From Pollenia angustigena (lineage: Eukaryota > Arthropoda > Insecta > Diptera > Polleniidae): a DNA stretch of 64,000 nt. Shown here one piece after another: positions 1-64,000 of the stretch (the stretch's first letter is position 1; each line of letters begins with the position of its first letter). The notes beneath the pieces are model-generated. The model made no database searches, was not told the origin of the DNA, and was given only the letters and a program-made list of their open reading frames with translations. The DNA is taken from positions 104,743,284-104,807,283 of the forward strand of contig OV884057.1 in assembly GCA_930367215.1 (NCBI GenBank), in the 5' to 3' direction. The position numbers were made by a program, and so were the translations under genes.

Positions 1-109
1 GTTGTATGTTCAATATTAATTGTTGACCTGTGTCGATTATCTATGTTGTCCAATTGGATTGTTATTAAGAATTTTAATATATGACCTTAAGCCAAACAAA
101 AAACACCAA
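1..109. other. unassigned AT-rich edge of window
   Basis: No coding similarity or clear repeat was recognised here. It lies downstream (minus sense) of the protease-to-RT linker of element Y, so it probably belongs to the decayed pol of that element or to a deletion junction. Confidence 0.3.
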
Positions 110-480
110 CAAATTTCAGAATATTTTTGAATTATATCTGATATTGATTTTACTGATGCATTGTCAGAATTTTCATTTACCTTTTTATGATCACGATCAA
201 TTTCATTTAAATTAATCTGGAGGTGTCCTATTCACAATCGTCTAAGCAGGGGTGAATGTTGGGACTCAACTACAAACATTTGTTCTTTTGATTGTTTACC
301 TTGATAACTGACGTTCACTTCTACGACTCCCAGTGGCACGAAAATATCACCAGTATAAGCTCGAAAAGCTATTTTGGTCTTTGGCATTTTAATATTTAAG
401 TTTAATTTATCAAAATCGTTTTTTGGAATCAATGTATAGCCGGCTCCCGAATCTACTTCAAATGTTTTTTTTTCCTTCAA
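110..480 (-). pseudogene. gypsy element Y: aspartic protease and start of protease-RT linker
   Basis: Minus-strand reading shows a retropepsin active site, FEVDSGAG, followed by a hydrophobic strand and a YTLI/FRAYTG-type body typical of the protease of Ty3/gypsy Pol. A second frame continues with a linker ending in IIQKYSEI, the sequence normally just upstream of RT. There is no ATG near the protease, as expected for an internal Pol domain, and the reading is broken by at least one frameshift near 235. The matching gag lies at 4052-4914 on the same strand. The two were separated by insertion of element Z, and RT is not in the window. Family assignment is from motifs; the clade is uncertain. 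Confidence 0.7.
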
Positions 481-544
481 TAAAAATGGTTGTGAAACAT
501 TTCTATTATTCTGAAGATTGTATCACAGTTTTGTTATATATGTA

Positions 545-826
545 TGTGGCACCCTGTGCTCAACTATACCCAATCAGATACTAAATACTGAATACTTTTT
601 ATTGTACCAAATACGCGGTTTCTTAACTTGATACAAAAACTTTTTGATCACATTTTTTTTATTCCTTTTTAGCCTACGCGCGTTGTAAATTCGTTTTTTA
701 AATTGTAAAAAATTAAATTTAGTTTGCAAAATAAAATTGAATTAGATTTGTTTATTTAATAAAAAAATATTAAATTAAACCACCAGGCCTACTTTATTTA
801 TTAATTGGTTAAACGAAATATCCAAA
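545..826 (+). repeat. 5' LTR of element Z
   Basis: It starts TGTGGCACCCTG, ends ATATCCAAA, and is repeated almost exactly at 3769-4051. A PBS-like sequence follows 2 bp after its end. Confidence 0.85.
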
Positions 827-828
827 AG

Positions 829-846
829 TGGTGACCCCGACGTGAT
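829..846 (+). other. primer binding site of element Z
   Basis: TGGTGACCCCGACGTGAT starts with the TGG complementary to a tRNA CCA end, 2 bp after the 5' LTR. The cognate tRNA was not identified. Confidence 0.65.
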
Positions 847-954
847 CTGGTGTCTTACAATTAAATTCTTCCTTGCTACAAAATCGATTCGGACATTTTG
901 TTTTCGACTTTAACAATTATCTAGAACGATCTGTCCGCCATATTTTTTTCTCGA

Positions 955-1312
955 TGAATAACGCAAACGACAGCGGCAATTGTACCGCAATGGTAACTGA
1001 CGGAACCGCTGGCTCACCACAGCACCATGGTTCCGCACAGAACGTTTCACTGTTTACGCACGATTGCCAGTTCCCCAGGTGTCAAACACCAACATCGAGG
1101 CGTGGTTTACAACAATGGACTTTTGGTTCACCGCGTCCGGCATCGTGGCCGACAAGCAAAAAACCCGCAACTATATTGGCGGCGCTCGATCCTAATGTAA
1201 TTTCGCAGTTGGCCGACGTAATTGCTTCCATGCCACTTACCGATAGGTATGAATATACGAAAGCAAAAATAATAGAACATTTTGCTGACAGCGAACAACG
1301 CCGCCTTAACCG
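955..1312 (+). pseudogene. element Z gag remnant
   Basis: An ATG at 955 begins a reading that shifts frame near 1185. Before the shift, a second frame carries NIEAWFTTMDFWF; after it comes AALDPNVISQLADVI, then HFADSEQRRL. Together these match the capsid start of mag-like gypsy Gag proteins. The reading breaks off after SEQRRLNRV and runs straight into protease sequence, so the C-terminal half of capsid, the zinc knuckle and the protease active site have been deleted. It is non-functional as it stands. Confidence 0.65.
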
Positions 1313-1599
1313 GGTCCCCTATAAAGGTTATTGGTGAAAAACGAATAAAATTAGATCTCGGCTTGCACCGTGACTTTCATTGGTCGTTTATCATCGCAAA
1401 CGTTACGTCACTAATAATCGGATCGGATTTCATCAAAAACTTTGATTTGCTGATCGACCTACGGCGCAATCGTCTTATCGACAGTACGACTGGAATTAAA
1501 TCGCAACTCACCTCAGTCACTTTTAGCGAGGAATCTGTCATTAAAACGTTTAATGCAGACACACCCTTTACAGCCATATTAAAAAATTTTCCGAAATAA
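1313..1599 (+). pseudogene. element Z protease C-terminal half
   Basis: The reading contains LDLGLHRDFHWSF, then IIGSDFIKNFDLLIDLRRN, which is the C-terminal half of a mag-like gypsy protease. The catalytic DSGA-type motif is missing because of the upstream deletion. The frame ends at a stop at 1597-1599, just before a second deletion that removed RT. Confidence 0.7.
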
Positions 1600-1639
1600 C
1601 TAAAATGTCGCCTTATGGTTTAACGACGAAGTCTATGAT

Positions 1640-2320
1640 AATGCACAGAATTTAAACGACTTTGCCCAGAAAAGCTCGCGGCAGCCAGAAAAAGTTGCTG
1701 CGATAAAAGATTTTCCAAAGCCTAAAGTGGCTCCAGAACTTAAAAGATTTATCGCCATGGTAAACTTTTATTGAAAGTTCTCGCCACACGCTATTACTTA
1801 CCAGTTGCAGCTTCAACGACTTATTGTCGGTAATAAGAAAAACGATCGCTCTGTCTTGACATGGAACCCAGCCGCCGAAGCCGCTTTCGAACGCTGCAAA
1901 AATGAGCTCGCGAATGCTACGCTCTTGGCTCATCCTGCAGCTGAATCCCAATTAACCTTATACGTAGACGCGTCTGATACGGCAGTAGGAGCAGCATTAC
2001 ACCAAAAAATCGACGGGAATCTGCAACCTCTGGCATTTTATTCAAAAAAACTTACGAAATCACAGACGAAGTACTCAGCATACGATCGTTAACTCTCAGC
2101 TATGTACCAAGCAGTTTGTCACTTCCGTTACATGATAGAAGGGCGTAATTGTTACATCGTGACGGATCACCGTCCCCTAATATTTGCATTTAATCAAAAA
2201 TTGGAAAAAGCCTCGCCGAATACGGCAGCTCGATTTTATAAGTCAGTTCACCGCTGACATTCGCCATACGCCTGGACTAGCGAACGCAGCAGCAGATGCT
2301 CTTTCTCGTATAGATTCGGT
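1640..2320 (+). pseudogene. element Z RT thumb/RNase H remnant
   Basis: The reading starts at the RT connection (KVAAIKDFPKPKVAPELKRF then an in-frame stop) and continues into RNase H with the motif LYVDASDTAVGAALHQ, then [11 protein letters not shown] and ADALSR at the end of the domain. It is broken by TGA/TAA stops near 1774 and 2091 and a frameshift near 2200. RT fingers and palm (LPFG, YxDD) are absent. Similarity is clear at motif level. Confidence 0.75.
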
Positions 2321-3746
2321 TAACCAAATTATCGACTACAACCGCATAGCTCTAGCTCAACACGGCGACGAAGAGCTCCAACAAGCGTTTAAAAACCCCG
2401 AAAGCAACTCAAGTTCTTTAAAGCTGAAGCTATTTTCAATGCCAGGTTGCAGCAATCAAATTTTATGTGTTACAACAACGTCCCACGTTCGCCCCTACAT
2501 TCCGAAGGAATTTCGCACACAAATTTTGCAAACGTTACATAACATGTCGCATCCCGGCGTACGTGCTACTACAAAACTGGTTGCGTGTAGATTTTGTTGG
2601 CCAGGCATACGTAAGGACTGTGCCAATTTCGTTAGAAGTTGTTTGCAGTGTCAAAGGACAAAAATACAAAGGCACACCCGGTCAACAATAGCTAGATATG
2701 ACCCCCCGAAAGAGCGATTTTCGCATATCAATATTGACATCGTCGGCCCCTTTCCATTATGTGAAGGGCAACGTTATTGCCTTACCATAATCGATCGTTT
2801 CACACGATGGCCAGAAGCCGTTCCAATTTCCGACATGTCTGCCGAAGCGGCTGTGAAAGCGATTTTAGCTCAATGGATTTCTCGATTTGGTGTCCCGGCA
2901 AGAATAACATCCGATCGGGGTCGACAATTCGAATCAGGTATTTTTGCTGAATTGATGAAAACTATAGGCTCAACACATCTACGCACCACACCGTACCACC
3001 CCCAATCGAACGGCATCATAGGAAGGTTTCATCGGTCGTTAAAGACTGCGATTTTGTGCCATAACCCGGCAAGGTGGGTACACCATCTACCAGTTATTTT
3101 ACTAGGACTACGGCTTGTTCTCAAACCGGACATAAACGCTTCACCGGCAGAGATGGTTTACGGTTCAACGCTAACAATACCAGGGGAGTTTCTTCAACCA
3201 ACGGAAAATTCTAGTCAGAGCAACGACTACATATCAGAATTTCGCCTAGCAATGCAGAAACTTAAGCCAACCGACACAGCTCATCACATAACGCAACGAA
3301 CTTTCATTTCTAAGGACCTGCAAAACTCGACGCATGTTTTCGTCCGCAATGATTCTATTCGACCGTCGCTTACACATCCTTATGATGGTCCGTACATGGT
3401 TGTAAAACGTTACGAAAAATTTTTCTCCATTTTGATCAGAGGTCGTCCAAATAATATTAGTGTTGACCGGCTGAAACCTGCTTTCATCTCGAGTGATACT
3501 CTTAATAAGAGCCTTAGAGCTCAAGAGGCACCAACTACAACAAACAACACACCTGACGTGGCTTCGAAAATTTTACCAGTTTTTGCAGAAAACAACGATC
3601 TCAACTCTAATACTTCACCAATTGATCTCAACTCCAACGTTGCATCAACGGATATTAATTCGGAATCAAATTGTTCGCTCAATGTAACAAAACCCAAAAC
3701 TACTGCAAGTGGTAGAAGGGTAGTCATTCCTTTAAGGTTCAGGTGA
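2321..3746 (+). pseudogene. element Z integrase (catalytic Glu replaced)
   Basis: One long open frame (2184-3746) carries a gypsy integrase: an HHCC zinc domain ([11 protein letters not shown] ... CLQCQR), a core with NIDIVGPF and ITSDRGRQF supplying two catalytic Asp residues, and a C-terminal chromodomain-free tail. At the third catalytic position the reading is [10 protein letters not shown], where the family has Glu before RFHR. The codon is GGA, so this integrase should be dead in cis. The tail past residue 440 is Ser/Asn-rich. The frame is otherwise intact, meaning the point loss may be recent relative to the deletions upstream. Confidence 0.85.
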
Positions 3747-3768
3747 ACCTCCTCCGGGCGGGGAGTAA
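3745..3768 (+). other. polypurine tract of element Z
   Basis: A purine-biased stretch (cctccgggcggggagtaa) lies immediately 5' of the 3' LTR, the standard plus-strand primer position. Confidence 0.55.
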
Positions 3769-4051
3769 TGTGGCACCCTGTGTTCAACTATACCCAATAA
3801 GATACTAAATACTGAATAATTTTTATTGTACCAAATACGCGGTTTCTTTAACTTGATACAAAAACTTTTTGATCACATTTTTTTTATTCCTTTTTAGCCT
3901 ACATGCGTTGTTAATTCGTTTTTTAAATTGTAAGAAATTAAATTTAGTTTGTAAAATAAAATTGAATTAGATTTGTTTATTTAATAAGAAAATATTAAAT
4001 TAAACCACCAGGCCTACTTTATTTATTAATTGGTTAAACGAAATATCCAAA
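3769..4051 (+). repeat. 3' LTR of element Z
   Basis: Direct copy of 545-826, with scattered substitutions and a 1-bp indel (CTTTAAC versus CTTAAC). Confidence 0.85.
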
Positions 4052-4914
4052 TATATATCAATTATTTGATGAATACCAAACTTATCGTTTTTATCAAGGT
4101 AATCGTCATCAGAAGAGTACGACTCAACAACATTAAAGTACTTGTTTGATTTTTGTTTTAATTTCGATTTTATGCACACTTGTTTCACATGGCCTGTTTT
4201 ATTACATGCTGTGCATTTTAATTTTTCTTGGTTTATTTTGCATTCTTTTGAAAGGTGATTATTTCGGCCGCAGCGAAGGCACAAACCTTCTAAACCAAGT
4301 TTTCGATAACTGACTTTAGCTGGAGAACGATTATGTTTTTGTTTGGATTACCCGATAACTTTTTTGACACTTGTTGTGTAATTTGATGCACCTCACTAGT
4401 AGATGGATTATTTATTAATTTTCGCTGCCTCCAATGCCTTTGCTTTTTCGACGATTTGCATAAAAGAAACAACCGTATTTTCCAATAATTGTTCTCGAAT
4501 TGCATTATCTCTAATACCTCTTGTGAACTGAGCACGGGAAAAAATATCAGCCACGGATCTATTGCACGAGCGTACAAAACCACATACCGCCGCTCTTTTC
4601 TGCCAATCAGCTACAAACTCTGAAATGCTTTGATCTTCATTTTGGATTTCATTTAGAAATCTATGTTGTTCTACAAAAATATTTTTCCTGGGGCAGAAAT
4701 TGAGATTATTTATGTTCTTAGGTGCAGCCAACGTTGACAATAGCGCATAATTTGATGAGCCTACATATTGTAAAATAAGTTTTGCACACATTTCCTTATA
4801 AGCGAGCACTCCTTTCAATTGAAAATGGATTTTAAGTCGTTCTATGTATAAATCAAGTCTCCAGCTTTGGGTCGAACGGGTCAGAATTTGATGTAACGTT
4901 AACGCTGGTAACAT
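4052..4914 (-). pseudogene. gypsy element Y gag (capsid and zinc knuckles)
   Basis: Minus-strand reading starts near MLPALTLHQILTRS and shows a Retrotrans_gag-type capsid (FLNEIQNEDQSISEFVADWQ, then FTRGIRDNAIREQLLE), then two CCHC-type knuckles: CLRCGRNNHLSKEC and CTACNKTGHVKQVC. The second half lies in a shifted frame (breaks near 4410 and 4290). It is cut at 4052 by element Z and continues to the protease left of 545. The organisation and knuckle pair resemble gypsy elements annotated as K02A2.6-like in animals; exact clade unknown. Non-functional. Confidence 0.75.
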
Positions 4915-5025
4915 TTGCTTGTCATTTTAGTAATTTTAGACAGCGCATCGATCAATTTCTCCATTTCGTTCATGGTTCACTTTAGAAATTTTGATTGAGG
5001 TTTATTAGGTTTATCCTCGTCGCCA
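4915..5025 (-). other. element Y 5' leader and primer binding site
   Basis: This is a short untranslated leader between LTR and gag. On the minus strand the sequence directly after the LTR is TGGCGACGAGGATAAACC (5025 down to about 5008), a PBS-like sequence beginning with TGG. Confidence 0.55.
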
Positions 5026-5499
5026 ATTGTTATGTTGTTAATTATTGATAAATGCGTTTTCTGTGTACGATTGCAAATAGTATTTTATTTAACAAGTATT
5101 AAAACATATTAAAAGGCGAGATACGACGTGTGTGATCTAAAACAACGGATACATTCAACAACCAATTAAACAATTATTGTAATAAGATATGGCGGTAACA
5201 AAATATGTATGTATATGCAAACAGGTATAACAATATTTTAAATATAAAAACATAGAAAATAATGATGTCAATCGTTTTGTACTCTATTGCCAATATTACC
5301 ATACAGATAAAACTAATTAGGGATACCACAACAGTGCAACACGAAAAAAAAACCATATACGGACACCACTATACATCGTTGTCTTATTTTATCACGTTCA
5401 TCCGTTTACGTGTGAGTACCTATTTACACATAAGCTTGGTAAGGATAACGGAACAGCAGATCCGCAACGTAAACGTTTACGTAAGAGTAGCGAGGCCTT
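5026..5499 (-). repeat. 5' LTR of element Y (approximate ends)
   Basis: It lies between the PBS-like site and a sharp break in the RT/RNase H reading of element X (after VLGL at about 5500). The inner end reads ACATAACAAT on the minus strand. The outer end is placed only by loss of pol homology. The matching 3' LTR would be left of the window, so this cannot be confirmed internally. Confidence 0.5.
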
Positions 5500-5898
5500 A
5501 AGCCCCAAAACCGATTTAATTTGTTTCTGGCTAGTAGGTAATTTTAAATTTATTATGGCTTCGGCTTTGCTCTTATTCGGTTTTAGTCCTTCTGGAGTCA
5601 ATATATGTCCCAAGTAAGGAGTTTCTGTTGCCAAAGAAACACACATTTTAATTTGGATCTTAAGAACTGCTTTTTCAAGAGTGTAAAAAATCTTATTTAA
5701 ACTATGTGTTCCTGTAATGATGTGCTAAATACCAATATGACATCTAAATATACGAAACAAATTCTATTGACATGATTTCTTTACACGGAATTCATAAGTC
5801 TCTGAGAAGTTGCAGGGGCATTTTTGAGACCAAATGGCATCCTGACGGATTCGAAATGCCCAAAAGGTGCTGAAAAGGCCGTCTTCTGTCCAGAGCTG
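5500..5898 (-). pseudogene. gypsy element X: RT palm to RNase H start
   Basis: The minus strand reads [12 protein letters not shown], then [19 protein letters not shown], a degraded YLDD-like patch, and LGHILTPEGLKPNKSKAEAI with KQIKSVLGL. These are the classic gypsy RT palm and connection motifs. Stops and frameshifts are frequent. The reading ends abruptly at the element Y LTR, suggesting Y inserted into X. Confidence 0.75.
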
Positions 5899-6780
5899 TT
5901 AAATTTGGATAACGATTAGTAATGAATAAGATTCAATTTTAAAAAGAAAGGTATTGATTACATAATTCTCTTTTTTACAATTCCTGATTATTAATTAATT
6001 ATGATTACAAATAATCCATAAATAATTAAGATTAGTAAGGATTACGAGAAAATAATCAAAAATAATCAAAAGTAATCAAAAAAATAATTGACTACTTTCA
6101 AGGTTTATTTTTGATTTTTTTCGATTATGTTTTAAAAATTCAGAATGCGCATCATTTTATACATACATTTTATTTTGAAAGATTTTTGCATTTCATGCAC
6201 ATCATCTTTTTTAAAAACACAAAAAACGGTTATTTTGGAATATCTCAAAAACTGTTCTACTTTTGACAATTCTGACATTATCGGAATATGAAAATTTAAC
6301 ATAAAAATTAGGTCTCAAATTCATTTGGTCAAAAAGTAGTGTAATCAGACATTTTGACCTAAAGATAAATTTTATTATTAAAAGTTTACAACAATTATAG
6401 AAATATACTTAAAAGAAATATATATATGTACTTTATACAAATAGAGCACAAACCCGTGATAAATAAGAAGAATGCAGAATCATGAAGAATGCAAAAATAA
6501 TCAAAATCAATCAAAAGTAATCTTCGAAAGTAGTCAAATTATTTTTCGATTACTTTTTTTATTTTTGATTATTTTTTAGTAATTTTTATTAATCTTGATC
6601 ATTTTTCGATTACACTACGTGACAAAATTTCAACAAAGTCGTGACCAAATTAATCTGGCAGCTAATCTTTATGTAAAATTGTCCGCTGAATCCGAATATG
6701 AAGTCAGAATTGTCAAAAGTAAAACAGTTTTTGAGATATTCCAAAATAACCTTTATTTGTGTTTTTAAAAAAGATGATGT
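5899..6780. mobile_element. inverted-repeat insertion in element X RT (MITE-like, interleaved arms)
   Basis: It interrupts RT exactly between HRQK (6781 side) and QKTAFS (5898 side), with GACAGAA shared at both junctions as a possible target duplication. 6199-6345 (ACATCATCTTTTTTAAAAAC...) is the inverted copy of 6612-6780. A second pair rich in ATAATCAAAAA pairs about 6034-6110 with 6485-6610. The order of arms (L1, L2, R1, R2) is interleaved rather than a simple hairpin. No coding capacity. Confidence 0.65.
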
Positions 6781-7200
6781 GTTTGTTTCTGTCTATGTTC
6801 AGGTTTTACCATTATTTGGTGAAATCTCTTAGCCAAATCTATTGTGGAAAAGTATTGAGCTTTCCCCAATTTGCCTAATATCGATTCAATATTAGGAATG
6901 GGGTAGTTTTCTGCAATGGTGTTGTCATTCAAATTCCTATAATCAATTACAATGCGCCACTTTTTGTTTCCGGAATTATCTTCCTTTTTTGGAACTATCC
7001 AAAGTGGGCTATTATAAGGAGAGGAACTTCCTATTAATATACCCTGCTGTAACATTTCATGCATTTGTCGTTCGATTTCCTGTTCATGTACCTGTAAATC
7101 CTAGAATATATTGGCCTGTCAGTTTTTGTGACTATTTCATGCATAATTTCATGAGTAAAAGTTAAATTATCACCTTCTTGGTAAAATACTTTGGTATATA
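6781..7200 (-). pseudogene. gypsy element X: N-terminal RT
   Basis: Minus-strand reading: FYQEGDNLTFTHEIMHEI, then [17 protein letters not shown] with a frameshift near 7085, [41 protein letters not shown] and [14 protein letters not shown]. This is a canonical gypsy RT fingers region, including the first catalytic Asp (TIDLA). It is interrupted by the inverted-repeat insertion right after HRQK and resumes at 5898. Confidence 0.85.
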
Positions 7201-7236
7201 AAGATAAACTCACTGTTTATTGTTGCTATGATATTA
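7201..7236 (-). pseudogene. element X gag tail joined to RT (deletion junction)
   Basis: When one copy of the TATTA target duplication is ignored, the gag reading ending YELDDNN at 12832 continues in frame here as IIATINSEF. This then merges into the RT linker, so protease and nucleocapsid of X appear to have been deleted before the composite insertion. Confidence 0.5.
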
Positions 7237-7992
7237 GTTGCGTTCGAGAACACAAAAGTTTTTACTATTTTTTACTAAACTTTACTGCGTTTTACGAAAT
7301 TGCGTTCGAGTACACAAAATGCAGTAAATGAGAACATAAAATGAGAGCGAAAAGTGACAGTTCTTGTCTGAGTATTTACAAATTTTTACTGCAGAAATTT
7401 TTGCAGTAAAATTTAGTAAATCAAAAAAACATATGTTTCAAAAGGTAAACAAACAAAAGTAACAAATAAAAAGCATACAAATTGTGAAGAAATTGTTAAA
7501 TAAAAGAAAAGTTGAAAAAAAAAATTAAACCAAAACAAAAATTGAATAAAAGTTAATTAATTAAACTTGTTTGTGAAGCATTTATTTGGCTAAATACAAA
7601 CTTTTGAAATTTTGTTTTGTTATGTTAATTTTTTAGAGTTGTAAAATTGTGAAGTATTTGGATACTTAAGTAATCAATAGCAAAAAATTATTCATGTTCT
7701 TTTAAATAATTAAATCCGCTACAAATTAGTAAAATCAAATAAAATAAAAAACAAACAAATATGAAAGATTACATAAAATAGTTTGTTTGTATTTTCCAAA
7801 CATGCTCGTGCAATAAAAAGTATTTAAGTATTTACGATAAGAAAAAGAGTAAGTAGTCAAAAATGTCAATATTTTTCAACACTTCAATTATTTGCCGTTC
7901 GCGTACTTTTTTGTACAACAGCTTTTTGTGAGAGCAAATTTTTCAGTTTACTCATTTACTGCATTTTACTGTAAAAGTACTCAAACGCACCT
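7237..7992 (+). mobile_element. MITE copy A of the composite unit
   Basis: About 756 bp, AT-rich, non-coding. It starts GTTGCGTTCGAGAACAC and ends with the imperfect complement ...GTACTCAAACGCACC. Subterminal copies of the end motif (TTGCGTTCGAGTACACAAAA at about 7300) and TGCAGTAAATGAG occur at both ends. Its sequence is repeated inverted in 8345-8882 plus 12639-12826. Confidence 0.65.
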
Positions 7993-8344
7993 ATTGTTAC
8001 AAGTAAAACTGGTGTTTTATTGTATAATATCCTTAGTTTTTCTAAAATCTTTGGATAAAGTTTCCTGACGATCTGGCCTAAACAACCAGTGAAATGCGCA
8101 TAGGAATAGCTTATCCCTTCAACAATAAATTTGAGTTTACCAATAGTATGAAATGGGAATTTAGCACATTTAAACGAAACCTTGTTAAAAAAAAAGTTTG
8201 TTATATTGTTTTGGCAATTTCAAAATTTTGTTCTTTTCTTCTTCATTTAAATTGCAATTCCTTATAAGATCATAAATTTTATTTGGTGTTGTCTGTAAAG
8301 CACATACATTATGCATATCAAATGGGTAAATGTTAAATAATATC
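7993..8344 (-). pseudogene. captured gypsy pol fragment between MITE copies
   Basis: Minus-strand reading includes NLNEEEKNKILKLPKQYNKL, then KFPFHTIGKLKF and HFTGCLGQIVRKLYPKI. The second part resembles the C-terminal part of a gypsy protease and the first a protease-RT linker, but the two occur in the reverse of the usual order. An A-run near 8188 may mark a junction. Weak, motif-level evidence. Confidence 0.4.
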
Positions 8345-8882
8345 ACAAAAAGCTGTTGTCCAAAAAAGTACGCGAACGCAAAATTCGTAAAAATTCGTAA
8401 AATAAAGGCAACAGCTGATGGCAAATAATTAAGTGTTGAAAAATGTTGACACTTTTGACTACTTAACTCGTTTTCTTATCGGTACTCGATTAAATACTTT
8501 TTATAACACGAACATTTTTGGAAAATACAAACAAACTATTTTATGTAATCTTTCATATTTGTTTGTTTTTTATTTTATTTGATTTTACTAATTTGTAGCG
8601 GGTTAAATTATTTAAAAGAACATGAATCATTTTTTGCTATAGATTACTTAAGTACCCAAATACTTCACACATTTACAACTCGAAAAAATTAACATAACAA
8701 AAAAAATTTCAAAAGTTTGTATTTAGCCAAATAAATGCTTCACAAACAAGTTTAATTAATTAATATTTATTCACTTTTTGTTTTGGTTAAATTTTTTTTC
8801 AACTTTTCTTTTATTTAACAATTTTTTCACAATTTGTATGCTTTTTATTTGTTTTTTTGTTGGTTTACCTTTTGAAACATAT
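8345..8882 (-). mobile_element. MITE copy B, left part (inverted)
   Basis: Inverted copy of the inner part of copy A, starting CACAAAAAGCTGTTG and lacking about the last 60 bp of that end. It contains a short insertion relative to copy A around 8390. It continues at 12639-12826 beyond the LTR element. Confidence 0.65.
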
Positions 8883-9313
8883 TGTTACGTTTTTCCTTTA
8901 ATAAACGCGTTCGGTTTACTCTCTTTATAATAAACCGTTGAGTTCTTTTAATTGCAAATAAAAATAAGTACACACACTTATTCAACTTTACAAACTTTAT
9001 TATTTTGTTTACAATTGTTAGTTACGAACAGAACCGTTTCACAAAACAAACTAAACTAATTTTACATGAGTCACCCCTTTTTATATTTCATAATTATTTC
9101 TAGATTTTTCCTGAACCTTCCCGTAAAAACTATTTATTATGTTCTATAACCATTTCTAGAAATTACTGGGAAATTTATATAGGAATTATTTTTAAAATAA
9201 CAGTTGTGTTGAAAATTATACATGACAATTTTAAGTAACATAAAACTATAACTTACAAGATAACTTATAACTATAACTATAAATTATTCTTAGATAATTT
9301 AACTTTCGTAACA
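8883..9313 (-). repeat. 3' LTR (minus sense) of Gag mini-element
   Basis: Reads TGTTACG...CGTAACA with short inverted ends. It matches 12208-12638 except around 9015 (T versus C) and 9283 (T versus A). The purine-rich AGTGGAGGGCAG on the minus strand directly precedes it (9314-9326). Confidence 0.9.
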
Positions 9314-9324
9314 CTGCCCTCCAC

Positions 9325-12036
9325 TTAAGCCTGTTCGTCCCGAATAGGCTCAGATTCTCCTTTTCCATAATGGGCTAGTCGTTCTAGATGTACCACTTTC
9401 ATTTTTGATCTTGGGCTCTTATATTTCTGGATCCGATACACCACGTCATTCAATTTCTTTATTACTTTATATGGGCCATCCCAATGAGTCTGCAGCTTTG
9501 GAGATAGTCCTTTCTTTCGTTGCGGATTAAAAAGTAAAACCAACTGGCCTTCTTTGAAGCCTCCCGAATTTGAAACTCCATTGTTTCTGGCTTTCATCTG
9601 GTCATTTGATGAATTAACACGCCTTCTTCTTAACTCGTTTTTCTGCTCTTGGGTAGAGTCATTATTATTCGCTGGTACGGATAGTTCACCAAAGTTGTAC
9701 TGCTGGACCGGAATTTTACTTTCTCCAATTAGACCACTGTCTGCAACGCACTGTGGGCATGTAATTACGCAATCAATCACGGCTTGCTTGCAACCGATCC
9801 AATAGTAGCTTGCTTTTAACTTCTTTATGGTTTTCGTAACGCTTAGATGCCCACCACCAGTACCTTCGTGGAATTTCTTCACAACTTCACATACTTTAGA
9901 AGTCGGTACTACAATAAGGTTTTTAACCGTTTTGCTATCAGTACTTTCCTATGTACGGTATAGGCAACCATTTATCATCCGCAGACTACTCCACTGCGCC
10001 CAATACGCTTTCATTAGTGGACCGTTCAATTTAATTTCTTCACGAGTCGGCCTTTCACCTTCTTTCTTAGCCATCATAATTTGCGCTAATAAGGGGTCAC
10101 TTTTCTGCGCCGTTGACCAGTCTTCGCTGGGTTCCACATCTAATAAGCGAATCTCATTTATGCGTTTCTTGTTTTTAGACTCTATACCGTGCTTGCTTTT
10201 ATGTTTACTGGGCCGTCTTGAATATGTGCTCGCTTTCCCACGTTTTTCATAGTTTCTTTGGGAGGATAATTTCTTATGATCACTAGTGACTAGCTGTCTT
10301 ACAAGGGCTTCACTTCCATTCCCAACGTTAAGGGGTACTTCTAGACCATACCAATTCATAATTTGTCGTCCCATGTCTAGACTAATGCCTTGACGAATCA
10401 TAAAATCTGCTCCAATTATGACCTCGTCCATAATTTCAGCCACAATAAACTCATCAAAAACTATCATATCGGCCATTCTTATTTCCACTCTTGCTTTGCC
10501 ATAGACAATAACAGGCTCTCCCGTAGCTGTTCGCAAGTTTACACCACTTAGCGGCTCGACAGCTCCCTTTATCAAATCAGCTCTTATAATGGAATGTCCT
10601 GCACCAGTGTCGATAGTCAAAATGCGGATTTCACCATTTATGTAACCACAGGTCGTAATATTTCTGTTACTCGTTTTCACTACTAAATTGATCGTAAGAT
10701 CTTCAGTTTCCTCTGCACTGCTAGCTCTTCTCAGCTTTAGCGGTGGCTCCCGTGATGATTGTTGACTTGCTCTTCGTTTGTTCCTTTGCGGCGAAGCAGA
10801 TCTCGATCGTTGTTTGGGTGCTTTGCAGTTTCGCTGAATGTGGCCAATCTTACCACAATTATAGCATTTTGCCTTGTTTTTACCTTGTTTCTCGCTCAAA
10901 GCTCGCAAAACTGCCTTCTTCATGCTTCTCATTTCCTTTAAAATATCTCTTCCTTCTTCAGCAGCAAAATCAAGTTTCCGCACCATATACGTTTGTGGCT
11001 TTGAAATTATCCTTGCGGTTTCTTGTGCTAGGGCAAATGATACCGTTTCTGCAAATGATGGCTTCTGTGATGCACATACCGCTAGTTTTACATCAGCATC
11101 CCGTATACCGTTTACAAATGCCTCGGTCTTAAAATGATCTAGCAATGGATGACTTTCACCTGGATAAGTAAGCTGCACCAAGCGCTCAATCTCTAATGCG
11201 AAATCCTGTAGCGTCTCGTTTGGCTTTTGTACTCTACCCCGTAATTCCATTCTGAATATTTCTTTTCTATGTTCACCACCATACTTGCGTTGCAGTGCTA
11301 CCATAATGTCATCATAATTATTTCTGCAACTTACTGGTACACTTTCTAGAATTTCAGCCGCAGTTCCTTTTAAAGCCAGAATCAGCTCTATGGCTTTTTC
11401 TTCATTGTTCCAAGCATTTTTATTGGCAACTGTGTCAAACTGGAACTTAAACACATTCAATGGTGAGCTGCCGTCAAAACTTGGAGCTCTTATTCTATTC
11501 GAGACTTCTGGAAAAACTCGCACCACTCCCTCTTGGCACTGAAGACTATTTACTTTTTCTTCCAAATGATGTAGTTTTCCATCAAAAACAGTGACTTGTG
11601 TTTTAACATCAAACAGCTTCTGGTTGAATTCTATCTCCATATCGTCTACTCTTTCATTTATAGCAGTAGAAATCTCTTGAAGCTTCTCAAGTTTTTCATT
11701 TGTCAATCTGGAATTTTGTTGAATTTCGGCTAAAATGGTGTTTGAGTTTTCTTCCATTTTTCTAGAATTTTTTTCCATTCTTCTAGAAGTTTCAGCCGAA
11801 TTTTCTTTTACCAATTTCTCCATATTTTCCTCCATTTTTCTAGAAGTTTCAGCCGAATTTTCTTTTACCATTTCCTCCATTTTTCTAGAAGTGTCTGCCG
11901 ACATTTTTTCCAGTTTCTCCATCATAGCAGCAAACATTGTACCAAGATCCAAGTTGCTTGTTACTGCACGGGTAGCAACTTCTATTTCTTCTTTTTCATC
12001 AAATTCATAAGCTGCGATGTCAATTAAGCGACGCAA
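9325..12036 (-). pseudogene. Gag-protease-integrase(zinc/C-term) fused ORF of mini-element
   Basis: One minus-strand frame runs from about 12036 to 9325, broken by a single in-frame TAG at 9949-9951 that replaces an expected Trp (context CLYRT*ESTD). Order: heptad-like repeats with three copies of an SAETSRKMEE-type unit (coiled coil, residues about 35-170), capsid (APSFDGSSPLNVFKFQFDTV), knuckle CYNCGKIGHIQRNC, SR-rich spacer, protease (LTIDTGAGHSII and VIIGADFM), then directly the pre-integrase linker, the H2C2 zinc domain (HEGTGGGHLSV ... CPQC), and the integrase C-terminal fold (LQTHWDGPYKVIKKL). Both internal deletions keep the frame. There is no ATG at 12036; translation should start upstream at 12143. 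Confidence 0.85.
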
Positions 12037-12143
12037 TATTCGATTAATCTCTTCTGCAGCTCAGCTTTATTTCCTGCAGTAGGCAGATCCAACTTGCCCA
12101 ACTCTTTCTTGAGCTGTTCAACTTTTAGCTCATCGAATTTCAT
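12037..12143 (-). pseudogene. SAP-like N-terminus of mini-element Gag (frameshifted)
   Basis: The first ATG after the leader (12143 on the minus strand) opens MKFDELKVEQLKKELGKLDL and continues GNKAELQKRLIEY, matching the SAP motif (helix-extension-helix, nucleic-acid binding) found at the N-terminus of many arthropod gypsy Gag proteins. The reading hits TAA in this frame, but shifting by one base continues into the long Gag frame. A single small indel near 12036 therefore separates start codon and body. Confidence 0.65.
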
Positions 12144-12184
12144 TGTTGTTTATTTATATTATTATTATTTTTTTTTTTTTTATT

Positions 12185-12207
12185 GCAATTTCACTTCTGA
12201 CACCAAT
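12185..12207 (-). other. primer binding site of Gag mini-element
   Basis: On the minus strand, TGGTGTCAGAAGTGAAATTG follows the 5' LTR after two bases, beginning with the TGG expected opposite a tRNA CCA end. Confidence 0.6.
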
Positions 12208-12638
12208 TGTTACGTTTTTCCTTTAATAAACGCGTTCGGTTTACTCTCTTTATAATAAACCGTTGAGTTCTTTTAATTGCAAATAAAAATAAGTACACAC
12301 ACTTATTCAACTTTACAAACTTTATTATTTTGTTCACAATTGTTAGTTACGAACAGAACCGTTTCACAAAACAAACTAAACTAATTTTACATGAGTCACC
12401 CCTTTTTATATTTCATAATTATTTCTAGATTTTTCCTGAACCTTCCCGTAAAAACTATTTATTATGTTCTATAACCATTTCTAGAAATTACTGGGAAATT
12501 TATATAGGAATTATTTTTAAAATAACAGTTGTGTTGAAAATTATACATGACAATTTTAAGTAACATAAAACTATAACTTACAAGATAACTTATAACTATA
12601 ACTATAAATAATTCTTAGATAATTTAACTTTCGTAACA
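12208..12638 (-). repeat. 5' LTR (minus sense) of Gag mini-element
   Basis: Second 431-bp LTR, near-identical to 8883-9313. Confidence 0.9.
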
Positions 12639-12826
12639 ATATGTTTTTTTGATTTACTAAATTTTACTGCAAAAATTTCTGCAGTAAAAATTTGTAAATA
12701 CTCAGACAAGAACTGTCACTTTTCGCTCTAAATTTATGTTCTCATTTACTGCATTTTGTGTACTCGAACGCAATTTCGTAAAGTGCAGTAAAGTTTAGTA
12801 AAAACTTTTGTGTTCTCGAACGCAAC
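12639..12826 (-). mobile_element. MITE copy B, right part
   Basis: Continuation of copy B beyond the LTR element, ending with the complement of GTTGCGTTCGAGAACAC at 12826 next to TATTA. Confidence 0.65.
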
Positions 12827-12831
12827 TATTA

Positions 12832-13725
12832 TTATCATCTAATTCATAAATTTCGCTTATTTCATTTTTTGCTAATTCGTAACATTCAAAAAGTTCTCTT
12901 AAACTAGGGTACGTTCGTAAATGCATCAGAAAAGCAAACTTTTTTTTAATGGCGATAAAAGAATAGTTATAACTTTTATTATTGTGTGACTATTATTTTT
13001 GTGGAGTATTTCACAATTTTTTGGTCCGAATTTATTTCACTGATAAATATATAACCACTTGAAATCACTGATGCAGCGCAGTGATGCATTTACGAACGCA
13101 CCCCTACTCACTTTAATGTATCGGCACCTGTTGAAAATCTGTGCATACGATGTTCGGTCTGGATTGGGCCTTCAACTTTGCTTTTAATTGATCCCATGAG
13201 ATGTGTCCAAGTTGCCTTATATATGTTGCGAAGTCTGCAGTGATTTTTTCGTTTGTTATTATCTGTATTCCAAACTTAATTAATGCCGTGTTATTATATT
13301 TATTTATTTTTATTTATTTATTAATATCAATACCTCTTCAGAGATCTATTAACATCTTTATGGATTTTATGAATCCGTTGATGCTATGGTTGGCATTCAG
13401 CGGTCTAATTTGCCGAAACTGCTGAATTATGTCTTTCGGTTCCATTAGGAGGTAATTCTGCTGATGAATCTGCTGTTGCTGTTGGTTTACCTGATGTAAT
13501 TGCTGCTGTTGTTGTACCTGTTGAGCTTGTTCTATTTGTTGCTGTTGTAGTTGTTTCTGTTGTTGTCCTTGCAACTGCGGTTGCATTTGCAGCTGTTGTT
13601 CTTGCAACTGCTGTTGTTGCTGGAGAAGTTTTTGTTCCTGCAGCAGCAGGACCGCCTCTAATTCAGCGATCCTGTATTGCCCCGTCGGCTTGCTGTAGAT
13701 CCCTGTTTTGATCAAACCTACTCAT
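12832..13725 (-). pseudogene. gypsy element X gag with glutamine-rich N-terminus
   Basis: A minus-strand ATG at 13725 opens MSRFDQNRDLQQADGAIQ, then a +1 shift leads to AELEAVLLLQEQ and a long Gln-rich stretch (13440-13640). Then come MEPKDIIQQFRQIRPLNANH, LGHISWDQLKAKLKAQ, QQVPIH, and after a small MITE, LRELFECYELAKNEISEIYE. These are capsid motifs of gypsy-type Gag. Several stops and shifts are present near 13335 and 13110. Upstream LTR and PBS were not found. Confidence 0.7.
12907..13103. mobile_element. 197-bp MITE in element X gag
   Basis: Terminal inverted repeats GGGTACGTTCGTAAATGCATCA (12907) and its near-complement ending CGAACGCACCC (13103), flanked by CTA on both sides (12904-12906 and 13104-13106). 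Non-coding. The end motif resembles that of the larger composite unit (GCGTTCG). Confidence 0.7.
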
Positions 13726-13975
13726 CTTTTTTTTTCCAAAATTATTAAGTATGGTTCGAATCAGAGAAGCGCAAAATCACAATTTTTCTTGATTTATTCA
13801 TACGCTCAAATTTACATTCACTCTTTGCTTGCAAAACAAATTTCAACGCTGGTAATTTTTACATCGTTTCGTACACATTTGATTTTTGCATGTATTCGTT
13901 TTTTATTGAAAGTGATTTTTTGCATTTTTGTTGCGCACACATTCTTATACTTTTGCATTCAAGTAGTCATTGTCC

Positions 13976-14052
13976 ACTCGATGAGACGCTTTGTTAACAT
14001 TAACAACAATAAACCACTCGATGAGACGCTTTGTCAAAATTAACAACAATAA
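13976..14052. repeat. two-copy 39-bp tandem duplication
   Basis: CCACTCGATGAGACGCTTTG followed by TTAACATTAACAACAATAAA occurs twice in a row; the second copy has small changes. It lies in the region upstream (minus sense) of element X gag and may be part of its leader. Confidence 0.7.
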
Positions 14053-16022
14053 AAACAACAATAACAAGAATAGAATACATTGTACCTACATACAGAAATA
14101 GACCGCATTTAGACTATGCAAGTAATGTGTTACGAACGGTTTGGTCTGGCGAGGTTTCCCACTAGCTCTTGAACATTTTCTTCTCGGGGGGTTCCAACCC
14201 TCCTCACCAGCCTCGTATTCGAACATCAAAATAAACAATGAAACATAAAATACAAATCAAAACTATCACTAAACACAACTCTACCACATGAAGAATTTGG
14301 GAGACAGCTGTTTGTCTCATTTGGCCCTCCCAACCATGTCATAGAAGCATCCGCTTACCTTCTTCCTATGACCCACTACCCACTTGACCTACTTATTCAC
14401 TTACCACTCCATCATTACCTGTACCTTGCTAATCAAAAACCTAGCTTTTCAAATTTTAATTTACATTATTTATTATAATATAAATTTTAATAATAAAAAA
14501 TAAACTTATTAAAAATAATAATATATACAATAATAATACATTGAAACAAAAACAAAATACTTTTACTCTCAATCTCTCTGCCTAGTTTTTTTCCTTAACT
14601 TTGCCTTAAACTTTTAAATTTATTTATATGTATATACTATTAATGTGTTCTTCTTTTTTTCCTTTATTTTTATTTTACGATTTTTTCTTTGAATTTTCAT
14701 CTACCTATATCTAAAAGAGCTCTCTGAGACATAATTTCTGCATTTAAATTTAAATTTGTTTCTATTAAATTTTAAAATTGTACATATGTATATATAATTT
14801 AAATTAAGACAAATCTACCGGCACACGAGGGTTAAGTGTATATATATAAATATAGGGGACATGCACACAAACTACTACACTTGACACTCGTTTTACAGAT
14901 TTTTTTTACAATTCACAAAACTACACTTAAAATTTACTTAAATTTATTATAGTTTTTATCTATTTTTACGTATTTTTTTCTTTTGTTCCTTAACCACCTT
15001 ATTTTCCATTTCTTATAATATTTTTATTTGTTTTTTATAATCAATTTTTTTTTTTGTTGTATTAATTTTTTTTTTTACTAATATAAAATTTTTAAAAGTT
15101 TTTTTTTCAAATTTCTTTGGAGAAGTTTTTTTTTTTTTATCAACCAGTTGCTTATTTAATCAACTTCCCATTTTCTCCCTCCACATCACCAATTTCACAT
15201 TTGAAAACATTTTTTCATCCATATACTTTTTATTTCCAGACGTAAACAAGCAAAATGGGGATTCACGTCAAAGATTTCATAACAAATAATAAAATATTCA
15301 ACTTTTTTGGTTACCTGGCTATTTTCCTCTGGTGTGGTGTTCAGACACACCGAAGAAACACAACCAAACACACATAAAAGAACATACAAGTTCTAAACAT
15401 TAAAGACATTTATTACATATGGTCAGTTCACCCGCAACAAATGCCGGGTTTTTTTTTCTATTTTCTTTTAAAGTAGTTGCTACGAAACTCTTTTTAAATT
15501 TACACTTGCATTTTTTTCAAGCATTTTTTCAACTTTTTCAACCCCGTTTTCTTCCCTACACCTCTTGCTAACAAACAAAAAGTTGCAAGCGAAAGTTGGG
15601 GCGTTAATTGCGTAATGTAAATATGGTCATACTGTACTTTTTAAGATGAAAAAAAAAGTTTCTATAGAAATTGTTTGTACCTACATATTATGTGCGTTTA
15701 GTTTCATTTCAATTTTTTTTTTTCTTGTACTACATAGCAACTACTGAATGAATACATGAGTAATGATTGCTTGATTTCTGGATTTTTTGTTTGTATTTTT
15801 TTTCTTTACCATACCAATCATTGTCGCACCGAACACACAAACATCTTTATTAAAAAACTAACTAAGCACGATGTGCATTATTTGAATGACTGCAAACCAG
15901 CAGCGAATATTTGCGGTTGCGCAAGTTTGTATGACCGCAAGTGAGTGTATTTGTTGCTGTTCATTTAATGCGATTTTTTTGCAATTGCACAAAGCCGTTC
16001 TCTGGTTCGAATCCGACTGCGC
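14053..16022. other. unassigned AT-rich stretch
   Basis: No coding similarity recognised on either strand. It contains long T-runs (14990-15140), a TATATATAAATATA box-like tract near 14842, and a GC-richer patch at 14130-14220 starting TGTGTTACGAACGG that could be an LTR-like boundary, but no second copy was seen. GGTTCGAATCC at 16004-16014 matches a pol III B-box, yet no A-box or tRNA fold was found. Confidence 0.3.
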
Positions 16023-16155
16023 AACTTAAATGTGTTTCTTATTAAAAAAACAAATTTATTTTTGGTTTTTTTCGACGTTCTTAAGAACGTAACTTAAATG
16101 TGTTTTTATTAAAACAACAAATTTATTTTGGTTTTTTCGACGTTCTTAAGAACGT
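16023..16155. repeat. two-copy 65-bp tandem repeat with perfect 16-bp palindrome
   Basis: The unit AACTTAAATGTGTTT...TTTTTTCGACGTTCTTAAGAACGT occurs twice. Each copy ends in the perfect palindrome ACGTTCTTAAGAACGT (16075-16090 and 16140-16155). Confidence 0.75.
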
Positions 16156-16859
16156 GCTTCTTTATTTTAATTGAATCTTAAGACTGACTTATTATTAAAT
16201 TTTCATTTATTAAAACACTGATCGCAAAGCATTTTAATGCTGAATATGCAATTAATGTTTTTATAAGCGTGGGAACGGAATTCAAAAGTGTCAAGTTTTG
16301 TGTTGTGCACATTAGGATCCCGTTACACACTTGAATAGTCTATGTTTATTCGCTACTTTTATAATTTGGATATACTTAAAGAGGCGATCTGTACGTAACT
16401 CGCGCGGGTATAGTCGTCTGCAAAAGTTCTTTGTTGTGTACAACTTTTCGTTTTTTGCATTTACTTTGACTTCGCCTGTTTACATTTAATAAATCAGAAG
16501 TAAAAGCAACAGTTTATTTTTGTCCCAAGAAAATGTCAAAGTTACAGCTCAATTTTGTGACTTTTACTATTTTAACTGCAGTTTTTTAAACACACAGTAC
16601 AAATTGTTCCAACTCGTAAATTATTTCTTTCGAATCTAAATACGCCGTTGCCCCCCATGGGTAATCAAATAAATAAATATATCAATGTTGTGTTATCTAT
16701 GCACTAATGGGGGAAAGTCAGAATTTCGGGATTGACCTAATCTAATCCCGAAAATTCCGGGATTGAGTGGATCCCGAATCCCAGGACTTTAATTTTTATT
16801 AAATCTCGGGATTTAGTCAACGCCGAAATTGTTTACCAAATTTTGTATTTATGTCTGCT
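16156..16859. other. unassigned stretch and probable LINE 3' UTR
   Basis: No coding sequence recognised. 16710-16830 has several copies of a GGGATT/AATCCC motif in both orientations, giving a self-complementary tract. The right part probably is the 3' UTR of the R1-like LINE to its right. Confidence 0.3.
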
Positions 16860-17572
16860 TTTTTATACGAGGATATAATCATCAGAAGATCCTGGCCAGA
16901 TGGTAGTGCCAGGAGTGCGAGACTTTAACACGCTTAAATTACCTCGATACACTTGTCCAAATTCCCTGCAGCACCGCAAAATTATTTCAATTACTTCGAA
17001 ACACTCTCGCAGTAACATAATTTGGATTGTTTCCTGTATATAAATTGCTCTCGACTTTTCGTTCCAGGTTCACCCTTAACGAGTAAAAGCGGGGATACAC
17101 AAAGAACACATGTTCCTCATCTTCAACGTCCGCAACACAATGTGAACAAAATGGGGAACTATCTAGGCCGAAGCGAAACAGATAGGATCGGAAACAAACA
17201 TGTTCATTCAAGAATAGGCCCAGGTAAAAATTTGGATGACCATACCGTCTGCCGTACCTTATTTCTATGTTGGGTATTAACGCATATGTCCACCTATCTA
17301 TTGTAGTTGATAACCATGTTATTTGTCATTTTGTAATACTACTTCCCCTTTCATCACAAATTTCGGTATCATTTGCCATTGCGCGCCGTTTTAAAACAAA
17401 CTTAATCTTCTGTCAAAATAAAAGAAAACCCTCTCAAATTCATTAAAAAAAAACATTTAATTATGTACGGAATTTGCGTTTCGCACTTCTCTTAAGCAAA
17501 TTAAAGTTTTATACTTAAGTTTGCTCATTTCAATATGGTTTGACACAAAAGATTCACATTATGGTTAGGCCT
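16860..17572 (-). pseudogene. R1-like LINE, C-terminal ORF2 segment
   Basis: The minus strand reads DRWTYALIPNIEIRYGRRYG, then FYLGLFLNEHVCFRSYLFRF and a CCHC-type cluster SPFCSHCVADVEDEEHVFF, then a run ending near SSDDYILV before a stop. This matches the C-terminal tail of R1-clade ORF2 proteins (RWT-LIP box, HGCFR box and zinc-binding motif). It is separated from the RT part at 29640-30056 by the BEL element, whose GGCCT target duplication lies at 17568-17572. Upstream codons around 17300-17560 are degraded. Confidence 0.75.
17568..17572. repeat. target site duplication of BEL element, left copy
   Basis: GGCCT, repeated at 29640-29644. Confidence 0.85.
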
Positions 17573-18392
17573 TGTTCAATATACATTGAACACTCTTTGT
17601 TTTTTTTCCTTTAATTAATGAATTTACTAAAAAACCTTTTCTATTGTTGTATCTATTTAAAGTTATTGACAATTTCTTTTTTTTCTTATTATATTGTCTT
17701 GGCCCTATTGGGCAATGAATTGAAACTTAATTGTAAATTAAACTGAATTGTAAATTGAAACTGAATTATAAATTGAAATTGAAACATAAATCAAAAATAA
17801 CGGTCAGTTCTTCAATTTCGACTACTAACTATTGTGAATTAATGTAAATCGAAAGGTAGTGATTGAAGACTGAGTTATTTATTGTAATTGAAAAAGTAAA
17901 ATTTAGTACTCATCAAGACCAGACTGTCAAGCCTGATTTGGGAGAGGAAAAAGTTAAATTAACACGCGGTTTAAGTCGTGTCAAAAGAAACTTCACTTCC
18001 CATTTAACGCTCCACAAGAGCAGACAGTTTTTCCTCTTCAATCGTTTTTTTTTAATAAGACTTAAATTTCTAAACCTAAACTTATATTTAAAGTAGTAAA
18101 TATATTTAATAAACACTATAATTAAAATTAAACCCGTGCATCCAATTCTTTTCCCTTAAAAGCAACTATTCCCCCAAGGTAAGGTAACCGCTGGAACTTG
18201 TTATAAGCTCTACCAGATACTCAAATATTGCTTTTCCACTTATTTTCTTCCTCCAAACCTCAACTAATTATAATTGCCATCGAGCTATTATAATTTGAGT
18301 TGCCGTCAGACCCTTTCCCCCTTTGTCCCATAAAAGGGAGAGAAGTCTGACAATTAAATAATTTAGGCTACCCTAAAGGCTGAAATTATTCA
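17573..18392 (+). repeat. 5' LTR of BEL element
   Basis: 820 bp; repeated at 28819-29639. The 5' end is an inverted repeat, TGTTCAATATACATTGAACA. Differences from the 3' copy are seen near 17848, 17939 and 18120-18135. Confidence 0.92.
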
Positions 18393-18410
18393 TGGTCCTT
18401 TCGATCCAGT
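18393..18410 (+). other. primer binding site of BEL element
   Basis: TGGTCCTTTCGATCCAGT follows the LTR with no gap and begins with TGG; the priming tRNA is not identified. Confidence 0.65.
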
Positions 18411-19462
18411 AGAAGTAATCCAGCAAAAGTGAAACAAAAAACAAACTGGTCACCCCAAAGTCAAGTGTTCAAAAGCTCGAACATAAACTCTCAATTCAAA
18501 CTTCAAAAAAAAAAAAAAACTAAAGCAGCAAAAACGTGAGCATGAGGTAAATCAACTCAACAGGTTCAGTACAAAAAAAGCAGCACAAGCGTGAGTACCA
18601 AAAATAAATAGTAATATAAAAGTGAAATTTCTTACTTTATTGGAGTGTGTAAAAAATAAATAAAAAACAACAAAAAGTGTGGTGTGAAAAGTGTAGGAAA
18701 AAGCCGGGAAAAAGATTAGGTAATTTAGTCGGCATATAGTCAAAGATCGAAGGAAAATTTTTAATAAAATAGATGTGAAGAAAAAAAAAATTTTGAAAAT
18801 AAAAAGAAAATGGCGCCATAAAAGTAAAATGTATGTGTATATAAAACATGCATAGAGAAAAAAGGTAAAAAAAAAAAAAAAAAAAAAGGAGAATCACAAA
18901 AATTGTCGCCATTTGCAAAAGAAAAAAATGAAAAAGGCGCCAAGATAAAATAATAGAAATCTATGCATATAGAAGAGTGAGTGTAAAAAAAAAAAAAAAA
19001 TCGGAAAGAGTGAAAAAAGGGGCATGTAAAATTTATATACAGTTACATTTACATTGTAACTGGAGTGAAAAATACTTCCAAATACACAATAGTGAAAGAA
19101 GGTGAAGAAGAAAAGAAGAATTGAAACAAGTTTTACCATAGGTACAGAGAAAGAGAAAGAAAAAGCAAAGAAAGCCAAAGAAAAATAAGAGAATTTAATA
19201 AAAAATTGTAAAAAACAAAAAAAAAAAAAATTTTTTTTCTAAAAAAGGGAACAGGTGCATATGTGGCGAATCCATTAAGATTGAAACAGAAGTTAAGGAA
19301 AAAAGAGAACCAGTGTCAAACGAAGTGGAGAAAAGGTATTTAAAATTTAAAATAATAAAAATCATCTTCTCTTACCATAAAAATCATCCCTCAAAACATG
19401 AAATAAAAACACACAAAAATCCTCAAATTTCATTTGCGCTCCTAATATAAAAAAGACTTAAC

Positions 19463-19740
19463 ACACACACACAAATAATCATTTACACTCTTTGGTTAAA
19501 TTAAAATTTTTTAAATTAAATGTTTTCAAATTGCGTTCTTGTGAACTAACAAGAGAGAAAAAATACTCTTACTTTTTAGATTGCAAATACACACACACAC
19601 ACACACACACACAAATAATCATTTACACTCTTTGGTTAAATTAAAATTTTTTTAAAATTAAATGGTTTCAAATTGCGTCTCGTGAGCTAACAAGAGGAGT
19701 AAAAGGAAAAATATACTCTTACTTGTTGGACTGCAAAGGC
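19463..19740 (+). repeat. leader repeat I: two ~130-bp units
   Basis: Each unit runs ACACACAAATAATCATTTAC...TTGGTTAAATTAAAATTTTT...CTCTTACTT.TT.GA.TGCAAA; copies begin about 19463 and 19592. An (AC)n run separates them. Confidence 0.75.
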
Positions 19741-19749
19741 TCGTGAGTT

Positions 19750-19985
19750 AAAGTAAAAGCTTTAATTTAGTTGCTCTTATAAATGCGAAAACACAAACAT
19801 AATGTTTATTGAACTCTTTCAATTAAAAAAATAACTTATTACGCTCTTGAAAAGCAACAAATTGGAATTATTAAAAGCTTTAATTTACTTGCTCTTATAA
19901 ATGCGAGAACACAAACATAATGCTTATTGAACTCTTTCAATTAAAAAATAAAACATTGCGCTCTTAAAAAGCAACAAATTGGAGA
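19750..19985 (+). repeat. leader repeat II: two ~120-bp units
   Basis: The unit AAAAGCTTTAATTTA.TTGCTC...GAACTCTTTCAATTAAAAAA...AAGCAACAAATTGGA is present at about 19755 and 19873. Confidence 0.75.
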
Positions 19986-20358
19986 AATTCTTAATTTGTT
20001 TGCTAAATTTAGCTATAGCCGGAATACTGTGCTGTAACTAAAAAGAAAAATACAGTCCACTACAAATTTTTACGAACACTTCGTAAAAGTAGGAAAATTT
20101 TGATAAATTTATTTTTCATAATTTATTGAATACATTAATATAACACTATATTACATCATATTAAACTATATTATTATATTCTATTGAATGCTCATTTTTT
20201 TTGAAATTAGGGTTGATTAGAGGGAGTAAAACCCCATTGTGAAAATTTTTTTGAGTATTTAAAATTTAATGGGAAAATTTGTATGTTATTAAGATGGAAC
20301 AAATTTTCCCAATTTATGAAAATTAAGTAAGCCCATTACTAAGTGCGTTAAGGGCGGT

Positions 20359-20925
20359 CGGATTATAAAAATTTTTAATAAATTTACTAAAGGGCAATTT
20401 CCCAAATTGCAATTTTAGTAGATTTCAAGTTCGTCCATCGGATTATAAAAATTTTTAATAAATTTACTAAAAGGCAATTTCCCAAATTGCAATTTTAGTA
20501 GATTTCAAGATCGTACATCGGATTATAAGAAAACTTTTAATAAATTTACTAAGGGGCAATTTCCCAAATTGCAATTTTAGTAGATTTCAAGTTCGTCAAT
20601 CTAATTAATAAAGAATTTTAATAAAGTTACTCAAAGGCAATTTCCCAAATTGCACTTTTGGTAGATTCAAGTGCGTTAATCGGATTAATAAAAAATTTTT
20701 TTTTTTATAAATTTACTAAATGCAGTTTCCCAAACTGCAATTTTAGTAAAATTTCAAGTGCGTAAATCGGATTACTAGAAAGAAAAAAAAGTTTTCTAGA
20801 GAAAGTTACTAAAAGCAATCCCCAATTGCAGTTTTAGTAAATTTCAAGTGCATGAACAACTTTAATAAAGAATAAGATAAATTTACATAAGGGCAATTCC
20901 CCCAATTGCTAGCTTAGTAAATTTA
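20359..20925 (+). repeat. leader repeat III: about seven ~80-bp units
   Basis: Unit core CGGATTATAAAAATTTTTAA, then AAATTTACTAAAGGGCAATT, then CAAATTGCAATTTTAGTAGA. Units start at 20359, 20439, 20519, about 20600, 20681, about 20768 and about 20850; the first two are exactly 80 bp and later ones are increasingly diverged. Each holds an inverted pair AATTTCCCAAATT / AATTTGGG-like. Confidence 0.85.
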
Positions 20926-21429
20926 TAAAAAAGAAAAAGTGCAAATAATATCGGAATACTCGAATGGGGAATTGAAAATAGTTTATAAGATTAATAGAGT
21001 TAAGCTTGCAAGTTGGAAGTCCCAGAGTGGGACTTCAAGGTTAAAAAAGGGTAAAAGGAAAAAGTGGAAAGTTGAATTGGGTTCAGAATTCAATTATTTC
21101 CATAGTAAACTTAAAATCACACTTCTATCAAATTACTTATGTATTATTATAATCAAATTTAATAAAATTAAAAAATTAATAAAAAAAAAATAAACATTAA
21201 GAGTTTAAATTTATCTCAAATTGAATTAGGCTAAATTGGAATGGGCGAGATAGTTGGGGATCTTAAATTTCCCAAAAATTTCTGTTAATATTTAATTTTC
21301 GGATTGAACTGAAATTTAAATTTCCCACTTGAGTGGAAAATTCTTGTTATTGAATTAAATGCAGTGGATGAAAATTTAAATTTGAGAATAAACAAAGAAG
21401 TTTATAGGCTTAAAAGGAAAACTCTTAAA

Positions 21430-21720
21430 ATCGAAAATTACAAATTCCAAATAGGTAAAATTCAATATTCGTAAAGAATATAAATCTTAAAATTACAATT
21501 CCCTCATATTAACAATTTAATATTCGTAAAAGAATATAAATCTTGAAATTACAGTTCCCTCTTAACAAAAAGTTAATATTCTTAAAAGAATAGTTCTTGA
21601 AAGTATAAATTCCCAAGTAAATGAAATTGAATTTTCTTAAAGAAATATCACTCTGAAAGTTATAAATCCCTTCTTAACTAAAATTTAACCTTTTTTAAAT
21701 GAAAATAATTCTTAAAAATT
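21430..21720 (+). repeat. leader repeat IV: four ~60-bp units
   Basis: Repeats of the type CAATATTCGTAAAGAATATAAATCTTAAAATTACAATTCCCT, beginning about 21440, 21515, 21575 and 21635, each with divergence. Confidence 0.65.
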
Positions 21721-22450
21721 TAAATAGCTTAATTTTCTCCGTAAATAGAAAACCCTACTAAAAACTTTAAAGCGATACAGTTCCCAAAAGTGGTAACTAA
21801 AATCTAATTTTCCACGTAAGATAGAAAAAGTTCTTGAATTTTGGTCAAATAAAATTTACTTTTCCAATTTTCATGTTTTTCATAAAATTCAAACTCCCCT
21901 TGTTAATATTTGAGAAAAAAGTTCATGAATACAAATGAAAATTGGGGATTTTGTTTAAGTAAAATTTACTTTTCAATTTTTTATATTTTAATAAAATTGT
22001 AACTTCCCTTGTTACTTTTTGAAATTGAATTAAAGTGGATCTATGATCTTAAATCCATAAGAAAAGTAATGAGAAAGTGATAACGGTTCGTATCATTTGA
22101 ACGTAAATGCAAATATAAACTTTAGGCATATACTTCCTGGGTACAATATTGTTTTAACTAATCTATAGTTACCCTACCCCCCTAAAATTACCCAGGAAAT
22201 TGTTGTTTTTTCTCTTGATTGAATAATAATATCGAGAAAAGGAAATCAATTACTAACTCGTTTCCAATAAAAGGCTTACTCGAACAGTGAGTCAAAGTTA
22301 CCCTTATGCCTAAAGGTGCAATTCATAACTAATATTTGCATTTATCATAGCACACCGTTAGTTACCGGTGATTCTCATTTGAACCGTGAAAGGGAGCATT
22401 TCGAAATTTACTTTACATTCTTTTATAAGTATCATCATTCGTTTATAATC

Positions 22451-25400
22451 ATGACGAACGTCACAGGAACCTCTGATTCGGCGTTTAACACCCTGTACAG
22501 GGAGCAATTTCTCTTTGACTGTGAGAATCTGCTACAGTTTGGTGAGACCTTAAATAGTACACTGCAGGAACATAATGAATCTACTCTAGAGTTGAAGTTA
22601 AAAGAGCTGGAATCGGAATGGGTGACGTTGAAGGATTCTTATAGAAAGGTTATGGTGGCTCCAGAGGCCTCAGTGGGGGCAGAATTCAAGACTCAGGCCA
22701 AAAGCGAGTTTGCCACTTGTTCAGAAATATACTACAATTGTTCCTCCCAAATTAATGAGATACTAAAGGTCAGCCGAATAGAGTCGTCGCCAAACCCAGC
22801 ATTCCAGTCAACGTCAAGATATGCCCACCCAGAACCTAACATAATGCCCAACACAATGGATAATTTTATAAAATTGCCGCCATGTGACACGGAGATCTTC
22901 AAAGGCAGTTACGAACAATGGCCCTCATTCAGAGACATGTTCACTGCAGTATACATAAACCACTCAAGATTATCTCCCGTAGTAAAACTTTATCATCTAC
23001 GAAACAAAACCAGAGGTGAGGCTGGAGCTATAGTAAAAAGATATACCCTCTCGCATGAAAATTTTGAGTTGGCTTGGAATGCACTGAAAATAAGATACGA
23101 AAATAAACGTGTACTGGTAGATAACCAAATAAAAATGCTTTTTGATATCCCAGCAGCGACCAAAGAAGATAGCGAGGCAATTCAAAGGATACAGTCTGCC
23201 GTCAATGACTCGCTGGCCACCCTCAGAACTCTTGGTGTTGAGGTAGACAGCTGGGACCCAATTCTTATAAGGTTGATATCTACAAAATTACCAGACACAA
23301 CTCTTGCGTTATGGGAGCAATCGCTTACGTCCCCCAGGGAGCTGCCAAAATGGAGCCAAATGTCACAGTTCTTGGTAGAGAGGTATGAGGCTGTCGAGCG
23401 GCTTAAGAGTATACGAAATTCTAAGGACTGTTTTACCCTATCGCACAAGTCACAGTCAGCCGTGCAGACGTATGTCTCTCAAGAATCTGTTAATTTGAAT
23501 TGCAAATTGTGCAAAGAAGACCACAGTTTAAGAAACTGCCCTAAGTTCCGCTCTTTCACTATACAGCAAAGAGTGGACTATGTATTTCAAAACAAGTTTT
23601 GCAATAATTGTTTGGGGACTTCACACCTCAAAGCAAATTGCAAAAGTAAATACACCTGTCTGGTCTGTAAGAAAACGCATCATACCCTGTTGCACATGAC
23701 TAAGGGAGCTCCGAGTATGTCTCAAGAGTCTCAAAGGATAGATAATTCGACTAAAGGAAACAATTCACTAAGTTCTGCCCCTAAAACGGTGCGAAAAGCT
23801 GAAGATGACCGCCAGACCGAACGGGCAACAACATCCTCACGGGTACAAGCCAATTGCTCTGCCGGGAGTGAAAGCATTTTATTGCGGACTGCATTGATGC
23901 AAATTGAGCACCAGGGAGAAAAATTTACAGTAAGAGCTCTTATTGACCCGGGGTCTCAACGTACCTTCTTAACGGAAAAGGTGAGAAGTCGTCTTCCGCT
24001 CCCGTATAAAAAATCTTACTACGAAATCGTGGGGATAGGTGGCCATAAACAATCTGCATCCAAAGAATGTGAGCTTACGCTGTACGCGAAAAGGACAGAC
24101 ACCAGAATAATTGTAAAGGCCATAGTGTTGCCGAAAGTTACTAAGCGACTCCCAACCTGTTCATTTCAGGCGCCCAGCTGCAATGAGTTGGATAGTTTAG
24201 ATTTAGCCGATCCCTCATTCAACAAATCAGCACAAATTGATTTGATTCTCGGCAATGATTACGAGAGGTTTATTAATCTGGAGGGGATTAAAAAGGATGT
24301 TTGCGGACAAGCGTCCGCTTATAATACCATATTTGGCTGGGTGCTAAGTGGTCCCATGCAGACCCAATTAGCTCATACGTTTACCACGTCTGTCACCCAA
24401 TCCGATACTAGTGAGCTTAGTGCCCTTTTGAAAAGGTTCTGGGAGGACGAAGAAATACCAACTGATCGACCGAAGTCGGTAGAAGAAGAAAATTGTGAGC
24501 GTATTTATAAAGAAACTACCACAAGATGTGAAGATGGTAAATTTATGGTAAGATTACCGTTCAAACTTGAATTCCCTGGTAAAATCCATCTTGGATCATC
24601 CCGTTTTACCGCCCTGGCACAGAATGCTAGAATGGAACAAACCCTTAATAAAAACCCCGAACTCAAGGCGCAATATAAGGCCGTGTTAGAAGAATACGTA
24701 ACGCTGGGGCACATGGAGGAAACAGCTTCTCAAGAAATTCAATATGATGGTAAATATGAATCCTTTTATTTACCCCATCATGCAGTGGTAAGGCCAGAAC
24801 ATAAAACGACAAAGGTAAGGGTGGTATTTAACGCCTCTAGAAAAACGAAGTCACAGGTAGCTCTGAATGACGTGCTTTACACTGGGCCAACGCTTCAGAA
24901 CGACTTAATAACAGTCATTCTGAATTGGAGAAAATATCGTTACGTTTTTAGTGGCGATATACAGAAAATGTACCGGCAGATTTGGGTTCATCCGGAGGAC
25001 AGAAGGTACCAAAGAATTGTGTTTCAAAATCAGGATGATGACCCAGTTAAGGATTACGAGCTGAAAACCGTAACTTTCGGCGTAAATTGTGCCCCGTACC
25101 TAGCCATTCGCACCCTGCTGCAATTGGCCTCTGAATGTGAAGTTACGTCCCCAGAAGCGGCGGCAATTCTTCGCGGCCAAACTTATCTTGACGACATATT
25201 AGCAGGAGGGTATACTATTGAAGAAACTCTTTCTACACTGAGACAACTAATCAGTGTGTTGAAGTCCGCTGGATTCCCTTTAAAAAAGATAACTGCTAAT
25301 ATTAATGATGTACTTTCTGATTTACCAGCCGAAGACTTATATGATTCCAATTTTCTTAGATTTCACGAGGCAAGTTCCACCAAGACCCTTGGAATTAAGT

Positions 25401-25474
25401 GGAATGCACTATCGGACGCATTCACTTACAGTTTTGAGCCTATGGAGATGTTCACAAGCTTAACAAAAAGGTAG
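22451..25474 (+). CDS. BEL/Pao Gag-protease-RT polyprotein, first open segment
   Basis: The start is the ATG at 22451 (MTNVTGTSDSAF); the frame is open further upstream but without ATG. Gag has an N-terminal DUF1759-type region with LPPCDTEIFKGSYEQWPSF. Three zinc knuckles follow at about 23500-23700: CKLCKEDHSLRNC, CNNCLGTSHLKANC, CLVCKKTHH. The protease has VRALIDPGSQRTFL. RT shows VRVVFNASRKTKSQ, SGDIQKMYRQI (first Asp), FGVNCAPYLAIR and YLDDI (catalytic Asp pair). The segment ends in TAG at 25472-25474 after TSLTKR; the same frame resumes immediately with LSSVAKLFDPAGW, so this is one nonsense codon at the RT/RNase H junction. Otherwise it looks intact. Confidence 0.92.
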   Translation: MTNVTGTSDSAFNTLYREQFLFDCENLLQFGETLNSTLQEHNESTLELKLKELESEWVTLKDSYRKVMVAPEASVGAEFKTQAKSEFATCSEIYYNCSSQINEILKVSRIESSPNPAFQSTSRYAHPEPNIMPNTMDNFIKLPPCDTEIFKGSYEQWPSFRDMFTAVYINHSRLSPVVKLYHLRNKTRGEAGAIVKRYTLSHENFELAWNALKIRYENKRVLVDNQIKMLFDIPAATKEDSEAIQRIQSAVNDSLATLRTLGVEVDSWDPILIRLISTKLPDTTLALWEQSLTSPRELPKWSQMSQFLVERYEAVERLKSIRNSKDCFTLSHKSQSAVQTYVSQESVNLNCKLCKEDHSLRNCPKFRSFTIQQRVDYVFQNKFCNNCLGTSHLKANCKSKYTCLVCKKTHHTLLHMTKGAPSMSQESQRIDNSTKGNNSLSSAPKTVRKAEDDRQTERATTSSRVQANCSAGSESILLRTALMQIEHQGEKFTVRALIDPGSQRTFLTEKVRSRLPLPYKKSYYEIVGIGGHKQSASKECELTLYAKRTDTRIIVKAIVLPKVTKRLPTCSFQAPSCNELDSLDLADPSFNKSAQIDLILGNDYERFINLEGIKKDVCGQASAYNTIFGWVLSGPMQTQLAHTFTTSVTQSDTSELSALLKRFWEDEEIPTDRPKSVEEENCERIYKETTTRCEDGKFMVRLPFKLEFPGKIHLGSSRFTALAQNARMEQTLNKNPELKAQYKAVLEEYVTLGHMEETASQEIQYDGKYESFYLPHHAVVRPEHKTTKVRVVFNASRKTKSQVALNDVLYTGPTLQNDLITVILNWRKYRYVFSGDIQKMYRQIWVHPEDRRYQRIVFQNQDDDPVKDYELKTVTFGVNCAPYLAIRTLLQLASECEVTSPEAAAILRGQTYLDDILAGGYTIEETLSTLRQLISVLKSAGFPLKKITANINDVLSDLPAEDLYDSNFLRFHEASSTKTLGIKWNALSDAFTYSFEPMEMFTSLTKR

Positions 25475-26020
25475 ATTTTGTCATCAGTGGCAAAACTGTT
25501 TGATCCTGCCGGATGGCTTACACCCATAGTCATCCGGGCAAAAATACTTATGCAGCGACTGTGGTTAGAGGGGTTGGATTGGGATGAGGAAATTTCAGCA
25601 GAATCCATGCAGAACTGGAAGGAGTTGGTAGCAGATCTCTCAAAAATTGAAGAAATTTCAATTAGTAGATGGATTCAATACACCCCCGAGGACGAGGTGC
25701 AGATTCATGGGTTCTGTGATGCGTCAAAGTCAGCATACTGTGCCACAATACATATTCGCTGCCAAACTGGGTCCCACAACACATTTTCAAATTTATTGCT
25801 GGCAAAGTCGAGAGTGGCCCCTATACAAACGGTTTGTTTACCCCGTTTAGAACTGAACGGTGCGGTTTTATTAGCAAACCTGATAAAGTATGTTCAGAAC
25901 GCACTTAATTTCAATAATTGTGAAACGTTTTTATGGACGGATTCATCCATAGTGCTGGACTGGCTCTCGAAACCACCGTCAACATGGGAGACCTACGTGG
26001 CAAACAGATACACCAATTAG
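25475..26020 (+). pseudogene. BEL/Pao RNase H segment
   Basis: Continues the gag-pol frame after the TAG. It contains VAKLFDPAGWLTPIVIRAKI (the usual RT-RNase H connection in BEL/Pao), GFCDASKSAYCATIHI (catalytic Asp), PRLELNGAVLLANL and FLWTDSSIVLDWLS. It ends WETYVANRYTN then TAG. The correct continuation lies one frame over from about 26010 (VPGATWRHVPTHTNPADL), indicating a single-base-type frameshift near 26008. Confidence 0.88.
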
Positions 26021-27744
26021 TTCCCGGCGCAACATGGCGGCATGTGCCAACTCATACAAACCCCGCAGACCTAGGTACACGTGGCTGCAAGTCGCAGGAG
26101 CTGGTAAATCACCTGCAGTGGTGGTACGGACCTCCATGGTTGCATAAACCCATGTCAGAATGGCCCAAGCGAAAGCCTTTGCAAGCAAATGAAACCCCAG
26201 TTGAGGTCCATACGCTGTGTGCGGAGGTTCAACAAGATGATGATATTCTTAACAGATTTTCATCATACACAAAGGCGCTTCGGGTGATGGTGTATGTGTT
26301 CAAATTTTATGACAGAATCGCGGCCAAACTCAGGCCGGATATACCCCCAAGCAAGAGTGAAATAACTCTAAAGGAAATGAACCAGGTTAAGGTGAGGTTA
26401 ATTGTCTGGGCTCAAAAGGCAATGTTTTATGAAGAGTACCAATGTTTGCTAAAATCGCAGCCAATAGCAAAAAAAAGTGCTTTAAAAACCTTAAATCCAT
26501 TTCTCGATTCAAATTCTATTATGAGGGTAAATGGCAGACTGGCTCAATCGTCTCTGCCCTACAATGAAAAATATCCCATAATACTGCCAGGCAACTCCCG
26601 TTTTTGCCATCTATATCTAACACATCTGCATGAGTTTCTCTATCATGCAGAAATAAGCCAAATGTGCAGAATGGTACAAACTGAATATTATCTTTTTCGA
26701 CTCAAACCCCGAGTGAAAAAGGTAATACGTCATTGCAAAACTTGCATAATTTACAAACAGCAATCATGTTTTCAATTAATGGCACCTTTACCTCCAGAAA
26801 GGTGCAATTTATCTTTACCTTTTCAGGTCACCGGTATAGATTTTGCCGGCCCATTTGAAATCAAGTCGTCCAACTTACGCACTGGAGCAGTAGTAAAAGG
26901 GTATGTGGCGGTATTTGTGTGCTTCAGCACGAAGGCGGTTCATTTAGAACCGTGCTCAGAGTTGACGACTGCAGCCTTTCGTGCTGCCTTTGCCCGTTTC
27001 GTTGGGAGGCGAGGACTACCCCAACGGGTAGTAACGGATAACGGGAAAAATTTCCTGGGGGCAAGTCGAGAGCTGGAAAATGACTTTGGCGTGTTTGGGA
27101 AGACGGTAGCACAGGATATTGCCCAGAAATATATCGCTCAGGGATTCGAATGGAGATTCATCCCGCCGTACGCGCCTCATATGGGAGGCTTATGGGAGGC
27201 TGCCGTGAAAAGTTTCAAATTTCATTTGAAGCGAGTGACCGGTAGCAGGAGGCTAAATTTTGAAGAGCTTGCCACCATTCTGGCTCGAATTGAAGGGGTA
27301 CTAAACTCACGGCCTATCTCGGCCTTATCGGAAGATCCATCTGACCTCGCCGCATTGACTCCGGGTCACTTTTTGCGAGGAGCGCCTTTAATGGCTCTAC
27401 CTGAGCAAGACTTCCAAAGCATGTCAGTGGTAAACAGATGGGAAGAAGTAAAGGCAATGCATCATCGATTCGCGGTGAGATGGAAGGATGAGTACCTAAG
27501 GGCTTTGCAAAGACGGTATAAATGGAAGGACTCGGGGCCTAACATACAGGTGGGAGATCTAGTGGTAGTCATGGATGATTTGCTACCACCGAGTGAATGG
27601 CGATTGGGCAGAATTGAACACACTTACCTCGGTTCGGATCAAAATGTGCGTACGGCGGACGTGCGGATTGCCACAGGGGTAATTACACGCCCGATCGTGA
27701 AATTATGCTACCTTCCCTTGTTGAAAAAGGAAGATACTGTTTGA
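26005..27744 (+). pseudogene. BEL/Pao integrase and C-terminal domain
   Basis: Frame +1 relative to the preceding segment. After WRHVPTHTNPADLGTRG comes an H2C2 zinc domain (HLHEFLYHAEISQM ... CKTCIIYK), and a core with TGIDFAGPF, VVTDNGKNFLG and GLWEAAVKSFKFH supplying the D, D and E. A DUF5641-like tail follows (RWEEVKAMHHRFAVRWKDEY, VGDLVVVMDDLLPP, EWRLGRIEHTY). All three catalytic residues are present. The start codon assigned by eye is meaningless because this is the 3' part of Pol. Confidence 0.9.
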
Positions 27745-27999
27745 GACAGATTTGTACGAAATTCTAGTAACATCATTTATAACCATATCAAATTCACCCA
27801 ATGTTATTTACTCTTACTAATTTACACATATTACTTGTTATACTAATCCCGCACACTAAACTCATAAACACTTACCTCCAGCCACTCTAATTCCCCTCTA
27901 ATCAACATCTAATTTTAGGCGACGCCTTCACTTTACTTATCCATTTTCATTATGAATTTACCCATTACTAACTAAATTGTCTTTTGCTATTTTCTATAG
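27745..27999 (+). other. intron-like segment with branch point and splice acceptor
   Basis: After the pol stop, the sequence is C/T-rich and stop-laden. TACTAAC at 27966-27972 is a perfect branch-point consensus, followed by a pyrimidine tract (CTTTTGCTATTTTCTATAG) ending in AG at 27998-27999. This is exactly at the beginning of the open part of the 3' ORF. A matching donor was not pinned down. Confidence 0.6.
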
Positions 28000-28789
28000 T
28001 CATAGGTCAAATCGGCGTCTTACTGCTACCAGGGTGGTACGAAGCCGCAGTCCAAGCCGCCATCCAAGCCATACCACAAGCCATGGTTCAAGCCGTAGCC
28101 CAAGCCGTGGGTCGGCGAGAGATGAAGGTCAACTAAGGGACCTAGAAGTTTTATATTGCGTGTTGTGTCGTGGTTATCACGGCCTAAGATTTTGTCGTCG
28201 ATTTAAGCGCATGCCGGTAGAGAGGAGGAGGGAGGTGGTGTCGGGTTTAGGCTATTGCTTTAACTGCTTAGCACGAAGCCATTCCCAGAACTACTGCACG
28301 TCAGAGGAGGCCTGCAGACGGTGTGATCAACCGCATCACACCATGCTTCACATCCCCTCTCGCCAGGAGCAGAGGGAGAGGTTAGCGGTAGTCCGGGCCA
28401 CAGCTAGGACTCGGCAGCCGCAGGTCCACACTCACCCGTCACCACCCCGACAGCACCAACGTCAACGGCAACCACGTCAACCGCACCAACATCAACAACA
28501 CCAACATCAACAACACCAACGTCAACAGCACCAACGTCAACAGCACCAACGTCAGCCAAGGCCACAACGTCGGCCAAGGCCGCAACGTCAGCCGAGGCCA
28601 CAACGTCAGCCAAGGCCACAACGTCAGTCGAGGCCACAACGCCAGCAGCATCAGCCACCAGCAGCAGCAACAACGACCGTGCCGCAGCCAGCACAACAAA
28701 CAACTACCTCAACGGCCACTGGCCCAAACACGAGGGTAATTTTAGAGGCCATTAAGTCGCTGGCGCAAGTTCTATGTGTAGATGAGTAG
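28000..28789 (+). CDS. BEL extra 3' ORF: RS-rich protein with nucleocapsid-like zinc knuckles
   Basis: The open frame has no ATG before the conserved domain (the first in-frame Met is inside it), so expression by splicing onto an upstream start is likely. The N-terminus has RSRSPSRHPS-type Arg/Ser repeats. The middle carries CVLCRGYHGLRFC, CFNCLARSHSQNYC and CRRCDQPHHTMLH, the same spacing and order as the three knuckles of this element's own Gag, and the linker RRFKRMPVERRREVVS is parallel to KFRSFTIQQRVDYV. The C-terminal half is a His/Gln/Pro/Arg minisatellite (28440-28640), then a hydrophobic tail AIKSLAQVLCVDE. It occupies the position of env in other elements but is not an envelope. Probably an RNA-binding accessory protein (inference). 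Confidence 0.7.
28440..28650 (+). repeat. coding minisatellite in 3' ORF
   Basis: Short units of CAACGTCAACAGCACCAA type, then GGCCACAACGTCAGCCAA type, encode QHQQHQRQ and RPQRQP repeats in frame. Confidence 0.8.
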
Positions 28790-28806
28790 CCCAGCAGTTT
28801 TGGTTC

Positions 28807-28818
28807 GAGGCCGGAGCA
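28807..28818 (+). other. polypurine tract of BEL element
   Basis: GAGGCCGGAGCA precedes the 3' LTR. It is short and interrupted, so moderate support. Confidence 0.45.
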
Positions 28819-29639
28819 TGTTCAATATACATTGAACACTCTTTGTTTTTTTTTCCTTTAATTAATGAATTTACTAAAAAACCTTTTCTATTGTTGTATC
28901 TATTTAAAGTTATTGACAATTTCTTTTTTTTCTTATTATATTGTCTTGGCCCTATTGGGCAATGAATTGAAACTTAATTGTAAATTAAACTGAATTGTAA
29001 ATTGAAACTGAATTATAAATTGAAATTGAAACATAAATCAAAAATAACGGTCAGTTCTTCAATTTCGACTACTAACTATTGTGAATTAATGAAAATCGAA
29101 AGGTAGTGATTGAAGACTGAGTTATTTATTGTAATTGAAAAAGTAAAATTTAGTACTCATCAAGACCAGACTGTCAAGCCTGGCTTGGGAGAGGAAAAAG
29201 TTAAATTAACACGCGGTTTAAGTCGTGTCAAAAGAAACTTCACTTCCCATTTAACGCTCCACAAGAGCAGACAGTTTTTCCTCTTCAATCGTTTTTTTTT
29301 AATAAGACTTAAATTTCTAAACCTAAACTTATATTTAAAGTAGTAAATATATTTAATAAACACTATAATTGAAATTAAGCCCGTGCATCCAATTCTTTTC
29401 CCTTAAAAGCAACTATTCCCCCAAGGTAAGGTAACCGCTGGAACTTGTTATAAGCTCTACCAGATACTCAAATATTGCTTTTCCACTTATTTTCTTCCTC
29501 CAAACCTCAACTAATTATAATTGCCATCGAGCTATTATAATTTGAGTTGCCGTCAGACCCTTTCCCCCTTTGTCCCATAAAAGGGAGAGAAGTCTGACAA
29601 TTAAATAATTTAGGCTACCCTAAAGGCTGAAATTATTCA
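28819..29639 (+). repeat. 3' LTR of BEL element
   Basis: Direct copy of 17573-18392; followed by GGCCT. Confidence 0.92.
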
Positions 29640-30056
29640 GGCCTTTAGCCTTTCTTGCCAATATATCAATTGGGATCATAGCTGAAATGACCAATGCTGC
29701 TTTGTCAGATACAGTCCTATATGTAGAACATACTCGAACTGCCGCAAGTCTGTGGACAGAACTGATTTTCCTGATGTAGGACTTAAGACTTGTAGACTCA
29801 GCCCATATTGGAGCTGCATAAAGAATAACACTCTTGACAATACTAGCCAACACTTTTCTTCTCAAATATTTGGGACTCTTTGTATTTGACATTATGGGAA
29901 CCAGTACAGTACATATATAAATAACTTTATCTCTCACATAATCAAGGTTATGTTTAAACGATAGCCTATTATCTATTATAGAACCCAGGTACTTAAGAAA
30001 ATCTTTAGTTTTCAAATCGCAGTTTCTAATTTTGAATTTTATATACTCTACATCAC
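29640..30056 (-). pseudogene. R1-like LINE, RT thumb segment
   Basis: Minus-strand reading: VEYIKFKIRNC, then KYLGSIIDNRLSFKHNLDYV, YLRRKVLASIVKSVILYAAP and IWAESTS, SVHRLAAVRVCSTYRTVSDK. This is the conserved region downstream of the RT catalytic site in R1-clade ORF2. It is cut at 29640 by the BEL element and continues at 17572. On its 5' side it is broken at 30056 by non-homologous sequence. Confidence 0.85.
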
Positions 30057-30699
30057 TTTATTTTATTTAAATTTTCCAATTTCAAATATTTTTACACACT
30101 TTGGCATTTCATTACTGTAAACCCGCGCCATATTTAATTTTTAATGTCACTATCGCTTCATTTTCAGAAAATTTTGCGAAAGTGATAGGGAGTACCAAGT
30201 TAGCATTTAGACAACCAATAATTTATTGCCAAATCCAAGCGAAACGTCAACGAAAGTAATAAATTATAAAACTAAAGCAGTGAAGTCCAAAAAACTTTAA
30301 AACAACAAAATATGTATAACAATTGTGTTTTATTTATAGTCATCATATAAATTATGCATTCTTCATTTAAATTCTTTCTATTTTTATTAAAATAGTAGTA
30401 TACCAACACACTTTAAATTTAAAATATCAATATTATATGCATATAGTATTTCTCGCAACAATTTCAAATGTGACTTATTTTTACAGTTCTTGCGAGAAAC
30501 TTTTCGCAAAATATTGTTACAGTAACACTTTTTCTCTCATCCTTCCAATAATTGCTGGTAAATTTTTTTAAGGACAGATAATTTTCGCAAAATAATGATA
30601 CTGAAACACTTGTGTGAGAAAAACCATTTTTTGTTTCACTTTACACTGTTTTTGTTGCAATTCACTCGTTTTATGCGAAAAATTTTACGATGCGAGAAA
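30057..30699. mobile_element. insertion in the R1-like LINE, non-coding
   Basis: AT-rich sequence between two parts of the same LINE ORF where the catalytic YxDD region should be; part of RT is therefore deleted or replaced. It has an internal inverted pair TTTCTCGCAA (30449) and TTGCGAGAAA (30490) and several TTTTCGCAAAAT motifs. Terminal repeats and target duplication were not resolved. Confidence 0.4.
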
Positions 30700-31270
30700 T
30701 ACAGAAACGGGCTACTGGATACTACTCTCTATTGCTTTTGCCAAATCCAAAGTCTTCGCCATTATTCCACAAAAAAGGTCCGAGCACCGATTCTTGTGGC
30801 TCTTCCCCTGTGTCGTGGACTTTTATCCCTTCATCGGTTTCATGTATTGGGAGCCTTCCACGAAAGTAATCCTTGATTATGGCTACAAGATAACAGCACC
30901 AGAGGGCTCACGATATTTTCCCAACTTGCGGTATTAGATGCATTTTTTATATCAAGACTTACGAGCACATTATATTCTTTGAAACCATTCTTCCACCTTT
31001 TGCCCTAATTGTTTCCCTCCCTATCAATGTTTACCACTGTTTTAATTGCTTTTATTGTTGACATTAGTTTTCTGAAGCCATATTGTGTTTTTGACAAACC
31101 TTCCTATCGTTCAATACATTTTCCCAGCCTGTCACATATTATCCTTTCCAGCAGCTTACCGCTGTTGTCTATCATACACACTGGTCTATACGGTGATGGG
31201 TCGTCTAGGGGTTTCCTTTCTTTGGAAAAGAACACAAGTTGTTGCCTTATCCATATTGATCAATTTACAG
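30700..31270 (-). pseudogene. R1-like LINE, RT core N-terminal part
   Basis: Minus-strand reading fragments: VYRPVCMIDNSGKLLERIIC, then RLGKCIER, LSKTQYGFRK and VVNIDREG, VLVSLDIKNAS and SVLGPFLWN. These are the R1-clade RT motifs (SYRPLCLLDT.GKLLERII, NQYGFRKGRST, LD.RNAF, PQGSVLGP) with frame breaks. It lies upstream of the thumb segment at 29640-30056 in the same orientation, so both probably come from one element. Confidence 0.7.
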
Positions 31271-31743
31271 CTTATTGAATATGTATACAAATCTGATGAA
31301 AAGGTGCTTAAATAAAACTTACTTATTAAAAACTAACCTTTAAATTATAAATTTATATTTTAAATTCGTTACTTAATATTAAACAAGTTCACAAAAAACA
31401 GTACTAAACAAAACAAAACAAAACAGAATTTGTACATGAGAACGTAAGAATTTTTCTTGTGAATCATAATGTTATTTTTAATTTAACGATAACGTTAATC
31501 TTAACATATAAATAATAAATCGTTGTTTGCTATTAATATTTTTATTTTTTTTGTAGGATTGAAATTAAGATTAACATATTAAAAAAAAATATTTTTGTTC
31601 ATTAAACGGTACAACAAAAAATAAATTCGGATTATTTCCTGATAGATTTATCTTTACAAAATAATCGTCATGAGTTAGAAATACACATTTACTTAGAACA
31701 AAAATAACTCACATTTATAAGATAATAAAACATTCATACTTAT
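31271..31743. other. unassigned; 3' flank of selD
   Basis: AT-rich, no coding similarity. It is downstream of the selD stop codon on the minus strand; no canonical AATAAA signal was found close to the stop. Confidence 0.3.
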
Positions 31744-32135
31744 TTAATTAAGAGGTAAATCAACTTCGAAGACGTACGCATCATTACTGAGGATTGCTTC
31801 GCGCTTATCAGATTTCTTCACGTAACCGACGACCCAAGCTAACTGTTTATTGTTGGACATACTTTTAAACTCTTCACAAAATTGATAGGAATAGTCTGAC
31901 GGCATAGATATTAGAAGCCCACCTGATGTCTCTACAGATTTTCCTGCACGTAGCATTACATCTTGATTCAGCATCCCTCCAAAGGATAAAATATTTTTAA
32001 AGACTGGTAATTTGTCTATTGTAAATTGAAGGCAGTCCCTTTGAAACTCCGCTAAATTTTCTGCGTGGCCTAATAAGCCAAATCCAGTGACATCTGTTGC
32101 TGCATTTGCTTTGAATTTCTTCATTAACTGAGCCG
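31744..32135 (-). CDS. selD: selenophosphate synthetase, last coding exon
   Basis: Minus-strand exon beginning at 32135, preceded by a good acceptor (TTTCTTTTTAG). It encodes AAQLMKKFKANAATDVTGFG, then LLGHAENLAEF, KLPVFKNI, GKSVETSGGLLISMP and a VVGYV..-type C-terminus, stopping at TAA 31744-31746. These are the conserved DVTGFGLLGHA and ETSGGLL motifs of selenide, water dikinase, which makes selenophosphate from selenide and ATP. Translation across the junction with the exon at 32335-32528 gives an uninterrupted, family-like sequence. The Sec/Cys/Arg active-site exon is not in view, so SPS1 versus SPS2 type cannot be decided. Confidence 0.88.
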
Positions 32136-32334
32136 CTAAAAAGAAATATTAATACATATTATATTTTTTGTTATTACAAGGATAAATACAGCAACAACAA
32201 CTTTAGTTATGATTTCTGAATATGCGCCTGTGTAATTACGTGATTAATTTTTTTATAGTTTAAGTTTATAGTATACCGAGGTAATAAAAGAATAAATAAA
32301 ATTTGTTTCCATATCTTTGAACATTTTACCTTAC
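32136..32334 (-). other. selD intron (199 bp)
   Basis: GT donor (G|GTAAGG on the minus strand at 32334) and AG acceptor at 32136-32137. Splicing joins KN and AAQLM in frame. Confidence 0.85.
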
Positions 32335-32528
32335 CATTTTTATTTAAATATGCCATTGTGTTAACAGCTACCTGATATGTGTTTTTTATATCCTCATCAG
32401 AAAACTTTTGGACAAGTTTTAAATATTTATCATTTCGGTCTTTTAACCACAAATAAGCATTGGTTGCCAATTGCGTCCCCAACGGCTTTGTTAAGACAAG
32501 ATGATCTCCGTCTTTGGCATTATAAGGC
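32335..32528 (-). CDS. selD: selenophosphate synthetase, penultimate visible exon
   Basis: The minus-strand exon starts after TTTTTTAG at 32528 with PYNAKDGDHLVLTKPLGTQL and continues to DEDIKNTYQVAVNTMAYLNK, ending in a split codon at 32335. The DxLVLTKPLGTQ motif is a hallmark of the family (AIRS-like fold, ATP/Mg binding region). Upstream exons encoding the glycine-rich N-terminus and active site were not found in the window; they may lie beyond long transposon-filled introns or be absent. If absent, this would be a gene fragment. Confidence 0.85.
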
Positions 32529-33330
32529 CTAAAAAATAAATAACAAGGGTTAGTTTTTAAGGATTGAATTTGACTTCAGTTTCTGAAAGAACTAAACTAC
32601 CAAAAAAACCGTGTGGACTTTTCTGGATTAGCTCGGTTTTTTTAGCCAAAACAAGCGGAAAATTTGGGTATTTTATGATTTTAAAAGTTTTGCACTGTGT
32701 TATAACAACAGATTTTTTTCCCAGGAATAGATCAAGTAAAGAAACTAAGAAATCCAAATTTCACAAGTAAAATTTTAAATATGTTCTGTACCAGCTGTTT
32801 AAAACTGGCGTCAAAAAAGAATGTTCTTTATTTTAACTCTTTTAAAAATATGTTGATAACAGACGTGTTTTCTTAAATCCGCATACGATTTTTTTTTTTT
32901 TTTTGGTTTTCCTTAAAACTAAAAATTTTTTGGCGAACTATTTATACATATGTAGTTATAATGCCAGGGTATCACACGAATGTTTGGAGCCTCAACCGCA
33001 AAGTCCTCGTTCGACCTAAACCTTGGTATAGGAAGGCGAGAGCTTCCAGAATCCGCTCCAGAGTATTTTGGTATCCACCAGTAAACTTCTGAGTTATTTC
33101 CTTGGTACTCCATCAGTAAAACGTCTGAGTTATATATGGTTCTCCACCAGTCACATTATTTATTTAAGGTTAAAAACGATTGCATATAGTTAATGCATAA
33201 ACCGCAAAAACTGTAACTCGGTACAGTTATACGACGCCGAAACACTAACCAATGCGGGGTGACAACGCAAAACGCAACAAAAGCAGGCAAACAAAAACGA
33301 CCTCTTTGTCCTTAAAAATAATGACAAAAA
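32529..33330. other. unassigned; probable upstream intron of selD
   Basis: No exon-like sequence recognised. 33060-33145 contains three imperfect copies of a GG(T)A(T/C)TCCACCAGTAAA.C.TCTGAGTTAT unit of about 35-40 bp. An open minus-strand stretch (32919-33113) shows no known domain. Confidence 0.3.
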
Positions 33331-33595
33331 GCGCGAGCAAGGTATATTTATAGCAGGTAGTCTCGGAAAGCCAGCTGGTTATTTTTTATTTGCTTGTTTG
33401 CGATACAAACTGTCAAATGTTGTGTAGTAAACAAGTAAACAAAGTTTTTTGTTTTTATCTTTTGTCTCTTTTCAACCGATTTGCTATTTGACAGTTCGTA
33501 TCACAAAACAACAATAAAAAGCCCTGTTGTTTGTTTTATTGTACAATTGTTGTTATCTCGCGGCTACCTGCTATAAATATACCTTGAGCGCGAGC
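33331..33595. mobile_element. 265-bp foldback element
   Basis: 33331-33360 (GCGCGAGCAAGGTATATTTA...) is the inverted copy of 33564-33595, and an inner pair TTGCGATACAAACTGTCAAA / TTTGACAGTTCGTATCAC (33398 and 33486) is also complementary. No coding capacity. Flanks give no clear target duplication. Confidence 0.65.
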
Positions 33596-33606
33596 TGCTT
33601 CTCCAC

Positions 33607-34343
33607 CAGTGATGCCAGGAACAATTTCAAAAAATCCCTACGTGTGTCCAAAAAAATCCCTTTTTTCCCTACAACCAAAGAAAAATTTCCCTACACTTTT
33701 CCCTACGTTAAAAATTGTTGTTTTTAGCGACAAGCAAACAAATACATATTCATTTTGTTAACATTTTGTACATATTTATTATAATTTATAATTTATTAAA
33801 AAAAAAACAATTAATTTCAAAAATAACACTGTGTGACAAATTTAATTTTTTTCTTTTTGAAAGGAACGCCTCTATAAATCCTTTAATCTAGAACAAAACA
33901 GAGTCAAACTTCGTATTTGATTTATCATTTCCTCATCTTTTGTTCATTTTAAAGAGCTTAATAGTTTTCAAGAATACTTATTTTTAATAATTTTTTGTTG
34001 ATCGTTTGTTATATAAGGTAACTAATGAACAAATTTGCGCATTTGTTATATCGGATTTTCGTTAAAGTGAGTATTTGTTATATCGAGCTTTGCCTGTATA
34101 TGGTTTCTTTTAAAAAATATTACATTTGTACTAAAATGCTATTGTATATGAAAAATTTTCATTTTTAAATGAAAATTAGATGAATATTTACGTCTTTTTA
34201 GATAATATATTGAAAATGAGATATAATTTTGAAAATTCCCTACATTTGTCTCAAAATAAAAAATTTGTCCTTTTTCCCTACGCATGAAATTTTTCGAAAA
34301 AATCCCTACAAAAAGGGAAAATTCCCTACATTTGGCATCACTG
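33607..34343. mobile_element. hAT-like MITE with 8-bp target duplication
   Basis: Ends CAGTGATGCCAGG and TTTGGCATCACTG form a terminal inverted repeat beginning CAGTG, typical of hAT. Flanks are TTCTCCAC (33599-33606) and ATCTCCAC (34344-34351), a 7/8 match with T at position 2 and A at position 7 as in the hAT consensus. Subterminal copies of CCCTACA/TGTAGGG occur several times at both ends, as expected for transposase binding sites. Non-coding, 737 bp. Confidence 0.8.
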
Positions 34344-34414
34344 ATCTCCACTCAGAGCAGTTTTACGAGTGTAATTTTATGTTAAACGTGAACAATAAAA
34401 TTATTAACTTGAGG

Positions 34415-34708
34415 GTTACACGATCAAGTTTTGCCTATCAAGTTTTAATACACTCACACTTTTTTACCAAAAAACGCATAATTTTAAAAATTGATGCGAA
34501 CTTGCATTTAAAATTCTCTTGCCAGTGAGTGTTTCAATTTACGTTCAAGAAAACAGCTGATGATTGAATTTATAATTTTTTTCTTGATGGCATCTTGAAA
34601 GTAAATTGCTCAAAAATTTAATGCAGCCTACGTCACAACTATCAATTTTTGGAAATTTTGACAAACAGTATATGTTAAAGTCTATCAAGAAAAACTTGAG
34701 CGTGTAAC
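34415..34708. mobile_element. ~294-bp inverted-repeat MITE
   Basis: GTTACACGATCAAGTTTTGC at 34415 is mirrored by the segment ending AACTTGAGCGTGTAAC at 34708. The target duplication is not clear. Confidence 0.55.
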
Positions 34709-35131
34709 TGCAGTGTAAGGGAAATCACGATGGATAGTGCAAAGTGTTCAAACGTTGCAAATGGGTGCAAAATTTGCAATTTGCTCCATTTTACTTCGTT
34801 TGCACTAAAAAACCATGAGCAAAATTAGAAGTGCATATTTGCTACATTGCAAACAAATGTAAACAACAACATTTGACATATTAGGCGCCATATTGTTTTT
34901 TAAGAAACAAATAAATTGAAAATTTTCGTGGGTTTTAATATAAAATAGAGAATAAAATTTAAATAAATTAAAAAGAAAACATTTATTTTAATTTGCTTGT
35001 GTATATTTGTACACAAATGCATATTTTTTACAGGGCTGCCAGAAGTTTTTAATGTTGCCAGAATAAATTTTTAGAAAAATGGCACATTTGCACAAAAAAT
35101 AAAAGTGGTATGCTCACGATCATAAATTTTA
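34709..35131. other. unassigned stretch
   Basis: Contains scattered TTTGCA/TGCAAA repeats in both orientations (34740-34860, 35090) and no coding similarity. Confidence 0.25.
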
Positions 35132-35270
35132 TGCTATGTTCACATTTGGGTTTTTAAACGCGTTTAAGCAAAATGTTGATTAAGTTAATCAAAGCCGTTC
35201 ACACTTCATTTGAGATGATTAAGAAAAAAAAAAACAACAAACAAATTTATATTTATTTAAAGTATTAAAA

Positions 35271-35438
35271 ATGGATAAAAATACTTTTATAAAGTTATCA
35301 GAAGATTGTTTTAATCATTTTAATGATGAAATTGTGAAAATTTATGAATTATTTAAGGAACAAAATAAAAACATAAAGCAGAAATCGTGGCCGGTTATAC
35401 ACGATCATGTTGGCGATTCTACATTATACTCAGTTTGA
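35271..35438 (+). CDS. 55-residue ORF inside Harbinger-like element
   Basis: ATG at 35271 in an A-rich context (AAAAATGG), stop TGA at 35436-35438. The product begins MDKNTFIKLSEDCFNHFNDE, continues KIYELFKEQNKNIKQKS and ends HDHVGDSTLYSV. It is acidic/amphipathic with helical character. It may be the truncated N-terminus of a transposase-partner protein of the parental element. No known domain recognised. Confidence 0.4.
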   Translation: MDKNTFIKLSEDCFNHFNDEIVKIYELFKEQNKNIKQKSWPVIHDHVGDSTLYSV

Positions 35439-35479
35439 GGTATGTTCAGTCGATTCTATGTGGTTTATGAAGTGATTTA

Positions 35480-35595
35480 CGGCCATTTTCACCAAGTTTG
35501 GTTATAATTAACCATCGGTTATAGCTGTCAAAACGTATTGGTAACCGGAACTTTAATTGAAAGTTAGTTTTAACCGAACTTGGTGAAAATGGCCG
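35480..35595. mobile_element. 116-bp nested MITE with TTA duplication
   Basis: CGGCCATTTTCACCAAGTTT and its complement (AACTTGGTGAAAATGGCCG) form the ends; TTA flanks at 35477-35479 and 35596-35598. Its core also contains TTGGTTA / TAACCGAA inverted pairs. Confidence 0.75.
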
Positions 35596-35751
35596 TTAGT
35601 TGTAATCATGTCAATTTGAAGTGATTAACAAATCACTTCAATGTATGGGTAATCATCTCGATTTTGAAGTGATTAGAGCTTAATCACGTTCGAGCTGCTT
35701 AAACGCGTTTAAGAACCCAAGTGTGAACATAGTATTAGAAAAGAAAACTAT

Positions 35752-35952
35752 CAGGGGTGTGCTGGAAATCGAAAACGCAAGAATTTTACAAGTCGTTTTT
35801 TAACAAGATTTCTGCAATAAAATAATTTTATTGTAAATATTTCTCTATTAAATAGAATTTAATTAATAAAATAATAAAATTTAAATTAAAAGTGTTTTAA
35901 AAACAACTTCCAAATTCTTGCGTTTTTCATTTCGATTTCCAGCACACCCCTG
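35752..35952. mobile_element. 201-bp inverted-repeat MITE (CAGGGGTGTG ends)
   Basis: CAGGGGTGTGCTGGAAATCG at 35752 is mirrored by CGATTTCCAGCACACCCCTG ending at 35952, followed inward by AAACGCAAGAATTT/AAATTCTTGCGTTT. Ends are hAT-like, but the 8-bp flanks do not match. Confidence 0.7.
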
Positions 35953-36530
35953 TTTGTCTTTTTGGAATCAGCAAGTTCTTGTTCATATTTACAGATGTTA
36001 AGGGACAGTATTTAACGGTGTCCATAACTATATTCACTTGGAAAACCAGTGAAAGATTTTTGTTTCCAATTTTGTTACAACTTCGTGTAAGAACCCAAAA
36101 TTTGCAGAAATGAACAAAGTTTGTTTGTTTCCGCAAATCACTTGCATTTCAATATATACCTGTTCAGAGAAATTCTTAATAAAAAAATTTTGAAAAAGCA
36201 AAAAAAAAAAAAATTTACTACATGTACCAAAAACAGAGAAGAGGAACTAACAGACGTTACTTTATACAAAAACTATATTTAAAAGGAAATAAGACGTTGC
36301 AAACTATGATGGTAAAAAGACGTTACAGAAAAAGTAAAATTATATGAAGTGACTATGTAATGGAGGAATTCGATGGTTAGAATACAGCTATGGAATTTTC
36401 GAGAGAAAAGAACTTAAACAAACAATAAAAAACGTTGATAAAAAGGCTTTATACCAAAATCTTAAACACATAAAAAATATATACAACAATATAAAAAGTA
36501 CGTTACAGTATCGCTAAGACAGAGTAACAT
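35953..36530. other. unassigned stretch
   Basis: AT-rich; repeated GACGTTAC/GACGTTGC motifs near 36255-36315. No coding similarity seen. Confidence 0.25.
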
Positions 36531-36850
36531 AATCAAGTAAGAAAGTATAGTCGGTCAATCCCGTCCATTTTACCCAATAACAAAGTATTTAGGCATATTT
36601 CTACATATATTTTAAATTTCATTAAAATCAGTTTAGTAGTTTCTGATATGCAGAAATTTCCCCCTACCTTACCTCGTTGGTTTTTTTTGTTTTTAAATGC
36701 AAACCTTATGTCTCCATATAAATATGGATCTATTCTACATAGTTTTAATATACCCAATTCCGGAAAGCAGCTTGTATGGAGGCTATTTGAAATAATGGAC
36801 TGATTCGGCCTTGTGGCAATTAGAACCTATGTACATTAGGGGTACAACCA
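36531..36850 (+). repeat. dispersed fly repeat, copy 1
   Basis: Begins AAGTAAGAAAGTATAGTCGG and shares the GATATGCAGAAATTTCCCCC and ATATGGATCTAT-type segments with 37775-39010. Non-coding. Confidence 0.55.
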
Positions 36851-37677
36851 AAATAAGGCCCTATCACCACGCTGTAGCCGATGTTGTGCTGAAATCTAAA
36901 AATGTTTCCTCAGGTCATTTCGGAACAAAAACGTTCCGCGTCGAAGCAGATTTCTGAAAGCCATTTAACATTTTTTTTTATTTTTTCAAAATTTTGTATT
37001 TTTCAAAATTTTTTATTTTATAATTATTTAACTATTTACATTTCTTAATGTAATTATATGATTATAATCAAAATTACAATCTGAAAACTATCTTTGTTAA
37101 GTGAAATTAACTTTAGATTAAGAGTTCGTCTTGATTTGCATTGGGGGAATATATCTTGTACGACTTTGATAGCGCGTTCCGCACAAATGTTGCTGCGTTG
37201 TGTTTTTGGAATTCTTGATTCATCTTTCACCCAATGTCTTAAAAGCATATCTGAGCATAAGTAAAGCCCGATAATGATTTGTTTCAGGCTTTGAAGTCAT
37301 TTTTATTGTAACAATGATCTGAAAACCAAATGTTGTACCAAGGGCCACATATAAAATTTTGAAAAAAACTAAGTTTCATTAGCAAAAATCGGTTGTTTGT
37401 AACTAGTTTATCTCAAAAGCTAGTTACAAACCTGTTTATGGTTTGTATGGATAAATAAGTTTCACAAACTAGTTTATTACCATAAACAACTTATAAACTG
37501 TTTATGGTGTAGGTGTAAATGCATTATTACTGATCCCAAACTTAATTGCATTGGACGCGGAACCTTTTTTAACGATATCGAAAATCTAAAGATGCAGTTC
37601 TTATTGTTTTTTTAATGCACTACATGGTATGGATAGGGCCATTTTGATATTTTCAAAAATTGTAAAAAAGTTGTAAC
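36851..37677. other. unassigned stretch
   Basis: Contains the short palindromic pair GTTTGTAACTAGTTT / AAGCTAGTTACAAAC (37392-37430) and a repeated 'AACAGTTTATAAG/CATAAAC' tract to 37510. A 64-codon minus-strand reading (37054-37248) has no recognisable domain. Confidence 0.25.
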
Positions 37678-37774
37678 CAGTGTTGCCAAAATTTGGTGAC
37701 CAAAAATGGCTAAATTTACGGAAAAAATGGCTAAAAATGGGCTAAAAATGGCTAAAAGCTTTTTTAAATAAAAC

Positions 37775-39010
37775 AAGTAAGAAAGTATAGTCGGTCAAGC
37801 CCGACCATATGATATCCTACACCACAGTATTTAAAAACACATCATACTTATGTGTCCATGTAAATATGGATTTATCTATGTTTATAAACTTCATGAAAAT
37901 CGGGTTGAAAGTTTGTGAGAGGCAGAAATTGCCCCCTGCCTCCCCTTGTGGTCCTATTTTTTAAAAACTGTATAGCTTATGTGTCCCTATAGATATGGAT
38001 CTATCTATGTTTTAAATTTCATTAAAATCGGTTTGCGAGGCAGAAATTGCCCCTATCTCCCCTCGTGGTCCGATTTTTTCTAAAAATGTATACACTTTGT
38101 GTCCATATAGATATGGTTCTATCTATGTTTTAAATTTCATTAAAATCGGTTTGATAGTTTCTGAGAGGAAGAAATTTTCCCCTATCTTCCCTCGTGGTCC
38201 ATCAGATTCAGATTCGGCCCATTTTCAATAGGCTTGGTCCTTGTGCCAATAAGAACCTATGACCCAAATTTTATCAAATTATCTCCAAAATTGCGACCTG
38301 TACTTTGCGCACAAGGTTACATGGACAGCCAGCCTGCCAGCCGGACGGACATAGTTAGTTCGACTCAGAAAGTGATTCTGAGTAGATCGGTATACTTTAA
38401 GGTGGGTCTAGGCGTTACACACATCAGCACAAATGCATACAGTACTTTTCGCTTATAGTTCACTACTCTAGTTACACAATTTTTGTGGACTATAAGCGAA
38501 TTTGGACTATAACCGATTTTTTTTATAAGCCATTTTATGGATAATAAGTGAAATCTATTATAATCCACATTTTGGACTATATAAATATTATTTCCTTCAA
38601 TAAAACCATTATTTTTAAACAAAAGAAAAGTTTATTTAAAACATTACCAAATATTGATTTAATTGAAATAAATTGTTAAAAATAAAAGGTGCGAGAAAGG
38701 TAAATTAAAACATGTTGCCTGTTGATTAAAAAATATAAAAAACAGAGTGGACTATAAGCGACTATTTTTGCATAAAGAATTATAAATGCGTACTAAGAAA
38801 ATGTGGCTTTTAAACGAAAATTGACTACAAGCGAAATGGACCTTAGAAAAAAAAAATTTGTATGAAATTCGAAAAAATGTGCAAGTGAATATGACAGTTT
38901 TGGCTTTAATCCGTTTTTGGCCTTTAAGCAGAATGGACTATAAGCGAAAAGTACTGTAATACCATCTCCACTATTGTGGTGTCGGTATAAACATTAAAAT
39001 TAAATAACAA
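37775..39010 (+). repeat. dispersed fly repeat, copy 2 (inside hAT complex)
   Basis: Starts AAGTAAGAAAGTATAGTCGG and ends near CCACTATTGTGGTGTCGGTATA. Three internal units of about 120 bp share GGCAGAAATTGCCCC, TGTGTCC.TATAGATATGG and TTTCATTAAAATCGG. A 517-bp TA-flanked MITE is nested in its end. Non-coding; class not proven. Confidence 0.6.
38440..38956. mobile_element. Tc1/pogo-type MITE with TA duplication
   Basis: Ends CAGTACTTTTCGCTTATAGT and ACTATAAGCGAAAAGTACTG, flanked by TA (38438-38439 and 38957-38958). Internal copies of 'tggactataagcga' occur at about 38488 and 38748. Ends resemble the pogo/Tigger pattern CAGTA..(T)CG.TTAT. Non-coding. Confidence 0.75.
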
Positions 39011-39259
39011 AACAGAAAGAATTAATTTAAAGTTGTTTGCGATGAAATTGTAAGTTAAGATCAATTTGTTAAATAAGAATAAACGTAAATTAATATTAAA
39101 ATAAATTACTATTAAAAAATTAAATCATCGAAAAATTTGATGCCGTTATTGTTCATCTCATAGAAATCACTCATTAATTTAAAATAATCATAAGTTTTAA
39201 ATAATTTGAAGGTAAATCATAACCACGACAACATTTACCCAACCTTTTGAGTCCAGATC

Positions 39260-39545
39260 CACACTAAAAAAAAAAATAAAAAAGTATAGTCGGTTAAACC
39301 CTACACCACATTAGAACCTTTGTACCAAATTTTATCAAATAATCTCTAAATTGCGACCTGTTCTTTGCGCACAAGGTTTACATGGACAGCAAGCCAGCCG
39401 GAAAAACATCGTTAATTCGACTCAGAAAGTGATTCTGAGTTAATCGGTATACGTAAAGGTGGGCTAAGGACTAATATTTTAAGGTGTTACAGACATCAGC
39501 ACAAACGCATAGTACCCTCTCCACTATTGTGGTGGTGGTATAAAT
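39260..39545 (+). repeat. dispersed fly repeat, copy 3 (short)
   Basis: AAAAGTATAGTCGGTTAAAC through CTCCACTATTGTGGTGGTGG, within segment P/Q of the hAT complex; the same short form occurs at 40605-40760 and inverted at 40123-40260. Confidence 0.55.
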
Positions 39546-41286
39546 ATAGTATTGTTATGGTAAAAATATTAACCTAATTGATAAAATCGAATAAACAGTT
39601 GCTTAATGTAACCTATTTCTCAAATTACTTTTAACGATGTTTACTTGGCTAAATACCCTCTCTACTTCAGCATTAGATCATGGAAGTGAGAGCAACTTTA
39701 TAGTCAATTCTGAAATTTCTAAAACAATTTTGTTACCGCCTGCATCCCTTTGTTGAAATACTTGCAACCAGAAAGAAACAGCGATGTTTGTGTTGATCCA
39801 TTTTATAAATTTAATAGTGGAATACTGTTCCTTTATTTTGAAAGATGTTTCAGCGTCGTAGTTTATAGCGATTTTAAACATTTGTAAAAGTTGTGATTTA
39901 AATTAAAGGCGTTTTAATTGTTCAAAATGTTTATTTTACTTTTATAAATTTTTATAATAAAATAAAAATTATTCTTTTAAAAGAAAAACGGCAAAAAAAT
40001 TGTATGGCTAACAAGTTGAAAAATGGCTAAAAAATTGCTAATGGCTAAACTAATTTTTTAATGGCTGAATAGGGTGAAAAATGGCTAAATCTAGCCACTA
40101 AATGGCTAAATTGGCAACACTGCTGTCCATGTAAACCTTGTGCGCAAAGTACAGGTCGCAATTTAGAGATTATTTGATAAAATTTGGTACAAAGGTTCTA
40201 ATGTGGTGTAGGGTATCATAAAGTTGGGTTTAACCGACTATTCTTTCCTACTTGTTTTTTATTGTAGATCTGGACTCAAAAGGTTGGGTAAATGTTGTCA
40301 TGATTATGATTTACCTTCAAATTATTTAAAACTTATGATTATTTGAAACTAATGAGTGAGTGATTCCTATGAGATGAACAATAACGACATCGAATTTTTC
40401 GATGATTTAATTTTTTAATGTTAATTTATTTTAATATTAATTTACGTTTATTCGTATTTAACAAATTGATCTTAACTCACAATTTCATCTTAAACAACTT
40501 TAAATTGAAAGCTTTAAGCCATGTTTTAGCCAATTTTTAGCCATTTTGTAGCCATTTTTTCCGTAAATTTAGCCATTTTTGGTCACCAAGTTTTGGCAAC
40601 ACTGATGGACAGCCAGCCAGCCGGACAAACATCGTTAATTCGACTCAGAAAGTGATTCTGAGTCAATCGGTACACGTAAAGGTGGGTTAAGGACCAATAT
40701 TTTAAGGTGTTACAGACATCAGCATAGTACCCTCTCCACTATTGTGGTGGTGGTATAAATATTTTATTGTTATGGTAAAAATATTTAACTAATTGATAAA
40801 ATCGAATTAACGGTTGCTTAATGTAACCTATTTCTCAAATTACTTTTAACGATGTTTACTTGGTTTTATATACCCTCTCTACTTCAGCATTAGACCATGG
40901 AAGTGAGAGCAACTTTATAGTCAATTCTGAAATTTCTAAAAAAATTTTGTTACCGCCTGCATCCCTTATTGAAATACTTGCAACCAGAAAGAAACAGCGA
41001 TGTTTGTTTTTATCGATTTTATAAATTTAATAGTGGAATACTGTTCCTTTATTTTGAAAGATGTTTCAGCGTCATTTTCAACATTTATAAAAGTTCAAAA
41101 TGTTTGTTTTACTTTTATAAATTTTATATACAAAATAAAAATTATTCTTTAAAAAGAAAAACGGGAAAAAATTGTATGGCTAAACAAGTTGAAAAATTTC
41201 TAAAAAAAATGTCTAATGGCTAAACTCATTTTTTAATGGCTAAACAGGGTGAAAATGGCTAAATCTAGCCACTAAATGGCTAATGG

Positions 41287-42290
41287 CTGGTTTTGTGTCA
41301 CGCCCACTTTTACAATCCAGCCAACATTTCGTCGGAAGTGTGTATTGATAACCAAGATGCTCAATTTGAAAACCCTGGCTCTTGCCCATCTCCAGATATA
41401 CATAAATCGATAATGTCTTTGTAAGGGAAGTCCACACCCACCTCGCCAATCCCGCCTATATTGTCGGATGTTGTGTATTGATAAACAAGAGGCTTGCACC
41501 TAATTTGGAAACTTTTGCTCTTTCCGTTCTCCAGATATACATCGTTAAATCAACTTCGCTGTACATGTTTGTATTTATTATGTGTAAAAATCGCAAAAAA
41601 GTCTTTAAAAACAATTTATACAAGGTTACCCTCGGTGATAGGTATAAAAAACAACAACAACATGTAATTTTAAGTCGACGTATTTAGGAAGAAGTTTACA
41701 TTTACCTGGGTTTTAAAACTTGGACTAGAAAAGGTCTGTGGTTCCCGAAAGTGGGTGCCTTTCAAAAAAATATTTTGAAGAAATATCTTCTATTTCTGGA
41801 CTGATTTTTCGACCTTTTAGGGAAATATTGTTTGTTGAAAATTTTCAATCTTTTGATATATGTATGTAAAAGTTTTTAGTATTTTGGTCATACCTCAGTT
41901 TTTTTTGAACCGATTTGACTGACTTATTTAAAAAGAAATTTACCTTTTACATGGGTTATAAAACTTGGACTCGGGAAAATTTATAGTTTCCGAAAACGAG
42001 TAAGGTTGATGTTTTCTAGACCATTTTTGGGGTATTTTGGTCATAACTTCGACAATCCCGCCCACATTTCGGATGTTGTGTATTGATTACCAAGATACTT
42101 GTACCTTATTTGGAAACTTTGAGTCTTGCCATTCTCAAGATATACCGAAATATATAATGTCTCCGTACCGGAGATACCACGTCCACTTTTCAAATCCCAC
42201 CCATTATTTTAGAAAAGATGTGTATTGAAAACCCAGATATGTTTATTATAGTTGAATTTTTTTTTCTCTAATTGACCTATTTTTGTCACT
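41287..42290. repeat. diverged tandem units of mixed length
   Basis: Repeated pattern: C(C/A)ATCCCGCC.A.(A)TT(T/G)CGGA(T)GTTGTGTATTGAT(A)ACCAAGATGC, then TTTGGAAACTTT..CTCTTGCC.TTCTC(C)AGATATAC. Clear copies start about 41315, 41445, 42050 and 42195. Between 41700 and 42010 two copies of TTT(A)CCT(G)GGTT.TAAAACTTGGACT(A/C)G occur. Non-coding. Confidence 0.5.
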
Positions 42291-42299
42291 TGCAAGGGA

Positions 42300-43370
42300 G
42301 GGTTGAAGTCGTACAAAAGTTATTACGCACGGGATCAACGTTGGTGATTAAACAGCGCTATTTTCCAGTTTCATCTGTTATAGGGAATCTGATCTATACC
42401 GAACTTGACCGGATGTTAAATTTAGACATAATCGAAGAATCGTAATCGCCTATAGTACTGTGCGGATTCCGGAAAAAATACATTTTTGTCTCGACAGTCG
42501 GAAAGTAAATTCGGTAACGGTTAAAAATGCGTATACACTGCCAAATATTGATGGTATTTTGTCGCGTTTACCCAAAGCAGAGTTTATCATGAGCCTTGAC
42601 CTGAAAATTGCCTTTGGCAAATACCTTTTGACTCATGGTTGAAAGATAAAATGGCATTTTCTGTTCCTGGTCGTCCTTTGTGCCATTACAAGGTAATGCC
42701 ATGTCAAGGCTGATGGCCAAAGCGACAAAAACAGAATTAAGAACAGAGGTGTTTGTATATATGGACGATTTGCTTATCGTGTCTGACAATTTTTAGAGGC
42801 ATTTGAATGTATTGCGAGAGGTTGCTCGTCACATCTGTGCAGGCGGACTGACTATTAATGTAGAGAAATCGAAAATTTGTGTGACAGATTTGTCACACAA
42901 GGTAAATTCTCTTGGAATGAAGAGGCTCAAAAAGCATTTAGGGATTTAAAACTATCTTGACCATCCTATTTTGCACTCGCGTTACATAGTCCAGAATTCA
43001 CAAAGCCTTTTTACATACATTGTGATGCTAGCAACACTGCTATTGGAAGTGTTCTGGTCCAGAAAGCTACGTTGGGTAAAGAGTTTATTATTGCCTTTAT
43101 GTCAAAGAAACTTGACCAAGCCAGGTATAACAATTCAGTGAACGAACAAGAATGCTTAGCGTCAATGCTTTGCATTAAACATTTCGGGCATATGTCAAGG
43201 CATGAGTTTACAGAGACAGCTATCACGCTTCGATAGTGTCTCAGGTCCCAAATAGATCTGAACTCTTAATTGTCAAGATGTGCTTTGAAACTTGAAGCGT
43301 TTACTTTTAAAATCGAGCACAGGAAGGGTAGTCAAAATGTAGTTCCTAAAACGCTTTCGCTTGCCAACAG
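42300..43370 (+). pseudogene. gypsy RT/RNase H remnant (Osvaldo-like)
   Basis: Plus-strand fragments: LVIKQRYFPVS, IEESxSPIVLCG, CLDSRKVNSVTVKNAYTLPN, RLPKAEFIMSLDLK, FSVPGRPLxHYKVMP, VFVYMDDLLIVSDN (YMDD), then after a deletion at about 42905 FTKPFYIHCDASNTAIGSVL and EQECLASMLCIKHF, ending FKIEHRKGSQNVV. Motif order is that of gypsy RT and RNase H; the CLDSRK/MSLDL wording resembles Osvaldo-type elements. Many stops and shifts. Confidence 0.7.
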
Positions 43371-43459
43371 AACTATTGGGAGTGTCCGCTTTAGACGACT
43401 CTTTGGTCTTCATTGATTTCAATTCAAACATTTACCGCTTGTTAATGTTAGAGCAGCTA

Positions 43460-43745
43460 TTAACATAAAATTTGAGTTAAGAGAAATCGAGAAGGCACCC
43501 GGTATTGATAAGATCAGTAACAACATTCTTTTGGAGCTACCTTACGCCTAAAATACTACCCTCAAGAATGCAAGGTTTCCTTAGTAGCCACGATACCAAA
43601 GCCAGGAAAGGATCATACAAAAGTTGAGTCATATATTTGAGAAACTACTAATGTCAAAATTAACAGCGATTTTAAATGATAATAGATGTATTCGAAACCA
43701 TCAATTCGGTTTTAGAAAAAAGCGCAACACAATTGAACAAACTCA
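43460..43745 (+). pseudogene. Jockey-like LINE RT fragment
   Basis: Plus-strand readings: EIEKAPGIDKISNNILLELP, then KYYPQECKVSLVATIPKPGKD and KIFEKLLMSKLTAIL, NHQFGFRKKRNTIEQ. These match the N-terminal RT motifs of Jockey-type LINEs (KAPG.D, IPKPGKD, LFEKL, QFGFR). A deletion removed the SYRPISLL motif region near 43640. Confidence 0.75.
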
Positions 43746-43756
43746 TTGAACACTAA

Positions 43757-43905
43757 CAGCCTGTTCATGGATTTCGAACGTCATCGGTCGCATAGAAAAT
43801 TACATTAAAAACAAAAACAAACATCGAACAATGTTCGAATTTTGTTTTTGTTTTAAATGTAATTTTCTATGCGAACGATGAAGTTCGATATCGTTAAACA
43901 GGCAG
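43757..43905. mobile_element. 149-bp hairpin MITE with TAA duplication
   Basis: Nearly the whole element is one inverted repeat: CAGCCTGTTCATGGATTTCG mirrored at 43886-43905, and GCATAGAAAATTACATT pairs with AATGTAATTTTCTATGC. TAA flanks at 43754-43756 and 43906-43908. Confidence 0.75.
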
Positions 43906-43964
43906 TAAATGCTATAAGAAAAACCTTTGTTGAAAAAAAATTTACTCAGCACTCTTGATCGAAT

Positions 43965-44042
43965 GCCCCGGTAGGCTAGCTGGTAGTGAGCTAGTCTTTT
44001 AGCGCCGGGGTTGCGGGTTTTATTCCCTGCCAGAGACTCTGG
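43965..44042 (+). repeat. tRNA-like tract (possible SINE head)
   Basis: GCCCCGGTAGGCTAGCTGGT, then AGTGAGCTAGTCTTTTAGCG and GGTTGCGGGTTTTATTCCCT resemble a degenerate tRNA: D-arm/A-box (TAGGCTAGCTGGTAG), anticodon-like loop CTTTTA, and T-arm/B-box (GGGTTTTATTCCC). GC-rich, unlike the surroundings. Downstream GCAGACAAGCGACGGGCTTC may be the body. Acceptor ends do not pair well, so not a functional tRNA. Confidence 0.45.
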
Positions 44043-44086
44043 TTTCTCTCCCGCAGACAAGCGACGGGCTTCGCGGGAATAGCTTA

Positions 44087-44700
44087 AGGTGCATATAGAC
44101 GACATGTTTTTTACATCTGACTTGTCAACTTTTCAAGTCACATGTAATTGTGCATGTCTGTCAAAATTGCTGTTTTACAGAAGGTTTGTAATATTCGGTT
44201 ACAAACGTACATGTAATTTGCTTCTGACATTGTCTCTGTTTTTTTCGCATAGTTATTGAAAAAAACCAAATAAAAATGCCGCCACGAAAATTTGTATTTA
44301 CGCCGTAAAAAAGTTTAGCCATCTTAACATATTTTTCTTTTAATTCAATGATACCAATTAAGGATATTATAATGAATCGGTTTTTATATATATATTTACA
44401 TAAATTGTATTCAATGGTGCGATGATCATAAATATCTCGGTATTGTAAAATATTAACTGCAGCAGGCTAATGATTCCGTCAATAGTGGACGCCGCTGCCG
44501 TTTTCTTCTCGGCAAAGATTTCTGATGTCAGATGGTTTGTCAGAAGAAAATAGAGCACGCTCTAACTGAAATTTTGTCAGATGACTTTGCATCTGACTTT
44601 TACAGAAGCAAAGTTAAAAAGGTAACACACGACATGTATGTATTTTGCAGTGGGAAATTTGACATGTCAGATGACAAAAACATGTCGTGTACGGTCGCCT
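44087..44700. mobile_element. 614-bp PIF/Harbinger-like element with TTA duplication
   Basis: AGGTGCATATAGACGACATG at 44087 and AGGCGACCGTACACGACATG (complement ending at 44700), extending inward to ACATCTGAC.TGTC on both sides; TTA flanks at 44084-44086 and 44701-44703. No convincing ORF. Confidence 0.75.
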
Positions 44701-44899
44701 TTAGGAAATTAAAAAAATTAAAAAAAAAATGTTTTGCAAGCTTTTGATAGTCTGTCATTAAGGCTTATAACATAAATTGAAACAAAACTTATTATTAAAG
44801 AAGGCGTTTTAAACTTTATTTATACTTTGGATATGCCAACAAACAACTGCATCCAAACTTTAACTTTTGCAGCCAATAACGAGCTTTCCTAAGCGTACA

Positions 44900-46332
44900 C
44901 AAAAACTGTTATTAAGCATCTCGTTACTCACAGGACCATATATTTGAACGGGAAAGTGGTAAAGAACCGGCCACAGGTAGCGAATTCCAAAAAATAATTT
45001 GTTTATTACCTCATAAAGGTACCTTATCAGGGGGTCAAAGTAAGAGACGGAGAGGAAAATCTTTTGGAATCGCGAACTGCAAGTGAGCTTATTACTGCAG
45101 CTGAGTTAGCTACTCGAAAAGAAGGGCATCGAAGTGTTGCTAAAGAGATCCATAACGTAGCGGTCAGTGAAACTAGAGAAAAGAATAAGTGTTCTGAACA
45201 AAGTCGGCAGTTACCACCAGACGAAGCTTTAGCTTATTATGTGGACTCGAAATCAACTTCTCACTCATATAAATAAGCAAGAAAGTGGTCAATGAAAGCA
45301 GGACATCAAGTGTATCCATCGTTTTATAGTTTAGGCAAGTCCAAAGCGTATTTTTGTCCTTCTGACGAATAAATTTCTGTGACTGAATCTCGAGCTGAAA
45401 TTAAACTTCAGGAGATTTTGGATAAAACGACTTAACGATTAGTTAAAGTTCAGACGGAAGTCATTAGAAGTGTTTTACCTCGTTCATATTATACGTTGGT
45501 AAGCAAATGGGGCTGTGATGGGAGTTCGGGGCATAGCACGTATAAGCAGAATATTGAGAACACTAACGCTACAGACGAATTTGTCGCTTTGAGACTGCTT
45601 GATTCCGTAACTGTTATCTGGCAAAATCCAATACCTTCCACTTCTTTATATAGCCGTCCTATTAAGTTTATTTTTGCCAAGGAGAGAAAAGAGTTTACAA
45701 AAGAAGAAACTTCTAAAATTTTAGATGACGTGAGTCAGCTTCTTCCAAAATTATGTAATTTTGCTGGATCTCAAATCTCTGTTAAACACCATTTGTTAAC
45801 AATGACTGATGGCAAAGTATGCAATGCCTCAACAGACACCAGTTCAACACAAACGTGTTATATTTCCGGTGCCACCCCGTCTACTATGAACGAGGAGTTA
45901 AAGAAAAATCCCATCAACGAAGAACGCCTTGCATTTGGTTTATCTACTTTACATGTATGGATCCGCACGTTTGAATGTTTGCTTCACATCAGCTATCGTT
46001 TAGAAATAAAAAAGTGGCAAGTCAGGGGAGATAACGACAAAGCTATTATGAAGCAACGCTCACAAAAGATACAAAAAGTGTTTAAAGATCGTATGGGACT
46101 CATTGTAGATACACCAAAACCTGGGTATGGTAACACAAACGATGGAAACACAGCTCGTAGGTTTTTTTCCAAAGCTGAAGTGAGCAGCGAAATTACAGGA
46201 TTAGACGTAAACCTTATTCGTAGATTTCATGTAATTTTAATAACTTTGTAATCGGGATATGACATAAATTATATTGAATTTGAAAAGTTTTGTCTTGATA
46301 CTAAAAAATTATACCTTGATCTGTATTCCTCT
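44900..46332 (+). pseudogene. Transib (RAG1-like) transposase, N-terminal and core part
   Basis: Plus-strand reading with in-frame stops near 45274, 45370, 45433 and 46249. N-terminal: SRTASELITAAELATRKEGH, LPPDEALAYYVDS. Core: VSKWGCDGSSGHSTYKQ (first catalytic Asp), IWQNPIPSTSLYSRPI, LTMTDGKVCNASTDTSSTQ (second Asp), CYISGAT, STLHVWIRTFECLLHISYRL and DTPKPGYGNTNDGNTARRFF. This is the Transib/RAG1 core, whose enzymes cut DNA by a hairpin mechanism and from which V(D)J recombinase derives. One zinc ligand of the usual CYxC is Ser here. It breaks at 46332 by insertion of the 412-like element and resumes at 54583. Confidence 0.85.
46329..46332. repeat. target duplication of 412-like element, left copy
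   Basis: CTCT, matched by CTCT at 53660-53663. Confidence 0.75.
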
Positions 46333-46922
46333 TATGGTAGGTTTGGTGTGAGGAATAAAAAGCAAGTTTATGTTTGGGTTTTCTTAATTTTATTTACTTT
46401 CTGCTCTTGGTTATCCCACTCACTTTGATATTAACACTAATACTAATTTTACAAAAATATTTACACTATCTTATATACTAAATTATAGTCTTAGAATTAT
46501 ATTACCTAAAATGCTACAGCAGCACATCCCACGACCTAGTTGCACATTTTTGTGACACACATGTTTCAAGTACTTTTCCGGGTGGTCAAGATGTCAAACA
46601 GACATACACCCAAACGTTTTATGATGCCGTCATAAACGTATCGCAAGTATACAAAACAATTGTAACAAGAAACCTTTTTAGTTATTTTATTTTGGGTTTT
46701 TTGGACATACACATTTAATTGTTTTGTTTGTTTACAATTTACCATATGTGGTTCAATGTCAATTGTGCAGTTTCAAATAATTGTTTTGTTTGTTTATAAT
46801 TTACCATTTACATTTATGTGGTTCAATGTCAATTGTGCAGTTTCAAATAACTGTAGAACAAAGTCGTGGTATTGCTTAGTATTCATGCATTTATATGAAT
46901 ACTACAGTATGCATATACTACA
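46333..46922 (-). repeat. 3' LTR (minus sense) of 412-like element
   Basis: Minus strand begins TGTAGTATATGCATACTG and ends CCTACCATA. Contains a local 50-60 bp direct duplication (TTGTTTTGTTTGTTTA...TCAAATAA at 46728 and 46780). Confidence 0.9.
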
Positions 46923-47159
46923 CCATCGCCCTTAAGAGGAATCGTACAATTTCTTCAAAAACTTTGAAATTGGATGATTACTACAAATATAAGTGTATGC
47001 ATACTGTCTGGTTGGTTACATAAAAAAAAATTTATTTCTTTTTGTTTTGTTTTTTTTTTTTTTTTTTTTTTGAAAGTCATTAACACTACAATTTTATATA
47101 CTATTTTTTTTTTTTTTTGTATTAATTTTAGATATTATGTATTATATAATTAATTTTGC
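46923..47159 (-). other. 3' untranslated region and polypurine tract of 412-like element
   Basis: Minus strand ends CCTCTTAAGGGCGATGG directly before the 3' LTR (46923-46940). Two long A-runs (minus sense) occur at 47050-47070 and 47105-47120. Confidence 0.6.
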
Positions 47160-50100
47160 TTATTTTGTATTATATTTCTTTAATAAATTTTTATGATAAG
47201 CTTTAATATTATTTTTAATTTTTATGTACACATTTAGATCATCTATATCTACTATTTCGTATGGACCATGGTAAGGCGATTCATTTTTCTTTCTACTTTC
47301 CAACCTTACCAAGACCCAGTCGCCTACTTCCAATTCTATTCTATTAGCATTGTTATGTGAATCTAACATTCTTTTATCCTTGACTATCTTTATTAATTTT
47401 CTAGCGTTTTCTAAAGAGTTTTTTAATCTAATCTTTAGTTCATTCGCGTAATTATCAAGATTATACACCCTATCGCAATTCGTAATCTGGTCGCCTGGTA
47501 AACTAGGTAATTTCCCAAATATCAATTCAAAAGGAGAGTATTCAGTGTCTACATGAGGAGTAATATTGTATGCAAAAGTATAGTATGGTATCCATGAATG
47601 CCATTCACCTTCACCTACAAAAGATAGGAAATACTCATTTAAAACACGATGGTTCCTTTCAACGGTACCTAGAGTCTCGTGATGATAAGGTGTGGAAAAT
47701 TTTTGTTCTATCTTCAATAATCCACAGATTTCTTTAAGTAATTCATTAGCAAACTCCGTTCCCCTGTCCGATTTCAGTGTTCTAAATAAACCGTATTTCA
47801 ATATCAAATTTTCAACTAAGGTCTTTGCTATAGATACGGCTTCTTTTGTTTCCATGGGAGCCGCTATAACATACTTCGTCAGTTCGCACTGCATGGTCAA
47901 TATGTACCTATAATCTCCAGAAGGACGTAATGGCCCAACTGTGTCGATCACAATCGTCTCAAAACTCCGTGTTGGTGTATCCGTTATGCAGAATGGTTCC
48001 CTAGTGTGTCTCACTTGCTTGTTTCTTTGGCAAAGATCACACGTTGATACATGTTTTTTAACCATCTTGTACATGTTTTTCCATATGTATTTTTGTTTTA
48101 ATTTTAACAAAGTTTTCCTAACTCCGAAATGTCCTCCGCTTGGTGTGTCGTGATATAATTTTATCAATTCTTTTTGTTTTTCTACATTCGTTATCCTTTG
48201 GGGGTCGTTGTATAACAGTATTGTGACGTCTTTCACTTTAAGTTTATTTACTTTTTCTTTCAAAACCTCATGGGTTATCATATTAAATACGTTATCACTC
48301 CTATTCAGTGCATAAATTTTGTATTTCAATTCTTCCAGTGTTGACAGTAGTTTCTTCAGTACATTATCGAAATAATGTGAATTATCGCTACATCTCACCT
48401 GTATCTCATTTAGACTCTTTTGGTCTGTAATTTTTATTCTTGTGCCTAGGTCTTCCTCTAACATAAATTTTATTCTTTTCGCGCGCTTGATGTCGTTGAA
48501 AGATGTGCATTCCCACATATTGAGTTGATCAGGCTCATTATGAGAATTGCAGTTCTCTTCGGTTGCATCAATTTCTCTATCCTTCTTACCTCTCTCATTC
48601 TGTTTTTCTGTTCTGCTTTCTTTTTCTTGCGTCTTTTTACTCATTCCCCTTGTTATCACCAGCGTTTTCCTTACCGTTTCGTCTATTTCGTGAGGTATCA
48701 TTTCCTTTAATGTCTCAGAATCTATCTGAATTCTGGACAATGCATCCGCATTCGTATTATTTGCTCCTTTTTTATATACTATGTTAAAGTCGTAATCTGA
48801 TAATTCTAGTCGTATCCGAGTTAACTTAGAACTTGGATTTTTGTGCGAAAACAACGATATTAATGGTCGATGGTCTGTAACCACGGTAAATTTTCTTCCG
48901 TATAGGTATGGCCTGAAGAATTGTATGCCCCAATGTATGGCTAACAATTCTTTTTCTATGACCGGCTTGTTCTTTTCATATCTGTTGAGTGACTTACTTG
49001 CGTATGATATAGGTAGATCTTCACCTATCGTACCTTGAGATAAAACTGCCCCAAGCGCAAAATCAGATGCGTCTGTGGTTAATACAAATGGTTTTTCAAA
49101 ATTAGGATATTGTAGAATGGGTGGACTAATCAAATTTGCCTTCAACTTCTCAAAAGCTACTTGACATTCCTCCGTCCATTCAAATTTAACATTTTTCTTT
49201 AAAAGATTATTCAGACAACTTGCAATATCCGCAAAATTTTTTATGAACCGTCTGTAGTAATTACAGAATGCTACAAAACGCCTGACATCATCCGCGTTTT
49301 TTGGAATGGGATATTTAGTAATGGCCTCAAATTTACCTGGGTCGGGTTTTATACCATTTGAAGTTATCAGATGACCTAAATATACCACCTCAGGTTTTAA
49401 AAAACAACACTTGCCCGCGTTCAATTTCAAGTTATATCTCGCGAGTCTATCAAACACGTTAACCAAATTCCGATTATGGTGTTTCAAACTACATCCAAAG
49501 ACAATAATATCATCAACATATAAAAATGCCTCTGATTCCAATCCAGATAGAGCAATGGTCAACATACGTTGAAAACTGTTAGAAGAAATCTTAAGACCAA
49601 ATGGTAGCCGTGTATACTGGTAATGACCATCTAGGGTCGAAAAGGCTGTAAAAGGTCTTGAATCAGGTTCAAGTTCAATTTGGTGGAATGAACTTGTCAT
49701 ATCCAGAGTCGAAAAATACCTCGCCCTACCTAATTTGTCCAAAATGTCATCTAGCCTTGTTAGTGGGAATTTATCATTGACTATTTTGTCATTCAATTTC
49801 CTAAAATCAACTACTAGACGCCATTTTTTTAAATCGGTTTGGCCCTTTTTCGGTACCAAAAGCAATGGAGCATTATATGGACTCACGGACGGTTCTATTA
49901 TTCCCTCTCTCAATAAACCCTTCACTTGATTGTGAATTTCCTCAGTTTGTGCCTGCGGCAACCGATAATTTTTTATGTAGACTGGACTGTTATCGTTCAA
50001 TTGGATTGTCTGAGAATAGAAGTTGTTAGTTGTCAAATGCTCTCCATCTAAATGAAAAATAGATTGATATTCTTTAAGTATATCAATTAATTCCCGTTTC

Positions 50101-50792
50101 GCGTTCTCATCTTCGCTATCTATGTTAAGTTCACTCATTAATTTTTGGAATCGTTGTTCAGAATGTAATCCCTTCCGCGTACCTGTTCTATAGATATCGT
50201 AGTTCCTTAATGGAATTGTATCGACTTTGAGATTTCTAACTACCGTTGTTTTATCCAATACATTCAGTAATCTTATATGTTGATTACCCGTTTTAGGAAC
50301 AATCGAATTCGCTAAGAATATGCCGTGAGCAATTTCACGACTACAAACTACTCCGTCCTCTTCTAAATCCAGTTTAAAAGGAAGAATAACTTCGCTTCTT
50401 GGTGGAATTTTCACCCAACTTATGCCATAAGTCCTATCATGTATTGGAAATATGACCGATTCACTTCCCGCATTAACCGTTAGTATGTATTTCTCATAGT
50501 CAATATTACAATTATACTTGCAGAGGAAATCCCTACCCAGTATTCCATCAGTAGCAATTGGAAAATCATAATCCACGAGTTGTATTTTGTGGTTAACAAC
50601 AGTTTCTCCAATTGGTATCTTCACAATAGTGGATCCCAAAGACCTTATTTTGTCCTTAGAGATTCCAGTTAATAAACAATAATCATCCGGATCTTCCTCG
50701 TAATTTCGAACAGTATTTTCCTTGCACAGTGACACATCAGCCCCTGTGTCTATTAAAAATGTCATTACACTGTTTGTACCTTGAATATTCAA
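47160..50792 (-). CDS. Pol polyprotein of 412-like element
   Basis: 1210 residues from 50792, with the frame open further upstream through the end of gag, so Pol is probably made by -1 frameshifting rather than from a separate start. Protease FLIDTGADVSL (residues 12-22). RT: LVVDFRKLND (327), STLDMTSSFHQ (361), LPFGLK (396), FLYVDDII (423-430). RNase H: TTDASDFALGAVL (572), [11 protein letters not shown] (638), ADALSR (682). Integrase: zinc domain HDTPSGGHFG ... CDLCQ, core D950 (VIDTVGPL), D1009 (KSDRGTEF), E1045 (GTVERNHR); C-terminal WVLVRLES/HGPYEIVDID. No internal stops. Enzymes act in the cytoplasmic particle and nucleus to copy and insert the element. Confidence 0.93.
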   Translation of the reverse strand: MNIQGTNSVMTFLIDTGADVSLCKENTVRNYEEDPDDYCLLTGISKDKIRSLGSTIVKIPIGETVVNHKIQLVDYDFPIATDGILGRDFLCKYNCNIDYEKYILTVNAGSESVIFPIHDRTYGISWVKIPPRSEVILPFKLDLEEDGVVCSREIAHGIFLANSIVPKTGNQHIRLLNVLDKTTVVRNLKVDTIPLRNYDIYRTGTRKGLHSEQRFQKLMSELNIDSEDENAKRELIDILKEYQSIFHLDGEHLTTNNFYSQTIQLNDNSPVYIKNYRLPQAQTEEIHNQVKGLLREGIIEPSVSPYNAPLLLVPKKGQTDLKKWRLVVDFRKLNDKIVNDKFPLTRLDDILDKLGRARYFSTLDMTSSFHQIELEPDSRPFTAFSTLDGHYQYTRLPFGLKISSNSFQRMLTIALSGLESEAFLYVDDIIVFGCSLKHHNRNLVNVFDRLARYNLKLNAGKCCFLKPEVVYLGHLITSNGIKPDPGKFEAITKYPIPKNADDVRRFVAFCNYYRRFIKNFADIASCLNNLLKKNVKFEWTEECQVAFEKLKANLISPPILQYPNFEKPFVLTTDASDFALGAVLSQGTIGEDLPISYASKSLNRYEKNKPVIEKELLAIHWGIQFFRPYLYGRKFTVVTDHRPLISLFSHKNPSSKLTRIRLELSDYDFNIVYKKGANNTNADALSRIQIDSETLKEMIPHEIDETVRKTLVITRGMSKKTQEKESRTEKQNERGKKDREIDATEENCNSHNEPDQLNMWECTSFNDIKRAKRIKFMLEEDLGTRIKITDQKSLNEIQVRCSDNSHYFDNVLKKLLSTLEELKYKIYALNRSDNVFNMITHEVLKEKVNKLKVKDVTILLYNDPQRITNVEKQKELIKLYHDTPSGGHFGVRKTLLKLKQKYIWKNMYKMVKKHVSTCDLCQRNKQVRHTREPFCITDTPTRSFETIVIDTVGPLRPSGDYRYILTMQCELTKYVIAAPMETKEAVSIAKTLVENLILKYGLFRTLKSDRGTEFANELLKEICGLLKIEQKFSTPYHHETLGTVERNHRVLNEYFLSFVGEGEWHSWIPYYTFAYNITPHVDTEYSPFELIFGKLPSLPGDQITNCDRVYNLDNYANELKIRLKNSLENARKLIKIVKDKRMLDSHNNANRIELEVGDWVLVRLESRKKNESPYHGPYEIVDIDDLNVYIKIKNNIKAYHKNLLKKYNTK

Positions 50793-50845
50793 TTTTATAT
50801 AATTCTTTAAATCGGATGAAATATTGTAAATTTTGTGTAATTCTA

Positions 50846-52135
50846 CTAGTTTTGGTCCGGAGAGTCTTGGTACCTTAAGACTTCCGGATCTTGGGAGTTT
50901 CCCTGTTCCTGAACGTGATGTACCCTACGACTTCTGTTACCATTTCCATTGTCATAATTATTATTTCTACGCCTACTATTTCCATTATTCTGAGCATTGC
51001 TATTGTTTCCTGATCTGCATACCTTCGCAAAGTGGTTAGGCTTCCCACACTTGTCGCAAGTTTTTCCTTGAGCATAGCATCTATCACCATGCTTTCCGCC
51101 GCAACTTCCACATCTGCTGTTAACACTGTTCCTGCTTTCGTTGGCATTGTTATTGAAGTTACTGTTGTAGCTGTTGCGTCTACCGTTTCTGTTATCATTG
51201 GTATTTCTATTGTTGTTGTCTGGACCCCTCGACCTTGCTGTCTGGAACATAATTTGGCTCTGTCTGATGTCCGCTGATGTCTCCAATGCTATCTCTATGG
51301 CTTCGTGAAGTGTTTTCTTCCTGCTGGCCTCAATCGTTCGGACTACTTCCCTGTTCTTTAATCCGTTTTTGAACGAGTTGAAAGCTATTATAGCATTCGT
51401 GTTGCTAATTATTTCCCTGCTCGCTTCGCCAAGAGCCTCCGTTTGTAGCTCGTTTAGTTCCATCATCAGGGTTTCTATTTGATCTGCAAATTTTCGTATT
51501 GACTCTGTTTGGACTATGGTTGTCAATTCGTTCAAAATGACGTTAGGAGATTTCTTTATTCCATAGGCCCGTTTTAGTGAATTTCTTAATGTTGCAATAT
51601 CAATTGGTACGGCTATTTGTCTAATCTTATTCTGTACTTTCGAGGTTAGTTTTGTTCTATATATAAAGTTGAAGAATGCAGTATGTTTTTCAGGTACAAT
51701 GGTTTCCTGTACTATCTCTAGATTTGCCAAAAAGATCTCAAGTTCCCCTTTTGCACCGTTAAATATTGGTATAAGCTTGGAAATAGCTGCCAATTCGGTC
51801 GTGTTAAGTACGTTGTCTGTCATCGTGTTATCTACGTCACCTGTTTCCCTTGAACTAATATCACGCGCTTGTTGCGATGATGATTGTTGATCCCTTTGTT
51901 CGTGTAACCTAAGAATTTCTAACGCTTCACCCTTTAATTTGCCAAATCTTTCTATATTCCTATCCCTATCTACTTTCGATATTTTCGGATCTTCCAATAT
52001 TTCTATGGTTTGTAATTCTAATCTTTCCACCTCTTTTCGTTTTGCGACCAAGGTGTCCGCTGTATAAACTTTGCCTATTGATTTTCTGGCGTTTGATATT
52101 AATGTTTCTACCTGTTTATATATACTATCCATCAA
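50846..52135 (-). CDS. Gag of 412-like element
   Basis: 429 residues from ATG at 52135 (MMDSIYKQVETLISNARKSI). The N-terminal helical region is rich in charged residues and likely coiled coil (KEVERLELQTIEILED). The capsid-like middle contains ELAAISKLIPIFNGAKGELE and FNSFKNGLKNREVVRTIEAS. The C-terminus is Asn/Arg-rich with zinc-binding CGSCGGKHGDRC and CDKCGKPNHFAKVC. It forms virus-like particles and binds element RNA (family knowledge). It ends 53 bases before the first pol start-like codon; in the overlap pol lies in the -1 frame. Confidence 0.9.
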   Translation of the reverse strand: MMDSIYKQVETLISNARKSIGKVYTADTLVAKRKEVERLELQTIEILEDPKISKVDRDRNIERFGKLKGEALEILRLHEQRDQQSSSQQARDISSRETGDVDNTMTDNVLNTTELAAISKLIPIFNGAKGELEIFLANLEIVQETIVPEKHTAFFNFIYRTKLTSKVQNKIRQIAVPIDIATLRNSLKRAYGIKKSPNVILNELTTIVQTESIRKFADQIETLMMELNELQTEALGEASREIISNTNAIIAFNSFKNGLKNREVVRTIEASRKKTLHEAIEIALETSADIRQSQIMFQTARSRGPDNNNRNTNDNRNGRRNSYNSNFNNNANESRNSVNSRCGSCGGKHGDRCYAQGKTCDKCGKPNHFAKVCRSGNNSNAQNNGNSRRRNNNYDNGNGNRSRRVHHVQEQGNSQDPEVLRYQDSPDQN

Positions 52136-53069
52136 AGATCACTACAGCAATATACCATTCATGAAGATGTGAGATGATTTTTTTTTTTAAAAAAAAGTTT
52201 ATAAGTGATATATCATTTTTGGGTTTATGTAATACCTTATGTTTTATATAATTTTAAAATATTCTATTTATTGGATAACATTATTTTTTTTTTTTTTTTT
52301 GTAATAGCTTTCTATGTTTAATAGTTATGCAATATTATTTATATTAGTTTTTACCATGACTCTATTAATTTGCTTCTTCACATAATTTTTTACATATTTA
52401 ATCAGTACGTTAAAAGTGAATAAAATGCATATTAAAATTGCTAATTCAATACTGATGCTAATGGCAGGAGGTGCATTAGCTGTTGCTGTTACGACCTCTT
52501 TAATTTTATTCTGAGCATTCCCCATTTGATCTAAAACTTTTTTTTTTTTTTTTTTTTTTGAACACTTTTCTTTTAAACACTATTTCTATATCTTTTGTGT
52601 TTTTTTTTTTTTTTTTGTTTTGTGTGTGTATATTTCTTCTTCTGCACTGTATAAAATTAACTACCTCCACTTTATAGGTTGTTTTTTTTTTTTTTTTTTT
52701 AAAAAAAATTTTCTTTAGACGACTTACATATGCTTGTTGCGTTCTCTAGTTATATATGTTTATTGTTGCTTACTTCTCTTCGTTGCCGTTGTTGATGAAG
52801 AATACCATTCGCTGCTATAGTTAATGCTGATGAGATAAAATATTTCCTCCTTCTTTTTTTTTTTTTTTTTTTTGTTACGGATGTTGATGATGAATGAAAT
52901 TCGCTGTTAAAGTTGATGTTGATGAACAAAGTTTTGCTACCTTTGCTAGGTTAGTACTCCTAAGCTGGTACTACTGTTGAGAGAAGAGACTTGGCTTGTC
53001 TTCTCCTTCTAGTTCTGGCTTTGAACTAGGACTTCCACCAATGTTCCAAGTTTTTTCCAAGGATCGCCA
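52136..53069 (-). other. leader of 412-like element with multiple A-runs and PBS
   Basis: 934-bp leader. On the minus strand the PBS TGGCGATCCTTGGAAAAAAC begins directly after the LTR at 53069. At least five long A-runs (14-22 bases, seen as T-runs on the plus strand near 52285, 52540, 52605, 52690 and 52860) punctuate it. A small ORF lies at 52325-52525. Confidence 0.7.
52325..52525 (-). CDS. 66-residue leader ORF: MGNAQ N-terminus with membrane segment
   Basis: ATG at 52525 in a favourable context (ATCAAATGG) and stop at 52325. The product starts MGNAQNKIKEVV, a Gly-2 N-myristoylation-type signal, then a hydrophobic stretch SIELAILICILFTFNVLI (residues about 25-43), followed by a Lys/Arg-rich tail (KYVKNYVKKQ). 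Predicted to be a short membrane-anchored protein with a basic cytosolic tail. It lies upstream of gag in the same orientation, so it would be the first ORF met by scanning ribosomes. Related small leader ORFs may exist in 412/mdg1-type elements; I cannot confirm from sequence alone. Confidence 0.6.
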   Translation of the reverse strand: MGNAQNKIKEVVTATANAPPAISISIELAILICILFTFNVLIKYVKNYVKKQINRVMVKTNINNIA

Positions 53070-53659
53070 TATGGTAGGTTTGGTGTGAGGAATAAAAAGC
53101 AAGTTTATGTTTGGGTTTTCTTAATTTTATTTACTTTCTGCTCTTGGTTATCCCACTCACTTTGATATTAACACTAATACTAATTTTACAAAAATATTTA
53201 CACTATCTTATATACTAAATTATAGTCTTAGAATTATATTACCTAAAATGCTACAGCAGCACATCCCACGACCTAGTTGCACATTTTTGTGACACACATG
53301 TTTCAAGTACTTTTCCGGGTGGTCAAGATGTCAAACAGACATACACCCAAACGTTTTATGATGCCGTCATAAACGTATCGCAAGTATACAAAACAATTGT
53401 AACAAGAAACCTTTTTAGTTATTTTATTTTGGGTTTTTTGGACATACACATTTAATTGTTTTGTTTGTTTACAATTTACCATATGTGGTTCAATGTCAAT
53501 TGTGCAGTTTCAAATAATTGTTTTGTTTGTTTATAATTTACCATTTACATTTATGTGGTTCAATGTCAATTGTGCAGTTTCAAATAACTGTAGAACAAAG
53601 TCGTGGTATTGCTTAGTATTCATGCATTTATATGAATACTACAGTATGCATATACTACA
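53070..53659 (-). repeat. 5' LTR (minus sense) of 412-like element
   Basis: Same sequence as 46333-46922 with no difference noticed; followed by CTCT. Confidence 0.9.
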
Positions 53660-53663
53660 CTCT

Positions 53664-54582
53664 ATATATTTATTTATTTTCTTTTCGATGTCCTATACAC
53701 AAGACTTAAGTCTTATATTGCAGTATGGAACTGAGCTTACATAAATACAATGAATCAGATAACAAAACTGTATTATATATTATTAAGTAATTAAAAAGAA
53801 AATAGGATTAATTATAATTTAGTTTTATATGACAATCTTAGCAAAAATCAATATAAAGCATGCAAAAATATAAATATAAATTCAACGTGAAAAATGGCAA
53901 AAAATATATTTCCTGAATTGTCGTGCGTTTCTAATGGTCTGTAATCTATAGGGAATTCCGTTCCAGAGACTGATGGCATGAATAAAGAATTGATACTTGG
54001 AGATCAGAGTTTGATAAGCAAATGCAATAATTCGTTTACCTCTGGGAAGCGTTGAAAAACTTAGACGTTCATAAAGATGCTCCGGTTAATGTTTATATAT
54101 AATTTTATATATTATATATTTTTAAATAATTATCAAAGCTAATGCCATAGAACAATGTTGAATATATACCGAATAATGTTATTAAATGTCACATTTAGTT
54201 TTCTTTTACTTTTATTATCACAACTGGCAAATAGTTCACAGCCATACAATAAAATCAGAATTAGGTAAGATTTAGCAAGGAGAGTTCTAATTTTAATTGG
54301 AGTACAATACTGAGTTTGCCAGAGATTCCTTAACATTGAATACGTTCGACCACATACAAAATTAACGTGGTTAGACCAGGTGAGTGTTGTTAAAATATAC
54401 ACCAAGATTTTTGACCGAGTTTACAATATCAATGGACTGGTTGTTTAAGGACAATAAAGGATTAAAATCAAGTTTCAATAACCTCTTTTTAATAATTAAC
54501 GCTTTCGACTCAATAGGATTTATTGCCAGACAATTAGCAGTAGCCCAATTCTTGGCATTCCATGCCCGTTACTGTGCGTAAA
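53664..54582 (-). pseudogene. LINE 3' part (RT thumb and C-terminal region)
   Basis: Minus-strand readings: WNAKNWATANCLAINPIESK, then SVKNLGVYFNN, TLTWSNHVNFVCGRTYSMLR, IKIRTLLAKSYLILILLYGC (ELF), KRKLNVTFNNIIRYIFN, then YQTLISKYQFFIHAISLWNG and LQTIRNARQFR near the end. These are the post-catalytic RT and C-terminal motifs of a fly non-LTR element; the clade is uncertain. Stops near 54375 and a shift near 54140. It is 5' truncated at about 54582, where Transib sequence resumes, so it inserted in the Transib copy. Confidence 0.7.
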
Positions 54583-54960
54583 ATTCTTGTATACAGCGCA
54601 GAAGTTATGAAGTCTTTTCTTCTTCCCATTGGACAACTCTCCGAATAAGCACAGGAGGGAAGAAATAAAGACTGTCGTAGATTCCGTGAACGGCACACCA
54701 GGAAGCGGTCACGTATTGCCACAAATACAGATCTTTTGAGACAGCTTTTAATTACGTCTGATCCTGTTATCAGCTCGTATAGAGAGTTACCGTGAAGAAA
54801 ATTTACTTCTTTGCCATCGGAGAATCTGCAGTTGATGATACCACCTTCATTTCCATCCGAAAGAACATCACGAATTAAATGATGAGGATGTTTTGCTCTC
54901 TGAATATTCTACTGAATGGGAGAGTAGTGATTACGACTTATCTGATGGTGATTTGTAGGT
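54583..54960 (+). pseudogene. Transib transposase, C-terminal part
   Basis: The plus strand resumes YSAEVMKSFLLPIGQLSE, then TAA where the family has an acidic residue, then AQEGRNKDCRRFRERHTRK and LRQLLITSDPVISSYREL. The Glu in AQEGRNK aligns with the third catalytic residue of Transib/RAG1 (RA G1 context NESGNKLFRRF). Further frames decay toward 54960. Terminal inverted repeats of the CACWGTG type were not found on either side. Confidence 0.75.
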
Positions 54961-55812
54961 TTAGGTAGTTTTTTATTATTACTATTATTCTTATTTTATT
55001 GTGTGTTGTGGTTGCTTACAATCCACGTCTTAGTAAATAAGTTATTTAATATTATATTTCTTAAACTTATACACCTTGTTATTGTTAATTGATAAACAGA
55101 AACCGTTATTGTACTAAGTTATTTAAAAAAAAAAATATTTTGTAAATTAATAAATGTGGGTACTATCATTATGATTTTTATTTTTTTCTTATAAATTTCT
55201 TTGTAAACAAATAAAGGTAGACGTAGCTAATTTAAGAACAATTAGCGAGAATAGTGAACAAACGAGACACAGGAGTAAACCACTTCCGTCTTGCAGCTAC
55301 ATTAGGGTGGATCGATTTAGCAATCGATATTACCTACGTATTATTATTAAACAAAAATTAAATCAGCAGATTTTTTTTTTATTGCCTACTTAAAAAACCT
55401 TAAAAATAAAAGTAGAGAAAAAGTCAAAAAATTTGGGCGCCTTTGTTTTAGTAGGTAAAAAAAAAATCGGCTGATTTATGCCCCGATTGCGGTTCTCCAC
55501 TTTTGTAGTTTGGTTGTCTTTGATAAATTCACATTGCCATTCTCAACTCAACTGTCAGTTGGCTATTCAGTTGTATATCTGTTTGTTTCGTGGTATTGCC
55601 GTTTTCAACTTTGTAAAAGTTTGGTCCAAAAAATGTTAAATACATACAACTGCTAAAAGTTTATTTTTTTTTTTAAATTCGATGAAAATCGAAAACAAAA
55701 TGGAGAAATCTTATGTATACAATTTTGTAATAACTTTTTCGGTTTGATAAAGACTTTTATTAGTTTGAAAATAAAAACGAAAGCTCAATTTGAGCGGCTC
55801 GTCCAGCTTATT
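54961..55812. other. unassigned, with one inverted pair
   Basis: 55357-55392 (AATCAGCAGATTTTTTTTTT...GCCTACTTAA) is complementary to 55455-55485 (GTAGGTAAAAAAAAAATCGG then CTGATTT), suggesting a ~130-bp MITE. Nothing else recognised. Confidence 0.35.
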
Positions 55813-56452
55813 TAGAGCCAGTTTTTGACATAAAGATCAGCGATTAAATTTGAACTAACTAACTTTGAAATTCGTTTTTGGGTAGTCGATTATTTCATTT
55901 TGTTTCCAAGTTTAAACGCCCAAAGTTGGCGGTTTAAACTTACGACAGAACTTTCAAAAGTACGAATGCTTATAAAAGGAAATATTTTTAATTTTTTTTT
56001 TATTCAAAGTTTTAAAAAATATTCCTTGATTATTTTGCTTCTTTTTCGATTTCATTTATTTTTAAATATATAATATTATATAACACAATACAAAATTCTA
56101 TTCTATCCTTTTCTTCTTCTTTTTCACGTTAACAACAGTAATTTGATGACAATTTTTGGCATTTGTTTTAAACTGTCATACTTATACATAAAAGTATTGT
56201 CAATTCATATGGCAATTCTTAAAGCTTTAATCTTTCACTTAAAACGCCAAAGAGGATTAAGGCTAGATTAATTTTATTATAAGATTAACAAATCTTACTA
56301 TTGATCCTGGTTTAAGCTCTAAGTAAAAAACCCGCTCTTAGAGAAACTCAGAAATTGTTCGCTGAAAACAACAAAGTTTGGTATGATGAAAAATTTATAG
56401 TAGAGTTAAATAGAACGACAAGAACTTCTTTTAAACGCTTTAAATCTTCTTA

Positions 56453-56671
56453 GGGCCGTTTTCACAACTTACCGATAGCTAAAGGTAGGATTTAATTGGC
56501 CTTATTAAAAGAGTTTCATTATTAAAACTTTACTTTAACCTACCAGGTATGATGAACCTCAATCTACTATATCGCTCAGTTTAGGTTAAAGTAAAGTTTT
56601 AATAATGGAACACTTTTTATAAGGCCGGTTAAAGTACACTTTAAGATATCGGTAAGTTGTGAAAACGGGCC
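56453..56671. mobile_element. 219-bp PIF/Harbinger-like MITE, TTA duplication
   Basis: GGGCCGTTTTCACAACTTAC at 56453 mirrored by GTAAGTTGTGAAAACGGGCC; TTA at 56450-56452 and 56672-56674. Inner pair TAAAACTTTACTTTAACCTA also inverted, so the RNA would form an almost complete hairpin. Confidence 0.85.
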
Positions 56672-57025
56672 TTAATCTAATTATAATATTCTCTGCACAG
56701 GTTTGAATACACTACAAGCCAAGTATAAAGAAAAAATTTGCCAACAATAAAAGAAACACTCAAGCGACAGGGGAGGGCTATCACAAGAAGTTCCGACAAC
56801 GCTCGAAACTCGTTATTAATGGTATCACAATTTTCACTTTCATTTAGAAATAATTTTGATAAAAGCTATAATGGTTTTTACCGAAATCACATTTTCTGAA
56901 GCAAATTTTACTAGCCAGATTAAAATTTCGACGTCGAAATTAACTTTATTTCTCCTCGCAAAATGTTATCTAGCATTATACCTTTAATGTTATTGTTTGT
57001 TATATAAATATATAAATATTGTTAA

Positions 57026-57374
57026 AGGCTAGATTACACTATTATACTTTGTATTAATACATGTCAAAAACTCAAGTAATATGACAAAGTGTGATAGTGT
57101 GAATGAAATGTGTCACGAAATTGACAAGTATTAAGAAAAAAGTTTGACATCCCATACGACTTCATCGTTTTTTGAAAAATTTCTAAACAATAATACTTTT
57201 CATTGGATCAGGGTTGCATTTTATTTCATGTGTGAGTGTTTATACTTTGTGTGATGGTCTGAACACAAACTGTCATGTTACGTTAGATTTTTTGACAGTC
57301 GCAACAAAACTCATTAGATTTCTCACAAAGTATTATGGAATACGTAAGACTTGTGAGATAGTGTAATCTATCCT
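57026..57374. mobile_element. 349-bp PIF/Harbinger-like MITE, TAA duplication
   Basis: AGGCTAGATTACACTAT at 57026 mirrored by ATAGTGTAATCTATCCT at 57374; TAA flanks 57023-57025 and 57375-57377. Non-coding. Confidence 0.8.
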
Positions 57375-57377
57375 TAA

Positions 57378-57760
57378 GTGGCAGATGATTTTCTTCAAAT
57401 CTTAGCTTTGATAATTCGAATTTGTCTAATAGCTTCTTTTTGTTAAAATTGCGCCCCATTTGATGAAACCAAAAAGGGGAAAGACTTTTATAAGCTGAAG
57501 TAGAAAGTCCGGATATAATAAAATTTAATTTAGCGCTTGTTAAATCTCCTTCAAAATCATTCAGAGTAAAATAATAATGACGTGACCTTCTTGTTGACAA
57601 ATATTTCAAAATATTATAAAATTCCGTTCCAAAATAATCTTGGAATGAGAGGAAGTCGTCTCTTCTACTTAAACTTTTGAAGAAGTGGTTTCCTTTATCT
57701 TTAAAATACTTTCCAATATCACCAGCAAATGCTAGCTTAAATGCTGCCGCTGATACTTAA
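57378..57760 (-). CDS. unrecognised open reading (exon- or transposon-derived)
   Basis: A continuous minus-strand frame of about 127 codons from just after a TAA at 57762 to the MITE at 57374: VSAAAFKLAFAGDIGKYFKD, then FFKSLSRRDDFLSFQDYFGT, RHYYFTLNDFEGDLTSAKLN and FELSKLRFEENHLPL. Codon-like composition and no ATG at the 5' edge suggest an exon or a fragment of a longer protein rather than chance. Not recognised. It sits in the spacer of the large foldback, so it could be transposon-encoded. Confidence 0.4.
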
Positions 57761-57820
57761 TTTAGAATGTGGCATATGCAATCGTCTAATTAACAAGTGC
57801 AATAATTATATTCACAATAG

Positions 57821-57997
57821 CGGAGTTCAGTGTTTGGTGCAAATGCTCTTGAAAAAAGAGCAAATACAAAATATCACAGCAGTTTTGCTTAATTTAAATA
57901 CAAAATACACTGAGTTTCCGCTAAATTTAATAAAGAAAGCTATGAAAAATAGTATTTTCTATTTCGCATGACCATTTGCACCAAACACTGACCTCCG
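57821..57997. mobile_element. 177-bp inverted-repeat MITE
   Basis: CGGAGTTCAGTGTTTGGTGC (57821) mirrored by GCACCAAACACTGACCTCCG (57997). Flanks show no clear duplication. Confidence 0.7.
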
Positions 57998-58559
57998 TTT
58001 ATAATTACCCTGCAAATAATAGGACCAGTCCAAACACGCGTGTAAAGAGTAGTTCACATGGGACCAGGACTAGTCCAAAACTAACCCAAACGTATGGAAA
58101 AAACCTGGTCTATTTAACATTACGATGTCCTAGGAGAGGACCATATAACCCACCTTTGGACCACTTAGAGCGGGTTTTTTACTTAGAGTTTAAACCAGGA
58201 TCAATAGTGGCGTTTTTGAGTGAAAGATTAAAGCTTTTAGCATTGCCATATGAATTGACAATACTTTTATGTATAAGTATGGCAGTTTAAAACAAATACC
58301 AAAAATGGTCATCAAATTACTGTTCTTAACGTGAAAAAGAAGCAGAAAAGGCGAGCATTTTGTATTGTGTTATATAATATTATATCTTATATATAAATAC
58401 GGAAGCAATTTTTTTATCGTTGATTTTTAAGTATCTAAACGTCCACCGATTTTAATGAAACATATATCGTTTTAAAGGTATTTTTGTGTAGAAATGCACA
58501 ACATACATTTTTTTTCTAAATTTTTAGGATTAAATGGTTTTAAAAGCGTTTTAAATTTG

Positions 58560-58748
58560 TTTGCAAACACACGCACATACATGTATAAAAAGAAGTTGTG
58601 TGTTTTGCTATTCTCCTAAAATGTGTTTTTTTCTTGCATTATACTGGCAAACACACATGTGCACACATGTATAAAAGACGGTGTGCTCTATGTTGTTTTT
58701 ATACTTGCAAACACACATGTACACAAATGTATAAACGACGGTTATGCT
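58560..58748 (+). repeat. tandem ~85-bp units with CAAACACACATGT core
   Basis: Units share GCAAACACACATGT.CACA.ATGTATAAA and GTGTGCTCTATGTTG; copies near 58563, 58648 and 58707. The array continues beyond the inserted hAT element at 59694-59770 and perhaps 60010-60080. Confidence 0.7.
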
Positions 58749-59693
58749 CAGTGATGCCAATTTTTTGTGAGCAAAAAGCACTTTAAAATTAAAAAAAGCA
58801 CTAAAAAGCACTATCTTGAACAAAAAAAAGCGTAAAAAAGCACTAAGCCATTTTTTAAATTTAATAAAACACAAAACAAGTTGCATTCGGCTGTGCCGGA
58901 TATTCGACCTTATTGTGTTTGGCGTATTTAAAATACGCCTACGACTCTTTGGTAATAGATTAAAGAGAACGTGAACTTTTTTTCTTTAATCTATTACCAA
59001 ACTGTCGTAGACGTATCTTAAATACGCCAAACACAATAAGAGTGAATATATACCTCCAAAATTTAAAAAAAGCGACGGCGTTGATGGGTGACCATTTTCA
59101 TTTAAAATTAAATATACAGGTATGTGATGAAAATCAATCGATTTCAAAACGACCGTTTTTAAAAGGTGTGATGAATTTCAAACGATTTTAAAATCTATTT
59201 CTGAATCTGGCCTTTTGCAATTACCGAAAATTTGCAGTGACCGACCATTCTTTATAAAACTTAATGACAGCCCAAATTTTAATAAAAAAAAAAAAATATG
59301 TTGTCAACGCTAAAAAGTAAACGTTTTGCAAAATTTCCAAATTGCTAGGAAGCCTAGCTCTAACCTCGTAAATAAAGTTTTTGGTAAAACGAATGCAACT
59401 TTCTTTTATCACTTTTTTTATCATTTGAAACCTTAAAATCTTTATTTGCCTTCCCAAAATTGTACCCCAAATAGCAAATCTCATCTTAATCATCCTGAAT
59501 ATAATCGAGGTTTTAAAAAATGGTACAAAAAAAAAAATAAATATTGTAAAAGGCACTTAAAAGCACTGTGAGAAATTGTGAAAAGCACTATAAATACCCG
59601 CTTTTCAAAAACGGGTGTTTAACAAAATTTCGGGTATTGCATAAGCAAAAAAGCACCAAAAAATACCCGAAAGGCACCAAAATGGCAACGCTG
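58749..59693. mobile_element. hAT-like element with perfect 8-bp target duplication
   Basis: CAGTGATGCCAATTTTTT start and AAAATGGCAACGCTG end form imperfect terminal repeats. GTTATGCT flanks both sides exactly (58741-58748 and 59694-59701). Subterminal AAAAAGCACT motifs are repeated at both ends (58780-58850 and 59550-59590). Non-coding; contains a smaller foldback at 58908-59040. Confidence 0.85.
58908..59040. mobile_element. 133-bp hairpin inside the hAT element
   Basis: TTATTGTGTTTGGCGTATTT and ACTCTTTGGTAATAGATTAA at the left are mirrored at the right (TTAATCTATTACCAAACTGT ... AAATACGCCAAACACAATAA). Confidence 0.75.
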
Positions 59694-60888
59694 GTTATGC
59701 TCTATGTTGTTCTCCCAAAATGTTTTTGTTTTCATTTTGCACTTGCAAACACACATGTATAAACGTATTGTATTAGGACAGGGTTACCTTAGACATTTTA
59801 AAAAATTAAGTCGCGCAAAAACGTCGTTTAGAAAAATAAAAGTCGGAAACTTTTTTAATGACTTTTAACGAAGATCTGTGTTTCTATTTTTTACTTTGAT
59901 AACATTTCATGAAAATCTTATAAATAAATTACGGGGATAGGTATGCACAATATATTTTTTTTTTCTAAATTTTTGGAATAAAAGTGTTTAAAAAGCATTT
60001 TAATTTATCCTATAGACACACGTACAAAGATAGGTGAATAGTGAATTAAGCCGTTCTCTTAAAATGTGTACGATTTTATTGTACAACGCACAGGTTCTCT
60101 CAAAAGTAAATGTGAAGTGGTCGAATTTCGGCCACCGGGCGATCCTAGTGTTTATAAATAGATATTTATTCTTGTTTGACCTTTATTTTATATTTACTTT
60201 TAATTATTTAAGCTTGAGTGTGGAATATTTAATAAAACTTTAAATAAAAAAAAAAAAAAAAATAAAAAATATTTCCTTTTATAAACTGTTCGTACTTTTG
60301 AAAGTTCTGTCGCAAGTTCAAACCGTCAACTTTGTGCGTTTAAACTTGGAAACAAAATGAAATAATCGACTACCCAAAAACGAATTTCAAAGAATAGATC
60401 TAATTTAATCAAAAACTGGCTCTTAGGAGTAGTTTTAAAACTACTCCATGGTATACTCAAGAGGATTAGTTTTGAAGTCGTTTAAAAACGAAAGCATGTC
60501 GTTAAAAAACGAAGACATGTCGTCTCACGACAAACACTTTTTAACAATGACATGGTCCATGCTTGCATTACATCGGACCAGTCCATGGAGTAGTCCATTT
60601 TATCAAAATGGATCAGGTGGTCCAATTTTATTTGCAGGGTATGGACAGTAAATACGAGTTGCCATTTTGTATCAATAACAATAGGTTTGACAAATTTGGA
60701 AATATGTAATACCAAATGATTCACGGGTTTGATTTGTAACAAAAAAATTACAACTATACTAACTTTATCAACCGTGGGCATAACCAATGTTACAGCCGTA
60801 CATTGTTACATAGCGTCTTCACCTGACAATTTTTTGTCATACCAAACGTCAAACTTCATATTAAAAAAACGCTGACAAAAATGTTCGA

Positions 60889-62642
60889 GTTTTTTATACC
60901 CTCCACCACAATTAGTTGTGAAGAGGGTATATTAAGTTTGTCATTCCGTGTGAAACTTTTTTATTATTCAACTCAGACCCTATAAAGTATATATATTCTG
61001 GGTCCTTGAGTAATTTTAAGTCGATTTAGCCATGTCCGTCTGTCTGTCCGTCTGTTGAAAACACGCTCACTTTCGAAAAACTCAAAAGAAATAAACACAC
61101 TTGGTGTAAAATTGCTTGTAGTTATCCTAAGCAGTTTGGGATTGAAATCCAGCAAAATCGGTACAATAGGATCTGAGCTATGAATCAAAATGTGGAACCA
61201 CTACCTAAAAAAATTTTATAATTTTGTTACAAAAACTAACATAAATGGTCGAAAAATGCACAGGATGACATAAGATTTCGCAACAGTTCGTTTTATTTAA
61301 CTGGAAATAACGCTGTAAAAATTCTTGAAGATCCGTCCATGATTTACCCTAGGCCCCATATAAGCCCTACTCCCGGAAAACAGTATAGTAAGCCTAAAAC
61401 CCTAACTAACAATGCTATCATAACAAAATTTGGCACGTCACAGTTAAATAGGACTAGAAATTAAACTATTAAGTTTCGTGACGATCGGTCCATAATTTAC
61501 CATAGGCCCCATATAAAACCTACTTCCAGAAAACAGTTTAGTACGCCTAAATCCGTAAAAAATAATGCTATCATAACAAAATTTGGCACATCAAAATTTT
61601 TTAGAACTTAAAATAAGACTGTGAAATTTCGTGAAGATCGGTCCATAATTTACCATAGGCCCGATATAAACCTTACTCCCGGAAAACAGCTTAGTACGCC
61701 TAAAAACGTAAAAAAGAATGCTATGATAACAAAATTTGGTACATCACAGTTTTATTGAACGAGAAATAAGATTTTAAAATTTTGTGAAGAACGGTCCATC
61801 ATTTACCATAGGACCCATATAAACCTTACTCCCGGAAAACAGCTTAGTAAACCTAAATACGTAAAAAATAATGCTATCGTAACAAAATTTGGAACATATA
61901 AGTTTTACAGGACTAGAAATAAGACTGTGAAATTTCGTGAAGATCAGTTCATAATTTACCCTAGGCCCCATATAAACCTTACTCCCGGAATACAGCTTAG
62001 TACGCCTAAAAACGTAAAAAATTACGCTATCATAACAAAATTTGATACATCACAGTTTTATAGAACTAGAAATGACACTGTGAAATTTGGTGAAGATCGG
62101 TGCATAACTTACCATAGGCCTCATATAAAGCCCACTCTGGTAAAATAATTAAATACGCGGTAAACTTTCTTCCAGTTTAGCTTCATATGGCCAGAAAAAA
62201 TGTTATGCAATTTTGTGATATACGGTCCATAATTTTCGTTAGATTCCATTTTAGCAGCCTTCTGAAATTTACTGCAAACGCTTAAACTAATTGCACCGCT
62301 TTATTGAAATTTATGTTTTTTAATACCAGAAATCGTTCTGCAGAATTTGGGATGATTGGTTCATAGCTTACCATGGCTTTTACATATATAATTTGTTCTC
62401 TTGAAAATCATTTAAGTTCATCTTAAACTTATATTCTACTCAAACTTTTTAAAATTGATTCTGATTGTCGATCAATAATTTTATTTAGGTCTAAACCGCA
62501 ACAAATTTTAATGCAGATGTCTGTTTTTACAAAGATTATAATAATAAATAGACATCATACAGATATTACTCCTAAAACATTCGAAGTGTCGGTGGAGGGT
62601 ATCAAAGATTCGGCACAGCCGAATATAGCACTCTAACTTGTT
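60889..62642 (-). repeat. dispersed fly repeat with GTCY run, copy 4
   Basis: Boundaries TATACCCTCCACCACAATTA and GGTGGAGGGTATCAAAGATT, with CTGTCCGTCTG-type GTCY repeats at 61034-61054. Such GTCY microsatellites occur in DINE/mini-me-type non-autonomous elements of flies; assignment is inference. Contains the 153-bp array below. Confidence 0.5.
61326..62243. repeat. six-copy 153-bp tandem array
   Basis: The marker TGAAGATCGGTCCATAATTT recurs at 61326, 61479, 61632, 61785, 61938 and 62091, exactly 153 bp apart each time, with 80-90% similarity by eye. Each unit contains TACCATAGGCCCCATATAAA, CTTACTCCCGGAAAACAGCT and ATGCTATCATAACAAAATTT. Confidence 0.85.
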
Positions 62643-62701
62643 TTATATAGACTTTGACGTTTGGTATGACAAAAAATTGTCACGTGAAGACGCTATGTTA
62701 C

Positions 62702-63103
62702 CACCAGCAAGATTCAAAATTACACTTGAGATGAAGCAAAATTACCCGATTTAAGTGAAATTACACCTGATACAAAATTTAAGTTTTTTTTAATAAAGAC
62801 ATTTACAAAGAAGTAAAAACACAACAAACTCTTTAAAAGAAGATCAATATTAGTTAAACTGTTAATTTTATTTAAATTAACAAAAATAACATTAAAGACT
62901 AAAAAAAAATTAATAAAACATAAAATAAAACTGCTAAAATAATGAGTTTAACTTCCACATTTGGTTGATATATCTTGGGAAGGTTTAAAATGTTCCTAGT
63001 CATTGCTTTATAATGGATGCTTTTTAGCTCCATAGAGCTTACGAAAGGTTAGCTGTCAAACGAACTGTCATACTGTTTTCACTTTTTGATCAGGCACATC
63101 ATC
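62702..63103. other. unassigned stretch
   Basis: AT-rich; nothing recognised. Confidence 0.25.
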
Positions 63104-63184
63104 ATGAATAGATTCATGCTTGAACAACGCCACCAAATTATCCAAATATACTTTGAAAATCAGCCATCGATTTTTACAACTTAA
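63104..63184 (+). pseudogene. possible mariner-like transposase N-terminus
   Basis: ATG at 63104 opens MNRFMLEQRHQIIQIYFENQ followed by PSIFTT and a stop. The pattern resembles the first helix of mariner-family transposases (ERxxIVxxYxxN). Downstream sequence to 63600 shows short degraded readings such as GVLEVNIVYF. Weak evidence. Confidence 0.3.
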
Positions 63185-64000
63185 AGGTGACTTCATGATT
63201 TAAATGACGCAACTTTTTTACACAAATGAAGGCGATGTGTTGATTTAGAGAAAATAAACTGTCAATTAGACTTCAAGGCCGTGCGATGTGACACTTATTG
63301 ATTGTTTTCCGTAGGGCTGTGAAGTTAGTGGTTAATGCTGATAAACCAGCAACAATCGGTGTCTTGGAGGTCAACATTGTTTATTTTATTCGAAAAAGTG
63401 AAACAAAATTGGACGTCTGCAATGCGTTTCGTCAAGGACATGAGCGCTGTCTAATTGTTTTAAATCAGTTTCAAATCGTAATGCCGTGTATCAATCTGCG
63501 ATTAAAATTAATTTTTTTTTGTGTTGTCTACCATTTTAAGTTTTATGGTCTTAAAAAATACCCTTTATACCTTATTTAGTACACAAAATGCCTGCAGAGT
63601 TTTATACAACTGTCCCTTTCGTAATTCAGTTTTACAACTGTAAAGGGCGTTAAATATTCTTTAAACTAAAGCATAAAAAAGTAGCAAGATAGAAATAAAA
63701 TTAATTATATTTTGCAATATTGGAAACATATCTTCCCCCAGGCAAGTTTTTAGTTTGAATAACTTTTTTCAATAAACTTCAGTTTCTAAATCACTATGAT
63801 AGGCATCTTTATCCAAATCGAAGGGTCCATCTTGCGACATTCATTACCAAACATTTGAAAATATTTGTATGTTTAATAATTGAAGTCGTTTCTTAAAAAG
63901 AAACCGAGACTTTGGTTCAGAAGGCTGTGCATTTCTTAGCAACAATATTTAAAATGAAATAAATGTCATCACTGAAATCGAATCTTGATTTTATTTGGGC
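63185..64000. other. unassigned right edge
   Basis: No convincing coding sequence or repeat. A 93-codon plus-strand open stretch (63298-63579) has no known domain. Confidence 0.25.

What the first reader, a model, noticed from the sequence alone, without database searches (positions are those of the whole stretch)
28000..28789. BEL/Pao element with an extra 3' ORF that duplicates the Gag nucleocapsid and appears to be spliced
Behind pol, where env would be, lies an ORF with Arg/Ser repeats and three zinc knuckles whose spacing and order copy this element's own Gag (CX2CX3HX4C, CX2CX4HX4C, CX2CX3HH). It has no ATG before the domain, but a perfect TACTAAC branch point (27966), pyrimidine tract and AG (27999) sit exactly at its open start. 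This suggests a spliced, SR-like RNA-binding accessory protein, not an envelope. Possible roles: nuclear RNA export, splicing control of its own RNA, or packaging.
Basis: partly seen in the sequence, partly recalled or inferred. Interest (0 to 1): 0.8.

Follow-up and report, generated by a model that had tools for sequence, protein, structure and literature searches.

The report
Spliced RNA-binding gene in fly retrotransposon
A fly retrotransposon carries, where an envelope gene would be, an extra gene for a zinc-finger protein of RNA-binding type that has relatives in blowflies and fruit flies and is probably made from a spliced message, which suggests that the element regulates the fate of its own RNA.

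Summary
A complete BEL/Pao element (17573-29639; target duplication GGCCT; LTRs 99% identical) has a 262-codon exon (28000-28789) behind pol, without an in-frame ATG before its three Gag-type zinc knuckles. TACTAAC (27966), a pyrimidine tract and AG (27998-27999) stand exactly at its start.

It has relatives: of 57 proteins collected, 55 are ORF3-type by sequence and two are Gags. Named sources are blowflies and tephritids. Typical architecture: variable N-terminus, three knuckles, basic linker, short amphipathic tail helix. In the four blowfly-type relatives that reach that far, similarity begins at or just after the exon start.

Before seeing it, I had noted a leader donor, ATGAG|GTAAAT (ATG 18542), giving MS|HRSNRR; relative P0041 begins MSHRSNRR. 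Higher-scoring donors exist, and no RNA was examined.

The knuckles resemble the own Gag (35%) but are no recent copy; RS repeats are not conserved; no transmembrane segment was found.

Best reading: an old, spliced RNA-binding accessory protein acting on export or packaging of the element's RNA, functionally nearest to CERV of Cer1. The role is inferred.

The parts
17573..18392 (+). 5' LTR (820 bp), preceded by target-site copy GGCCT 17568-17572
   Evidence: LTR pair 99.0% identical over 830 columns; ends TG...CA and TSD
18393..18546 (+). Start of internal region (primer-binding-site position) and proposed 3' part of leader exon 1, ending ATGAG
   Evidence: the only other ATG in 17845-18541 (count) is the LTR/internal junction ATG at 18392, a 6-codon frame (read)
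18542..18544 (+). Proposed ORF3 start codon at the very end of exon 1 (ATGAG|GTAAAT)
   Evidence: predicted product MS|HRSNRR equals the N-terminus of P0041
18547..27999 (+). Proposed intron of the ORF3 mRNA (9453 nt, spans most of the leader and all of gag-pol)
   Evidence: donor (11th of the 45 listed by score), acceptor; inferred, no RNA evidence
22451..25471 (+). Gag and first part of Pol (DUF1759, three knuckles, protease, RT); ends at an in-frame stop 25472-25474 in this copy
25924..27744 (+). Frame holding the rest of Pol (integrase, DUF5641), shifted against the preceding piece
27966..27972 (+). TACTAAC branch-point-like heptamer
27973..27999 (+). Pyrimidine tract and acceptor AG (TTTTCTATAG)
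   Evidence: rank 4 of 740 AGs by an approximate matrix
28000..28789 (+). ORF3 coding exon including stop 28787-28789; base 28000 is the third base of the split Ser codon
28157..28351 (+). Three zinc knuckles of ORF3 (first Cys to last His)
   Evidence: homologous to own Gag knuckles within 23495-23740
28412..28720 (+). Basic, Arg/Gln/His/Pro-rich linker, largely 15- and 18-nt repeats; mostly modelled with low confidence, with one helix (residues 164-182) at about 61-74
28724..28777 (+). C-terminal amphipathic helix (residues 242-259 of the exon)
   Evidence: pLDDT about 79-86; motif in 6 of 7 blowfly-type hits
28818..29639 (+). 3' LTR (822 bp), followed by target-site copy GGCCT 29640-29644

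Best explanation
ORF3 is a conserved accessory gene of a BEL/Pao lineage. It is translated from a singly spliced RNA in which a leader exon ending in ATGAG (18542-18546) is joined to the exon at 28000, giving M-S-H-R-S-N-R-R... The product is a small, very basic protein (pI about 11.8) with three Gag-type zinc knuckles, a basic low-complexity linker and a C-terminal amphipathic helix. Shown: the exon, its homologues, the conserved boundary, the architecture, no membrane segment by hydropathy. Strongly inferred: splicing. Inferred: this particular donor. Inferred only: it binds the element's own RNA through the knuckles and basic linker, self-associates or contacts a partner through the C-terminal helix, and governs the fate of unspliced genomic RNA (nuclear export first, packaging second), a CERV- or Rev-like job.
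For: Family: 56 proteins in one profile search, plus P0003, 57 in all; 55 are ORF3-type by sequence and 2 are Gags (P0054, P0055). Tail motif in 6 of 7 blowfly-type (not P0001) and 45 of 48 tephritid-type proteins by regular expression (misses P0032, P0040, P0044). Boundary: SNRRLTATRV is kept in the window, Lucilia cuprina and L. sericata, and SNKRLTATRV in P0001, right after the acceptor. Donor: MS|HRSNRR was listed and noted before P0041 (MSHRSNRR...) appeared; start codons end in G, so an unspliced copy would need a GAG acceptor, which is rare (recalled). ATGAGGTRA occurs once in the 4058-nt leader; 3.3% of 2000 Markov sequences have one anywhere, 0.25% within the first 300 nt. Precedent: fly errantivirus env exons are spliced to a short peptide exon, an AU dinucleotide or from within gag (PMC12992720, passages read); Cer1's spliced CERV is required for genomic RNA export (PMC10309623, abstract, passages and section 15 read). 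Structure: knuckle 1 plus the following helix at pLDDT about 87-93, tail helix 79-86.
Against: No RNA was seen. P0041 also has Trp in place of the last Cys of knuckle 1. Of the 45 donors listed, 13 have an in-frame ATG; 18547 is 11th overall and 5th of these 13 by score (23016, 24788, 26901 and 24548 in gag-pol score higher), and 18179 in the LTR is stronger but has no ATG. ATGs are scarce in the proposed 5' UTR (1 against 5.7 expected, 2.4% as low) but also in the proposed intron (36 against 51, 1.4% as low), so this does not single out exon 1. A BEL pol is seen upstream only in this window; no DNA of relatives was found. P0001 lacks the tail motif; three models (P0003, P0048, P0052) begin after knuckle 1 and three (P0037, P0056, P0057) lack the third knuckle. 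NES-like patterns differ in class between blowfly and tephritid tails and are absent in P0017. No solved structure matches well; both models are of low overall confidence.
Confidence: 0.55

Rival explanations
1. ORF3 is a second nucleocapsid that works in the cytoplasm with Gag: an RNA chaperone or packaging helper that enters particles through its C-terminal helix, with no role in export. (This overlaps with the second half of the best explanation; the confidences are not exclusive.)
For: Same three-knuckle module as Gag; basic linker and a helix fit a chaperone and assembly partner. No nuclear localisation was or could be tested.
Against: A separate spliced mRNA would give a protein independent of Gag stoichiometry; Gag already carries the module. 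Neither point is decisive.
Confidence: 0.25
2. ORF3 suppresses host defence (small-RNA silencing or RNA decay) by coating element RNA.
For: Changeable N-terminus and linker among relatives and a basic RNA-binding type of protein.
Against: No similarity to anything beyond zinc knuckles was found in Pfam, PHROGs or PDB; low-complexity parts drift fast in any case.
Confidence: 0.12
3. ORF3 is a decaying remnant or a Gag fragment captured by chance, without function.
For: This copy's pol is broken; some relatives are truncated or miss a part (P0001, P0032, P0037, P0044, P0056).
Against: Stop-free frame with intact knuckles and tail helix in this copy; the same architecture in tephritid-type and blowfly-type proteins; the exon start is kept while the neighbouring upstream stretch is not.
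Confidence: 0.04
4. The exon is real but is translated without splicing, by internal entry at the conserved Met after knuckle 1 (as in the Calliphora gene models) or from a non-AUG codon.
For: P0003, P0048 and P0052 are modelled from that Met, which is invariant in the 8-row blowfly-type alignment.
Against: Residues before that Met, back to the exon start, are alike between window, P0001 and Lucilia; P0041 starts MSHRSNRR. Gene models are not protein data.
Confidence: 0.1
5. It is a divergent envelope or infectivity protein of the element.
For: Position between pol and the 3' LTR, and the probably spliced organisation, are those of env.
Against: No transmembrane window (best 0.90); family is knuckles plus basic linker. 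Signal peptides were not tested.
Confidence: 0.01

Closest known systems
CERV of Cer1 (C. elegans LTR retrotransposon; Ty3/gypsy type is recalled), PMC10309623
   Same: Accessory protein of an LTR retrotransposon made from a spliced mRNA, with a Cys-rich part that might be a C4 zinc finger; required for export of unspliced genomic RNA.
   Different: CERV is large, with predicted H, M and G domains and five exons, and its N-terminal half shares peptides with Gag; ORF3 is about 264 aa with Gag-type knuckles and one main exon. Another superfamily. No export role shown for ORF3.
Spliced env of Drosophila errantiviruses, PMC12992720
   Same: 3' exon behind pol, joined to a short upstream exon (short peptide exon in ZAM and Beagle subclades, an AU dinucleotide in springer).
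   Different: Encodes a membrane fusion glycoprotein; ORF3 has no membrane segment and is a knuckle protein.
HIV-1 Rev (as described in PMC10309623, section 15)
   Same: A protein that multimerises on unspliced RNA and couples it to export: the job proposed for ORF3.
   Different: No comparison with Rev was made; export signal of ORF3 is only a recalled pattern match in some members.
BEL/Pao Gag nucleocapsid knuckles
   Same: Same three knuckle spacings, 35% identity over 82 residues to the element's own Gag.
   Different: No capsid (DUF1759) or protease found; own N-terminus, linker and tail helix; closer to other ORF3s than to this Gag.
sORF1/sORF2 of MDG1-group elements, PMC11952523 (passages read)
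   Same: Accessory ORFs of fly LTR retrotransposons.
   Different: They lie upstream of gag, sORF2 is compared with small fusogenic membrane (FAST) proteins, and those transcripts showed no evidence of splicing.

Membership tests
BEL/Pao LTR retrotransposon | Pao-type domains (Peptidase_A17, DUF1759, DUF5641) between LTRs | tested here: met
   (A17 E 5.5e-49, DUF1759 5.5e-31, DUF5641 2.4e-29)
BEL/Pao LTR retrotransposon | Direct LTRs TG...CA with short target-site duplication | tested here: met
ORF3 family defined here | Three knuckles plus C-terminal amphipathic helix outside a Gag polyprotein | tested here: met
   not every one of the 55 members is complete (see evidence against)
ORF3 family defined here | Location behind a BEL/Pao pol in the relatives | not testable with these tools
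   No DNA of relatives found; the genome search did not complete
Envelope protein | Transmembrane segment | tested here: not met
   best 19-residue hydropathy 0.90, in the tail helix
SR protein | RRM plus conserved RS domain | tested here: not met
   no RRM in Pfam scans; RS repeats only in window and P0001
CERV/Rev-type RNA export factor | Made from a spliced RNA | tested here: inconclusive
   acceptor and donor in sequence, P0041 N-terminus; no reads
CERV/Rev-type RNA export factor | Nuclear, binds unspliced element RNA, needed for its export | not testable with these tools
   needs experiments
CERV/Rev-type RNA export factor | Leucine-rich export signal | tested here: inconclusive
   six recalled patterns on six tails: class 1d in window, P0041, P0048; class 3 in the two tephritid tails; none in P0017
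CERV proper | Large protein with H, M and G domains | tested here: not met
   ORF3 exon is 262 codons; model shows knuckles, helices and low-confidence linkers only. No direct comparison with CERV was run.

The most novel reading that the evidence does not exclude
A BEL/Pao lineage of higher flies has carried, since before blowflies and tephritids separated, a spliced regulatory protein built from a duplicated nucleocapsid module that switches its RNA between splicing and genome export or packaging, possibly with gag-pol and ORF3 both starting at the same leader ATG (18542) through alternative acceptors (exons at 22288 and 28000, same phase).
Probability: 0.3. Interest if true: 0.8.

Novelty: new variant of a known kind. 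Interest (0 to 1): 0.62.

Why it matters
Retroelements that splice their RNA must still export the unspliced genome. CERV of Cer1 is the one retrotransposon-encoded protein for this job that my searches turned up. A conserved, spliced knuckle protein in BEL/Pao elements would extend the idea to a second superfamily and suggest an origin for such regulators: reuse of Gag's own RNA-binding module. Its members are now named by accident in blowflies and fruit flies ('hormone receptor 4-like', 'sex-determining region Y protein-like', 'salivary glue protein Sgs-3-like'), so it also corrects gene catalogues.

Tried and rejected
Rejected: envelope (no membrane segment). Rejected: read-through from pol (the stretch 27745-27999 has stops in all three frames, and ORF3 lies in a different frame from pol). 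Rejected as unproven: recent self-copy of Gag (36% to own Gag). The knuckle tree separates Gags from ORF3s only at 95/78 with long branches and 3 Gags, the blowfly type is not one clade in the best tree, and tests do not reject ORF3 with own Gag (p 0.13) nor the blowfly group with own Gag (p 0.079), so origin stays open. The tree used 30 of 58 knuckle segments chosen by me; 3 of 59 proteins (P0037, P0056, P0057) gave no segment and one segment (second of P0042) is spurious.

Led nowhere: five scans of viral contigs and two of bacterial/archaeal genomes for DNA of relatives; PDB by sequence (best E 0.27, a nucleocapsid protein) and by fold (best E 5.8, HIV-1 nucleocapsid); PHROGs. Pfam: nothing above its cut-off for the window's ORF3; 3 of 35 family members match zf-CCHC_3 at E up to 0.1, best 3.5e-4. 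Nine literature searches gave no description of an extra knuckle ORF in BEL/Pao in the listings shown; searches matched over ten thousand papers, of which only 15 and 20 were listed, and this library lacks most subscription papers. The BEL/Pao survey PMC3118150 was read by passages only: it mentions env in few elements and no other third ORF in those passages. ATG scarcity does not separate proposed exon and intron. The gag acceptor at 22287 scores poorly (rank 160 of 740), so the shared-ATG idea is only suggested, by the 60 open codons before the gag ATG (0.9% of 5000 shuffles) and by equal phase. Donor, acceptor and export-signal patterns, the hydropathy limit and the TATA/Inr motifs are approximations from memory.

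Full report
What is there. The window carries a complete BEL/Pao insertion at 17573-29639, 12.07 kb: target-site copies GGCCT on both sides, LTRs of 820 and 822 bp that are 99.0% identical (5 mismatches, 3 gap openings over 830 columns), a 4-kb AT-rich leader with tandem repeats, gag-pol from ATG 22451 (DUF1759, three knuckles, protease-like, RT, Pao peptidase A17, integrase, DUF5641), and, in the place of env, the ORF named in the finding. In this copy pol has an in-frame stop at 25472-25474 and a frame change between the pieces ending at 26020 and beginning at 25924, so the copy itself should not make a full Pol. I searched the pieces apart and mended nothing.

Check of the observation. The frame is open from 27956 to the stop at 28787-28789. 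With an approximate acceptor matrix (from memory) the AG ranks 4 of 740 in the element and is the only one of the top 37 with TACTAAC in range. Length by chance: 0 of 2000 shuffles of 27745-28817 reach 277 codons; 8 of 2000 shuffles of the exon's own composition reach 260 or more.

Relatives. A single-sequence search gave 4 hits, a region search 1, and a profile search with E up to 10 gave 56 (only the 7988 candidates sharing most words were scored, and the profile was built partly from earlier hits). P0003 comes only, so 57 proteins were collected. Two are Gags (P0054 with DUF1759; P0055 judged by eye from a protease-like part). The other 55 are ORF3-type by sequence: 7 blowfly-type (P0001, P0003, P0017, P0029, P0041, P0048, P0052; P0001 and P0041 have no named species) and 48 tephritid-type. 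Not all are complete: P0003, P0048 and P0052 are modelled from after knuckle 1; P0037, P0056 and P0057 lack the third knuckle; P0041 has Trp for the last Cys of knuckle 1; P0057 is fused to an endonuclease-type stretch; P0002 holds two knuckle arrays. Named sources are Lucilia cuprina, L. sericata, Calliphora vicina, Bactrocera (oleae, dorsalis, tryoni, neohumeralis, latifrons), Zeugodacus cucurbitae and Eurosta solidaginis; P0014 and the Logan rows bear no species. No row is named as Drosophila; this is not proof of absence there. Many rows stand for several near-identical sequences (P0012 for 28, P0050 for 26), as expected for a repeated element.

Architecture. Blowfly type: SNRRLTATRV-like start (window, P0001, P0017, P0029; P0041 keeps only SHRSNRR), variable middle, knuckles, H/Q/R-rich linker, tail EAIKSLAxVLC. 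Tephritid type: own ATG (MDVDM...PTPTxRSA), knuckles, R/P-rich linker, tail GLSxVVATLQQLQRLLG. By regular expression the blowfly tail is in 6 of 7 (P0001 lacks it) and the tephritid tail in 45 of 48 (misses P0032, P0040, P0044; P0040 is a near miss by eye). Models: window ORF3 with 35 sequences, mean pLDDT 61 and pTM 0.34, knuckle 1 and the following helix about 87-93, tail helix 242-259 about 79-86; tephritid P0022 with 10 sequences, mean 56 and pTM 0.28, knuckle-1 region about 78-83, tail helix 191-204 about 66-68. Both are low-confidence overall. RS repeats are seen only in the window and P0001 among the blowfly-type rows with an N-terminus.

Splicing. The exon begins with the third base of a codon. 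One search ranked donors with a recalled matrix and printed the joined start for each; of the 45 listed, 13 have an in-frame ATG. Donor 18547, ATGAG|GTAAAT, is 11th overall, 5th of the 13, and the best of the three that lie in the leader (18547, 18977, 19682). It gives MS|HRSNRR and was noted. P0041, seen later, begins MSHRSNRR. Its second residue is expected from any donor ending in AG, so the independent information is the Met right before it. Since start codons end in G, an unspliced genomic reading would need G at the third last base before the exon, which acceptors avoid (recalled). ATGAGGTRA occurs once in the leader; 3.3% of 2000 Markov sequences have one, 0.25% in the first 300 nt. From a TATA/Inr-like pair at 17767/17804 (recalled motifs) the only ATGs before 18542 are 17842 (a stop follows at once) and 18392 (6 codons). 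Lucilia models read ...LYG|SNRR and ...LLMG|SNRR, which would fit a junction six bases further on in the same phase; this is conjecture. Of eight tephritid-type proteins that reach at least ten residues upstream of a recognisable MD/ME start, five (P0004, P0005, P0006, P0012, P0031; not P0023, P0053, P0057) have a stretch rich in Phe, Leu, Ile or Ser and a Gln, with two residues between it and the Met, as a pyrimidine tract and CAG would read (by eye). A stronger donor, 18179 in the LTR, has no ATG, and four ATG-bearing donors in gag-pol score higher. No RNA was examined.

Possible leader intron. Another TACTAAC lies at 22251, followed by AACAG (ending 22287); the gag frame is open for 60 codons upstream of its ATG (0.9% of 5000 shuffles), and base 22288 is again a third codon base, so the same ATG 18542 could start gag as well. 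The leader between holds 36 ATGs, a hindrance to scanning, though fewer than the 51 expected from shuffles (1.4% as low). The acceptor itself scores poorly (rank 160 of 740). I keep this as a suggestion.

Origin. Knuckle identities of window ORF3: 86% P0001, 75% P0048 (51 columns), 65% P0017, 50% P0041, 46% for the best tephritid-type, 44% P0055 (Gag), 39% P0054 (Gag), 36% own Gag. So the module is of BEL Gag type, but not a recent copy of this one. The tree is too short and has too few Gags to date it.

How it likely works. A small, strongly basic protein (pI 11.8, 47 Arg in 262) with nucleic-acid-binding type knuckles and a likely protein-contact helix, probably from its own spliced mRNA, best fits a regulator of the element's RNA. 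CERV of Cer1 is the nearest precedent: a spliced, Cys-containing protein required for export of unspliced RNA (PMC10309623). Fly errantiviruses show the splice layout with a tiny upstream exon (PMC12992720). Export is my first choice (about 0.4), packaging or chaperone second (0.25), counter-defence third (0.12). None of these roles has been tested; the confidences given for rivals overlap and are not exclusive.

Novelty. Nine literature searches showed no description of such a gene in BEL/Pao in their listings. It is a new variant of a known kind: an accessory gene of an LTR element, with a new content for this superfamily.

Noticed in passing
window 25472-25474 and about 25924-26020: Pol of this young copy (LTRs 99% identical) is broken by an in-frame stop and a frame change.
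   Followed up: no
window 22251-22450: TACTAAC, possible acceptor (AG ending 22287) and 60 open codons before the gag ATG in the same phase as ORF3's exon: possible leader intron with a start codon shared by gag-pol and ORF3.
   Followed up: partly
window 19754-21592: Leader tandem repeats: 118-bp x2 (19754-19983), about 80-bp x5 (20358-20774), 56-bp x3 (21434-21592).
   Followed up: no
window 46333-53660 (-): Young LTR element, Ty3/gypsy type by domain order (recalled): repeat pair of 591 bp 100% identical, open overlapping frames of 430 aa (gag-like with knuckles, by eye; no Pfam hit) and 1254 aa (protease, RT, RNase H, integrase).
   Followed up: partly
window 8843-12638 (-): Repeat pair 97% identical (about 470 bp) around a 703-aa frame with a zf-CCHC and a protease-like part: probably a damaged LTR element.
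   Followed up: no
window 544-4051: Repeat pair (about 284 bp, 96%) around an integrase-type frame 2181-3746 (+), likely another LTR element (labels by eye).
   Followed up: no
window 61290-62136: Tandem array with period about 153 bp, copies about 82-84% alike.
   Followed up: no
window 31744-32148 (-): AIRS_C domain (Pfam, E 2.2e-11); looks like a host selenophosphate-synthetase-type gene (name recalled).
   Followed up: no
window 16987-17325 (-) and 29620-30057 (-): Frames that look like parts of a LINE-type element on either side of the BEL insertion (by eye; Pfam found nothing in 29620-30057; joined flanks): the BEL element may have landed in an older decayed LINE.
   Followed up: partly
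P0002 and P0057 (Bactrocera oleae proteins): P0002 carries two ORF3 knuckle arrays in one protein; P0057 joins an endonuclease-type stretch to an ORF3-type end: fusions or gene-model artefacts.
   Followed up: no
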